Source: Sphagnum magellanicum
Lineage: Eukaryota > Streptophyta > Sphagnopsida > Sphagnales > Sphagnaceae
Assembly: GCA_021904315.1 (NCBI GenBank)
Contig: CM038910.1
Coordinates: 17,670,001-17,734,000, forward strand
Reading direction: 5' to 3'
DNA: 64,000 nt
Below are positions 1 through 64,000 of this stretch, piece after piece (positions within the stretch are counted from its first letter, which is position 1; every line of letters begins with the position of its first letter). A program made the translations under genes and the position numbers. Below the pieces are notes generated by a model that saw nothing but the letters and a program-made list of their open reading frames with translations, was not told the DNA's origin and did not search any database.

Positions 1-150
1 TCGGTCGCATCCATTACATCGTACAGTTGACGACGACGGGATGATGCGATCCGTATTATACAAAACGTATCGTATAATGTATATACACATCGTATTTTAC
101 GGGGCACTGGCCGTCTACGGTTCTTAGAGGGCCGGGGGGGGGGGGGGGGT
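1..150. other. CpG-rich fragment ending in a G16 run
   Basis: The first 130 bases are unusually rich in CG dinucleotides for this window and contain a short imperfect palindrome of the type GTATTATAC...GTATAAT near positions 53-80. A run of 16 G follows at 134-149. No reading frame or known element end is recognised. It may be the edge of a repeat that continues to the left of the window. Confidence 0.3.
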
Positions 151-3100
151 CATAACCATGGTTCTCAAACAATCTAAACCATGGGTTAGCTCTTAACCTC
201 GTCCTTGGGAGATCTTCTCTTTTGGTAACCTTTTGTCATCATTGTATAGAAGAATTAAATACAATCAAAAGTAACTTTGATAAATAAAGAAACAAACTTA
301 TTGATTTTATGAAAATTATATTTCCTAATATCTTAACATAAAGTTTTAGGAAAATTTATTTTTTCATAAAATGTTATGTTTACGATATTGGAAACACTTC
401 ATTTCCAAATGACATGGGAATAACATTAGAACTAACTACAATACAATACAATAAAATAAAATAAAATAAAATTTTGAGGTAGAACACATCACATGTATTA
501 TCCTACATCATAGATAAAATATCATATACTCATAAAAGAAAATTATATGAAACCATAAACAATTTTTAAAAAAATAATAATGATATAAAAGATAGGAATG
601 TTATAAGATGAAAAAAAATATGGAGCACATAAAGTGGATATAAATATTAATAGATGTGCAGAAAAATAATTGACATAGTGACATTGATACACAAGTAGGA
701 AATAAAAATTCTCTAGAGGTTCAAAATAAACAAGACAATGAAATTGATAAACAAAAGGTAAATATTTTCCCATCACACATAGAAATCCAAAATCACATAT
801 TATACTTAAAACATTACAATGATTTCATAAAAAATGCTTCATTTGAATTTAATTATTGTTTTGTTTGTAATGAAAAAACTTTCATGCAAATTTTAATGAT
901 ATGCAATATATCATATTTAAATATAAAAATGAAAAAAGGAGGTGTAGTTGACAAAGTTATATAAATGCAATTGATTTTGGTTTGGTGAAACCAAAATGCA
1001 AAAAGCATGAAATTCATGTCTAAACATTAAGATGTAAATTTGACAATCCTTTAATCGATTTGAAACCCTAATTGAAATATGTAAAATCAAAAATCAAAAG
1101 ATTTTCTCTTTACATCCATCTATTCAAACATGTCAATCACATACATGAAAATGGAAAGCCTTATATTGCTCCTTAAACCTCATTCATTGATTTTCCTTTC
1201 GCTCTTAATGATGTCCTTTAATTATGACATCTTATAATAGCCATAACCTGAATTTGTTTTTGTGAAAATTAACCTTGTAACTCAAAGATTTTTTTTTAAT
1301 TGTTCAAATAGGTTTAATGGCAAGGATCCCCAACATGAATTAGGATTAAATGGCAACTATCCTAGGTGGGTTGTAGCATTTCACAGAAGTGTTATTACAA
1401 GTGGCAACCTAGTAAGTGCCTAAATCTATATATGGTTAATTTAATTACTTTTTTTAAATGAAAAAAATCCCTAAAAAACACATAATTTTCAATTTTTTTC
1501 ATTTAGAATAAAATATTTTCCAAGTTATGAAAATTCATCACATTAATTACAATTCACCTTGTAATGCATTCCACTAAAAATGAGCTTTTTCATACCTATA
1601 AATTAGGTTTTGTAAATTGCAACAACAATCCTAACATCCTTTTTCATACACCTTAGCTTGAAAATGCCCAAGGAACAAACCTAAGCTTTTACTTCTTGAC
1701 ACAAATGTTCATACCATTGTGTGAGGTGTTGTGCATTTTTCAATAGTGTTTCCCATTGTCATTGTTTTCAATGGGTCTACAACTTGGCATGGCAACGTAA
1801 GGATGTAATTTGAAGACAATTAATGTACACCCTAAGATAATGAAAATATTATGGTCGTGAAAGGAGTAGCCCTTTCCATAATGTGAATGTTTAACATATT
1901 CAAATGGGTAACACAACAAGTGGCATCAACCCCCTATTTACATCAATTTACATTAGTCTATTTGATCATGATACATTCCCACTAAACTTTGTCAACAAAA
2001 CAAACTAGTTTAACAATAGCCCATTACGAATTGTCCTATTTTTTTTCCATTTGTGTTTAGGCAATTGCAAAATGCAAAGAGGTTCTTGCAAGTGCACTCC
2101 CAATGCAAGGACTTTTAGTTACATAATTGTGACAACCATCTACAAACTTTGATGCTACACATGTTAATTATGGCATAGGTTTGGATTATTGAACTTTAGT
2201 CATAAGTGGAGGTGACCAAGATACATTTTGTATAGGGAAATGTAAGAAAAGGTCCTAAGTAGACACCAACAATGCTATGGAGTTGTGAAAAACATGAAAT
2301 ACAAGTCTAGACTCACCAACTTCCATTTATTTGATGTTCATAGACACAAGGCCTTTAATTCTTCAAATGATTTTCCATTGATAATGTTGCATATAACAAT
2401 TCAACTCACTATAAATTAAACTCTAAAACTATAAGGACATTTTTTTTTTCATAATCACTTTATTTTGTAATTAAAAATCATGTAGGGTATTTACTTGCAA
2501 TTGTCAAAATTGATAGCAAGAAACATCGTCAAATCAAGTGCAAACACATTTCTAGACCTAACACAAAAAAAAAATTCAATTTCTCAATGTTTGGCTATAT
2601 GATACTTGACCTTATGCACATGGAAAATTATTATGTGGAGGGTGTTCATGTTGTTCATCTCTTCTTTGTCCTCAAAAGCCATTTTCAAGTCTATAACATT
2701 TCTTTCATCAATTCCAACTTTGCAAGAAAAATAGTATATAGAAATGAAACTTTAGAATTGGTTGTCATTTGAGAACAAGATTCTCACATGAACTGTTCCA
2801 AATGGAATTATGAAGCACCCAAATGCAAATCCTTTTCAATGATAATCAACAATTGAAAGGGTAAGAGGATTCATGAAATGTAATGTTCTAAAACCTAGAT
2901 GAAATTATAATGAAAATTATATTTCCCAAAATAATCCATCATGTGACTTCAATAAATGGCAATATCAAAATCACAAAAAAATACCAAATTCAATAAAATG
3001 TTCATTTTGGGAACCTTCAACAATTCATGGAAACAAATTGTAAATGAGACAATTGAATGGTTAGGCTTATGCTTCATAAATAAAGAATGTAAAAAACATG

Positions 3101-4200
3101 AAAGGAATAAAATAATGTATAGTGAAATTTGTAAATTCTGATTTTTCAAAAAAACTTTTCAAATAATAAGTTTGAAAAAATTCAAATTGAAAAAATCAAA
3201 CTTAATGCATTATTAAAAAAACAAAGTTAACTAGTTCTTCAAAATGTATCAAGTAAAAATGTGGATTTCCAATATAACATTTTATTTGATTCAACATTGA
3301 ATTAATATGCCTATAATGTATAAGAGTTTTTTAAACTATATTTTAATAACAATTTGAACTTTGTATGTGGCTATTTTTTTCGTTTTTCCTTTTCATTTCT
3401 TTTTCCCATTTTTTTCAAGGAAACCCATTGAATCATTATTAAAATGGGTTATAGGTAGAACTAACTAATTGTACTACCCCCTAAATCTCCCCCAAAAGAC
3501 ACTTCCTTCTTTCCCCCAAAAAAGAAAAAAGGTTCAAAATAAAAGAATAAAAGAAAAGTGTTCACAAACTTGCATAGATTCATTTTGATTTTACACCCTG
3601 GTTGGATATTTATTTTGATTTTAAAACCTGAACCCTAAATTGGGTGCTCGTTGAAATGGTAATTTTTTTTAAATTTAGAAACTAAATCCCATTCTATAAA
3701 ATGAAAACGTTTTTGTGTTAAAATATTATAACCATTATGAAATCTTATTGACTAAAACTTCCAACCCCAATTTAATAAACCCTCATCAAAATCATGTTAT
3801 AAGCAGTTTGAATTATTTTTTAAAAATAATTGTTACAAAATTTCAAACATTAATGTGAAGATGAAACCACAAACCCTAAACTTGAAAACTCAATCTCTAA
3901 AAAATTGAACCATAAACTAAGAGAGGCAACCCAAAAACCTAAAACTTTAATCTTAAAAACTGAAATTACCCATGCACCATGGATTTTTTGGCACTTTTAT
4001 AAACACCTTCTATGACTTGTTCAAATGATGTGTTTAAGTTAATGAACACATGTAACCATCATGTTTATAATACAACAAATTATAAATCAAATATTGATGT
4101 TTCCAAAAATAATGTTAATATTATTTTCTTCAACCTGTAATTGATAAAAAAATCATTTTAATAATAACACCTAAGAATGTTGAATTTTTACTTATTAAAA
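151..4200. other. AT-rich intergenic DNA
   Basis: About 4 kb with only short, low-complexity open frames (below about 80 codons) that show no recognisable domain. It is dense in A and T runs and has no RNA gene, terminal repeat or long duplication that I can see. Treat as intergenic or heavily decayed repeat DNA. Confidence 0.5.
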
Positions 4201-4310
4201 GGACTAGTGGTAATCCGTGCCTACAAGGCACAGACGGTGGGCCAGCACGGGTGGGCTGGGCACCTCTGGCCCATCGTCACACTCAAGGTTTTTTTTTTTT
4301 TTTTTTGCCC
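4201..4310. other. GC-rich island followed by T18
   Basis: A GC-rich stretch of about 85 bases (4205-4288) interrupts the AT-rich background and ends in a T18 run at 4289-4306. It holds GGGCC-type repeats (gtgggccagcacgggtgggc). It looks like the terminal part of some repeat or a retroposed fragment, but no promoter boxes, terminal repeat or target duplication could be identified. Confidence 0.25.
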
Positions 4311-4610
4311 CTCAGTAATAAATAATTAGTGATATCGACGTGTAAATTTGTGAGCCCTTGAAAAGACTATTGCAAAAGTGATCTAAGGCTCATATTACCC
4401 CATGAACTACTTAGGCTACTTATTACCTTAAGTTTACTTCACTTTTATTTTTACTTGCTTTAATTTATTACTTTTTACTTACGTAATTACTTACTTGCTT
4501 TTGCTTACGTAACAACTCATTTACTTTATTTACTTTCATTATATTATTACTGTTGTAACCAAGGTCAAACAAAACTTTAAATGCCACGGTAATTTTTTTT
4601 TATTTTTTTA

Positions 4611-4798
4611 ATTATTTACCACAATTAACTGCCCTAGAAAGTAGTGGTAATAACTGTCATGTTGTTGGGGAGATCAGGTTTTACAGACAGACAGGTAAAA
4701 AATTCTTTTTTTGGATTATTTACCACAATTAACTACCCTAGAAAGTAGTGGTAATAACTGTCATGTTGTTGGGGAAATCAGGTTTTACAGACAGACAT
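4611..4798. repeat. Tandem duplication, two 84-bp copies
   Basis: Copies at 4611-4694 and 4715-4798 start with attatttaccacaattaact and end with ttttacagacagaca. They differ at very few positions and are separated by a 20-base A/T-rich spacer, a period of 104 bases. The near identity suggests a recent duplication. No coding function is apparent. Confidence 0.8.
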
Positions 4799-4799
4799 A

Positions 4800-7700
4800 C
4801 ACACTGACAGATGTAGTGAATTAATATATAAGATTAATAAATCGTTAAACAATGCAAATCCATGGATATTGATGATTTACAAATGTAACCACAGTCTCAA
4901 GTTTATAGTAGCTTTTAGTAAAGATAGCAAGTCCTTAATTTATTACATCACATAATACATCATAAAAACATCCATCTACAATACACAAATATATTTTCTT
5001 TTGCAAATTGGATTACAGAAATCAAAATAACTAATGAAATCACATATTTGCATCATTCAATTAACAAAAATTCTTATTTGCTCATAAAATGGTTCAATAC
5101 AATTGAAATTCAACAAGAAATATCAACTATTAAAACAATTAATTATTTGTTGAGCTTATTAATTCATTTAATTAATTATGATTTCACTTGCATCATTTGG
5201 TATAGTTTATCAAAATGCGTACAATAACAAGAAATCAATAAAACCAACCAAAACATAAATGATAATTTCACAAATGACACATTTGAAACATTTACATCTA
5301 ATTAAAAGTATAAAAAATTGATGTGATAGTATGCATAACAATGACACCAAAAGGAATGATGTGTTCATTGCATTGATTAAAATCAAGATGTCATTTTGAA
5401 GTAAGTTGTAAGTAGATGGAATTGTCAATCTATGGTTTGGGGAGTTCACTTTCATTTTTTTCCAAATAACCTTTGAAAAGAAAAAAGGTGAAACATACTA
5501 AAAATACTAACATACAAAAAAAGCTCCTTTATTTCACATGTTACATAAAATATACAAAGAATAACTTCTTCTCGTAGTGAGAATACAAATAAATTTGAAA
5601 AAAACAAAGTGATGTGTTGAGACATTTAGACAAAGTTTGTAAGAGCACATTGGGAAAACAAAAACATCACTAATATCAAGCTTGAGTACAAACCACAAAC
5701 AACATCCAAGATGTGTAAAAGTACAAAACCTTGGTCCTAAAACAAATGTGCAACAAAGAGTAACTTGATTTTAAGGTTAGATAGCTAAAATAGCTAATTC
5801 AACCTCGTTGGACTTGTTCCCTTAGTAATTCCAAACATTATTTATGCAAACATAATTGGAACTTTATGGATGATGATAATAACATATAAATTCTGTAGAA
5901 AGGGTTGGTTGACAATCATGTGGACCCATCCTCCCCAATTGCATTTTCGTCATATCCAAGATGGCATCTCCTCCAATATGAGATGGGGTGCCAAACACCA
6001 ACTTGCACATTCAATAATATGATACTATCACCTTGTGTCATCATTTGATAACCTTTGTTATGCAACCACATAACCAAACCAAGAACTCAAGAATATAAAC
6101 TCCTTTAACACTGATGTGCAAAATGTATCTTTGTCAACAATTTAGAAACACAATCAAAAGGATTATGAGGTTTTTTAGATTGTAAACCTCAACATGCTAC
6201 CAATTCCTCCATGATCCTAAACCCCAAACCTTGCTCAACATTGGATTAAGAGTGAAAAAAAAAAATGACATTGCAAGTTGGTGTATGCTTCTTGTTGCTA
6301 TACTTGTTTTGCTCTTTTTGTTTTGGTAGACATCTACATAGATTTCAAACTCAAAAAGGATGACAACACAATAATAGATGTTGATATATCAATCTCATTA
6401 TGTACAACAACACTTGATCAACATCAAGAGTAATGAATTGTTACACTTTTATCCACTCATGTCTTTGTGCATTTTTGGGTTTTTTTAAAAATAAATAAAT
6501 TCATAGTATTTGTCAAGACCTTGGATCATTGTTTCAAAAAAAATTGTAAGCTTGACATTGTATTAACTTCAACAAAGTGTGTTGTGTACAAACATGGTTC
6601 ATAAGAGTTATTGTAAATCACTTGGATCCTTGTGACTAAAATTAATTGGGAGCTTTTGAGCCTCTTAAAAAATTGATATTTTCTATTAGTATTTAGTCAT
6701 ATGAAGCTTGAAAAGGCTTAGATTTCAACTAGGTTTTGACTTGTTTTGATATCTTCCCATACCTTTTCGAAATCTTCATACTTTTTATGAATGTATTTTT
6801 TGAATCCATGAGGTCATATCTTGTTGAAGCCATCTATTGTTTGTAGCCAACCAACAAACAAACATCAAAAATTGGAACTTTCAAACTTTGTCTAGTGATC
6901 AAACTCCTAATAATTGGTATGTTGCAAAGGTGAACTACAGAAGGTGAAGAGAGAAGTTGCATGGAAAATCTTATCTTAGGTGGTATGAAAAGGAAAAGAG
7001 GTTTGTCTTTTGTTTTTTATGGACCATTTTGAACCTAATTCATTTAGTTTCACCATCCTCATTTACCCACAACCAACTCTGTAAAACACCATTGCATTTT
7101 TTCCTATGCATATTTTGGTCCTTCAATAGGTTGAAAAAATGTTGCTCATTGACATCAAAGTGATGTTGCAACAACAATAATTTACACAATTTGATAGGTA
7201 CTCTCCAACTTCTCATAATAACATCCATTGGGTGGAAGGTACCCACTGACTTGTCCCTCTTCATTATCCTTATCATTGCAACATTGTCCTTCTACAATGT
7301 CACCATTACGATGATGCCTTATGTAAGAGCAGGGTCTATAAGCAGACCCTTCCATTTCGTCCTCCCTTTAACCTATCAACCTTGAGGGAATCTCAAATCT
7401 GAAAGGATCTACTAATAAACTTTTCTCCTATACACAAAGTCCAAGATTGTGATGGGCACTACTATTGTATTAATTCATTACCTTGTCCCTATGCATGTTA
7501 TTCATCATCTATTAAACATTTGCTTGTACCCAATTCAGCATTAGTCAACATTTGTCGTAGCAAAAGGCCTATGAGAAAGATGACGTTTGTTGTAGCAAAA
7601 GGCTTGGGAGTGAAAAGATGATTGGTGAATGTTGATAGCCAACAACAAGAGAATCATTTCCTATCTCCATTTTATTAGAAGGAAGTCCAAAGAAGTATGT

Positions 7701-8980
7701 TTGACTCTCTCTTTCTCTCTCTCTCTCTCCAAGAAATATGAGAATGTTAGTTGTCATGAGGAGTACTAAATTTTGTACTCTTTCTTTAGAGTATGAGAAG
7801 TTAGTTTTCATGTGTGGATTTAGCTCCAACTTTGTGAGTTGCTATTTGCAACCACCAGCAATCACTCAAGCTTTTGTTGGGGCTGATTTTTCTTTGCTCT
7901 CTTGGTGACAAGCAGCAAATGGTGATGACAATGGTTTAGAGCAGCTCCACCCATGGCCCTTCAAGAGTATTTCTCACAATCCAAGATTAGTTATCTACTT
8001 TTTCCAAACGTCACCCATAAAACCGAAATTGGGACCAGAAAAAGGTGGGAGATGACTAATTGGAACCCACCTGGACCAATCAAACCATCTGGCCAATCAA
8101 CAGCAGGTGTTAGGATTTGCTATGCCTTTCAGCCAGCCTCAACATCCCGTGCAAAAATGTTGGGCATGCAAAAATAGCGGGCCAAAACTATTTTGCTGAG
8201 CCAAATCAGCATTGCTTGAAGTTCCCTCATCAAAAATTTATTGTCCAGTGCACTGGTAGAGTTGCTCTTGCTGTGTTATGGTAGTGCAATTGCAGAGGAG
8301 GTTGCACCAGCTTTGAACATGCATCATTACCGCCACCCACCCACCCACTACCTTCGAATTCATGGTTTCATCCCCAGTAGGTAGGTATGTGATCTGCTAA
8401 GTACATTTTGTGTCTATATGCATCAATGGAAACTTTGTAGTTCATTATGAGAAACTGGTGGCAATGACCTTGACAACCTGATGACAAAATAAGGACTTGA
8501 GGACCTTGGATTGCAGTGCAGAAGGCTAGGATGAGATTGTTGTTGCTGCACAGACAACTAGTACTTTGTGGTCTTTGCAGCAGCTCATATAGGTGTACAT
8601 GCTTTCCGCTGCAAACTTTCTATCTGCAATTCTCCACAAAGCTGGAATTCTGATGCAACACTTTGCACAAGAGGTATATTCAAGCTTCTGAACCATTGTA
8701 AGAATTATCCAGATCCAGCACCAAGTATATAGCACACACATCTTACTGCAACTTGCAAAACTTCCTGTGTTGTCTGTCCAAAATGAAACACCCCAGTACT
8801 GCTTCAACCCCTTGGTGAGTATCATACATAATGCCTGGTGTGAAGAAAAACACAACACATAAACATCAAGAATTGAGTAAGGGAGTTGGACAAGATGAGG
8901 CAAATTGGCTGCAAAGGAGTTTTTTATCACCTTCCTTTACATCTTTCCCATCACTGCTCTTAACACTTGTATCATAGTGC
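4800..8980. other. Intergenic DNA, (CT)n microsatellite at 7705-7729
   Basis: No gene recognised. Open frames are short and without family motifs. A CT-rich microsatellite lies at 7705-7729. From about 7900 base composition becomes less AT-rich, suggesting approach to the gene on the minus strand whose stop codon is at 9766; part of 7900-9765 may be its 3' region. Confidence 0.45.
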
Positions 8981-8989
8981 CCGTCTTGG

Positions 8990-9149
8990 AGCACATCAAC
9001 TTCTAGTTGTGAATGGAAGGATTTTGACAAGAAGCTCTGGTGGAGCAAAGAAAATTCTAGTTATGAATTTGGGAATTTAACAATAAGAAGAAGCTCTGGA
9101 GCACATATAAAATTTGAGTTGTGAATGAAGGAATTTTGACAAGAACCTG
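8990..9149. repeat. Diverged direct duplication, about 53-bp units
   Basis: The segment at 8990-9042 (ggagcacatcaacttctagt through gacaagaagctctgg) recurs in diverged form at 9097-9149 (ggagcacatataaaatttga through gacaagaacctg), spaced by about 107 bases. The two copies share the core gttgtgaatg-aaggA-ttttgacaagaa. No coding frame is evident. Confidence 0.6.
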
Positions 9150-9391
9150 AATTGACAATCATATGCAAAGGATCTTTGTGCATGTGGTTGTACCTTGTAA
9201 CAACAGTGCAGGAAAATCTGTTTACAAAGAATACCTGATAAAACTGGAGAAGGAAGAAGAGATCTGAAAATGATTTTCTAACACTCTTTCCAACTTGCTT
9301 GGTCCTTGCTTCAGGATCCTCAACTTGCAGAGGGTCATCACCTCAAGAAGATGGACATCAAGCCTCTTGAATGATTAGCATAAAGATCTTT

Positions 9392-9419
9392 GTGTGTGTG
9401 TATGTGTGTATGTGTGTTG
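9392..9419. repeat. (GT)n microsatellite
   Basis: Alternating GT with occasional AT interruptions. It lies about 350 bases beyond the stop codon of the RING-H2 gene on the minus strand, so it may lie in or near its 3' untranslated region. Confidence 0.8.
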
Positions 9420-9765
9420 TAGTTTGTCAATTCTTACCCAAGACTTGATCCAAGGACTAGTTCCAGTATCAGCTTGATTGTTGCAAGCTTTTGTCTCTGC
9501 CTGGCATCTGCTGATTGCATTTCATCTTCAAGGTGAGCTTCAAAGTGAGCACACACATATAAGGACCTGTGGCTGTGCACTGTAGCTTAAGAATCTGTAG
9601 CTTTGCCTGTTTTGAAGCAGATCAGTGAGGAGGAGGCATCATAAGTCTTTTCTTTTCAGAGCCTCGAAGATAGATTCCAACCTGTAACCTTGTCATGGAC
9701 CTTCAAGAGTTGGGCATGATGGCTATCTCTGTTGCTTTTGCTTGCTTGAAAGCTTGAATGATTTT

Positions 9766-11810
9766 TTATTGCGGTGTTATAATCTGTTGCTGTGATGGAG
9801 TTGCTTGACCAGAAGGTGCAGAGTTATTAGAGCTTTTCTCACTCCCTGCTAACCACTGCATAGTTCTTCTTGCAAAAGATTGGATAGACCCATTTCCGCT
9901 GCTGCTGCTCTCTCTTGTGAGAGCCGCGACTGCTCCTCCACCCTGTTGTGTCTGCTCCAAAGGATTAAAGGCAGCAGCAGTTTGTGGTGGCACCACTGCT
10001 TGATGAACATCTTCTTCTACTTGCATTGGAACTGGAAGTTGTGGTCTTCTGTCGGATGCAGATCTGCTCAAGGAAAATGACCCAAGCCCTCGCAAACTGG
10101 AGAAGCTCCATCGATCTGAACCTGCTGCTCGAACCTCATGAGGTGCACCACCACCTACATTGGCATTCATCAAGCTAGACTTCCCATGATTCCTTACATC
10201 AGCAGCTTGCATGATCTCAATGGGGAGGAGCTTCATGGACCTGCTGGACTGATGATGAGTCTGTGCTGGAGAATTCTGCTGGTCCAAAAATGCAATATCT
10301 ATGGTAATCCACTCATCTTCATCTCGTGCTGATGTCAACTCACTAAGCATATGTTTCTCCTCCTCAACTCTTCTTCCTTGGCCCGACATGTTCTCACTGT
10401 TCTCAGCTTTGGTCTGAAGTTCAACAAGGGAGGAGGCAGCAGAGGAAGCGGCAGCAGTTCCCATATCTGCTGCTACTACTTTGGCAGAGCCATTTGCTCC
10501 AAGTCGCTGAGATCCGTATGGAAACAGACTTTCAACATCGTAGAGATGATCCGTGTGATGATCTTTGCCTGTGAGATTTGGGAATTTGAGACTGGAGGCT
10601 CGTCGAGGACCTTTGTCTACTAAAATCGGAGCAAGCGATGGATATCTGGCTGAAGAAGAAGATGAAGACGCCGCTGCCACCAGCAGCTCCTCCCGCACTT
10701 CTACCCCAAGAGCTGCTTGTCGGAACGATTCCGAGTTACGAGAGAGTGCAAGCCTTGCACTGTGCCTCTCGCTCCCCACTCTGCCAACTTGCGACGACGA
10801 TCCCATTCCACTCCCGCCGCCGCCGCCGCTTCCTAAGGAATTGCACACCACACCACAAGCTCAACACCCAGTTCAAGAGTTTCTGACAAGAGCAAGTTCT
10901 CGACAGACAGACGCAAGGGCGGATGCGGATGATGGGGAAGTGGGGGATGAAGAGGAGAAGAGCTTTGAAGTCTACCTTGTGTAGTATCCTCGTCGTCTGC
11001 AGTCTGCTGCGATGGAATTCCATCAAAGCTAAGAGTGAAGCTTGCAGGGATGCGACGGCCCCCCTCACGCGCAGACCCAAAAGCTTCTTCTGCAGCTTCC
11101 AACATTCTTCTGGAGATCTCCCCAATTGCTGCGGCAGGTCCTCTTCCTCCTCCTCCAGCTCCTCCTCCTTCAACGAGCTCTTTGAAAAGAGGGCGAAGAT
11201 TGGAGCGACAAAGGGGACAAGTAGAGTGCGACTGCAACCAAACATCGATGCAATCCAAATGGAAAGCGTGATTACAACCAGGGAGCAAGCGCAAGTGTTC
11301 GTCTTGATCAAACTCGTTCAAGCAAACCGCACAGTCCAGAGACTCCTTGGAGCCTCCTCTTCTTCCTTCCTTCAAGCTCTCCTTGACAACGGAGTAGCTC
11401 ACCACAGGCATCGCCTCCACCAGCGCTTTGTCGATCCCTTGTCCTCTAGGCATATCTAACGACAACTGATCCTCTGAAGCAAAAGCGGCAGCTGCGGCAG
11501 CTGCCGCTACTCGTCGCTGTGCTACTCTAGAGCTAGTGATGTTGTTGCCATGATGCACCTCCAATCCTCGAGCACATCTTCTCATGTAGACTGAAAAGAA
11601 AGCCACGAAGATGAAAGCACCCACTAGCACCACGACGATGATGGCCATACTGGGGCTGAATTTCGGACCAGGCGTGCTTGCTCCCGGCGGCGGCGGCGCC
11701 TCCTCGTAGCTGTTGTACGTCGTCGGGACTTGGCTGGCATTCCCCAGCACCACCTCTCCAGGATCAAACCCTTGAGCGGAGGATGGTGCTGCAACAACAC
11801 CACGACCCAT
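9766..11810 (-). CDS. ATL-type RING-H2 E3 ubiquitin ligase, probably two exons (11810-10976 and 10832-9766)
   Basis: Membrane-anchored RING-H2 E3 ligase of the plant ATL family, which transfers ubiquitin from E2 to substrates. From the ATG at 11810: one membrane segment at residues 53-76; the ATL 'GLD' region as GIDKALVEAMPVVSY (125-139); a complete RING-H2 at 160-201 (C-x2-C-x15-C-x1-H-x2-H-x2-C-x10-C-x2-C, with the usual Pro before the third Cys and DVWLQSHSTCPLC). This frame runs on to a stop at 10833. A second frame of over 350 codons (to 9766) holds Ser/Arg-rich motifs RWSFSSLRG, SLSRSASDRR and SFARRTMQWL, which resemble long-ATL C-termini. A phase-1 intron joins them: donor CAAG/GTAGAC (GT at 10975), acceptor CCTTAG/GAAGC (AG ends 10833), giving 633 residues; another in-phase acceptor at 10860 would add 9. 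Upstream of the ATG an in-frame WLKLLLLVI resembles a signal-peptide core but has no ATG, so a 5' exon is possible. Family certain; splice model inferred. Confidence 0.8.
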
Positions 11811-12049
11811 GATCACGAGCAGCAGCAGCTTCAGCCAGCCAGTTCACTACTGTTTCCAGCACTCAGAGAGAATCCCACCACCCTTGCGACAAGCTTTCTT
11901 CTCCAAACCATCTACAACTTCTTGCGACACAGGTAACATACGGAAATTTTCCCTTTTCTCGATCGAGCCTTCTGATCGACCCTTTTCTCAACCTTTCTCA
12001 AACCCTTTGTTCTCCCCCTCCCCCGCCTGCTTGCTTGCTTGCTTGCTTG

Positions 12050-12630
12050 TTTGCTTGCTTGCAGCAGCAACTGACAACAAAACAATGTCTTCTACAACCT
12101 TCAAATCCCTCCCAGTTGCTACTTGCAACTACTTTACCCACAATCACATAATATTATTCCCTTTTCTGAATTCTTCACCTCATCACAAAACCTCCAAGAC
12201 CAAGAAGAACAACAACGACAACAAAAACAAGATGATGATGTTGATGATATTGAGGATGGTGCTGATGATGATGTTGATTGTGGTGGTAGTGGTGGGGATG
12301 GTGATGATGATGATGATGCTCCTCCTCCAGCTTGAGCTACTGTTGCTACTGCTGCTGCTGCTGCTGCTGCTGCTGGTGTTGCTGATCTCCAACAAGCAGC
12401 TGATGATGTATCAAACCCAATCTCCCACTCCTTCAACACCATTTCGTGTTGAGCAAACAAAGTTTGAATCTCTAAAAGCACCAGATGTGCATCATCATCT
12501 TTTGCTTCTTCTTTCTTTCTTTCTTTCTTGCTTCTTGCTTCTTCCTTCTCCTTCTTCTCCTTCAGTTGTGGATGCAAAGCCAAGGGTGGCTTCTGCTGTT
12601 GCTGCAGCACATTTTGACGCCATCTAATAT
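12050..12630. repeat. Trinucleotide-rich low-complexity region upstream of the RING-H2 gene
   Basis: Stretches of GAT/GTT repeats (about 12230-12320), a (CTG)8-type run near 12349-12376 and CTTT repeats near 12510-12535. Long frames open on both strands because of the triplet composition. One minus-strand frame contains a non-repetitive segment reading HLVLLEIQTLFAQHEMVLKE (about 12510-12450) but lacks an ATG and any known family. Most likely 5' flanking or 5' untranslated sequence; a small exon cannot be excluded. Confidence 0.55.
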
Positions 12631-13985
12631 ACTTTGGTTTTTCCTAAAGACCTAGCATTTTATTTTTATTTTTATTTTTATTTATTTTATAAAAAAACAA
12701 TTGTATTAGAAAATCATGTTCCAGGAGGACCCAATTTTTAAAATTAAAAACAAAACCATTCTTTACATACATGCCCATAAAGAGCCAAAGCCCATGGCCT
12801 CAAGCTTTTTACCCTACCTACCATCTGGTGTAAATTTTATTAATAAAAAAACACAAAAATATTTTTTAATAAAAAAACCACAACAATAGTAGCAGCAACA
12901 ACAACAACAACAAACTCATCAAATAATAAGTAGCCATAATCTAAATAAATACTTAAGTTTTATTAATTTTCCATTTTTTTAATTGGGTTTTTTTTAGGGA
13001 GGAGGAGGAGGAGGAGGAGGAGGAGGGGAGGTGTTGATTTGGATATTTTGGCTTTTGTTTTCGGTGGCAGTTGTATAACCAGTCACTTTGCAAGTGAATT
13101 GGGTGGTGGGGTCATATAAGCCCACCTGGGCTGAAGGAAATTGTCTGAAACTCTTGAAAGCATGTGGACTTTTATTTTATTTTATTTTATTTTATTTCTT
13201 TATTTCTTTATTTTTTCATCTCTAGGCACAACCCTATTCCATAGACCTCATATATTCCATTTTATTTATTTATTTATTTAGTGTATATTTTCTGCACTAA
13301 CCCTGTAACTCTTGTCTGTATACAACAGACTGGGTTTAAATACCACACCAAGGGTGTCTGAGTATTCACAGAATTTATTTTATTTTATGTAAATATGATG
13401 AGAATTGTATAGATTTTATAGTGGAAAAATTTGCTAAGAATTATTGATGAGATTAGTAAGTGTTATGAGAAATTGCATGAGAGATTATTTGAAGTAAAGT
13501 GGTGTGAATTTCTTCTCATCATCACACAATTAGGCCCACTTTTACACTAGGAGTCAGGGCCGAAAAAACTTGGGGCCAACTTTGAGCATTTTTTGGCTTG
13601 TTGTTTGGCCCCCAAGTTACTAATAAATGCTAGAAATTTTGATGTCAGGATATTAATCAATAATGCTGAAACAATGGTCCCAAGGGGTTGCAAATTGGCC
13701 TCCCAAATTTGATGGTATCCTCTTTTTTTTCAGCCCAGGGGGCCAATAGGAATGAATGCTTAATTTGGGTTGAACATCAGCCCCTGACTCGTAGTGTAAA
13801 GCACGCCTTACTCGTAGTCATTAGTAATTGCAATAGATTCGCTTAGAAGATTAGTTATAGTAGGATGACAACAACATAACATCTTGGGAAGGAATTCTTT
13901 TTTGTTGGAAATTTCAAGAAGGTTCATGATAGATAAGCTTAGATTAACACAAAAATGTGTTTGTTTAGAGGAACCATGATTCAAG
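12630..13985. other. Intergenic DNA with (GGA)n and (TTTTA)n tracts
   Basis: No gene seen. Simple repeats: TTTTA-type arrays at about 12660-12695 and 13170-13205, a GGA array at 12997-13030 and (TTTA)n near 13262-13280. A degenerate motif gactgggtttaaataccaca near 13330 superficially recalls a polymerase III B box, but nothing around it supports a tRNA. Confidence 0.5.
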
Positions 13986-13986
13986 G

Positions 13987-14282
13987 AAAGCTTGCTGGAT
14001 GATGGATGTTCTACAAGTTTGTGTTATGGAAGAACCTGAATTGGAGAGGGGGGTGAGGTGCGAAAGCTTGCTGGATGATGGATGTTCTACAAGTTTGTGT
14101 TATGGAAGAACCCAAATTGGAGAGGGGGGAGAGGCGCGAAAGCTTGCTGGATGATGTTCTACAAGTTTGTGTTATGGAAGAACCCGAATTGGAGAGGGGG
14201 GAGAGGCGCAAAAGCTTGCTGGATGATGTTCTACAAGTTTGTGTTATGGAAGAACCCGAATTGGAGAGAGGGGGTAGAGGCG
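13987..14282. repeat. Four-copy minisatellite, 76/76/72/72 bp
   Basis: Four tandem units start with aaagcttgctggatgatg at 13987, 14063, 14139 and 14211. The first two carry an extra gatg and are 76 bases long; the last two are 72, so 24 codons, and stay in frame on the plus strand, each encoding a peptide with the core LLDDVLQVCVMEEPELERG. The open frame is a product of the repeat length. It has no recognisable domain, so I call it a minisatellite and not a gene. Confidence 0.85.
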
Positions 14283-14299
14283 CAAGCAAACGTGCAAAC

Positions 14300-17200
14300 A
14301 CTCTGCAAGATGATGATGATGATGGGTTGTGTGTAAACAACATGCAGAGAGACTCTGCAGGAAGAAAGGAACTAGAGAGGGAGTTCTGTGGGTGGTCCCA
14401 ATAATGTGCCAGTAAATTCCAAACGGGTGAGAACAAAAGCCTATACGAATAGCTCATCCCATCCATGTCTGAATATTAAATCCATATACTCTTATATAGT
14501 TTTTTAGTCTCAGAGCTATTCCAATACCACCCTCCTTTCTCTCCTTGATTTCATAATACTTTATTATCACTTCATTCATAACACTGGTTAGAACTACTTA
14601 TGGCTCTAAAGGGATGGAGTAAGTTTGTTGTGTAAAAAAACATTAATGCTTGTGAATCATCATATAGAGCTAGCTCCGAATATCAATCTCCAGTACCACC
14701 ACACTTCCCCCCCTCCTCCTTGATTCATAATACTTGATTTTGCTTGATGAACAACAGAAAATAAGTACCCAAGAGGAGATAATGGCCTTTGGAAAATGAG
14801 TAAGCCTTTGAAATCCGGATTTGGAAGAACAAGTGGAAACCAACTGGAACCAGTTAACAACCACCACCACCACCAACAACCGACTTAGGCCAAGACTAAA
14901 GACACCTTGCAAAATTGTGGAGGATAAGAAGAGTAGACAACTGGTGATCTGAGTAATTGAGAGAGAGAGAGAGAGAGAGATGAGAATGGGCCAAAACTCA
15001 GGAATGAGTCAGGATGCTAGGCTACCCAATTTTCTAAACACCCTCTTACAAACTAAAAAGTGTCAGTAAGTGAGCTTTTCAGCAAAATGGGCAGGAATCA
15101 ATGAATCCATAATAGACTTGCTTTTCTTTCTTTCGTTCCTTCTCTGAGCTTCTTCCACAGTCCAGCCCAGTCTCAACCAAATTTGGCACCATCATCACTT
15201 GCCAGCTGAGATAAGGCCTATCAAAGCCTGCCCATCACACAGACAACAGACAAAACAAAATAAAAAGAGTTAATTAGCAAAGTGTGAAGCTATTTTATAA
15301 TGGGTTTTTTGTGGTACTAATGAAGGGAAAATGTGGTCGGTGATGATGGGTTGATGGGGGGGGGGGGCCCAGGATGGATACAAAATGAGTTTCGGGGTTG
15401 TCTTCGAAATTGACAAATTGTTGTTTGTAATATGTATGTATGTATGACGGCAATGACTCACCCAGTGTTGAGATGCCCCTTGACTTGTTTGGGTATTTTG
15501 AGCAAGCTTTTAAATTTTTCATTTAATAATTATTTTTAAATAATATTTATTAGGGGAAAAATATTTTTTAAATTTTAAATCTGGTTTCTCTCTTCTTTGT
15601 TTGTGTCCATTTTTGCATATTATAAGAATTTAATGATTCTACAGGGTGGTGAGTAGTGTGGGAACTGGGGCCCGAATCTACACTTTGCACATGGATTTAA
15701 AGCCTCGAAGAAGTCGAGCATGGCCTTGGCCCTTCAAGGAACTAAGTAGGATCCATATATGTACATACCCATGGTAGAAACTAGAAACCCTAATTTGTTT
15801 GGGTTGCAAATTTAACATTTCTCAAGGTTCTTTGAAAGTGGAAGGGTACACTAGTTAAGGGCCCCACTCAAAGAGATAGAGAGAGAATGGTAGAGCCCTT
15901 GCATGATTCACACTTGTTTGTCAAAAGGAAGGAGAACAAAGGAGGCCAGCACTTAACCTTCTCCTCCTGGGGGTTTTTTTCCTTTTTTCCCCCCTCAAAA
16001 TTCAATCTTGTAATGTGGCCAAAATTGGCGATCATCTGCGTGAAGATTCATCCAAATTTGGCTATAGATCAGGTATGAAAGTAATAAATAAATAAATTTA
16101 AGAATTTTTTAAAAATATTTTGGCTACCTGCTGTATAGCCTGTTGTAGAACTCTGGCAATTTAGGAATTTTTAATCTGGGAATCTGACATGTTGACTTTT
16201 TTTTAAATAAAAATTTCACAAGAATTTTTTTAAAAAATAAATCAAATTAGATTAACAATAAATGAAATAGAAGTTTGTTATAATCAATCCAAACCAAGAA
16301 TTCTTTAATTCCATATGTTGCATCACAACTCAAACATCGCCTTGGACAACCCATTTTTTTCAACTATATGTCCCATAGTGAGATTTGCATCAAGCATTTA
16401 AAGTATTCAATTTCAAACAAGCTTGTAAAGTGGTGTTTGATAACATTTTTTGTGTTGAAAATCCCCTTTCACAAATTGCAATACTTTAACAAATCTCAAA
16501 AATGTTTTTATCAAAGTTCCATGAGATGTGACCAATTGACTTACCATTCATTGGTGGCTTCAAAAAAAACCATAATGTCAATTACACCAATTACTTATTT
16601 TCACATTCATACTTCAAAGTTTCCATGAATACAAGTAGCTCTACTTTACACATGTTATTTTCAACTTCTCTTGACTTGAATTCTAAAATCAATTTCTCCA
16701 ACCTCTTCATCACTTTGATAATACTTTGTACTACAAGATGCCATGAATATGGGAAGGTAAGGAAACCCTTCATTCAAGTTGTTCACAATTTGCTTGTACA
16801 TACTCAAATGCCATCATTCTTGCAACTTGGGAACTCTCAATCAAAATTATAACCATGGTCCATAGGATGTCATGTACCAACAATGTAAGTTTTGCCTTTT
16901 ATCTCAATACACCATCAACCCAAGCTTTAGAGATAAATGGATGTGTCCAAATTTTGTGAAATTGATTGCTAAGATGACTTAACTTGTTGAAAGGGGCCAA
17001 GGATTTAGATTAGCAATGTTACATAATCTACACACAAAGTTGTATTGAAAGAAAGGCCTATACATTTCAAGCCACATCTAGCCACAACAAGATTCTAGCA
17101 ATGTGTGTACCTTGCGCATGTACGTGTGCAATGATGACTAACTAGTGTTGGACTTGAGATTTAAAGCTTTTCAATCTTCAATCAAGGTGGAATTATACAC

Positions 17201-19110
17201 AATAAAATAATAATAATAATTAAAGACAAAAGCAATTGTTATTGGGAACAAAAATGGGCACAATGACAAGTAGGGCGAATATGCCTTGGAGCCTCACTAT
17301 GCACATTAAAAAATAAAAAAGAGGAAAATTTTAAGTTTTCCCACAAATATGAATTGGATTTGGGGGTAGTGGGTTTGGAGCCCTAGTTACTAGCTAGCCT
17401 ACTAGCAAGCCATTAAAAGTTATTAATCTTATAGCTACTTTTTTAGTATTTACAAAGTTTTAGTATTTTTTTTTTTACAAGTTTTTTTAATTAACCTTGT
17501 AACAAGATAACATAATATTGCCTTTATTTTGATAAGTATTTTTTCTAATTTCCTTTTGGTGTGACAAATTTTTATTTGTTTTTCCGTATTGATAGGCTAT
17601 TTTTTTCACTTTTTAAACTTTCAAATAGCTTGTGACAATTGAAAAAAATGGCCATGTTCATGAGTGAGCCTTCTTAGAAGCTATGTTTAGCCTAGGACCC
17701 TGAGATTTAGGTTTAGAATGTTTGAAAGCAATAAATGGTTTTTAATTTTTTGCCATGGTACCAATGTGAACGCTAGTTCACCCATGGCCTTGAAGAATAC
17801 TTTATTGAAATCTAAAAATAATATAAGGATTTGGATATAGTGAAACAATAATATTAATAAAATAAAATTAAGAATAAAATATATTGTTCTTAAATTGTGC
17901 TATTAAGCTTGGTAGGCATGTTCATGTGGTTTTTGGGTAAGAGTATATTTTACAAAGACCCAAAAAAAAAAAAAACAAATTACACAAAAATTTATATCAA
18001 ATCAATATAAATATTTATAGTTTCTCAAAAAGCAATTGTAGATTGGCTTATTTTAATGCATAGGGAAACTTACTTTCACATGTCAACATACTCATGTTCA
18101 AGAATTATGTTGCTTTAAGTTAATAAAAGGATGTTCAACCCATTATGAAAAGGATCATGTGCAAAAGCTACATATAGGAGGTCCTTTAAAACATGTGCAA
18201 AAGTCCTTTTTTTCTTTGTTTTGGTTAATCTTCTAAACTTGGTTAGTTAGGAATTCAATGTTGTTGTTTGTTGTCATTATTTTTGTTCATCCAATCATTC
18301 AAAAACAATATTATTAGTGTGGCTTGTGCCACTAACTCAAATGTGAACATGACTTTGATTATAGAGCTTTAATTGTGAAAAAGTCATTTTAAGTATTGAA
18401 TTAATTTCCAATGATGAAAATGATTCAAAACTCAATATCTCCTTCTCTTTATATCTAAAAGCATGAAAATATAAATTTTGAAAATAGGAGTGTTTATTGT
18501 TTTTTTGGGTCTCTTTGGACAAGTTTGTCCTCTTTTTGCTTCACTTGTGTTGTTCCTTTGTTTATGGAGTTCAAAGACATTTTGTAAACTTTCACTTGAT
18601 ACACACATGGCCATGAAGATCTTTCCAAAAGGACAAAAAATGAAAAAGATATGGTAAATATTTTGTTATATATATATATAATTTTTAAATTTTGATTTTA
18701 GGAATTGCAATAAGGAGTGTTGTTAGTAGTATTATATTTAATCTCATATCATTTGCCCAAATTTAAATTTTTCACCAATAAAATAAATATAAGTGTGCTA
18801 TGTTTTATATCTATCATTTTAAGATTTACAATAAAGAATGTTGCTATGAAGACTACATTTTATCCAATATCATTCGTGTTAAGTTGAAGTTTCACCAAAC
18901 ATATAAACATAAATGTGTAGTATATTGCTTATAATTTTCATTCATTTAAGAAAATACGAGCAATGCCTCTTGAAAATATATAGTAGGTTGCTCGCTTTTT
19001 CTTTCCTTTGCAAATTTAGTTTGAATTTAGTTTAGTTTTTTTTTTTAAATTCCTTTTCTTTCTTAACTTTTTTTTTTTGGGCACATCCAAAATGTCTTCT
19101 TTTATTTTTA
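14300..19110. other. Intergenic DNA with (GA)n and G12 tracts
   Basis: No coding gene recognised over almost 5 kb. Contains a GA microsatellite at 14959-14980 and a G12 run at 15356-15367. Open frames are under 90 codons, AT-driven and lack motifs. Composition falls from moderately GC-rich near 14-15.3 kb to strongly AT-rich after about 16 kb. Confidence 0.5.
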
Positions 19111-19114
19111 TTTT

Positions 19115-19545
19115 TTGCAATGAAAACTACTTTGTGGTGACCAAATGGTCTTGATCGCAAATAAAACAAACTTCCCATCCTAAGAAAAAGAAATGGTGGC
19201 CACCAAATGGTTTCAATTGCAAAGAAGAAAAACTTTCCATGGAAAAAAACCACTTTGTGACCACCAAATGGTTTTAATCACAAAGAAAAAGATCTTTTCA
19301 TCAATTTTTTTAAAAATGAAAATTGGTGGTCACATTGGGGGTTTTTTTTTAATGAATTTTTCTTCACAACCAAAGTGATTTTTAAAATTTCTTTTTAAAA
19401 AATAAATTTCATGATGGAAACCACTTGGTGACCATTAGGTGGTTTTTTTTTTCTTTCTGTTTGAAATGATTTTTTTCGTTTTTTTCTTTAACTTTTTTTT
19501 TTTTTGCAATCAAAACCACTTGGTGGCCATTAAGCAATTTTATGA
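19115..19545. repeat. Cluster of degenerate 'CCACTTGGTGGCCAC' short repeats
   Basis: Several diverged copies of a motif of about 60-80 bases resembling aaccacttggtggccaccaa followed by atggttttgatcgcaaag and an A/T-rich tail (about 19120, 19190, 19250, 19415 and 19515). The copies are separated by T- and A-rich spacers. A second cluster of the same family lies at 21450-21830. Confidence 0.6.
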
Positions 19546-19549
19546 AAAA

Positions 19550-21445
19550 ATTGAAATTGTATACACATGACAACCACAGTTCATGGTTTGTTTACATTGC
19601 GTGTATGTATCCTACGTGTTACATAGGAATCCTTTTAAATGTTTTAAATAACAATAACACCTTCACTTTTATTCCATATTGCATTTGGGGGGAGGGAAGG
19701 TGGGGGGAAAATATTATACAAATTTTTACGATATTAAAAAAAAATTAAATGAAAAAATCATAATTTTGAAAATTTTGAGGTCAAAATTAATGGGAATATT
19801 TTTTATACCAACCTTAAAACGATTATCAATTACATAGTGAATGTTCAGTTCAATGAATGTAAACATGTGTTCTAAAGGTTAAATATTGTAATAAAATCAA
19901 TGAAAATATTTATAAAACATAAAATAAAATTTAACATTTTATTGTGAGGCATCAAGTACATTGTTCAAACATATGCCATTACTTATCACCACCAAACCCA
20001 AAAGAAAAAATCCAAGTCCCCCACAATGCATGAGTTGAATCTTCATATTGGTTGCATGATATTTCTATTTCAAAAATTATTTGTTTCACATTGTCAACCT
20101 AAGCCCATACCTCTTCCTAAAATTTTGAGTACCCATTCAAAATATCAAAGTGTAATACTAAGCACCCCCCTTGCTTTGACACCAATAGAAAAAGATTTTG
20201 ACCTCTTTAGGGTTTAAGGTCCAACACTTTGTTGTGAGTCATGAGCTTCATTGTTCAAATTCGTGCCATTAATTAACCATCAAACCATGAATAAAGTTTT
20301 TTATTGCATTTTACTTCTACACTAGAATGGTTATTGTGAGGGCTTCACTTTTCTTTTTCATTATTTTTTTCTACCTTCCAAATGTGACAGTTTTGCTTTG
20401 TTAGACTTTGCTACATTTCCCTATGTAATTTTGGCTTGTTTTCTTCACATTTTGCTACATTTCTTTGTGTGCATTTACGTTGTTACTTAACTTGCTTGTT
20501 ATCAAATTAATTGCAATAAGTTTCACTTGTTTTATTATTCACAATTCTTACTATTATAGTCAAGGGAGGTAAAATGGTAGTTGTAGTATATGATTTAGAT
20601 TGTGGAGTTTGAGATGTTGCATTTGAAACAAAGGTGTTCAATAAGTATGGCACCTTTGGTTGCATTAACAAAAGTTCGGAGGGTCCAAGCTATGTTTATT
20701 TGCATTGTGATTTGTTAGATAAGGCAACTTCAACCACAATCACATCAAAAAAGAAATCATCACATATAAAAATGCATGAGCACCTTTTGTAAAAGGGCAT
20801 GTATGTGAAGGTGGTGAAATTTGGAATAAAATCAAATCCAAAATACATATCATCATATTAGTAAAGTAAATGAAAATTGTGTCCTTAATTCCTCCCTTTG
20901 AACTAGAATTGGATTTTATGTTCTTTAACATAGATTGCATAAGGCTATTCAAAATGTCAATTCAGTCCTAAGCTTTTACCACTCTTGCCATCATTGTTAT
21001 TGTTATTAGGGGAGGAGATAACATGGGTGAAAAACAATTATTGATAAGATGGAGAAAGAAAAATTCACAATGATGTTTTTGGTAGGGCAACAATTTTTTT
21101 ATAAAAAATGAACAACTTCTTGAAGCATACAATAGAAGCCAATGCACAATGATGTTAATCAAGAATGTGGCAACAATTCCAAAGGAGATCAATTCTTGAT
21201 AGCACATTATTACATAATTTTTAGCAAGGTCATGGATGAAGGTGTTCAAGCTTGCCTTTTCCATAACTCAAATCACGCACAACAAAATTTCATGTAATTA
21301 ATCCCCATTAAGAAAGGTACCATTTTTTCTTTCCATTTTTTTCTTCTCTATTATTTTTTCTTGAGGACCAATTGTTTATAAAAAAAAACAACTAAGAGAA
21401 TTTGTATATTTCTAATTTTTAATTAATTTTAAAATTTTGGGAAAA
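19550..21445. other. AT-rich intergenic DNA
   Basis: No gene or element boundary recognised. Several T- and A-rich stretches. The longest frames (98 codons or less) show no domain. Confidence 0.45.
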
Positions 21446-21449
21446 AATA

Positions 21450-21835
21450 ACCTAATGGCCATTAGTGCAAATTTGACCTAGTGGCCACCAAGTTGTTTTC
21501 TTTCTTTGCGACTTTAATAAGGTCCAAAACCATTTGGAAGCCACCATGTGCTTTTGGTCCCCCAAAAAAACCACATCCTAGTGCCCATTTCTTGGGGTAA
21601 TTTGTGTACGGTTATTTGTTATATTTTTTCCTTGAAACCAAATGTTGGGGAAAAAAAAATGGCAACCACCAATAAAACTTTGACCTACTAGTTTTGATTG
21701 TAAGAAAAAAACTAACATGGTGGCCATTTAATGGTTTTGGTTGCAAGAAACAAAACCTCCACCTAGTGGCCACCTAGTGGTTTTTTCTTTGCAAGCATAA
21801 CATGTTAGCCACTAGATGTTTTTTTCATTCATTTT
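21450..21835. repeat. Second cluster of degenerate 'GTGGCCACCTAGTGG' short repeats
   Basis: At least five diverged copies of the short repeat also present at 19115-19545 (for example around 21475, 21530, 21665, 21720 and 21765). Each has a core like tagtggccacctagtggttt followed by ttgcaag-type sequence. The cluster ends just before the zinc-ribbon remnant of the plus-strand rolling-circle element, so it may mark its left border. Confidence 0.55.
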
Positions 21836-21894
21836 ATCTTATTTCATGTCTTATTTGTTTTTAAATTAAATTTTTGTTTATTTATCTAATTAAA

Positions 21895-22126
21895 GTGTTG
21901 TCCATAGCAAGCCTTGTTACACCTTCATTTTGGAAAGTATGTGGAAATTGTCATGGAACAAATATCATTGCATCTCCAACTAGTGATGTTCATTGTAATG
22001 TTTGTCATTTGAAATCAAATGTTCAAAAACCAAGTTTTTTTCATGATTCTATTCATAGGGGGACACTTAATATAAAGTTTGGGATCTACATGTGTCAAAC
22101 AACCATTTTTAAAGGGAATATTAGAT
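21895..22126 (+). pseudogene. Zinc-ribbon segment of the Helentron-like element A
   Basis: An open frame of about 77 codons contains FWKVCGNCHGTNII and then VHCNVC, giving two CxxC pairs 14 residues apart. This is a zinc-ribbon layout such as is found in RPA-like or Helitron N-terminal regions. A diverged version with the same spacing (NIIVAATNGSVHCNVCG) lies 5' of the Rep domain of the second element, which supports its being part of the element. Which domain family it belongs to is not settled from sequence alone. Confidence 0.55.
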
Positions 22127-24434
22127 AATTGTCCAACCTATTTTTTATCACCCTATTATTATTTAGTTTTCTAATATATACATATTAAAGGCACCCTATA
22201 TTAATTATAATCCATTATTTTAGATTATTACATACCTTATATTATAATTAAATAGATTATTTGAATAAAATGTACCTTATTTTTTAACTAATTAAATTAT
22301 AATTTCTACCCAACAACCAATATATTGCACCCTATATTTTTACTTTCATATTTTTTACTTTTTTTTTACTAGTGTCCCCCCCCCCCCCCCCCCCCCCCTC
22401 AGCTTCTATTGCAATTGACAATTAACTTGTGTTGACCATTGAAAGCAAATGGCTAAAAAAATTGTGCAAATGTTAGAATCTACAGCCTTTAATTTGCCTC
22501 ATCAAAAATAGGTGCAACTCAAGATATCAATACACATTTATGGTAAATTCCAATTATCACCCACATCTACCTTTATTGGCTTTCAAAAAAAATCCAACAA
22601 GGCACCCTAAAAAAAAAAAGAATTTATGTAATCATGATTCAATTGTGACTCCTTTGAAAGTTATTGGTAATGATGATGTGCATTATAGTGTGAAAGACAA
22701 GCTTGACTTTGATAAGTTGAATCAATTAAAAAATCCATGGAATGTTTAGTGTCAATGTTAATAGTATTTTATTATCAATATATATAGTTTATACAATTTC
22801 AAAAACATTTTACCTCACAATTTTGGGTTGAATAGCCTAAATTATATAAAACCTCTACGGTGAGATTTTGTCTCCATTCATTGCAATACCCATTACAAAA
22901 GATGAACAAATTCCTAACATTCAAATTGAGCATTCCCATTCAATAATTGATCTTAATATCACACATTATTTTATTTTTTGATTGAACACTTTATGACAAT
23001 AATGCTTTTGACTTCTTAAATATTTATCCAAACCTAACATATTATGCAAAAACATCTAAATTCATTAACATATTTTCAAATATTACAAGAGCAAGATCAC
23101 AAATTATGAATTGCATAAAATACATACATTCTAAAAAATCATGTAAACATCCCACAAATGACAAAGTTCAATCACCATATATAAGATGTTGTTTAAATGA
23201 AAATAAACAACCAATTCCTGTTAAACATCAAATTCAACCAAATAAAGTCAAACATCATGTTTAAATAAATAAACATGAACATACATTAAAAAAACATTGA
23301 AATCTACAACAAATAAATCTAAGACGTTTCAATACATTCATTTTTTAATATGAAATATTATGTTTCTTAAAACATGTTAAACATATTTCAAAAAAGTTGT
23401 TGAAATAACTTTTAAAATATTTCCAAATTAAAATAAAACCGAGCTCAACATTATACATATGTACAAGTTGTTTACATCACATCAATGATAATAAATCACC
23501 TTTATACCAAATGCCAAATATAAATTTGAAAAATAAAAATCATTCCATTAGTTTAAAAATTAACATAATTTGAGAACGTCATTGTGTTTTTTTTCAAATT
23601 TATAAAATTTATAGTTGTGGACAATGTAAAATGCATGGTAATGTTATTAATGTCCTTGCAAATGTGATAACGTTCTATATTACCATGTCTACCATACGAT
23701 GAAACAACAATATGAGTATTTTTTAAGCAATGTCTTGAATTTAAATCACCTTATATGTCAAGAAATGTTCATCCAAACACAATAATGTTTGTTTTATGAG
23801 ATTTGATCAAAATGCCATTATAAAAATATTTAAATGTTATCGTTCACCATCAATGGGAAATTTTGTTTACTTTGTATATAAATTCAAACTTATACAAATG
23901 ATAATTCATCATTGGATAATTATAATTACCATAGTGGAAAAAGACATTGTACACCAAAAGATTCAATGGTACATAATTTTTTGAACTCTCCAAAAATAAT
24001 GGATTATGATAATACAATATATTTTATTACCCTAAGTGAAAATTTTCATTTTCAATCTTATTTCAATATAAACATTCAAAGGAATTAAAATTTCCAACAC
24101 TATTCTATGGCTAACCTTGACAAATTTTTGAACAATTTTCATATCAACAAATAATTCAATGGGAATTGTTTCATAAATATGGGGATTTTTTACTAATATT
24201 TCAAACCTTTTCTTTAAAGTAATTAAGTTTCCATCCACAAAATCATAAGTTCTAGTTGGGTGCAAACACAAAATGGAAAACTATGTGATATTTAACCTCA
24301 AAAGTTTTTTAAGATCAAGAGAAACCAAACTTGGATAATGTTTTCAAATCGTTCTTAGGTTATTGCAATTTGGAAGACTTGCATAATTCACCTGACGAGA
24401 GATTCCAAAAAATATATTTGAAATGATTTAGCAA

Positions 24435-25300
24435 CTTGGTCCCCCAACATTTTTTGTGACTTTTACATCTATTGAAAGATTGTGGGATCTTTTCATTATG
24501 GTTTTACACACATTACATGTTAGAAAATTAAATCTCCCAAATAAAATAGAAGACCTTCAATCTATTCACATACTATAATTAATACAATTTGACCTTGTTA
24601 TATGTGCAAGATATTATAATCATAAAACATTTTTATTGCACAAACCTATGATGAAAGATCATTCTTTTTTTTGATCCAATTTTCTTTGTCACATAATTCT
24701 AGAATCATGGTAATGATCATGACCATGGATTTTATGGAAAAAAATGCATCTTTTTATAAAGTGCACACAAGCAAAGAAATTGAATGGTTTGTAAATATGT
24801 ATATTTCTTGTGATGCACCCATTATCATCAAATCCATTGTAGAAGCCCAACAACATTAACACACACATACATGTAAGAAGAAAAATGATGTTTTTTATAG
24901 ATTTCATTGCATGTTACCTACCATGCATGAAACAAAAATCCTATAACTTCTTGAAGTAAATGGAATTATCCATTTTCAAAACAATACTTACATACACAAG
25001 CAAATTAAATATTCCAATCTTTGAAAAATTGAAAAGAAAATGAAAATGAATCATTTTTTATATATTTGGATTGTTCAAACCTTGATGACAATACATATAT
25101 ATTAAGTTTGAGAGGCAAATTAATGAAGCTACACATTTTTTTAAAAAACATTCCTATAAACATAAAAACCAATGCCTAAATAATGTACATGTTATTCATT
25201 TGCGGTTTACAAATGCAAATACTCAGTTTATCTTCAACCCATGTGCAAGTACAACATATTGCACATCATACATGACAAAAATGAATAAGCCAATAATATC
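24435..25300 (+). pseudogene. Rep (rolling-circle nuclease) domain remnant, element A
   Basis: Opens with LGPPTFFVTFTSIERLWDLF, the start of animal/Helentron-type Rep domains, and continues for about 75 codons with a single stop. The metal-binding H-x-H appears as DHDHG at about 24714-24728, then a frameshift into the KNASFYKVHTSKEIEWFV frame. The catalytic two-tyrosine motif reads YCTSYMTK (Y-x3-Y-x2-K) at about 25248-25271. Several frameshifts and stops mean it is inactive. It aligns by eye with the Rep remnant on the minus strand at 50461-51297 (GPPTFFITF, SEHDHGFLWIKDA, YCTSYITK), with the same 540-base spacing between the H-x-H and Tyr motifs. Confidence 0.75.
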
Positions 25301-25813
25301 AAAACAACATTCTATCATAAAAAAATGAATTGAAAGTACAAGAGATGCAAATTCAAAAATTCAAAAATTAATTAACACTTTTAAAAATATTCAACAAATG
25401 GTTATTAACCTTGTGTTTTTTTTACCATTATACCATTCATCTCAAAAAATTCAATTCCATTACGTAGTTGACAATATGCACTTGGCATGATGCACTTGAC
25501 ATGATCCCAATATTAAAAAAATAAATAATTTAATCAATTTAAAATTAAAAACATCACATCCATAATATCTGGAATGACAACACATATTATGCAATAAATA
25601 ATTCACATCATACAATTTCCATTACACACATAATTGATATTGAACAATATGATTTACAATTTGACTTTGTGATTCGATCATGTAATGGATCAAATAAAAA
25701 ATCACAAACATTATAAGATGATAATTTCACAAAATCATCATATTCCATGATAATGGAAGAATTCAAATATCACAATTTAACTAGAAAAATAAATGAAGAA
25801 CAAAGCCTAATGT

Positions 25814-26200
25814 TTGATGACATTATGCATTAAAAATAATAATTATAATTCATTGAATTTTTTATTTTTTATAGGGGGTGTTGGAACATGCAAAACCTTC
25901 ACATTGAAATTTATAATTCAAGGATTATTACAATCATACAATAAAAACGTATCTTCAAACTTAACAAAAACCAAAGCTTTGTTCATGGCATTCATAAGTA
26001 AAGTTGCATTCAATATCGATGGTTTAACAATACATTCAACATTAAACATACCTATCTAACAATCATTATTTAGTTTATTAAATTTATCATCAAATTCATT
26101 AAATAATCTTACATGTCAATATGAATAATTGTAACATGTTGTGATAGATGAAATATCACTTGTAATGTTAGAATGCTTAATGCTATAAATAATAAATTAA
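25814..26200 (+). pseudogene. PIF1-like helicase remnant, element A
   Basis: The frame at 25814-26059 contains a Walker A as GGVGTCKTFTLKFIIQG, where the usual GxGKT glycine is replaced by Cys (GTGKT to GTCKT), followed by AFNIDGLTIHSTLNIPI, a PIF1 family motif. After a stop, Walker B reads VVIDEISLV near 26135-26165. The following helicase motifs are absent. The role in a live element would be unwinding DNA during rolling-circle transposition. Confidence 0.75.
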
Positions 26201-26530
26201 ATTCCATGAAACATATCGAAAACAAATTTTGCATGGTTTTAATTTTATCATGACATGTGATTTTTATTAAGCACTCCTTGTGAAAGATACATGGATCTTT
26301 CAAAATATGAATGATTATGTTAATGCATTAGCACAAAATTATAGCAAACATATGCACAATGTTATGAATGAAATAAGGTTATGTGACAATTTGATATACT
26401 ATTCATACAAACTTTTACCATAATACATCCAATTTTTTTTTGTATATGTGTATAATCTCATTCACATGTGGTTTTTATATTCTTAAACAATATACAAACT
26501 TTAATTCAACATTATTTAAAACATTGTTCA

Positions 26531-26765
26531 ATCACCATTTTGGGAGATTGTAATGTTAAAATTTTTAAATACAATAATCATGCAAAGAAAATAAGAACTA
26601 TTAAATTTCATGGATGAATTCAAATTAAAATCACAATTCAATGGAAACACCACAAAAGACGAATATCAATTAGATCATATTGGGTGAACATTCTTGGAAA
26701 TGAATGCAAATTTAGTGTAATTTTGAAACAAATTGATTTATATTGCATTCAAACTACTCAACAAA
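26531..26765 (+). pseudogene. EEP endonuclease domain remnant, element A
   Basis: Reads ITILGDCNVKIFKYNNHAKK from 26531, then after a frameshift DEFKLKSQFNGNTT and YQLDHI, then WVNILGNECKFSV. GDxN and the late LDHI(W) are the catalytic Asp/Asn and Asp-His motifs of the endonuclease/exonuclease/phosphatase fold found in LINEs and Helentrons. There is no reverse transcriptase nearby; the domain follows the helicase on the same strand, so I assign it to the Helentron-like element. Confidence 0.7.
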
Positions 26766-26845
26766 TTTTCAATGTATAACAAGAAACCATTAACATTTCT
26801 TATTTTTTAAAAGTGTAATATATGTGATTACATGTGTGTGTGTGG

Positions 26846-27225
26846 GCCACAATGAACCAACACCTACTAGCGCACCATGAAGGATGGATGGTAAGTGGTT
26901 ACAAACAATTTTCTATTGGATTCTAGTTCCTTAATTAATTAACCATTGGTGCTTAACTTAGTTATCTTTTTTTATTACCTACCTATTAACAACCTAGTGG
27001 GTTGTTAAGAGGTAGGTAGTCAAAACAACCCTTACTTATGTATAAACCATTTACTTAATAAAAGATACATATTTTCCTACCTATCTACTTATATATGAGA
27101 CCTATTTCTTACAAAATTGATTACCAAGGTGAAACCGAATATTAACTCAATTGATATTCATACACAACTAAATAATAACATGCATATAGTGGATGGTGCA
27201 TCGGTGGGTGTTGGTTCACTATGGC
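26846..27225. mobile_element. 380-bp inverted-repeat (MITE-like) element
   Basis: Terminal inverted repeats of 33 bases: left 26846-26878 (gccacaatgaaccaacacct...) and right 27193-27225. 26 of 33 positions match and all seven differences are transitions, as expected from decay of methylated cytosines. Inside is a strong hairpin with 21-base arms at 26974-26994 and 27000-27020 (19/21 paired). There is no coding capacity and no clear target-site duplication. It lies just 3' of the EEP domain of element A, so it could be either an independent MITE or the 3' terminal region of the rolling-circle element. Confidence 0.55.
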
Positions 27226-27239
27226 TTGCGTGTGTACAT

Positions 27240-29320
27240 GCTACATTTTCCATTTGGTGACCCCCAAATGGATTATGGTTTTAACATCTATTGCAATTGG
27301 TGTTTCACCAAATGCAAAGGGCACTTCATGGGGTAAATTATGTTTTTGTTAATTTTCAAATCCACATGCATAAAACTTTTCCATTTGGCAAGCACAAGAT
27401 GGATCTTTTGAAGATATTTCTCTTTTTAATTAGACCCACCAAACATAACAACAAAACACATTTCATTGAAATCTTTAAACCTAAAATGCAACAAAAAAAA
27501 GTACATGATTACAATTGCCAAATCCTTAAACCTATAATTAAAGTATCATGGAAACAAAATGAAGCATAAGAACTAGGAGCAAAACTTTTTCAACTCGTTT
27601 CATTAAAATTCTATCCATCCATTGCTAATGTTTGTTCAATACATCTAAGTATTTAATGTTATGTGCACATAATGTTAGACCTTTTCAGAGAAAATGCACG
27701 GATTAAAGGAAGGTGCCCTGCCCTCACATGTAAACAAAAAAGAATTCAAATTTATTTGTACACAATATGGTTTCTTTACATGTTTACATCATTTGTGGGG
27801 TTGAGGGAAAGGGGGTGGGCATGTACAATTTTAAATATTGTGAATTTAAATCTAAATTTTAAATAAAATGAAATATATATAAATTCAAAGGCCCTTTTCT
27901 TTTAAAAGCCAATGAACTCTTAACCAATTAACTTAAGTTTATAATAATGAAGACATTTCCAATGCATGTTCTTGTAAATTTTATGTAAAAAAATATTTTC
28001 AAATATAACTTCTCATGCTATAGTCATTTGTTTATCCTTTTAGGTTTTGTATTAGCAAAATTTTTGATTCACATGAACATTCATCAAGCACTTTCAAAGT
28101 TATGTTGAATTTGCCTATTTTAGGATTTTAATTTGTTGTTTTGTGCAATGTACATTTCTCCTTTTTGTGTTGTCACCCATTCCATTCCAAAAAAATTCAT
28201 TTTTTTACATGTTTCTAACTTGACTCTTTTTCAAATTTTGGGGGGTTTTTCATGTCCAATAACCTTGGATAGTCCATTAGGAGATTTAGCAAGTTTGCAA
28301 GCTTTTCCCCCATCACTTTAGGTGGCATTGAATTTATTTCACTCATTGCTATCACCCCATCAAAATATTTAAGGAGTTAGGCTTTTGTAATTTCATCTTG
28401 TACTTCTATATTTTTCCTAACTAATGCCTTTTCTTTCTAAAGCCCTTAGGTTCATGTTAACATGAATTTATTTTTTTCTTTCAACAACATTTCAAAGCAA
28501 TTTTTGATCTCTTACTACACCATAGCTTGTGCATGCTCTGTAGTTTCTTTCTTTTAAGAAATCATTTCAAAATGTTTCCATCATCATAACTCTTCCAAAA
28601 CTTATTTCTATAAAGAAATTCACTATGGAACAAGCTTGCATCCTTTGAATATTGGATCCAATAATCAAAACATGAAGCACAATTCAATCAATCCCATCAT
28701 GTTTGACTTGTCTATAACAAATTGAGAGATAACGGTAGGCTTGGGCAACCTTTTGAATTCAACCCCCTTGGGAAAATGCATATCTCCCTTTCTCACCTTT
28801 GATTTATTGTCGTTTGATAAGATTTGGTAATGGGGTGTGGAATTAATTGATTGATTAATTAAAATATTTGTTTATTTAAATACATTTTGACATAAAATAT
28901 CATTTTCATAATTTTTTTGACTTGCATTATAAGAATAGGTAATTGTTTTGGGCAAGAATGAGGATGTCAATCATTTCTAATCCAAAATGATTCAAAACAT
29001 CCATCAATTACATTTCTTGATTCTTGTTTGTTTATGTTGAGTTCACTTCAAGCTTCACAAGGAGGAAGTGCATTGTATGACGTGAAGGGTTGGTGTTATT
29101 GATGATGGGGTGAGAGAGACTTTAAGTAGTGATTTTCAGAGACATTTTTCCAAAGCATAGTTTTGTCAAATTTAACTTCACACAATTTTTGCTAGAGAAT
29201 TTTTGCATACAATAATATACCTATTCTCCAAGAAAGCTCCAGCCCATATTTTGGACCAAACGGAGCATGTACAACTCTAGTGAAAGATGAAGAACATGCC
29301 AATAACTAAGGGTTATAACC
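27240..29320. other. AT-rich intergenic DNA
   Basis: No recognisable gene, RNA gene or element. The longest frame (27291-27569, 92 codons) has no family motif. Confidence 0.45.
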
Positions 29321-29328
29321 CTTATGTT

Positions 29329-30286
29329 GGATCCACACCTAAGCAATAAAAGGGATAAACTAAACGAATAAATTAATTTTAATGTTATCCCATTCACACA
29401 AAAGAGATTAAAACTGACTTGACAAATGATATGGCATTGGGGAAAAGAAGGGGATAAATGTGTTAGGATATCTTAACCCTAGGAATAAATAATTTCAATT
29501 TTTCTAAATTTTCTATCAAAATCCTAGTAATAAATAATTTCAATATTTCTAGATTTTCGATCAAGTTAGGATGCAATAAGGAGGATGCTAGTTTGTTCCT
29601 TTGATTTCAAAAGGTGAAAATATTGTCTCATTTTCACAAGAGCTTCTAATGTTATTCTTGCCACCATACTCTCTTTCATGTGAGAGAGCACCTGGAATGG
29701 TGGGTGGTAATTATCGGGCAGCATAAAAATTTCCAAACTGCCTGAAATGGTTTGAGCATCAGGATTTTTTTCCAGAGTGCTCAATTTTTTTGGGCAGAAT
29801 TGAAAATTTCTAACCTTTATAATATTTCTGGGCAGAATAAAAGTCCAAAACTGCCCAAAATGCCTTCATGCATCCTGAAAAAAATTTCTCTCAAATCTTT
29901 TAAAGCATCACGATTTTTCAAGTTCCCCAAATCTTTGAGCAGAAATGAATTTTTTTCAGTCTATGTAATCTGCCCGAAAATCCCAAACTGCTGATTTTAT
30001 TTTTTTTGAGCATCCTGGAAAGCATTTCTCACTAATTCTCAGGGGTGCCAATTTATTTTTCTTCATCTGCCCAAATTTTTTGGGCAGTTTGAATAACCCC
30101 TCAATGTGACTAGTTCAAAGTAAGGTGAAATTAACCCCATCAAACTATTTTATCTATATCCCTTTGTGTGAACAGCACAGGGGTTAGTAATTTACTACTT
30201 AATTAATATTTTTGTCATTTTAACCCCCAAATCAAGCGAGGGTTAAATGGGATAAAAATATCCCTATTAAACCTTGGTGTGAATCC
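29329..30286. mobile_element. Possible 958-bp non-autonomous element with short inverted ends
   Basis: The left end GGATCCACACCTAAG (29329-29343) is matched in inverse by the right end ccttggtgtgaatcc (30272-30286), 12 of 15 positions. Both ends are followed inward by related GGGATA/ATCCC-type subterminal sequences. The interior repeats the motif tttgggcag and its complement ctgcccaaa several times (about 29710-30090). No transposase frame and no confident target duplication, so this is tentative. Confidence 0.3.
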
Positions 30287-30289
30287 AGC

Positions 30290-31140
30290 TTTAGGTTTAG
30301 ATAACTTTCAGCATTGAACACCTCAAAATTCTGAAATTTAGGCACTCTAGTTGTTGGGAATTTCTCAAAAAATGGCAATTTCAAAAATAATTTAATTATC
30401 ACCAAATCCAATCAAATAATCTGGTATTCGCCATTTGGTAGATGAATTCCGATCTTTGTTAATGGCCTTGGGTAAATGAAAGTGAAAATTGATCTCCTCT
30501 CTTTCTCCAATTTTCTTCTCTTCTTCCTTCCTAAGAATTCATTCATTCATTCATTCATTCACAACATGCCAATAATTCCATTCGCAAATAAACCCTCAAC
30601 CAAGCTCTCATTTTGAGCTTCTCCTCATGGCTGTGAGGACTCTGAACTGGACAATAATTGTCAAGTCTGTGAATTGGGTGAGTTGTGTTAGGCAAAAATA
30701 TACTCAAATTTTTTGTCTTAACACTAATGGGTTAACATGGCCATGGTGCTTAGGGAAACTCCCCATGGAACTCAACCATATCATGGGGGATTAGTTCAAC
30801 ATATTTGTCTCATGAAGAGGCTTTTTCTTGAGGAACACAACCCTATCCCCATCGGATAATTCAACACTATTGGATAATTCGACATATTTATCTTAATGAA
30901 AAGCATTTCCCCCAAGGAACACAACATTGCGTTCTTGAGAGAACACCTCCACAAACACAATCATTTCCTTGGGGTTGGGCAATTTTATATGTCTAACTAA
31001 GAGATCTTTCCTTCTTTGAATTTTTCGATCTACCCATTCATTTCCCAGAGATTCTTGTTCCTCTTACTTTGGAGTCCACACTCCATCCCCGGAGATTCAA
31101 TACCAAGAAGTGATTTTATTTCTAGGGATGACTTTTTGAA
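30290..31140. other. Intergenic DNA with (ATTC)n at 30537-30560
   Basis: No gene seen. An ATTC microsatellite lies at 30537-30560. Between about 30790 and 30960 a motif like aattcaacatatttgtct followed by ggaacacaac recurs, and related sequence is found again at 31455-31520, on the far side of the organelle-derived patch. Confidence 0.45.
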
Positions 31141-31141
31141 A

Positions 31142-31243
31142 TCATAAATTGTCTTTGCGAGCTGCTAACAAAGCAATTACCAATGGACCCAATGCGACTA
31201 TTAGAGCCAGAACATTGAGCTGTGCAATAACTTTTAAATTCAT
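31142..31243 (-). pseudogene. psb30: Plastid psb30 (ycf12) copy in non-plastid surroundings
   Basis: A full 33-codon frame from ATG (31243) to TGA (31142) starts [16 protein letters not shown] and ends [13 protein letters not shown]. This matches the small photosystem II subunit Psb30/Ycf12 over its whole length, with a few substitutions compared with the usual MNLEVIAQL...LLAARKGNL form. Family length is 33 residues. It is a single membrane helix of photosystem II when expressed in plastids. Here it lies in AT-rich repeat DNA beside a mitochondrial nad5 fragment, so it is best read as an organelle DNA insertion and probably not expressed, although its frame is intact. Psb30 is missing from flowering-plant plastid genomes, so this informs on the host lineage. 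Confidence 0.8.
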
Positions 31244-31325
31244 TCTGGTTCAACCTCTCTGTTTTGGATTCAGTGAGATTGTTGGAATGTACCTAATGGG
31301 CACATGAGAACCCTCAAATATTTAT

Positions 31326-31445
31326 TCAAAAACCCTCCATTGCATCAGATAACCAAGTATGTAATCCTATTTGTGCAGATTTTCCAAAAGCACCAATGAA
31401 AAGTAAAATACAAATAATAGTTATGGCATCTAATTTCATATTGCA
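31326..31445 (-). pseudogene. nad5: Fragment of mitochondrial nad5
   Basis: About 38 codons read [20 protein letters not shown], then [18 protein letters not shown], followed by a stop. The string IGLHTWLPDAMEG, with upstream KSAQ, is a highly conserved part of NADH dehydrogenase subunit 5. The form CNM...[21 protein letters not shown] belongs to the mitochondrial protein; plastid NdhF has different flanking residues. Both ends are cut: the protein normally continues with PTPVSALIHAAT. It lies on the same strand as and only 82 bases upstream of the psb30 copy. Confidence 0.8.
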
Positions 31446-31459
31446 AACCCCAAGAGGGC

Positions 31460-32700
31460 AATTCAACACATTTGTACTAACATGTTAACCAAAGAACACA
31501 AGCATTTCCCTCAGAATGAGTGTTCCTTTGTCCATGACAAAAATGTTAAAAGGGGTTGAACACAAGATGTCACACTTCAAAGTAAAGTGGCCAATCACAT
31601 ATGCTACAACAAATTATTCATAAAATCTTAGCATCCCAACCATACTTAACAAACTTGTCATAACTAGCTATTGTGCACACAACCTCCCCAGGCTTCCACT
31701 CCTCAAAGCACAATTTTTTTGTGGATGCCCCCTTATGTAAATAACATTGTCGTGGGGTTGCATTTGTTCACAGAGCATTGTTTCACATGGTGCAATGCTC
31801 TGCTGGCCAGCAGCATTACCCTAGGCTTGTTTGAGAATGCCCTCACCTCCAGACTTTATATACTTTTCTTGCATTGAATTGTTTGGGTTTAATTCAAGAG
31901 AACATCTCACCAGATTACAATTTTGTCAAAATGTACATCCAATAACATTGGGAACAGATTGTTGGAATATGCTCGGATTATAGTAAATTGCCGAGTGCAT
32001 ACTATGGTCCTATATCTGTCTTGAATGGCAGGGATCAGCATATTGAGAGTTAGTCATACTTGTTGCATAAGGGAAAGATTGCCCAGTTGCAATCACAACA
32101 CAGCATAGCATCATAATGTCAATATACATCTGCAAGATGTAGCCACTGTAAGTTAGAGGTGCATGGCATAGATGGTGGCAAAAGAAAAGAGTTTCATAAG
32201 AACCGTTTCAAAACACCACAATGTTGTTTCATTGCATCAAAGCAGCACAATCCAATGAAGGGATTTTGAATCTGATAATAAGAACAAAGGTGAATCTGAT
32301 AATAAGAACAAAGGGTTTAGTGCATGTGGAGGGCTAACCAGTGTAGCACACCACCCCATTGATACAACTCCTAGCAAAGCGAGCCTCCAAAACTACCCCT
32401 CAACAAATGGTACAGCAATCCAAGGAGGTGGGAATGTCACTGGGGTCCACGGACCTGAAAAATTTACAACAGATACGTGGAAGGAGACAGGAGTGGGAGC
32501 ATGCCAATAGACAAACATATTGACTAATGCACACAAATAAGGTTTATTGTATATACCTTCTGAAGCCTGCTTGTTATACTTCAGAAAGGAACACAACTTT
32601 CAGAGATAAAATTATACTCACTCACTCTCTCCACCCTCCAAAACACGATCATTCTTTTTGATTCAACCCTAAATCAATTCAGCTGCATGATATTTCACAT
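31460..32700. other. 3' flank of the thioredoxin gene; no gene recognised
   Basis: A 24-base unit, tgaatctgataataagaaca plus aagg, is perfectly duplicated in tandem at about 32268-32315. Otherwise there are no recognisable frames. Part of the region next to 32720 is probably the 3' untranslated sequence of the thioredoxin gene on the minus strand. Confidence 0.45.
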
Positions 32701-32720
32701 CCTCACACATGAGCAGGGCC

Positions 32721-33505
32721 CTACAATTGGCTTAGTGAAGCAAAATGTTGCACTTTTTTGTTCAGCTCTTCCTTGTTTGCACCAACAATCTTGTCAATCT
32801 GCTTCCCATCTTTGATAAACAAGAAAGTAGGCATTGCATGTACATCCCACTCTGCCATCACATCCTGCACAAGCCCAGTGGCACAATCCCTTCACTTTCA
32901 CAAACAAACTGGACACCACTTCTCATCTGCATCACAAAACCTCACCTGCTCCTACACTCTTCTACAAACAGAGAACTCATCCTCATAATGGAACACATGA
33001 TATACATTTCAGGTGCAAATCTCCAGGAAATCTTCCTGAAGAATGCCAAGAAATTCCTTTGTTTCATATGCTCTTCAAAACTCCCAATCCCAAGGAAACT
33101 AAGGAACAGTACAAAAAGCTTACCGCCACTTCATCGACATCAACCTTGAGAAAGATCAAGGATGTATAGTTCTTGCTCAGTTCAATGAAAATTGGAGACA
33201 TAATGCGGCACGGTCCACACCAGGTGGCTGTGAAATCCACCACAATCTGTTAACCATCCCAGACCCACTACTTGTCATTCAGTATCACACAAATATAACT
33301 CTAATTCCCATGTCTTTTGTCAGACAAAAACCTCATTAACGGCTATGGTGGAAGAGCTTCAGACATGCGCAGAGAGAAAGAAAACTCCTTCACAAAGAAG
33401 CACATACACACTTACGATTTTTCCAGCCAACTTGGACTCTTGAATCTTGGAGTCCCAAACTCTCTTGGAGTCTACCACATGCACGAGTCCATGATCCCCA
33501 GCCAT
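32721..33505 (-). CDS. Thioredoxin h, three exons (33505-33416, 33246-33124, 32864-32721)
   Basis: Small cytosolic (or membrane-associated) dithiol-disulfide oxidoreductase. The spliced product is 118 residues, the normal thioredoxin h size. Exon 1 (30 codons) starts [20 protein letters not shown] and ends GKI at GTAAGT. Exon 2 (41 codons) begins [18 protein letters not shown], so the WCGPC redox site is intact at residues 39-43, followed by the buried-Asp region VDVDEVA, and ends at GTAAGC. Exon 3 (48 codons with stop) begins [16 protein letters not shown], carrying the cis-Pro (MPTF), and ends QHFASLSQL. All introns (169 and 259 bases) are GT-AG and phase 0, at the positions usual for plant thioredoxin h genes. 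Of the subgroups it most resembles the h9-like type ([14 protein letters not shown]). Upstream, a CAG/GTGAGC donor near 34270 and an acceptor TGTGCAG just before the ATG suggest an intron in the 5' leader. The gene looks functional. Confidence 0.92.
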
Positions 33506-34300
33506 GATACCTGAAATTTCTGCACACAACAAAACCCGCATAACCACCATCACGATCCAGTACTTTACAATGAACAAGACATCTCTGGTAATCATACTCT
33601 TCCTGTAATTAGGCCTCAGAGTCTGGACCCTGGCTACACGATGTGCAGATATTAACTGCAGGGCCGTTTCTGACGAGTTTGATCGACCATCTTGGCAACT
33701 TTGGCAAACAGGCTCCTCCTTCCTGTCTGTTGAGTCAGGCAGGTAGTCTATGGCAATATTTGCGTGAAAGCCTTGGCGTCGAACACTGGCAAACCGCAGA
33801 CCATGGCGTACAGACACCGAAATCAAGTCAACAGGAAACCAAAATTCCCTTCCCGATGCCAAGAGAACCCGGAACACTTTCTCAAATTTCTAAGCATGTC
33901 ACGGTGCATCTACAACTTACGGCGGACATGACATCCTTAAAACGTCTTAATAACGCACGACAAAGAACGCGTCAGAAGGCAAATGAAAAAATTCCAGGAT
34001 GCAAACAACAAACAGGAATACTATAAATTCTCTCATCTCGGCTTCAAGCAACAACAACAATAACAACAACAACTAAAGGTTTGTTTCCTGTCCACCATGG
34101 CCCTTTCCAAAACCTACAATCCAGTCACACCAAAACTCCAGTACACACTTCACATCTTCCATTCCAAAACAAGTCCGGAGGTCCGAATTCAATCAGCATC
34201 GATTTACGTTCATAAAAGCCAAGCAAAAAACCATTTGATTAAAAAAAAAAACTCAGAGGCTTGCTCACCTGTAAACGAGTGCGAGTTTGCAAACACTTTT
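33506..34300 (-). promoter_or_regulatory. Probable 5' leader and leader intron of the thioredoxin gene
   Basis: Read on the minus strand, a donor CAG/GTGAGC lies at about 34270 and candidate acceptors TGTGCAG and TTTCAG occur at about 33530 and 33511, shortly before the ATG at 33505. A leader intron of about 740 bases is therefore plausible. The longest minus-strand frame crossing this region (33359-33877) is a read-through of exon 1 and has no protein features of its own. Confidence 0.35.
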
Positions 34301-34309
34301 TCTGCTTGA

Positions 34310-34760
34310 GAAACGAAGATTGCTCTGAATAAATCTCCACGACACGACGCTCGAGTTTCGCTGCGAATTGTTTCTTACGAGACGCAACGACGCCTCTTTA
34401 TCTTCTCTCTTCTCTCTCTATCTCGTCTGCTTCCTTCCCACGTACCAAGCGGCCGGTCGTCAGTCACCGGGAACCGTCTCGGCCGGTCTTCAGTCACTTG
34501 GAACAACCGTCTCAGCCGGTTGGTTTCATTTTCTGCCGTGTCGTCTTTCTTCTGTTTCCTTTCCTTCCAACGGGCCGGTGGTCAGTTGCCCTAAACCGTC
34601 TCAGCCGGTTGGTCTCAATTTGGCCGTTCCCTCCGCAGAGCCTTCCCGCCGCTTCCAACTAAAAAAAGAAAAAGAAAAAACACTAAATCTTTTCGAGCCG
34701 GTACTTTCGGGGACGGTAACGAACCTATTTGACTGGGCTAAGGTCAAATAGGCTACCCTA
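34310..34760. promoter_or_regulatory. GC-rich probable promoter region with repeated GCCGGT motifs
   Basis: GC content and CG dinucleotides rise sharply here. The motif accgtctcagccggttggt, or parts of it, occurs at about 34471, 34508 and 34593, and ggccggt/agccggt hexamers occur at least six times (34452-34701). A perfect 10-base inverted repeat (cctatttgac / gtcaaatagg) sits at 34724-34733 and 34743-34752. The region lies upstream of the thioredoxin gene on the minus strand and is its likely promoter. No protein family is recognised in the plus-strand frame here. Confidence 0.5.
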
Positions 34761-35294
34761 AGAAAGACAGCACTCTAGAAGGAATTTTGTGAAGAATAAT
34801 GAGCACCCTAATAGGAACCTTTGATGTTCTACCCTCTATTTTCAGGGGTCCCCCTTTATTGCTGGGGGCCTCGCCTACCAAGGCGACCATATTGTGTTTA
34901 GATTTATTATAGAGTTATAGTAGCTTAAGGGATTTTTATAGGCCCCTACTAGACAATAATAATAGGTCTTTTTTTTTTTAATATGAGAGTTTTTGAATCA
35001 TGATATTTTGGCTTGTGTTGAAACTTGAGATTAGTTATAGAGTTATAATAATATTTTGAAGGATTTTAGTTGAATCATGACGGTATTACTCTCGCCTCCA
35101 TTTGATACATAATTACATGTTGGAATCCAAATCGAAGGATGTGCGACCCAACTTCATTTGGGGAGGGAAAGTGAAGAGACCTAGGGCCAAGGTTAAATAG
35201 GATACCTTCACTCTCTCAATTCTATAAGTCCCCCTTTTCCTTTTGGAGATCTCTCTAAGGGCCTAGGCAAAAGTCAATAGGGGTTGCAAACGAA

Positions 35295-36310
35295 GGAAGG
35301 GCTATCTCTAAGGTGGGTTATACAAGAATCATGGATTTGTGGGATTTTGAGTGTTCATTCCTTCTAACCTTGCTACCCGTAGTATGTTCACCTCTTGCAT
35401 TCCTTGGGATCCATGGATCTACTACCCTCATGCTTTTGTTGTTGGGGATTGGGTGTGTCAATTTGAGGACTCTTATAATTATGGGTCCACCATAGTTTTG
35501 AAATCTTTTCAAACTTTGTGGGTTGTTTTGAATATAAAAAGGGTTTCAAATACTAGGAAGCTTGAAAAATCTAGCCCTCATGACATTCAATTGCTTTCCA
35601 CTAACCTCAAGTTGGTCGGGGTGTTGATGCAAGAGACTTTTGGAGGTCCTTTTAAATTGCCATGTCAAGATTCTATACCCAAACATGATGTGTTACTCTA
35701 GCTTTTCAATTTGGGTTGTGTGGAAAGCTGTTCATGGGACTTGGGAGAGTGGCATTGGTCTCCCATCTCTTTTTTGGGAGATGTGCCATTCTTTGGGTAT
35801 TCAACCAAAAGGGGCTATCTCACTAATAGAAGTGCAAATTTAGGACAATTATCTCTTCTCAATTTCATACAAAGGTTGAAACTTAGTGAAGATAACCTTT
35901 AAACTTGTTACTGATTGTAGTTGGCATAATTCAAAACCTTGTAAACTTGTCGTTCTTGTTTAAATGATCTTGAACAACAAACTATTGGTGGGTACTTGGC
36001 TTGGTCAAATGGGCCTTGATCCTTTCCACATCGTTTGTCACTCCCAAGCTTGAGCCTCCATGACACTACTTGATGGATTGCTCAAAAGTGACATTCGTAT
36101 GGGTTGCCTTCCGCAAGGTATGGTGCTCTTGGAGTGTTCCAATCAAAATTGATAACTCTTGGTATCATTTGTTATTGGGAAACATCACTGGATCTCAAAA
36201 GGAAAGACCTCCCTCCACCACCAACCTTCACCCATGTTGTTTTTATTAGGAAAAACAACCTCTTGATATATTTAGGACTTTCATTATTTTTTATCTTTTT
36301 GGGTTGAAGG
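35295..36310 (+). pseudogene. Unassigned protein-coding remnant, probably from a mobile element
   Basis: Two overlapping plus-strand frames (35351-35701 and 35711-35902) look like consecutive pieces of one protein joined through a stop. The first reads FTSCIPWDPWIYYPHAFVVG, later WVCQFEDSYNYGSTIVL and GVLMQETFGGPFKLPCQD. The second reads WHWSPISFLGDVPFFGYSTK and ends LNFIQRLKLSEDNL. The composition (Trp, Tyr and Cys present, non-repetitive) is protein-like, unlike surrounding AT-rich frames, but I do not recognise the family. A retroelement or other transposon origin is a guess from the setting. Confidence 0.35.
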
Positions 36311-39300
36311 ATGTTGATTTAAGTTTGAAAGTATTTATTTATTTATTAAGGTTCTTGAACCTTTAGTGTGGAGGTAGGTATCGCCTTTTGGTGTGCTTTG
36401 AATAAGCACAACTTATCAAAAATGTTAGTAAACAAGTTATGTATGAAGAAAACTTTTAACTATATTTAATGTCATCAAAACATCTTTGCTAAGAAAACAA
36501 CACCATTAATTGGTGGTTCCTCCATTCCCTATACTTTCTTGAACTGATTACTTTGTGATGGGGATGTGTGTCCCCTCACATTTTTGTGAGTTTCCTTTAA
36601 AGAATCAAGAAGCCAAAAGGGAAAACAATGAATTTAAAGGATGATGAACAAGGGTGAATGCATGATTGAGTGTTTCAATATTGATAAAAATTACACTCCC
36701 TATAAGTCCATACAATTTTTTTAAAATTATTCAAATGGACATGGTTGTTTTTTTTAAATGTTATTATTATAATATTTGAATAATACATGTTCAATCACAT
36801 ACAAACCTTCCCAAATCTATGTGAAAACTTGTATTTAATGTAGTTGATGTCATTTTTTAATTTGGAAGTCCTAAAAGAAAACCCACAAAGTCTAGATGAA
36901 TAATGACCCATGTAAAGCTTTCAAAAACATATATTTTTGGGACAAAGAAATTGAAAAAATAAAAATTGCAATTCATATGAACTTATGAAAATATGGTGAA
37001 ATTTTAACGATTCAAAAGTCCCAAACTATCAAATGGATAAGGTTTTCAAATAAAAGATTCTTCATATAAATTTATCATCTTGTATTACATCATATATTGA
37101 GTCCCAATAACAAATTTGGAATGTGAATCAATATAATTTTTTTCGATTTTGTAATGGTCTAGTCAAATGATTAGTCCATATTTTTCAATTTCAAAAGTCC
37201 ATTACTACTAACAAATGAATTTTTTATCAATAAATAACCACATATTTTTCTTCATAATGAAATTGTTAGTCTAAATCCAAGTTCCAATTAATAAATTTAA
37301 GGATATATTAATCACCATATGCATTTGAACCAAAGGTGCCCTGGGAAAAAAATTCATACAATCACAATAGTGAAACATTCAATCTTGCATTTACCCACAA
37401 CCCTAAACAAGGAAAGAACAAGGAACCATACATGGAGACACCCTTAAAGAGGATGAAATATGTTTGACACTTCACACCTTCCTTTGATAGACTTAATAAT
37501 CGAGCAAAAATAGATGGTGGCAAGTTGTACAAGATAAAACAAAAAATGGTAAAAGGGCAAAGGTTGTGCTAGTTGTTCCATTTGTTAAAAGGATATGAAT
37601 AGAGTAGGCAATGGATCCAATGTGGGTGGTTTATCCATTGAAGGCTATATTGATAGGTGTGTGCACAATGTAACATATTTAAACAACGTCTCAACATTCT
37701 TGGTAACAATTGAATGTGTTATTGACAGAGGTGGATAATGAAAGTTGTAAAATTTTGTCACTTTTGAATGATGCGCTTGTGAAGATAATTTCTTTATTTT
37801 AAAGCAGTGGATTAGGAGTTGGAAGAGATGTTGAGAAAGTCCTTGAGTTTGAAAGTTGAGAAGACATTAAAAAGGTGGGACACTTTTAGTTGCAAGAATG
37901 GTGTGAGGACTTGTTTGAGGAAAAGTTTCATAACTTAGATTGTTGGTATCCTAGGTACCAAATTTAGGGAACACTTTGATTTGGAACACATAGGGTCATT
38001 ATTAAATCTAGGTTTGATTGTTGGTGTTTTGTGTCATAGTTTTGGTTGATTTAAAGTTGTGAAAAGAAGTTTAGTTTAATTATGTGTTCATGTTTGGTAA
38101 GGGGTTTGTTAGTGGCAATGACTACAAATGGCATGTGCAAGATCATTGTGAATTTGAATGAAAGTTCTACAAATAACATTTAAATTGCCATTTTTTTTTA
38201 CAAGTTCTTTTCATTAATAGTTGATTTGTTTTTTTTCTTTTTGTTTTGGTGTTGTTTGGTTGGAATTACTTTTTGTTTAAAACTAAAGTTTCTTCTCAAA
38301 TTGCATCATCTACATACCAATTTTCTGTTCCACACAAAAGAAATATTTCCATAGTCATCCCATTTTTGCATGTTGTTATGATTTTGAGGTTTCATCATGT
38401 GATGTGACCAACATCAAGCCTAACAATTGTGGGTAGATTCCACAATGTAATGTTAATTAATAAATGATTGAATACAATAATATGGAGGAAATTTTCATTA
38501 TAAATTGTCTTTTTGAAATTTGATATGTTTAATCTCCTCTTGAAAACAATTCAACACTTTTGTCAAAAAAATCTAAATTGTTTATTTTGTCATTGATCAT
38601 CATGTATTTTATTCTTTAAGGCTTCTTTATTTATGTTAAGTTTGAGTTTCTACACATGCATGAATTAGTTGTTGTCAAAAGTTTGTCCAACATGCCAATG
38701 GATGAAAGCTGCATGAAAGTTCTAGGTTTTTAAAAAATCCTAGAACACGAAAAAAATATTGCATGCATAATTTGCATGAGTTGTACCCATCACATCTCTC
38801 ATTGCCTAAAACCTAAGAATAGGGAAAGCTTTTGAATTTACTCACACACCACCTTTTTTTTGTTTCATGATGCCTCTTGGCACATCCAAGCCTAGGTCTT
38901 TTACAAATATAACAATGATAAATCAATTATTAGGGATAATCATTTTGGGCCTAACATGTGGTGTATGCAAATGACAAGATGGCTGCAATGTGAAACCACA
39001 CTATAGGGGTGTTAACCTAGACAAGGAAATATACTTTTTTTTCGTACAAATAATATTATTTTGGGAGCAAATTTTTAAAATTTTGTTTAACATTTTGAGA
39101 AACACATAAGGTGGATTTTTTACACGAGAACTTAACATAATTCTTGGTAAATTCAAATGAGAATAAATTTTCAACAAAAATAATTTTTTTCACACTTGTG
39201 TTAATCTGAACTTTGAATGGAAAACCTCATCTATATTTTTTTTGTGAAATCATATGAATGGAATTTTTCACAAGGAAATAAAATGATACAATCAACTCAT

Positions 39301-40370
39301 ATTCAACATATGTATAAATATTTCATGAAGTTTAGTAATCGCTCAAGAATGATTTTTGAAATATATTTACACTTGGTAAAACATCACATTTTCACAAATA
39401 ATTTTTAATAATTTGACACCAATCAAAAATTGTAGTTTAAAAAAAAGAATGTTTGGCTTTTGAACTACTTTATTATGAGTACAATTTATGAAAACCATTT
39501 AAAATATTGGCTTGGTGGAAGTTTTAAAACACACAATTTTTAAAAAGGAAATTGTGATATTATTTTTTATTCATTGTAGTATGTTTTCACTTTACAAGTT
39601 GATAAGGACCTTTGATGAAGGTGATGTTAAAATGCATGTAATGCAATTCAAAAGGCCCAAGGTTGTAACAATGATTTTATTGCAACAACATGGGAGGTAT
39701 CAATCACTTCGCAAAAGGGAAGAAAAAGGTGAAAGGTTGTTCACATGGCTTGGGAAAATCAAATGGAATGAAAGAAGGTGTTTGTTGAGAAAGAAAGGGG
39801 AGGTTGGACAATCAAACAACTTACAATAGAAGGGTAGTTGTGGGGGCATAGTTTGATGATGGATAGAGCTATTATGTTTTGCTTGTGACTAACCCAACTA
39901 ATCAATGTTCCACCTACACTAAAAATGTAGTCACCTATAGATTTTATTTTGCCTAGACCCTTTGTCCAATCAACATTTTAAAAAATAAAGATACATGTAC
40001 TCCTCTTTTGTAAACCAAACCTAAATTCTTCATGTCCATATGATGAATTTGCCACCCCTTGTTGCTAGCAAGAACTATAATTGTCTTAATAGTCAAGTCT
40101 ATTTGGCAATTGGTGATGAGGTCTTTTTGTAATCAATGTTTGAGTTTTGTTCAAAACCTTTAACAAATATCTAAGTTTTATATTTGGTTCAATGATTTAC
40201 AATATGTTTTATTATGTGAAACCATTTGACAAATGTGGGTTTTTGTCCTTGGGAGAAAAAACAATAAATCCCAAATGTTATTATTATGAATGGAGGCTAT
40301 TTCTTAATTTGTGGCCTTTGCCCAATGGGATCTTTGATGGGTATAAAAACTTTGAGGTTTGGTGGGGATT
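36310..40370. other. AT-rich intergenic DNA
   Basis: No gene or element recognised over 4 kb. One plus-strand frame (39512-39829) ends in a Lys/Arg-rich stretch but has no domain I can name. Confidence 0.45.
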
Positions 40371-40373
40371 TTC

Positions 40374-41110
40374 TTAGACTACAAACATGGTCCTCAAGAA
40401 TCTAATTGTTTTACATTGCATTTGTGCGGATCTTTTGAAAATTTGAAGTTGGTGTGTGTTGTTTTGAGTTGAAGGATTTGGAAGATTTTTTTCCATCCTA
40501 TCCTCATGAATTGGAGATATGTGAAGAGGCTCCCTTGATTGAGAGTGGATAATGTTGATTGCCAACGAATTGGTTGTTGGACCATATTGAAGGTTGTTTT
40601 GAAGATTGGTAAGGTGTAGATGAACATCATTGTCTTCTATCATTTTAAGATTTTCCTCAAAGGACAATGGTTTTGTGCTTTCCTTATAACAACATTTCTT
40701 GGAACAATGATTTTCTTCAAGGGAGGGATGAAACACCTAGATACGCCCTGTTGTGATCATCTATATCCACTAAGACTTTTTTGACAAACCTTTCAAATAA
40801 CTTATCTTGTTCTCTTTGGGTGCATGCACATGTATTAATGTTCCAAAAACCCTAAGATTTGATAGATTTGATTTTTTGCACATGTACATTTCTTTAGGTG
40901 TTCTAAGTCCTAGCACTATTGTAGGTTTTCTATTGAACAAATAACAAGCAGTGTTCATTAGTTTTACCCATATAAGATACTTTGATTTTTTTTACTGTGC
41001 CAAATATCTAGTTATATTCAATAATGATGTGTTTCTTTTATGTTATGTCCTTACGCTATGCAATATAAGTTTGGCTTAGCTCCCTTTGTATGGTTGATGC
41101 AATGCACAAT
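40374..41110 (-). mobile_element. Ty1/copia retrotransposon remnant (integrase end)
   Basis: On the minus strand, the frame at 40958-40770 reads NTACYLFNRKPTIVLGLRTP, then KEMYMCKKSNLSNLRVFGTL, the conserved end of the copia integrase domain (usually NxACYLINRSP...TPxExWxGxKPxLxxLRVFGC). Upstream to about 41110, frame-broken sequence such as YLAQ-KKSKYLIWVKLMN fits the preceding integrase region. Downstream, frames to 40374 correspond to the linker before reverse transcriptase, which I do not find. No LTRs seen. Dead and truncated. Confidence 0.7.
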
Positions 41111-41479
41111 TCACACATGAAATCCTATACAATGTAACCTTCATTGTTATGTAATATAGTTTTTGGACTCTAGCTATTCCATGCTTGTTAGGTAGACCCT
41201 AGGTGGTTGAGAGATGCCGAAGTATCCTATGATTGGGGTATTAACGTAATCACAATTCAAGGAAACAACATAATACAAATCCTTGTTGTGGCTAAACTGT
41301 TGGGAAATCAAACTAAACTTGTTATGTTATGACTTTTTGGAAGGAATAACTCATGAAGAGGAGGATTTGATATTTGCCATTGAACTCAAGTCATTTCCAT
41401 CGACACTATTGTTTTGTTGGCTACATCAATTGTGATTTGTGTAAGAAGAGCTAGCTACAAAATGAACTTTTGAAATTGT

Positions 41480-42215
41480 ACCATTAGTTCAAACACAATT
41501 TCAAATTCAAGAATTCTTTTTCCACGAACTGGTTGAACCCCTCCATCAGGAATGTTCTATTGTCAAGGACTACCCAAAAAATACTATCATCATGATCTCG
41601 TAGAAACGATTGTGGATGAAACTCCTACTAGGATTAGGACGCAGCAGCTAAAGGTTGCTGATTGGACCTTGACTTAGGAAGAACGATGAACAAAACACAA
41701 TTTGGGAATTGTGGATACTCCTTAGTTTGTGAAAAAAAGAAGTTGCACTTGAACTGTAAAGATCTTCATTACTTGATGCTCTCTCTAGATGGAGTTCAAA
41801 GACATCTTTGCTTGGACATACAATGACTTTGAGAGGAATCTCATTGGAGTTAGCTCAACACTGAATTGAGCCAAATACAATGGAACCAACGGCTCCTCAC
41901 TCAGTAAAAACACATGAATTCTAATTATGTTGCAATTGTTAAACAAGATTTGGACAAGTTAGCAACAAGTTTTATTAAACATCCATATTCTTAACACTTT
42001 ACTGTTGAATTTCTGAATACAGTGATAGGACATGACACAGATTCATTTCTGGATGGCTTTTGAGGATATCATCGTATATCAATTGCACCACAAGACCAAT
42101 ACAAGATAGCTTTTCTCACTGATTGGCTGCATTTGTTCAGCTTGTTATGCCATTCGGTGTGAAAAATGGTCCAGGTAGATTTGTAAGGCAGTTTTAATCT
42201 GCGATAACACATAAT
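41480..42215 (+). mobile_element. Ty3/gypsy retrotransposon remnant (linker and reverse transcriptase)
   Basis: The plus strand, in broken frames, reads VADWTLT-EER, then EFKDIFAWTYND, NYVAIVKQDLDKL, FIKHP, then VIGHDTDSFLDGF, YHRISIAPQDQYKIAFLTDW and FVQLVMPFGVKNGPGRF. This is the N-terminal half of a gypsy reverse transcriptase (usual FKDVFAWTYEDLKGIP, YSFLDGFSGYHQI, MPFGLKNAP). The YxDD region is not found. It carries many stops and frameshifts and lies in opposite orientation to the copia remnant immediately to the left. No LTR or primer-binding site seen. Confidence 0.7.
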
Positions 42216-42947
42216 TTGACATGGACTTGGTAGCCACAATGTGATTTCTTCATACAATTCAAGTTTGAACAATTTGTTTCTGTATCCATCAATTTGGGTG
42301 TGTTGAAAAATTGCTCTGTTCAGGATGCTGAACCTATTGCATCTAGACTTTCTCATGAGTTTCTTTCACATTGAAGCTTTGTATCTCCATGAGGTCCCCA
42401 GCAATTTGGTGCAGGATCATGTGTTTCAACATGTTGATGGTTTATATTACAGTCCTCATGTAAAGTGCCAAGCTTTGGTCTGTAAAACTCAAAATGCTGT
42501 GTCTTGATGGTAGTTGCTGCTGGTGATCATGCTGGCAATTTCCTTGTGACATTTCCTACATCATGTAGCAACTAGGCTAAGATTGTAAGCAGTTCTCATT
42601 TTGTTCAAATTACACAGTTCACAAGATAAAAAGTCAGTGCAGAGTTTGCAGAAATGCTGAAAGAGCCAGAAGAATGGAAATATCTCATTGCACAAGAGCT
42701 TTGCGTAAGGTGAGGTGAGAACACACTTCTATGAGTGGAAACTCACTAGTTTTGATTGCATGTGCAGTGTTGCAATTGCTAGTACTATTAGGGCAGCATC
42801 AATCAGGACAATGCACTTGAATGGTGGTATACACTTCAGGCAATGGAATTGCAGGTTGTTCAAGGATTATACAATCTTCCCTTCATTAAAGTCAGATACA
42901 CAAGCCGGTGAACCCAGAAATGCACGCTGAATACAAGAATGTATTAT

Positions 42948-43053
42948 GGAATGGTCAAGCTCCTGCCCATTATACTGGGGTAGGTGCCAGGCAAGTCTGT
43001 CAGGGTGAGCCAGGTCACACACCCAACATAATGGGCAAGGGCAAGGCCATTCC
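42948..43053. other. Imperfect hairpin with 41-base arms (possible small-RNA precursor or foldback)
   Basis: The left arm 42948-42988 (starts ggaatggtcaagctcctgcc) and right arm 43013-43053 (ends gggcaaggccattcc) are inverse copies with 28 of 41 positions identical, some further G-U pairs possible in RNA, and a 24-base loop. The perfectly paired core is tgcccattat. Size and shape fit a short plant miRNA-type hairpin or a tiny foldback element. I do not recognise a known mature miRNA in it. It lies about 420 bases past the DREB2 stop codon. Confidence 0.45.
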
Positions 43054-43056
43054 ATG

Positions 43057-43216
43057 ACATTAAGGTCTGGGGTGGCACATTCACAATTTTTAAAAATTCA
43101 TGTTCTACACACACATTTTGGTCACTATTACACGCATATGATCATCACCAGAAGATTATGTCATATATCACATGGTCAAAAAATATGACATAATCTGCCA
43201 CCCCAGACCTTAATGT
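43057..43216. mobile_element. 160-bp foldback element with perfect 21-bp inverted ends
   Basis: Left end 43057-43077 and right end 43196-43216 are perfect inverse copies of acattaaggtctggggtggca. A second perfect inverted repeat of 13 bases (gattatgtcatat / atatgacataatc) at 43154-43166 and 43183-43195 abuts the right arm. No coding capacity and no obvious target duplication. It lies directly beside the hairpin at 42948-43053 and about 255 bases downstream of the DREB2 stop codon. Confidence 0.6.
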
Positions 43217-43470
43217 GAAGGGAACAACTACAACAACAAAACCCAATTCCAGATCTTGTCCTATCATCTTCAACAGTTGGATGCATATTGGCTCAATCCA
43301 TTTGTGAAGAAGTGAGGTTTTCCCACCCCTTGTTTCACATTGAGTACAAAATTGCAATTTACATTCAGAAGAGTCTCTGAACTTTCAGGTTTTGCCTGAA
43401 ATAAGATCTGAACCACCCCCAATGCAAAAGCTGTACAATGCATTTTTGTCTCCAATGAGTGTGTGTTTTT

Positions 43471-44892
43471 TCAAGCGCCTTTTTGTGGTAACAAATCTGG
43501 AGATGTTTGCAGCAAAGCAGACCAAGATTCCTTCTTCATTAGAGATGAAGTTTCAAGCATCTGTACCTCAGGCGAGCTCACTGACATCTCCATCTCTGGT
43601 GATCCTTGGAAGATAAAATCTTGTCCGATCAGAGGCTCAATTTCTTCAAGAGTTAATTCTGCAACTACTGCAGGAGCTGCTGGTGCTGGTGCACTATCAC
43701 CACCACCACCATTCTCCACACTTGCTGTCAATGTACTATCATTGGAAACATTCGAACTGAATGTACCATCTGAGATGGTCATTTGGCAAGCAAGGTTTGC
43801 CCACAAATCCTTGGAATATGTACTCGAATTTGTCATTGTGCTGGCATTGCTGGCAGTTCGGGTGAGCAGTTGCGGCAATAGATATTCCTCGTCCAGTTTC
43901 ATATCCAAAAAGTCGAAATTACAGTCAAGTAAATCTGGGCAATCTTCAAGAGCTTGCTCTCGAGTTATTTCAAGATCAAGTGCACGCTGATTGTCTGCAG
44001 CTACAACAGCAGCAGCTTGAGTACTACTACCACCACCAGCTCCTCCTCCCCCAAATTCATGCTTCACCTCAGCTGCAGTCAACCAGTTACTAGATGATTC
44101 TGGAAGCTCAGCTTCTGCTGCAAGCTTGCGAGGAGATCCTGAGTCTGCTGTGTCCAAGTTTGCATCATGAGGCTCGGGTTTAGTGGTGGCTGATGCTGCA
44201 CTCATTGTTGTCGCTTCCACTTCCCTGCTCACTCTAGAATCTAATCCACTCACAGAAGCTGAAGATGGAAGTTGTTCACCTGGCATCAACAAGAAGAAGG
44301 AAAATTCAGTACCAAATCTTAGACCTAAAGTCCCAGCTTGAACAAAATTAATTGCAATCGAGACAGAGACAGACAGAGACAGAGACAAGTCTGTCATACT
44401 TGGTGCACGTTGAGCTGCAGAAGAGGTGGATGTGCAAGCTGCAGAATTGGGAGCAGATGGAACGCCATCAGGCATGTTGAGAAGAGCACAAGAGCCGTAA
44501 AGAACTCTGGCAGCTTCATCATAAGCGAGAGCTGCTTCCTCTGCAGTAGCGTAAGTGCCGAGCCAGAGACGAGAGCCGCGATTGGGTTCTCGGATCTCCG
44601 CAACCCATTTGCCCCAAGTCCTTTGCCTGACGCCTCTGTAGATGCATTTGGCATTTTCTGGGCCACCTTTTCCTTTCATGCACCCTTTCTTTGAGCCTTT
44701 TGCAGGAGCTTTGCGGATGTTCTTGCGTGGTCCGCGGTCGAGGCTGTAATCTGCTAAGTCAGAGTGATGATGGGTGCTCCCTCCTCCTGCCGTTGCCCCT
44801 CCTCGGCCCGAGCTACTGTTGTTGTTGTTGTTTCTCTGGTTCTGAGTTGCCCACCAGGCTAACGTCTCTGCCACCGAGCTCCCATGCTGCAT
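43471..44892 (-). CDS. DREB2-type AP2/ERF transcription factor, two exons (44892-44400 and 44279-43471)
   Basis: Nuclear transcription factor of the DREB A-2 subgroup, whose members bind DRE/CRT (A/GCCGAC) elements in drought and heat responses. Numbered from the ATG at 44892: [10 protein letters not shown] (5-14), the DREB2 N-terminal motif; [13 protein letters not shown] (71-83), the A-2 signature just before the AP2 domain; AP2 domain at about 84-141 ([20 protein letters not shown] ... [14 protein letters not shown]) with the Val14 and Glu19 typical of DREBs. The C-terminus is acidic ([34 protein letters not shown]), fitting an activation domain. A 120-base segment with donor A/GTATGAC (GT at 44399) and acceptor GATGCCAG (ends 44280) interrupts the less conserved middle. 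It is a probable phase-1 intron without stops, so the spliced product is 433 residues and the retained form 473. Upstream of the ATG the same frame encodes GRRRKRAG, like the DREB2 nuclear localisation signal, but lacks an ATG; a 5' exon may supply the true start. Confidence 0.9.
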
Positions 44893-45811
44893 AGGATTGT
44901 TGCTCGTCGCGTTACCTGCTCTCTTCCGCCGCCTGCCTCTCGTAAAATGTATGCTTTGCAGCCCGAGCTGCTGCGGCGGCGGCTCAACTCCATCTGAATC
45001 CAGCGGTTACCGAGCGGAAATCCCAACTACCCTTTGCGCTGTTCAATCCGTGGGCCCCCTTTGCATGTGCCTGTGCGCCTGCTTCTCTGTCTCTCTGCGC
45101 CCCTCGTTTGTGTTAACTCTGTCAAATTCTTCGCCTCGAAGGTAAACACGACTCTAAAACTCTCACTGCAAACAGGATCGATTCCCTGCAGTATCAAACC
45201 CGGATACAATCCAATTCCAGAAATCTTAAGAATGAAGAAATGTTCCTGACCTTGTCGATTCTCAACCTCTTTTCTTTCTTCTTTCTTTCTTTCTCCCCTC
45301 CCGTACCAATTCTTTTCTTGTGGGTTCCTGCTGCAACCAAGAAATACAAAACAAACTTCTCAAAAATTGTTCACAACTTTACAATTCTCAACCTTTGCTC
45401 ACCACCCACCTCTCTTCAAGAATACATGAAGGCCTTGTTTCCCACCCTGATAAATTTCCCTACTCATCATCAATCACTCCACTACTACTACTACTACTAC
45501 GACCACCCTTCTCTGTGACTGAAGAAGAATCTCAGCCCACTTCTCAACCAATTCCTCCTCCTACCAAAAGATCAAGCAAGAACCCATCGATCGATTTATG
45601 CAATGTTTTTCAGAAATGGGTTTATGAATCCAACCTGTGTGTGTCTGGATCTGAATCTGGATCTCAATGTCTGTGGGTGTGTCCGTTCGTCCGTTGCCAA
45701 CAGCCAAGAACACAATCTGGTAACAACAAGTAAGTATTATTCACGAATTCTTTACATGACTTTGCGTTTTGCATTCTCGTACTCGCAACGTTTGTTTGCG
45801 CAGCAGCAGGG

Positions 45812-45819
45812 CCACGTGG
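45812..45819. promoter_or_regulatory. G-box / ABRE palindrome CCACGTGG
   Basis: A perfect palindromic G-box (CACGTG core with flanking C and G), about 920 bases upstream of the DREB2 start. This class of site binds bZIP (ABF) and bHLH factors. A link to the stress-response gene is inferred from position only. Confidence 0.45.
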
Positions 45820-46017
45820 GAGATGGGCAACCAGGAAGAGACAAGTGCCGGATGATTTCCGCCCCATCAGATTGTGAGGCACAATCACCAGCGCATTGGG
45901 AAGGAAATCCAGCCATTCTCTCAAGGAAGGAAGGATGCTGATTGGGTGATGGGATGAGCAATCGCAAGCGGACTCGTGCGTCTTTCGCTCGAGGACACAA
46001 TTGCCAGGTGTGTGGCC

Positions 46018-46023
46018 CACGTG
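46018..46023. promoter_or_regulatory. G-box CACGTG
   Basis: A second CACGTG core (context CCCACGTGTT), about 200 bases further upstream of the DREB2 start than the first. Function is inferred from motif and position. Confidence 0.4.
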
Positions 46024-46109
46024 TTGGATCTTCTTCGCTTCCTTTCGCTACTCACGGTCTTCCGGGAACTTCGTCTTCTTCGTCTTCTTCCGTGCATAGG
46101 CAGTAAAAC

Positions 46110-46740
46110 CATCTAGGGTTTAGGGTTTAGAATCTACTCAGGGTTTAAGCTAATTTAGGGTTTTATCTGATGTCATGATGGTTATTCACATGCAGTCTAG
46201 GGTTTAGGGTTTAAAGTCTATTAAGGTAATGTAAGATCTTATCTCATGTGATGATGGTCATTCACATGCAGTCTAGGGTTTAGGGCTTAGAGTCTATCTA
46301 GGGTTTAAGGCAATGTAGGGCGTTAATCTGATGTGACGATGGTCATTCACATGCAGTCTAGGGTTTAGAGTCTATCTAGGGTTTAAGGTAATGTAGGGTT
46401 TTATCTGATGTCATGATGGTCAATCACATGCAGTCCAGGGTTTAAGGTTTAGAGTCTATCTAGGTTTAAGGTAATGTAGGGTTTTATCTGATGTCATGAT
46501 GGTCATTCACATGGAGTATAGAGTTTAAGGTTTAGAGTCTATCTTAGTAGGGTTTAAGCCAATGTAGGGTTTTATTTAATGCCATGATGGTCATTCACAT
46601 GTAGTACAAGGTTTAGGGTTTAGAGTGGATCCAAAGGTTTTAAAACAATATAGGGTTTTACCTTATGTGATGATGGTCATTCACATGTAGTATATAAGGT
46701 TTAAGGTCTAAAGTGTATCCAAGACTTAAGGGGGGTTCTA
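46110..46740. repeat. Tandem array with telomere-like TTTAGGG motifs, about 83-bp units
   Basis: Seven full units and a partial eighth start at about 46110, 46195, 46271, 46356, 46433, 46516, 46604 and 46690. Unit lengths are 76-88 bases. Each has the form GTCTAGGGTTTAGGGTTTAG, a link like AGAGTCTATCTAGGGTTTAAG and GTAATGTAGGGTTTTATCTG, then ATGATGGTCATTCACATGCA. The plant telomere heptamer TTTAGGG recurs two or more times per unit. Diverged single copies appear at 47018-47062 and 56130-56275. Interstitial telomere-like arrays of this type are common in conifers. Confidence 0.9.
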
Positions 46741-47484
46741 CCACGAGAGGCTTTGTCTTTTAATTTTTTTAATTTAAAAATTTTAAGATGACATTTGATG
46801 AATGGAGATAATATTGGTTTAAAGATTATATGTTTTTTTAATTATATGATCACTTTAATACTTTAATTATTAGTTTTCAAATAAAGAAGTTTTACTAGTT
46901 CCAGCCAAAGTTTTTCTTTTCAAATTTGTGAAGTAGGTGGGTTGGTGATCCCTCACAATAGAACTTACTTAGCCAAATTTGGTGAGAGGTGAAAGAGGGA
47001 AGTAAAAAAAACTTGTGCTTTAGAGTCTAGGGTTTAAGGTTTAGAATCTATCTAGGGTTTAATGGTGACTTGCTAGAGCCTATTGTTTACATATGGTGAC
47101 TTGAAACCTTTTTATCCTCATGATGTGGCACTCCCCGGGATTAAAATCCTATTGGACTTTTTGGACTTTTTTGTATTTTTTTGTCACATTTTGTTACATG
47201 CCTACAATTGCGTATTTTGGCATCTCTTTCCATCTTTCCCATATTTTGGCATCACTTTTTCATCTTTTACCATATTTTGGTATTTCAATATGTCATTTCC
47301 ATTGGTATCTCTTTCCAATTAATTCTTCATTTTGCCCATATCTTTCTAACTTATCCCACATTTTTTTCCCCATATTTTGCCATCTGTTTTCATCTCTCCC
47401 ATATGAGCACGCCACAAGAGGTTTTGTCTTTTATAAAAATCAAAAAATTAAAATGACATTAGATGAATGGAGATAATATTGGTT
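46741..47484. repeat. Direct duplication flanking a 30-bp-period repeat
   Basis: The sequence 46741-46819 (ccacgagaggctttgtcttt ... tgaatggagataatattggt) recurs in diverged form at 47412-47484 (ccacaagaggttttgtcttt ...). Between them, 47211-47405 consists of degenerate units of about 30 bases resembling catattttggcatctctttc followed by catctttcc. The nearby frames (47083-47476) are products of this repeat. Confidence 0.65.
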
Positions 47485-47698
47485 CGTTACTATAAATTGG
47501 AAATGTGTCTAATAGTTTGAATGTCACTTAAATTGGTTCATGAAAATTTGACCAATATGCTTCTAAAACACCTAAATTTGGTATCGTTTCCCTAGCACAT
47601 ATGGTCAAACGTGATCAAGCTTTGTTGTGATATTTTTGAATTGGGATTTTAATTCTAATTTATTCATAATGTTTATTAGTTACTATTTTTTTATTTTT

Positions 47699-48055
47699 TT
47701 AATGACTGTTATCATCTAAAATGTCGATATTAAAATCTCCTAAGACAATGAATGGGAAATCATTTGGGGACTTTTGAATCAACACTTCTAATGTGCTGAA
47801 AAACATAGAAATCAAAGAAGAATGATTTTTATAAACACATATTATATGAATCGCTCTTCGAGTTCTTATGTTGAATGTAACTAATATGTATTTTGATGCA
47901 TTACATGTTGTTGTGTAGTAAGAATGTAAGAGCATTTGTGTGTTGTGCATCATTATCAAATAATGACCATCATAAATTGAAATGGATGAATATTTTGATG
48001 TATTTATGAAATTATGTACATCATTTAATGATTGTATTCTAGTTTCCGAATGCAA
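47699..48055 (-). pseudogene. EEP endonuclease domain, element B
   Basis: An intact frame of about 118 codons reads INTSKYSSISIYDGHYLIMM, later FNIRTRRAIHIICVYKNHSS and PNDFPFIVLGDFNIDILDDN, then a stop. The pattern Y-S-I-S-YDGH...A-HIICVYK-P..GDFN-DIL is that of an endonuclease/exonuclease/phosphatase domain. The C-terminal catalytic half (SxxDHI) is missing here but is present in element A. Nothing like a reverse transcriptase follows. Confidence 0.75.
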
Positions 48056-48839
48056 AAAACATTTGATACTTGTAGGTTGGGGTCATGGTTTATATTTTGG
48101 TAATGTTGTTTTAAAGAATTTGTGTTGAGAGCTTGTGTAATAACATGTGAATGGTAAAAGTTTTTTAAATTGAGAAACAAAAGTTGTCTAATTTGCAAAA
48201 GTTTTTAATCTATTCATCTTTTCAACTACACATTAATTAATGTGAAAGTTTTAATGTTGGAGTGGAGTTAACAAGTACAACCCTTCTTTTGTTTGAATGT
48301 GAGAAAGAGCACTATATGATAGTCCATGTTTTCTTACATTGGTAAGATTAAAAACTAATTCATCTAACAATAATCCTTGTGATTGATGAATGGTTCTTAT
48401 TGTTGTTAATTGAATTGGAAATTGAATTCTTATTATATTATGAAATCGATTTTTGCCAATTCTTATGTATTTGATAATTTACTCAATCGTTGGTGTCCAA
48501 TTTGGTTGAATATTGTTTGTATAAAAGTGGGTAAATTTTTCTTTAACTAACATTCATGTTTTTGGATTTGGGGATAATATCGAAACTATGGTTTGTTATG
48601 ATAAGATGTTGGTGTTTTGAATACACCATTAACTCCATTAACAAGGCTATCATATCTTGCATAATTTCCAACACACAATTCAACTACCATATCTTGTTTG
48701 ATACAAATTATAATATATGTAAGTTGTAGTTTTTCTTAGACCATTTGGAAGTTTATATGATGATGAACATGAATGATGATGAATGTCTATAGCCTCAAAA
48801 TTGAATGTTGGGCCAATTGTTTTGTTAAACACAAATTTA

Positions 48840-49725
48840 TTATGTTTTTGCATTAAAATATTTGTATAAAAAAAATGTGGTGTAGTTAAAATGTTTGGTA
48901 TTTCTCTGACAACAATTTGAATTGATATATTGAATGTTTTTTAAAGTTTTTGTGTAGGTGCAAAATTTGTTTAAAGTTTTTATAAATTTTGTATTAGTTT
49001 GTTGCATAACTAAAGTTAATTCATAACATTTAACATTGTTTTTCCAAAAGTTTGGTGCTAATGCATTTATACTATCATTAAGGGAATAAAAAATCCAACA
49101 ATTTTTAACAAGGGGTGTTTGATAAAAATCACCTAACATGATGACATTTAAACGATTGAATAATTTTTTTTGAATATATTTTATTGCCTTAATTGGTGGT
49201 CTATAACATTAAACATTTTAATAGTTATAGGAAACATTCCATCTATTAGAACTAGTTGCAATAGTTCATATCGACATGTGAGTTTCTTTAAAGAATCTGA
49301 TGATAATTTGATAGATTTGTTAATGTTTGTTGAAAATGTTAAATGTATTGTTTGACCATCAATATTAAATTCAAATTTGCCTATAGATACCATAAGTGAT
49401 GCTTTAATTTTTGTTAGTTTTAATGATAAATATTTATTATATGTTCATATAATCTTTGAATTATTGATTTCAAAGTAAAAGTTTTACTATTTATAACACG
49501 TCTTACCAAAAATATATGTATTGAATATTATAATACATTTGTTTTCTTATATATGATATCATCAAATATTAAATTTTTTCTTTCATTTAATTGTCTAAGC
49601 ATACTTTGATATTCTAATTCATCCATTATCACAAAATTTGGCGATATTGTAAAACCAGCATCTTCAAAATTTTGTGTTTTATAATAAAATGTATTGCATG
49701 ATTGAATGACGAAATCATTTTTCAA
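48840..49725 (-). pseudogene. PIF1-like helicase, element B
   Basis: Broken into frames at 49725-49528, 49393-49181 and 49139-48840. The second contains KFEFNIDGQTIHLTFS, SSDSLKKLTCRYELLQLVLI and MFNVIDHQLRQ, the PIF1 region from motif Ia to Walker B; the usual DE of Walker B is altered to DG. The third begins LGDFYQTPLVKNCWIF, the GD-xQLPPV motif, then NALAPNFWKNNVKCYELTLV. Walker A lies in a degraded stretch near 49490-49420 (GKTCYK). Between 48800 and 48060 no further helicase motif is clear. Confidence 0.75.
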
Positions 49726-50460
49726 ATCATATTTTCCAATATTTAATATATTTGTGATGGGGATTAAAAAACATCGATCACTAATGTCATTGTCAATGTC
49801 ATCATTCTATATGTTTTGTGGATGTGAAGATTTTGTTTTTAAATTCATGTCATCATTTTTTTCATTTGTATGTTTGTTTTGCATGTTATAATTGAATTTG
49901 GATCTAATTGTGAATATATATAATTCTACTTGGCAATAGGCATCATGCTAAGTAACATGTGTTTTTAATAATGAACTTTCAGAATTTTTAAATGGTGAAT
50001 ATAAAAGAAGTTGTTCTCTTAACCAATTTTCTATATCTTTACAAAGTTATATGTTTATTATAATTTACAAACCTAATGATTTTTGTTCGTGGCATTTTGA
50101 TAATTTTAAATTCTAATGTTGTAATAGGAGGTAAATTTTCCTAATGATAAAAATTCATAATTTTTTTGTCAAATTAAATATTTGTCTTTAATTGATGCAC
50201 ACAATATGTCAGCGGAATAAGGTTCCAATTGATTTAGTAAGGACCAAGGTTTTAATACAAAAAACACGTTCTTGGTATGGAAAAGTATTAATAAACTTAA
50301 ATGTTCGTGATGAATGATATAAAAGAATTGAAAAAACTAAATAAGTAGCAAGTTGGGCAAACATTTGTTGAACATTAAAAAAAAACATTGCCTAAATTTT
50401 GGATTCTTATGTTGGTATCAATTTTATCTAAAATACATTCTTCTATTATTGAATGCAATT

Positions 50461-51297
50461 ATGAGGTTACATATTTGTCAAATTTAGTTATGTATGATGT
50501 ACAATATGATACAATTGCATATGGATGTAAAATAAATTAAATATCCATATTTATAGGCCATAAAGGAACAACACGTATGTTAAATGCATTGGTTTTAATG
50601 TTTGATAATGTTTGTTTAAGAAAAGTGTTTAGCTTCATTAATTTACTTCTTAAACTTAATATGAATGTTTCTTCATCAAGATGTAATAGATTAAAAAATC
50701 CAAAGAATGTAATGTTTTCATCAATTTTAAAATCTTTTTAAAAATTCAAAAACTTTTGTTGCTTGTTGTTGTAAACATATTTTGTTAAAAGGTTATAAGT
50801 CTTTTTTTAATTCAAGTGGTTTTAATATTATTTTTTTAATCATGGGAGGTAATGGATAATGGAATCTACAAATGACATGATTTTTTTTCTTACATGTTCG
50901 GGTGTGTTGATGTTGTTATGCATTTTGTAATGTAATTGGTAATGATGATACATTACATGAAATGTATTTATCAACATTTTTTTTAAAAATCATTTTTGTT
51001 AATTCCATATATTTGTGCATCTTTAATCCATAAAAAGCCATGATCATGCTCACTACCACAATTTTGAAATTCTATAACAAAAAAGAAATCACAAATTGTT
51101 CAAAAATAAATAGGTCTTTATTGAATAATGTGTGAAAACATGATGTTTTATGATCATGATATCTTGCACATGTAATAGGATTGTTGCATATCAATTATGT
51201 TATATGAATAGATTGAAGGTTTTCACTTTTGTTTAGAAGATTTAATTTTTTAGCATGTAAAGTATGGAAAAGTTATAAAGAATGTTGGAGGGCCAAT
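50461..51297 (-). pseudogene. Rep domain, element B
   Basis: Read on the minus strand with several frameshifts: GPPTFFITF (about 51292-51266), VIEFQNCGSEHDHGFLWIKD (about 51070-51015) with the H-x-H metal site, RKKNHVICRFHYPLPPMIKK (about 50905-50845), QQQATKVFEFLKRF (about 50770-50730) and PYAIVSYCTSYITKFDKY (about 50525-50470) with the two catalytic tyrosines. These are the ordered motifs of Helitron-superfamily Rep nucleases. The SEHDHGFLWIKDA version (usual GSPHxHxxxWIxDAP) is closer to animal and Helentron types than to canonical plant Helitrons. Confidence 0.78.
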
Positions 51298-52504
51298 CTA
51301 TCTTATCATAACAAATAATTTTTTCCGTAAACTTTCATATTGTTTTGGTGAAGTACACAACCTTTCTAAATTACAAAATATGATGTGAAAATCTTATTTA
51401 AACTTGGTTTATCTCGCATTTCAAAAACCTTTAATGATCTACCATTTGGTTTTCCTTTGCATATACATACCCATCCGAAGGTTATAACTTTTTGGATAGA
51501 AACTTTTACGACTTTTTAAAAAAGGTTAGAAATATTAATTGAAATTTTTTTAGATTTGTGAAGTGATTCCCATTGTGCTATTTGTTGATATGATATTTTT
51601 TTCAAAAATAATTAGGTGTTGTGGACGCCGATAAAACAATGCTGGAAATTTTAATTATTCGAAATGAATATCTCTAAACAAACCTAAAGGATGAAAATTT
51701 TGATTTGGAGCAATAAAATATATAATTTTTTTGTAATCATTAATTTTTTAAGCACCTAAAAAGTTATGCATCGTGGAATTATTTGGCACACAAATTATGT
51801 GGTCTTCATTTTCAGAATTAAAATATCAAATGATGATATATTTTAATCATTTGTTTGATTAAACAAGGTTATATGCATAAAAAACAAATTGTTCCATTGA
51901 GGGTCTATGGTAACATTTAAATCTGAATATAATGGTGTAGAAATTAAATCATTTAGTGCCAACATGACTGAATTAGAACATACATTTTTAGACAAGTAAG
52001 GTGATTTATATTCAAGTCACTACTTTAAAAATCCACCTATTGCTGCCTCATCATATGGTAAACGTGGTAACATTAATTGAATTCAATCAATATTTGATGG
52101 GACATTAATAACACTACCTTTCAATTTATATTGACCATAACCATGAAATTTATATATTTAAGTCTATAACTTAATTACTAGAATCACAACTTTGTTATTT
52201 TTGGATTAAGTTTGTAAACATCAAAATCAAGTTTTTGTTTTGTTGATGTGGGCTCCACATCAATAAGAAGATTTGATGAAGATGGATGAAAAAGGCCAAA
52301 TTAGATGGAAATTCATGTGTTCCTCAAAACTAACAAGTTGAGAAGTAAAAAGTCAATTGAAATTTACTTGTAATTTAGTTTTATTTAAAAGCTAAATTTG
52401 TTTTGGACATGGTTAAACAAAAAAATTAGCTTCCAACATACCCACCATAGCTTCCAACCATTTTCTTTCAATAGGAAAGAGAACATGATCTCTAATTGTT
52501 AGTG

Positions 52505-52612
52505 CAATTGAAGTTCATAAAAAACTAACCTTCTTGATAGTTGTTTTTACACCACATACATTACAATGCACACTACCATTTGTCGCTGCAACAATAATAT
52601 TTAGCACATGAC
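52505..52612 (-). pseudogene. Zinc-ribbon remnant, element B
   Basis: The minus strand reads CHVLNIIVAATNGSVHCNVC, then GVKTTIKKVSFL and a stop. This aligns directly with element A (CHGTNIIASPTSDVHCNVC, KSNVQKPSFF), including the second CxxC. It sits about 1.4 kb 5' of the Rep H-x-H site, whereas in element A the distance is about 2.7 kb, pointing to an insertion in A or a deletion in B. Confidence 0.55.
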
Positions 52613-52639
52613 ATTTGACACATAACTTTTAGAAAGGAA

Positions 52640-53855
52640 GGGTTGCCAAATTGAATATAGATAATATTCCAACAACCCCCCAAAAACAAAAATCATGAAT
52701 GAACCAATGGTAAAAGAAATATACAATCTAAAAATTAGATTAAATAAATAACAAGAATAAATTAGCTCTTTCATAGGAGGTTGGCTGCTTGTTAATTTGG
52801 TGTGGAGTTGAAATAATTGTGTTTTCACATCATCATCAACCACTCTAACCATTATAATATAAGGTTGTGCTTAAAGAAACTAATTGTTGATTATTGTTAT
52901 TGTCAGATTCTTTACCAACACCATAGCAAATTGACTAGAAGTTTTGGCTTCAACCAATTGGTTGTAATCTATTCTAAATTGATTGCCAAAAGTAAAAACA
53001 TCTTGATCAAAATGACCTTCACCATCAACAATCGTAAATTGCCTTTCATGATTGCTCTTTCCACCTTTTATTGTAACAATAATGATAACACTAGTAACAT
53101 TGGAAAATTTGGACTACAATGACCTGGATCTGAATTCTTTAAAAGAAATGGAAAAACATTGGAATCAAAGCATGTTCAAATGTTGTAATGGATAGCACAA
53201 TAGTGATGGATTCCATTGCAAGAATAATTGGCATGTCCCCTTTTTAAAACCCTTTCTAAGACCCAGTCTCAATTCCAAAATTCTCAACCTTGACATACAA
53301 CTTTTTTTGGAGCACATTTTCATGCATTTAAATGTGGGGGGATTTAACATGTAAGGTGATCATAGTCAAGCCTATTTGGTCAAATAACTAACAATAGAGA
53401 ATAAGCATAACTTGGATCATCCACGGTTTCTTTTAGTTATGTAGTAAAAAATGCCATACCAATTTAACACCAACCTTTCAAAAGCCACATTACAAAAACC
53501 CATATCCAAATCATTGACACCAACAACTTTTCTACCTTTATGAACATTAGATGACAACATTGTAAAAGATGAAAATCAACAAAACTTATCTCAATGTAAA
53601 ATATAACACTTACATATGAAATGCACATCAATTTTTGGAAAACCACTTCTTGAACACTCAAGGTAAGATCAAGAGAAAAAAGAAAATGAAAGAATTATAT
53701 ATAGGTGAATTTTTTTTATGTTACAAGGAGAAGTCAAATATGGCAAATGGAATGTTTATGCCCAAAAAATTGTGCGGAATCAAAGTCTTTAATGGGTTGT
53801 AAAAAAACGATTAAATTAATTAGTCAAAGTAGTAAAAGGAGACCTATTGGAAAAA
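52640..53855. other. AT-rich DNA, no gene recognised
   Basis: Several short frames on both strands (up to 101 codons at 52817-53122) without motifs. May include the 5' end of element B. Confidence 0.4.
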
Positions 53856-53859
53856 TAAA

Positions 53860-55918
53860 TATTTATTGGGAATAAACACTTATAAAAATCAAAATTGTGG
53901 TTAAATATGTGGTTAGTTAACATTTATAAAAATTAAATATGTGATTTTGTAGTTAAAATAATTACTTGACATTAATTCAAAATATGGAGCATTAACTAAT
54001 AACTAAAATAGTTACCTAACTAAGCAAGAACTAATATACTAACTAATTAGTTAATATTTATCATATTTTAATTTAACACATATAAAAGTCAAATTTTTAC
54101 TTAATACATGTTAATCTAATTAACAAAATAACTACAAATTTTGACTTCACATTTAAAAAGGTCAAATATGTGGTCAAATTTGTGATGTTGTAAAACTTAT
54201 AAAGCTTTAATTCATGGTTAAATTCATGATTTTATAATATTTATAAAAATCAAATATGTGGTCAGATTTGTGATGTAGCATTTATAAATCTCAAATTTGT
54301 GGTTAGATCCATAGTTAGTTATCATCTATAAAAATCAAATTTGTGGTTATATCCATGTTTAACTAACATTTATAAAAATTAAATTTGTGGTTAAATTTGT
54401 GATATTATAACACATATAAAAGTTGAATATGTGGTTAAATTCATAATTAATTAACACTTTAAAAATGAAATATGTGGTTAAATATGTGATATTATAACAT
54501 TTAAAAATCAAATTTATGGTTACATTTGCGGTTCAATAACATTTATTAATCAAATAACTAACATTTAACTAACATTTAAAAATCAAATATATGGTTAGAT
54601 CTATGATGTTGTGACACATATAAATGACAAATTTGTAGTTAGATATGTAGTTAATTAACATTTATAAAAACTTTTATAATTTAAACTTTTATAAATGTTA
54701 ATTAACCACAGATCTAACCACAAATTCAACTTTTATATATATTACAACATCATAAAACTGACCACAAATTTGACTTTCATAAATATTATAGCACCACGCA
54801 TTTCATGACACACCCCCAAACTCCTTGATGGACTCAACTATGAGTCCAAAGGGTGAAAATAACAAAAGGATAAAGAATTAAGGCACGCTCCCTAACTTGT
54901 AACACTTTGGGGGTAAAAGGGTGTGCTAGAGCTCTGAGATGTGGATTAGGAAGAGTGACAAGAAAGTCAATTACTCGCACGGACTTGGACAAACCAAACA
55001 ACAAATTGGTTAGTGCATGGTCGGAGCATTTTTGGTGTACAGACTTACCATGGGCAAACATGGATTCACAAGACTCACCATGGCCCTAACTTGGGGGAAG
55101 CCATCACCTTCCCTCTTATAGTATTCTCTGTGCCTAACCACATGGCCAACACCTAAATGTCATTTTGTATCGAGATTCTCAAGTTGGGAATCCTGAAATT
55201 CTCGAAATTGATATTCTTGTAATTTTGGAGGCTCATAATTTTTTGTGTAGACCTTTGATTGAAATTAGGTTTAAAGTAAAGTTGTAGCCCTTGTCGAGAA
55301 CTTCCCAACGATATGTGACATGCCACTTGCACGCAAGTAAATTAGAGCGATTCCCGACTTTTAATGGCCCCTCTTTTGACCGTAACTTGTGTTTTAAGTA
55401 CCCAAATGGGTCATACAAGCCCATTTTAGACATCTAACTTCCAAGAATTTTCTAATGATATAAAGAACTCTTCAATCCAGTGAGTTTTGAACCTTATAAT
55501 CACCTTCTAAAAATTTGGGAATCCATCGGGACTCCAACTCCCAAAATGGGAATTCACTTGGAATTGTGGGGGTTCATTTCTTCACATTCTCCTACACTCC
55601 TGGGAGCATGAAATGTGATTCCCAAACTTCACTCTTGGCCCACACCTTTGCAAGTATTTGCTTTGGTCGCAAGGTTAGGGTTGCGACATCTAACCATAAA
55701 TTCAATTTTTATATGTGTTACAACATTATAAATCTGACCATAGATGCAAGTTTTATGAATATTACAAAATCACAAATCTTGCCTTTTTAAATGTTAAATT
55801 AAAATTTGTAATTATTTTGTTAATTAGATATTATCATGTACTAAATACAAACTTGACTTTTATATGTGTTAAATCATAATCTAATAAACATTAACTAATT
55901 AGTTATTAATTAATATCC
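53860..55918. repeat. Long inverted repeat (foldback) built of short AT-rich units
   Basis: The left arm (about 54030-54680) consists of degenerate units of about 45-60 bases like acatttataaaaatcaaata followed by tgtggttaaatttgtgat; similar units begin near 53860. From the centre at about 54652-54706, where ttaattaacatttataaaa faces its exact inverse, the sequence turns over and runs in inverse orientation at 54690-54805 and 55689-55918. The outer ends also match: taactaattagttaatattt on the left (about 54037) is inverse to aacattaactaattagtta on the right (about 55880). The right arm is shorter and is split by a probable solo LTR at 54806-55688. Confidence 0.7.
54806..55688. mobile_element. 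Probable solo LTR (883 bp) inside the inverted repeat
   Basis: A block less AT-rich than its surroundings starts TGACACACCCCCAAACTCC and ends AGGTTAGGGTTGCGACA; its first bases are roughly inverse to its last (TGTCGCAACCC when inverted), as in gypsy LTRs that begin TGTCACACCCC. It exactly interrupts the right arm of the inverted repeat. No internal retrotransposon sequence and no clear 5-base target duplication (tttca versus tctaa), so the call is moderate. Confidence 0.45.
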
Positions 55919-55919
55919 A

Positions 55920-58340
55920 TTTTCAATCCATCCATCCTTTGTATTTCATCCATTCATTCATCTTTTATCCTTCATCCATGTATTTTTCTCTTCATAAGAT
56001 TGGTTAGTCAATAGTGAATTTATAATCAAACCTTATCCATTAAATTTTTTTCTCCAACCCCTATGCCCACTCATTATTGTTCTATTAAAACCTTTTACAA
56101 AGCCAATAAAAAGTTATATTTGATGCAATGATGTAATCTAAGGTTTCAAGTTTCAAGTTTATCCATGGTTTAAGGTAATATGAAGTTTTATTTGATGTGA
56201 GAATGGTCATTCACATGCAATTTATGATTTATTGTCTAGGGTTTAAGGTTTAAGGTCTATGCATGACAAAATAGATTGATTTGCATATGGGGAGGATTAA
56301 TTTAAATAATTTATATGGGTTGCAATTTGGGTTCTTAAAGCTCCAAAGCCCAAGCATTCCATGTTTTGATTGTTGTTGTGAACCCTTGTTCACCAACATC
56401 ATTCTCCAAGGCCTCCTTATTAGTTATTCTCCCATTTATTAATAGTTTAGGATAGGTAAGGGTTGCATTTAGAAAATTTTAGCCCATATAAGCTTTCCAA
56501 GTTGGTCAAAGCTTATTAATTCAACTTTTGACAATTATGTAATTTTAGAGTTGGATAACCTTAATTATAGTGTAGGGTGTAGGGTGTTCCATCATTTTGC
56601 ATTTTCAAGCTAATGGGTTCATTCACACACATCCACATTGCTCAAACCTAGGTAACCTTTTAATCAATGAAGCTGAATTTAATTACTACATGGGTCATTC
56701 ACTTTGAAAATTAAACATTATAATATTGTGTACATTTATGGGTATTAACTTTTAGTGTTAACATTTTGAAGCAAAGTTCCAACGGTTCAAGCTTGTGATC
56801 TAATTGAAGCATAAAAATTGAAACATAAGCATGTTTTGGGCATGATAGGTATAATGAAAGAAATAATGGACTAGTTAATTTTACTAATCATCATCAAGAT
56901 GACAAAACCCTTGAAGGGAACTCAAAAAGAGGTTTATTGAATAATCCCCAAATACAACATGAAATCATAATTGGATAAAATGCTCAAGGAAATAAATAGG
57001 TAACATGAGCTTTTGTGCATGTTATTACAAATTTTTATAAGGGATACAATTTCATCACCATCATGTCCTTAAACCATAGCCTAATAGATATTCATTTAAT
57101 TTGCAAGAACCTCATGATATAGTGAATAATGCACATGAATAGTTTTGTTTTACAATCAACCAAAATTTGGAACAATGGAACACACAACCATTGATAAGTG
57201 CCTAATTTAGGTCATGCAAGCCACACTAGAACATCTCTTTCATCCCCTTGGTAGATGCATTCATTCAAATCTTTGGCTTGCCATTTATAGTACATTTGAT
57301 TTTTAGCACCAAAACAAAGGAGCATGCATTGGCACCCACCCTCTGGTGCCATGGTCTAGTGATGCATTCAAACTCTAGTCAAAAGCATGTTTTTTTTTCG
57401 ATAAGTTCTTTGTGCTTGGCCAATTGTGTTAAATTCAAGTCAAAAGGCGATTCATGCCCTTTATCATTTGGTGGCATGAGTTGAGGTTCACACTTTCCAA
57501 AATTGTTCACCATGTTAACAAACTAATTATTCCATGAAATCTTGTTCCTTCAAATGTAATTGTGATTAGGGTTAGGAGGTTTGGTTGACAATCACAACAA
57601 TGGTAACTAAGCAAAATGCCTAATTCTGACAAAATTGATGAAAAACCTAGATTGAATGGTAGATTGGGTGTGATGGAAATCTTGTGGTAGGAAATTTATT
57701 TCTTAACTTGATTATGTACTACATAAATAAGTAGTACATGGGAGATAATAGTAATATGTATTAGATGGGTGAATATTACACTTAAATTAAAGGAACGCAA
57801 ATAATCCCCTCATGGACCTAGTGAAAAAAAAAAAAACCATCATCATCCTTTGTATTTGGGTAAAAGTAACCTAAGGGGTTTAGGTTAGTTACTTGGATGA
57901 TCTAAGATGAAAAATGGAAGGTTATACTTGAATGAAGGAAAAGTTTCATCCCAAGGATTATTTTCAAGATGAGGAGAAAATGGGTTTCTAAACCCCATTG
58001 GATGAGGGGGTTCCATTTCACCATGATTGGAAGGGGAATGGATAGATGGATATTTTCATCAAGTTCATTGGTTTTTAAAGCTAAGAAGATAATTGATTGG
58101 TGTAAACTTGGCAAAGAAATATTTCCCTTCATCTTCATCGGCCAAGGAAAGGAAGCTCTTGGAGAGAGGTCTTAAGAGAGGCTCACTCTCTTACACCACA
58201 CAAGAACTTGAATTTGGATTTCTTTTGCTTTGGCTTTTGGTTTTGGAAAGGGACTTATGATTTAAAGAGGGTTTTTGGCAAGAAGGAGGTGTTAAGGAGG
58301 AAAAAATGTTACAATAGAACTAATTTTCTTTTCCTTGAAA
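55920..58340. other. Intergenic DNA with one diverged telomere-like unit at 56130-56275
   Basis: 56130-56275 is a diverged copy of the 46.1-kb array unit (gtttaaggtaatatgaag, tgagaatggtcattcacatg, gtctagggtttaaggtttaa). An A13 run lies near 57824-57836. No gene recognised. Confidence 0.5.
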
Positions 58341-58346
58341 GAAGTA

Positions 58347-58724
58347 TTTGGACTTTTTGTTCCAAATTCAATATCTCTTTATTGTAGCAATTTATTAGTT
58401 TAAAAATTGAAACAATGTTAGATTAGTACTCAATACATCTTCACAAAAAATTCCAACCTCATCGAACTTCCTATTGGAAAAATATAATTGTTGAAAGTAA
58501 AAGGGGTTTGTTGTGAATCCAACTTAGATGTAGTTTTTGGATATTTTGTTCTAAATTCAAGATCTCTTGTAGTAGTAATTGATTCATTTAAAAACTAACA
58601 TAGTTTTAGATTAATATTTAAGGCATCTCCACACATAATTTCAGCTTCATCGAATTTTTTTGTTGAAAAGATATAATTATTGGAAGTAAAGGGGGTCTAT
58701 TGCGAATCCAATTTAGATTTAATA
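58347..58724. repeat. Tandem duplication with 189-bp period
   Basis: The unit beginning tttggactttttgttccaaa at 58347 repeats in diverged form from 58536 (tttggatattttgttctaaa). Both units run through caatatctctt/caagatctctt, catctccacac-type, cctcatcgaactt/cttcatcgaattt and gtgaatccaacttaga/gcgaatccaatttaga stretches. It is non-coding and the copies are moderately diverged. Confidence 0.75.
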
Positions 58725-58729
58725 ACTTG

Positions 58730-61700
58730 GGGGTTAGATGTTCCAATCACCACTATGGTGCAAAGGTTGAAAGTTGATGACATAAGCACATAATCCTTAG
58801 CTTTCTAACAAGCATATTCTTGATGATTTTGGCTAGGTGAAGTGGAGTTGGCATTCATTAAAAATAAAGGAGTCAACTTGACTTATCACAACAAATTTGC
58901 AAATCTAAGTGAAATTATTCCTTGGCTTTACTTAAGTTGGTTTTTTGTGACAATCCTAGTTCATATCATTGTGAATGTATGCTCTTACTTTCTTATCAAA
59001 ATCATTATATTACAAATGCAACCTAATGATTCATTAGATATCAATCATTTAATCATAGTCCACCATGAACCTGTTGTGAAGTATTTATAGGCCTAGAGGG
59101 AAGGCATGTAAATCACTCATAGTTGTGTGAACAAAACATGTATTCAAGTCACAAACATTTTAACTTCCTCTTTGAATGCAACACATCTTGGTGCATAAAT
59201 TTTTTTTCGATGTCTACTAAAGTGGCATGTGTTGATGGCCCAATTGTGAATAGGATTAATGTTCCAAATGTGAACAATATTTTCATGATAGAGCTCAACT
59301 ATGAAAAAAAAAGAGTTAATTTTGAAATTAATTTCCAATGATGAAAACAACTCAAAATTAGATTTCCACCACCTTAAATCTAATAGTTACAATATCATCT
59401 CCAAAGAATCACACTCATCAAAGGTTTTCCAACAATATTAAAAGCTTGCCCAATTTGTTTTAACTATTTAACATATATATATTTTAAAGTTTTTTTTCTC
59501 AAGATTGTTCAATATTGAATTACCTTTGCACCAAAGGTTTAAATATTACCAAAACACTTTGATGCACCCCTACTTAATGAGAGCATCCAAATGATACCGA
59601 AAGCATGGTAGGGGAACTTTGGTTTGGGACATTTTAATGTAACAAACAACTACCTTCTTTTGTCACTACCATTTTTACAAATATATATATTTCACCATTC
59701 AACAACAATGCAACTATTGTGTTGAATCATTTTTAGAAAAGTTCATACTTGCAAGGAGGATACATGTTTTGACAATTGCTTACAAATAATTCTACTAATG
59801 TTCTATTAATAAAATTAATCTTCAATTCATGGAAATGTAACTTTAATCTTCTATTAAATGAAATTGAAACCCTAATGGACGAAATGATTAGCTCATGATA
59901 TGCATTTTTCTATTTTTAAAAACATAATGACAACAAATGCAATTACATAAAAAAATATACTTGTGTTGACCAGCTATAAAGAAAAAACACTCAATAATCA
60001 ACTAGGTTGTCAACTTGATCATGAATATCTACTAAGTAGTTATTAATTTTTAAAATAATCAATAAAAAACCTATGTGCTTAGCAAGAAGCATATTGAAAA
60101 GTGGGAAGACCTTTATGGCTCAATTATTAAATCTTTAAAATTTGATAATTTATTTGAATATTTGAAATTTTCATGCAAGTGGGTTATCAATATTTAAATA
60201 TTTAAGTACTAGTTTGTTTAGCATTTCAAAAAGCCTTTGGTTGTACAAATTTGCAAAGAGGAAACAAAATACACTTGCTTGATTTAGATTACTATGATTA
60301 GTCATTTAGTTGTTTTAGGCCCATTGCCTACACCATTTGAAACAATAATGGTTATTCTTCCTTCTAAAGTTTGTTTATTTGATTGCATCTTTGTGAATGC
60401 AAGCTTCAAAATGACAATTGTGCACACTTGTTCATTTTTGGTAAAACTTTCACTACAATACAATGCAACCCTACATAGTCCATTCAAATTTAAAGTTCAC
60501 GTGGTGCAATAAAACACGATTTGTTGTAGTGTTTTTTCAATGCTAGCTCATGCAATAAAACACGATTTGTTGTAGTGTTTCTTCAATGCTAGTTCATTGA
60601 CTATATAATTCTATTTAATTTGAACAATCAAATTTAAAAAGGTTTATGATACTTGCAATTTCATTAGCCTTCAATTTCGAAGTATGTTAGTAAAACACAA
60701 TAACTTGCTAACAAAAGTGTATCATCATTTGAATAATGTGAAGTTAACATTGTGGTTTTAAGGATGGTCTTTTTTAACAAATTACATTAAGTATAGTTGT
60801 ACATTTTTGGAACATATTCATAACTATGTAAAGTTATTGTTGAAAATGGAATTCCACAATCCCCCAAGCTCCAACTACAACAAGATTTGACTCATGAGAT
60901 CGAACACATTCAAAACAACAAATCATTCAACTAGCATTGAACATATGAAATGAAAAAAATTGGTTCAACCCATTGTCACATTGCAAGTTATGATTTTTCA
61001 ACATTGAGTGAACGATTATTTGATTGGCTTCAAAATCCAAAGTCTAGAATCAAAAACACACATTCCAATACCCAAAGTCCCCAAGTCGTTGACCACCTCC
61101 ATGAAATTGATGAGTGAACAATGAATCAACAAGGTTGCATTCTTAGATTCAAACCACATGAGGTAATGATAGGTTTGAACTTTGAAGGGATGATAAGTTA
61201 TTAAAACCTTGTATTACTAATTATAATTTATTTAAATATATCAAATGATTTAATGTTTTACATTCAATCTTGATGATAAAATTGCCCCTAAAGAAAACAC
61301 TAGTTGAGACTTGAGACCCAAGTTAATGTGATAGAAATGAAATTGTTGGCGAAATTCTTGAGACCTAGAGAGTTGATTGGATCGATAAAGCCAGTATATT
61401 TCTTTAGGATTTTGCTTTATGTAGCATGAGAGAAAGAAAATGTTTCTTGGGGATGTTTTGAATTGTTCAAATAACTTGAGAAAGGGGGAAAATGCCAATA
61501 TTCATAATCTCATTCATAATTTTAAGCAACACACCACATGATTTGTAAATAAAATAATTTCATATGGAGTATATTCACATGATGCTTTTCCTTTTTTTGT
61601 TTTTCTCTTTTCCAATTCTATACAATAAAATTTGGGGTATATGCATCTATTGTGCTTTCTTTTTGTTGCTTCCACAATTTCAATACAAAAAAAGAAATTG

Positions 61701-62930
61701 CATCTCACAAAAATTGAAATTCCACCACAATTACCATACCTTGAAGTTGCGGAGAAATCAAATTTATATTAAATGATTGTTCCCTATCACACTCTTCCAT
61801 AGTAAGATATTAAATTCTTTGCATGTAATCAGCACTCTTACTAGAATTTTTTAATATAAAATTGTACATGGGTGAAAGCATGGTATTTTGTACATATTTT
61901 TTACCTTGTCAAAATTAGATGAAAGTAGACATAAAATAGCAATAAAACCCATGAAATTTTTGGTTTACATTGATTTTATTATATATATATATATATATAA
62001 ACATAGTTATTCATTGTTGTGCATTGGTTTTCAACATTCAAATTGTTTCAATTAATTTATTGTCTACTTGTTTAAAAATGCAATCAGGTTCAAACTCTAT
62101 TTTCTACAATGAAAGACTCTTGTAAAATATGTGGTAAGTAGGTTTTAATAGATAGATTTTTTATTTTCTATTATGGCCACAACTTAAAACTATAATGATA
62201 TCCATACCCCAAAAGTAATAAAGCAACTAAGTTTTAAAAGTAGACTAAAAATATCTCTATTTATAAATTTACCACCTGTCAAATGGGGATACTTTTGGTC
62301 TACTTTAAAAAAAAAATTGATCCTAATTTTTTTGAAAATAATTACTTATAGTAATGATAGAGGTGTGGGATAGTTTACAATTATATTTCCACCCATTTTT
62401 ATGCTACTTGTTTGATTTTATATACATGATACAAAGTAATTCTAAAGACATTTACTTTTTTTTGTCTACTTTACCATGCTTTTACCCACATGTTATCACC
62501 TAAATTTTTAAAGATATTTTCATACAGTTCTTTGGAGGTTGACACCTACATATGTCATATTTGAGGTGATATTCATAGTGGTTGTTGGCATTTAAAGATA
62601 TGCCAAAAGTTGTCGCCACCCACCCACACCTCGTGTTGCAATAGTAAAAAAATAGAAAGACCAAAAGTTTGTAACAACTTGTGTGGGTCCTAACAAATAT
62701 TTTTATATATATATATAACACTTTCCCTATGCTTTTTTTATTCCCAACACTCACTCTTCCATTTTCTATGGTTTTTGATCCCCAATGCTCCCCTTGCTCT
62801 TTTACTTTCTTCATCAATCTTGGGTGGACAGAGGAGCTCTCTCTCTCCATATAACTCCATACAATTTTTAATCCCACCAAAGAGTCTTTTCATTTTTTGC
62901 ATGAAATTTCAGTGGATCAAAAGAAAAATG
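58730..62930. other. AT-rich intergenic DNA with (TA)n tracts
   Basis: No gene recognised. TA microsatellites lie at about 61980-61998 and 62703-62716. A short tandem duplication at 60506-60597 is listed separately. Confidence 0.45.
60506..60597. repeat. Tandem duplication, two 46-bp copies
   Basis: Copies at 60506-60551 and 60552-60597 start gcaataaaacacgatttgtt and differ at only three positions or so. The near identity suggests a recent event. Non-coding. Confidence 0.85.
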
Positions 62931-62937
62931 GTACAAG

Positions 62938-63105
62938 AAATTGTGATATATACCTAATTTCAAATTTGGGTACTTAAAATTGTGACATATACCGAATTTC
63001 AAATTTAGGGACTAGAACTTGAGATCTATGCAATATACCCAATTTCAGATTTAGATACTAGAAATTGCTATATAAACCTAATTTCAAAATCAGGTACTAG
63101 AAAAA
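62938..63105. repeat. Degenerate minisatellite, four units of about 42-50 bp
   Basis: Units resemble gaaattgtgatatatacctaa followed by tttcaaatttgggtacta, starting near 62938, 62977, 63020 and 63062. The units are diverged and vary in length. No coding potential. Confidence 0.7.
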
Positions 63106-63425
63106 TGTCTGAACTTCCTCAAGCTTCGAGACATTTTATCTTGATCCATTTTGCAGGAACAAATGTTGGGCAATAGTATTTGGCAAGCCCATATTTCCAT
63201 AGCTTTATCAATCTGTTTCCTTTTATTTCTCAGAATCTGCATGACATACCCTTCTACATGTCCTTCTACATATCTGGAGCTTCTTCCTTTCCACTTAAGC
63301 TTCATTTGCATCAACACATGAGAAACCCTTATAGAATCTTCCCAACTTCCACCTCTAAACCCATGTCATAGTCTCAATCCAGATTCAAGGAGATTTTAAG
63401 ACATTCTAAACAATTCCTATACATG

Positions 63426-64000
63426 CTATATACCCGTGGCCACACTAACTGCAAACACCACAGCATTTTGGCCACTCACCATGACCACCGCAAATCTTGT
63501 AGTAGCCATGGTCTCTCCACATTGGACCCCGTGGATTCTTGATGATCCAGTATGGCTTGTATGAGAGACAAATAGGGGCAAAGCCATGCTTCTCACATCC
63601 AACCAGTAGAACACCATGATCCAGATTACTTGTTGCAGAGGATATGACACGCCAGCAATGTAAGTTTGCATGAACTCCACATTTATGCCCACTGCAACCA
63701 ACCCAATTAGGGGAGTGAAAGAATTTTAGTGTATATGACTCACAACATTGATCACAACGTGGAAACAGAACACACATACACTACCCACTAGAAAACTCTC
63801 TGTGATGCTCTGACATATAAGTAAGAGTTCAAGAAGCTAGAAGTAAAGCTTGAGTTGTAAACACTCTGTAAAGCTTGAGTTATGAACACTTCTTGTTTTC
63901 CACTTGGGATGGGGAGGAAAGGAAAGCAGAGAATTCTTTGACTAACCACGAAGAGGGCCTTCATGAACCAACTAGGCTGCCATTTGATCCTCATCAATAG
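63426..64000 (-). pseudogene. RD19-like papain-family cysteine protease, 3' end, broken; continues beyond the window
   Basis: Vacuolar papain-type protease of the RD19 group. At the window edge the minus strand reads IDEDQMAA, a TAG stop, then LVHEGPLR (family: EDQIAANLVKNGPLA). A 255-base intron follows (donor CGTG/GTTAGT with GT at 63946, acceptor GGTTGCAG ending 63692), and the next exon continues VGINVEFMQTYIAGVSYP. One base is then lost, and the frame resumes as SNLDHGVLLVG with the catalytic His, then YKPYWIIKNPRG with the catalytic Asn (the usual NSWG altered to NPRG), HGYYKICGGHG, and degenerates near CCGVCS and VSVATGI (stop at 63426). The retained intron shows that it is not a retrocopy. 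The catalytic-Cys half is outside the window. Stop, frameshift and altered motif make it a pseudogene. Confidence 0.8.

Follow-up and report, generated by a model that had tools for sequence, protein, structure and literature searches.

Helentrons, rolling-circle transposons that carry an EEP endonuclease, have been recorded mainly from animals and also from algae and oomycetes (Thomas, Vadnagara and Pritham 2014, PMC4067079, cited here and below from excerpts). According to the excerpts, the 2014 survey found them missing from most plant genomes, and contamination was not excluded for the few plant hits. Helitron2 elements (Bao and Jurka 2013, PMC3627910, likewise cited from excerpts) have asymmetric terminal inverted repeats and a 5′-terminal T; the 5′ repeat lies near the end and forms part of a hairpin, and the 3′ repeat lies about 20 nt inside. 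The excerpts of Thomas et al. (PMC4067079) describe Helitron2 as lacking an endonuclease domain. Canonical Helitrons (Helitron1) end in TC...CTRR in the excerpts consulted, with insertion between A and T. In the open-access literature searched, no report of Helentrons in a moss was found. Here we describe two decayed elements in a window of 64,000 nucleotides from the moss Sphagnum magellanicum (contig CM038910.1, positions 17,670,001 to 17,734,000) and their relatives in the same genome.

Two decayed copies in the window

An initial annotation had placed a Helentron-like element (copy A) at 21874..26790 and cited a series of Rep, helicase and EEP motifs on one strand. Three-frame translation of 21000-28600 (plus strand) confirmed these motifs in the order given; the frame is broken many times, and the motifs are distributed over three frames with many stops. 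The location of the element was upheld, but its limits proved too narrow, since homology reaches from about 20481 to 27651. Comparison with four longer copies by blastn aligned the segments 20481-21227, 21873-22053, 22404-22735, 22861-25456, 25504-26415 and 26440-26837, and further homology was seen at 27431-27545 and 27601-27651. The true ends of copy A were looked for and not found. A second element of another subfamily (copy B) lies on the opposite strand. The features are as follows.

20481..27651, plus strand: copy A, very probably a decayed Helentron; extent set by homology to other copies
20535..20843, plus strand: remnant of an upstream ORF, 55% identical to L044:1678-2289 (E 2.6e-27)
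21865..22128, plus strand: zinc-ribbon ORF, CxxC-x14-CxxC, CGNCHGTNIIASPTSDVHCNVC, with 48% identity to its counterpart in copy L044
22861..25456, plus strand: DUF6570-Rep region, frames broken, 74% DNA identity to copy c33
25504..26415, plus strand: N-terminal half of a PIF1-type helicase (PIF1 7.3e-9), 77-79% identical to other copies
26440..26837, plus strand: second half of an EEP endonuclease, alignable with the EEPs of L029 and L039
46716..56112, minus strand: copy B, very probably a Helentron of another subfamily, decayed yet more complete than copy A and recognisable at both ends
47474..48162, minus strand: EEP endonuclease of copy B (GDFNIDI, YWSNFHEPI), three aligned segments
50989..51072, minus strand: HUH motif of copy B, SEHDHGFLWIKDAQIYG (E 8.5e-9)

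In copy A, LGPPTFFVTF was located at about 24435, DHDHG at about 24715-24729 and YCTSYMTK within 25182-25295; the Walker A motif GGVGTCKT lies within 25862-25945, GDCNVKIF within 26438-26587 and YQLDHI within 26622-26792. Compared to the longer copies, copy A is missing about 0.35 kb from the stretch that links Rep to the helicase; at 26415/26440 a further 1.1 kb or so has been deleted, and with it the end of the helicase and the first half of the EEP. The EEP named by the annotation is therefore present only as its second half, with GDCNVKIF and YQLDHI. The Pfam searches proposed with the annotation succeeded in copy A for the helicase piece, which matched PIF1 above the cut-off; copy A's own Rep and EEP pieces reached no Pfam model and were identified via better-kept relatives matching Helitron_like_N, Exo_endo_phos_2 and DUF6570.

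The region upstream of Rep was less readily assigned. For the zinc-ribbon ORF of copy A, Pfam gave weak, sub-cut-off matches only. A PDB search with the zinc-ribbon profile turned up nothing beyond viral polymerases and a trimer of cytochrome c555 (5.8e-5), the latter match being due to a CxxCH stretch repeated three times. In copy A, LGPPTFF is about 2.5 kb downstream of the zinc ribbon, and OTU-like and DUF6570 conserved stretches sit between the ribbon and Rep. The upstream ORF may encode an RPA-like single-stranded-DNA-binding protein, a tentative name; DUF223 was matched at 0.068 in 1 of 15 members, with no significant RPA match in Pfam or the PDB. Likewise, a stretch upstream of Rep may be an OTU protease (Pfam OTU at 0.1 in one of nine members); one profile had 6dx2 as its best PDB match at 0.14, and a larger profile had no match. 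Other Helentrons are known to carry genes for RPA and OTU, which are optional in the family; in the moss elements both are only weakly suggested.

At its 5′ end, at 56112, copy B has TTTTTATTGGCTTTGT; on the 3′ side, the inverted repeat AAGACAAAGCCTCTCGTGG lies near 46761, and the outer 3′ limit of the copy is approximate. The body is 64-69% identical to other copies. Its EEP matched Exo_endo_phos_2 at 0.0019 on 47702-48082, under the cut-off.

Genome-wide relatives and linkage of Rep-helicase to EEP

The region 24300-26100 of copy A gave 76 DNA matches in the genome, one of which was copy A itself; the rest were 71-83% identical. They were counted as at least 40 Rep-helicase places, those of the window included, and these, like at least 151 EEP matches, are distributed over large contigs. 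At 33 of the 40 Rep-helicase places, an EEP of the same orientation followed no more than 7 kb downstream (0.05 expected). The best 60 Helitron_like_N places, taken as canonical Helitrons for comparison, showed no such linkage (0/60). Thus, the outcome named in advance as damaging to the annotation, EEP domains never linked to Rep-helicase, was not found. The seven places without a listed EEP comprise copy A itself, L034 and five others, and direct reading revealed that L034 does carry an EEP. Segments of copy A align in the same order in the other copies read, the longest of which spans about 12.6 kb. A chance occurrence of motifs in copy A was ruled out by this shared order, the PIF1 match and the 40 or more related places. 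The genome-wide search for intact copies proposed earlier yielded none among the copies read, every one being frameshifted or stopped.

The better-kept relatives allowed identification of the domains. Helitron_like_N was matched at 4.4e-6 in L030 (27.5 bits, just under the cut-off of 28.9), PIF1 at 1.2e-7 in L034 (above the cut-off) and DUF6570 at 2.8e-11 in another copy. Among the other places L010-L028, H-x-H was readable in 15 of 19 and Y-x3-Y-x2-K in 14 of 19. Exo_endo_phos_2 was matched above its cut-off at 1.3e-6, with a best value of 4.2e-7, and 6/14 EEP members matched it at E up to 0.1. A single open frame of 309 aa (L039:7558-8484) runs from SQGLSLDEL through QLDHI and DFHKPIYMAF, so that helicase motif VI and the EEP are read as one. 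L039, the longest EEP member, matched no Pfam model at E 0.1, only shorter fragments doing so; the EEP profile had no PDB match at E up to 1, and NCBIfam gave nothing useful.

The main blocks of the copies are 78-87% alike, copy A is 73-79% identical to them, and dS between subfamilies is about 1 or more. Where dS was computable, EEP dN/dS between subfamilies was 0.20-0.65, which argues that the EEP frame was under selection and hence that the EEP mattered while the elements were alive. Viral contigs searched with the L039 protein as query yielded no relative.

Element ends and competing explanations

The elements end in TTGTTGG...CTTGTT. The 5′ end pattern was found at 115 places, compared to 1 for a reversed control, and the 3′ end pattern at 60 places, compared to 0 in the control. 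An inverted repeat, GGCTCTGTCCT/AGGACAGAGCC, has its arms about 5 nt inside the 5′ end and 22 nt inside the 3′ end. Of two copies folded, one showed a 5′ hairpin with a z of -3.24 and the other an unremarkable -1.07. The 3′ stems comprised just 3 bp in three of four copies folded, and none gained over shuffles. T precedes the 5′ end in 18 of 20 cases and directly follows the shared 3′ end in 11 of 20; from these flanks, we infer possible insertion into TT. The EEP match lies 0.7-2.3 kb before the 3′ end at 39 of the 60 ends (0.03 expected). About 30 of the 5′ matches listed end in TTCAGGG. This variant 5′ end, TTGTTGGCTCTGCCCTTCAGGG, led to two loci (L056 and L057) that lack the coding region beside it, which means that some of the 115 places do not belong to coding Helentrons.

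In their Rep-helicase-EEP order, with the EEP at the C terminus, and in their subterminal inverted repeats, T-rich ends and, in some copies, internal tandem repeats, the moss elements resemble Helentrons as the excerpts of Thomas et al. (PMC4067079) describe them; they differ from these in their moss host and an unclear 3′ hairpin. Asymmetric terminal inverted repeats and the 5′-terminal T are shared with Helitron2, as excerpted from PMC3627910, but the moss elements have an EEP. With canonical plant Helitrons they share the HUH-type Rep, whereas the canonical 5′ TC, 3′ CTRR and single 3′ hairpin, without an EEP, stand against TTGTTGG...CTTGTT ends, an EEP and, in one copy folded, a 5′ hairpin. 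Canonical-type elements abound in this genome (at least 150 scored Helitron_like_N matches), and L004 was read as a canonical Rep.

We therefore read copies A and B as dead members of a resident family of Helentrons, i.e., Rep-helicase-EEP rolling-circle transposons, with a probability of about 0.93. What the sequences show directly is the set of domains with their order and linkage, the fusion of the helicase end and the EEP in one frame, the element ends, the presence of several subfamilies and the selection that once acted on the EEP. The annotation's proposal of a Helentron branch in this plant lineage is borne out by the 33/40 linkage, the L039 fusion frame and the Helitron2/Helentron-type ends; its host reach holds for a moss, nothing having been shown for angiosperms.

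A Helitron2-type element, a type known from algae and from the lycophyte Selaginella (Helitron-5_SMo in the excerpts of PMC3627910), could instead have gained an EEP in the moss lineage and become Helentron-like by convergence. The ends agree equally well with the descriptions of Helitron2 and of Helentrons, and the EEP is far from models of other EEPs; however, it follows the helicase at the C terminus, as in known Helentrons, which makes common descent the simpler reading and convergence improbable. The resident family may itself have arrived horizontally in ancient times.

Insertion of an EEP-type LINE into or beside a canonical plant Helitron is very unlikely. Pfam describes Exo_endo_phos_2 as an endonuclease-reverse transcriptase, and a LINE-endonuclease-like ORF with LGGDFNACTATLPN was read by eye at the outer end of L031, but this 91-aa LINE-like piece matched no Pfam family. 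We rejected such an insertion on the strength of the repeated linkage, the single L039 frame with the helicase directly before the EEP, the unlinked canonical Helitrons and the nearby 3′ ends, which leave little room for a downstream reverse transcriptase. When open pieces of the copies were scanned with Pfam for any family, none matched a reverse transcriptase model; a LINE-derived EEP with a reverse transcriptase nearby, which the annotation had named as a counterargument, was not found in the pieces scanned. Least plausible of all, despite the doubt attached to the plant hits of 2014 in the excerpted survey (PMC4067079), are contamination and a horizontal transfer in very recent times, with an animal, an oomycete or an alga as donor. 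Against them stand the many places on large contigs, the plant-type genes (an AP2 protein and a RING-H2 protein) on both sides in the window, the age of the copies and the subfamily dS; contamination was rejected on the first two counts.

Proposed mechanism and significance

The family protein would have combined three parts: a Rep nuclease of the HUH type, with H-x-H and two-tyrosine motifs; a PIF1 helicase; and, at the C terminus, an endonuclease of the EEP/AP type. By the general model of rolling-circle transposons, Rep would nick the 5′ end and stay attached via a tyrosine, while the helicase would peel one strand off. The paired inverted repeats would help to mark the end of the strand, and a T-T target would then receive that strand. 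The EEP may serve to nick this target or to assist in resolving the intermediate.

The host group is thus new, but the system itself is of a known kind. The broken copy A and its many old relatives indicate that a Helentron-type element did live in a land plant. The moss Helentrons lie in a chromosome-scale assembly beside plant-type genes and are numerous, with several subfamilies and recognisable ends; given this host, the range of Helentrons moves into land plants. The end sequences provide search tools for other bryophytes, ferns and algae, and the selection on the EEP bears on its role in rolling-circle elements. It is conceivable, though improbable, that a Helitron2-type element living in an early lineage of land plants acquired an EEP separately from the Helentrons of animals and later split into several subfamilies while that domain was under selection; if so, the Rep-helicase-EEP fusion would have arisen more than once and would be functionally favoured.

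Copy A and related elements

Three-frame translation and alignment located every motif cited for copy A, a decayed rolling-circle element, by the initial annotation, on the plus strand between 21,874 and 26,790 and in the order claimed. In a Pfam scan of pieces of copy A, only the helicase piece passed its cut-off (PIF1, 7.3e-9); none of the remaining pieces scanned exceeded its own. Homology to longer copies elsewhere in the genome ran from 20,481 to 27,651. It was interrupted by a deletion of about 0.35 kb between Rep (the HUH-type nuclease) and helicase, by a second of about 1.1 kb that removed the end of the helicase together with the first half of the C-terminal endonuclease domain (EEP), and by some 0.6 kb of additional sequence at 26.84 to 27.43 kb. 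Minisatellite-like repeats were observed in or near copy A at window positions 21683-21784 (43 bp) and 19140-19290 (61 bp), and repeats of this type were suggested for the 5′ region of other copies by their reading frames.

A DNA search with 24300-26100 against the genome (438,994,042 bases in 31 contigs; C1 to C19 measure 17 to 36 Mb each, and C4 carries the window) gave at least 76 matches, with the best 40 of 269 candidates scored; by our count, these represent 40 Rep-helicase places, including the window's own. The H-x-H motif was readable in 15 of 19 places (L010 to L028) and Y-x3-Y-x2-K in 14. Six further copies were read over about 10 kb apiece, and four copies were extended upstream. 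Their main blocks were 78 to 87% alike, the repeat-rich 5′ part less so, and the longest span read was about 12.6 kb (copy c29, 816-13463). Open pieces of these and additional copies matched DUF6570 (2.8e-11), Helitron_like_N (4.4e-6), PIF1 (1.2e-7) and Exo_endo_phos_2 (1.3e-6). No intact copy was found among the copies read, and the genome searches scored the best candidates only. Copies about 84% identical have each accumulated about 0.09 substitutions per site since they inserted; copy A, with 73 to 79% identity to other copies, is older or a member of another subfamily. It is a dead Helentron, one among many in this peat-moss genome.

Other features of the window
56,112 to about 46,716, minus strand: copy B, both ends recognisable, more complete than copy A
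43471-45006: ORF with an AP2 domain of plant type (E 4.5e-15)
10833-11843: RING-H2 ORF of plant type (E 7.3e-15)

Copy B was 66 to 69% identical to the copy A query in the DNA comparison, and its EEP piece showed 73% identity to that of locus L039; it is a Helentron of another subfamily than copy A. A tandem array of 83- to 171-bp units with AGGGTTTAGGGTTTAG (window 46115-46719) directly adjoins its 3′ end.

Linkage of the endonuclease and upstream genes

A search with the EEP of locus L029 returned at least 151 matches (150 of 704 candidates scored). At 33 of the 40 Rep-helicase places, an EEP followed downstream on the same strand at a distance of no more than 7 kb, compared to 0.05 expected by chance. 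The seven places without a listed EEP comprised copy A, L034 and five others, and direct reading of L034 revealed an EEP there as well. As a control, none of the 60 best Helitron_like_N places, which were taken as canonical Helitrons on the strength of one locus read (L004), was followed by an EEP within the same strand and distance limits. At L039, a single open frame of 309 residues contained helicase motif VI (SQGLSLDELAFDPTNVRKYGLSYT) and continued through the EEP to DFHKPIYMAFKLP. EEP enzymes are expected to carry the N of the first strand, ET, GDFN, DHI and the H of DFHKPI; these residues recurred among the copies, some being missing from single ones. Beside one Helentron copy, outside the region common to other copies, an ORF with LGGDFNACTATLPN (L031:1-415, minus strand) resembled a LINE endonuclease.

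An ORF of about 200 to 230 residues upstream of Rep gave at least 151 matches (150 of 405 candidates scored). Among the first 70 of these listed, 31 had an EEP 2 to 18 kb downstream on the same strand (0.23 expected), and none had one within 20 kb upstream. Judged by its residues, this ORF may tentatively be likened to RPA OB folds, a marginal resemblance, with the zinc ribbon downstream of it as a possible, equally marginal, RPA C-terminal domain. DUF223 was matched at 0.068 in 1 of 15 members, and the best PDB match of the ORF profile was unrelated. Between the zinc ribbon and DUF6570, a conserved stretch (NCFFDSISYLL ... LWGDF ... SQHFEPI) is tentatively likened to OTU proteases. Built from four sequences, a profile of it had 6dx2_A, a viral OTU domain, as its best PDB match (E 0.14, the alignment covering the NCFF, WG and H segments); a nine-sequence profile gave no PDB match, and Pfam OTU was matched at 0.1 in one of nine members.

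Element ends

A common 5′ sequence marked the start of homology in three of the four extended copies (copy c33 carried it twice), and a common 3′ sequence marked its stop in all four. The 5′ end, TTGTTGGCTCTGTCCTACAGAG, occurred with up to 3 mismatches at 115 places in the genome, compared to 1 for the reversed pattern. About 30 of the rows listed were a variant ending in TTCAGGG, and two such loci were read:

L056:150-264 and L057:120-380: variant 5′ end TTTTGTTGGCTCTGCCCTTCAGGG

Since no coding region adjoined either, the 115 places include some that are not ends of coding copies. L057 had a matching inverted repeat, AGGGCAGAGCG, about 230 bases beyond the variant end; such loci possibly represent a family of short non-autonomous elements, or else a short repeat of another type. 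Of the 22 places matching the 5′ end with at most 1 mismatch, 20 were compared: T immediately preceded the end in 18 of them, and farther out no conservation was seen, save for flanks common to some copies. At L062, L063, L071 and L072, the sequences flanking the 5′ ends resembled one another (CTATCTATGAAGCAAGGTAGT), as would be expected had these copies inserted at one site within another repeat or been duplicated along with that repeat.

The 3′ end, AGGACAGAGCCTCTCGTGGCAGAGC, was found at 60 places, compared to 0 for the control. Two bases past it, CTTGTT was exact in 13 of 20 ends read and altered in the rest, with divergence thereafter. An EEP match lay 0.7 to 2.3 kb upstream on the same strand in 39 of the 60 (0.03 expected) and within 3 kb downstream in none. 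The two ends carry an inverted repeat (GGCTCTGTCCT / AGGACAGAGCC), whose arms lie about 5 nt inside the element on the 5′ side and 22 nt inside on the 3′ side. Its 5′ arm and the bases following it form a predicted hairpin (z of -3.24 and -1.07 in the two copies folded); folding of copies gave no support for a 3′ hairpin. Rep-helicase/EEP linkage across the genome, together with this end structure, bears out in substance the earlier assignment of copy A to the Helentrons.

Selection and relation to known elements

Between subfamilies, EEP dN/dS was 0.20 to 0.65 for pairs with at least 55 codons, mostly below 0.5, with dS of at least 1 and saturated in several pairs; inside the main subfamily it was 0.42 to 1.75. 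Therefore, selection maintained the EEP as the subfamilies diverged; decay of single copies followed, under little or no constraint. Values were 0.69 for the EEP of copy B versus L039, 0.14 to 0.39 for the upstream ORF between subfamilies, 0.32 to 0.39 for the helicase end and, less clearly, 0.26 to 0.99 for its front part. Decayed copies of a further subfamily, represented by L041, are also widespread (150 of 541 candidates scored).

The ends of the moss elements are close to the arrangement described for Helentrons (PMC4067079), and their inverted repeats and 5′ hairpin match that of Helitron2 (PMC3627910), an element described as lacking an endonuclease (PMC4067079) and recorded in Selaginella (PMC3627910). 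The endonuclease is the hallmark domain of Helentrons, whose target is TT (PMC5148889). RPA and OTU genes are present in other Helentrons (PMC4067079, PMC5148889); both names are tentative for the moss elements. Thomas et al. (2014, PMC4067079) report Helentrons mainly in animals, with algal and oomycete matches; the small number of plant matches lay on short contigs of low copy number and may have been contamination. The Sphagnum genome paper (PMC9946827) does not use the word "Helitron" in its main text, and the literature searched, which excluded subscription journals and Repbase, yielded no report of moss Helentrons. The elements described here are not a new kind of system; rather, a known kind of transposon gains a wider host range.
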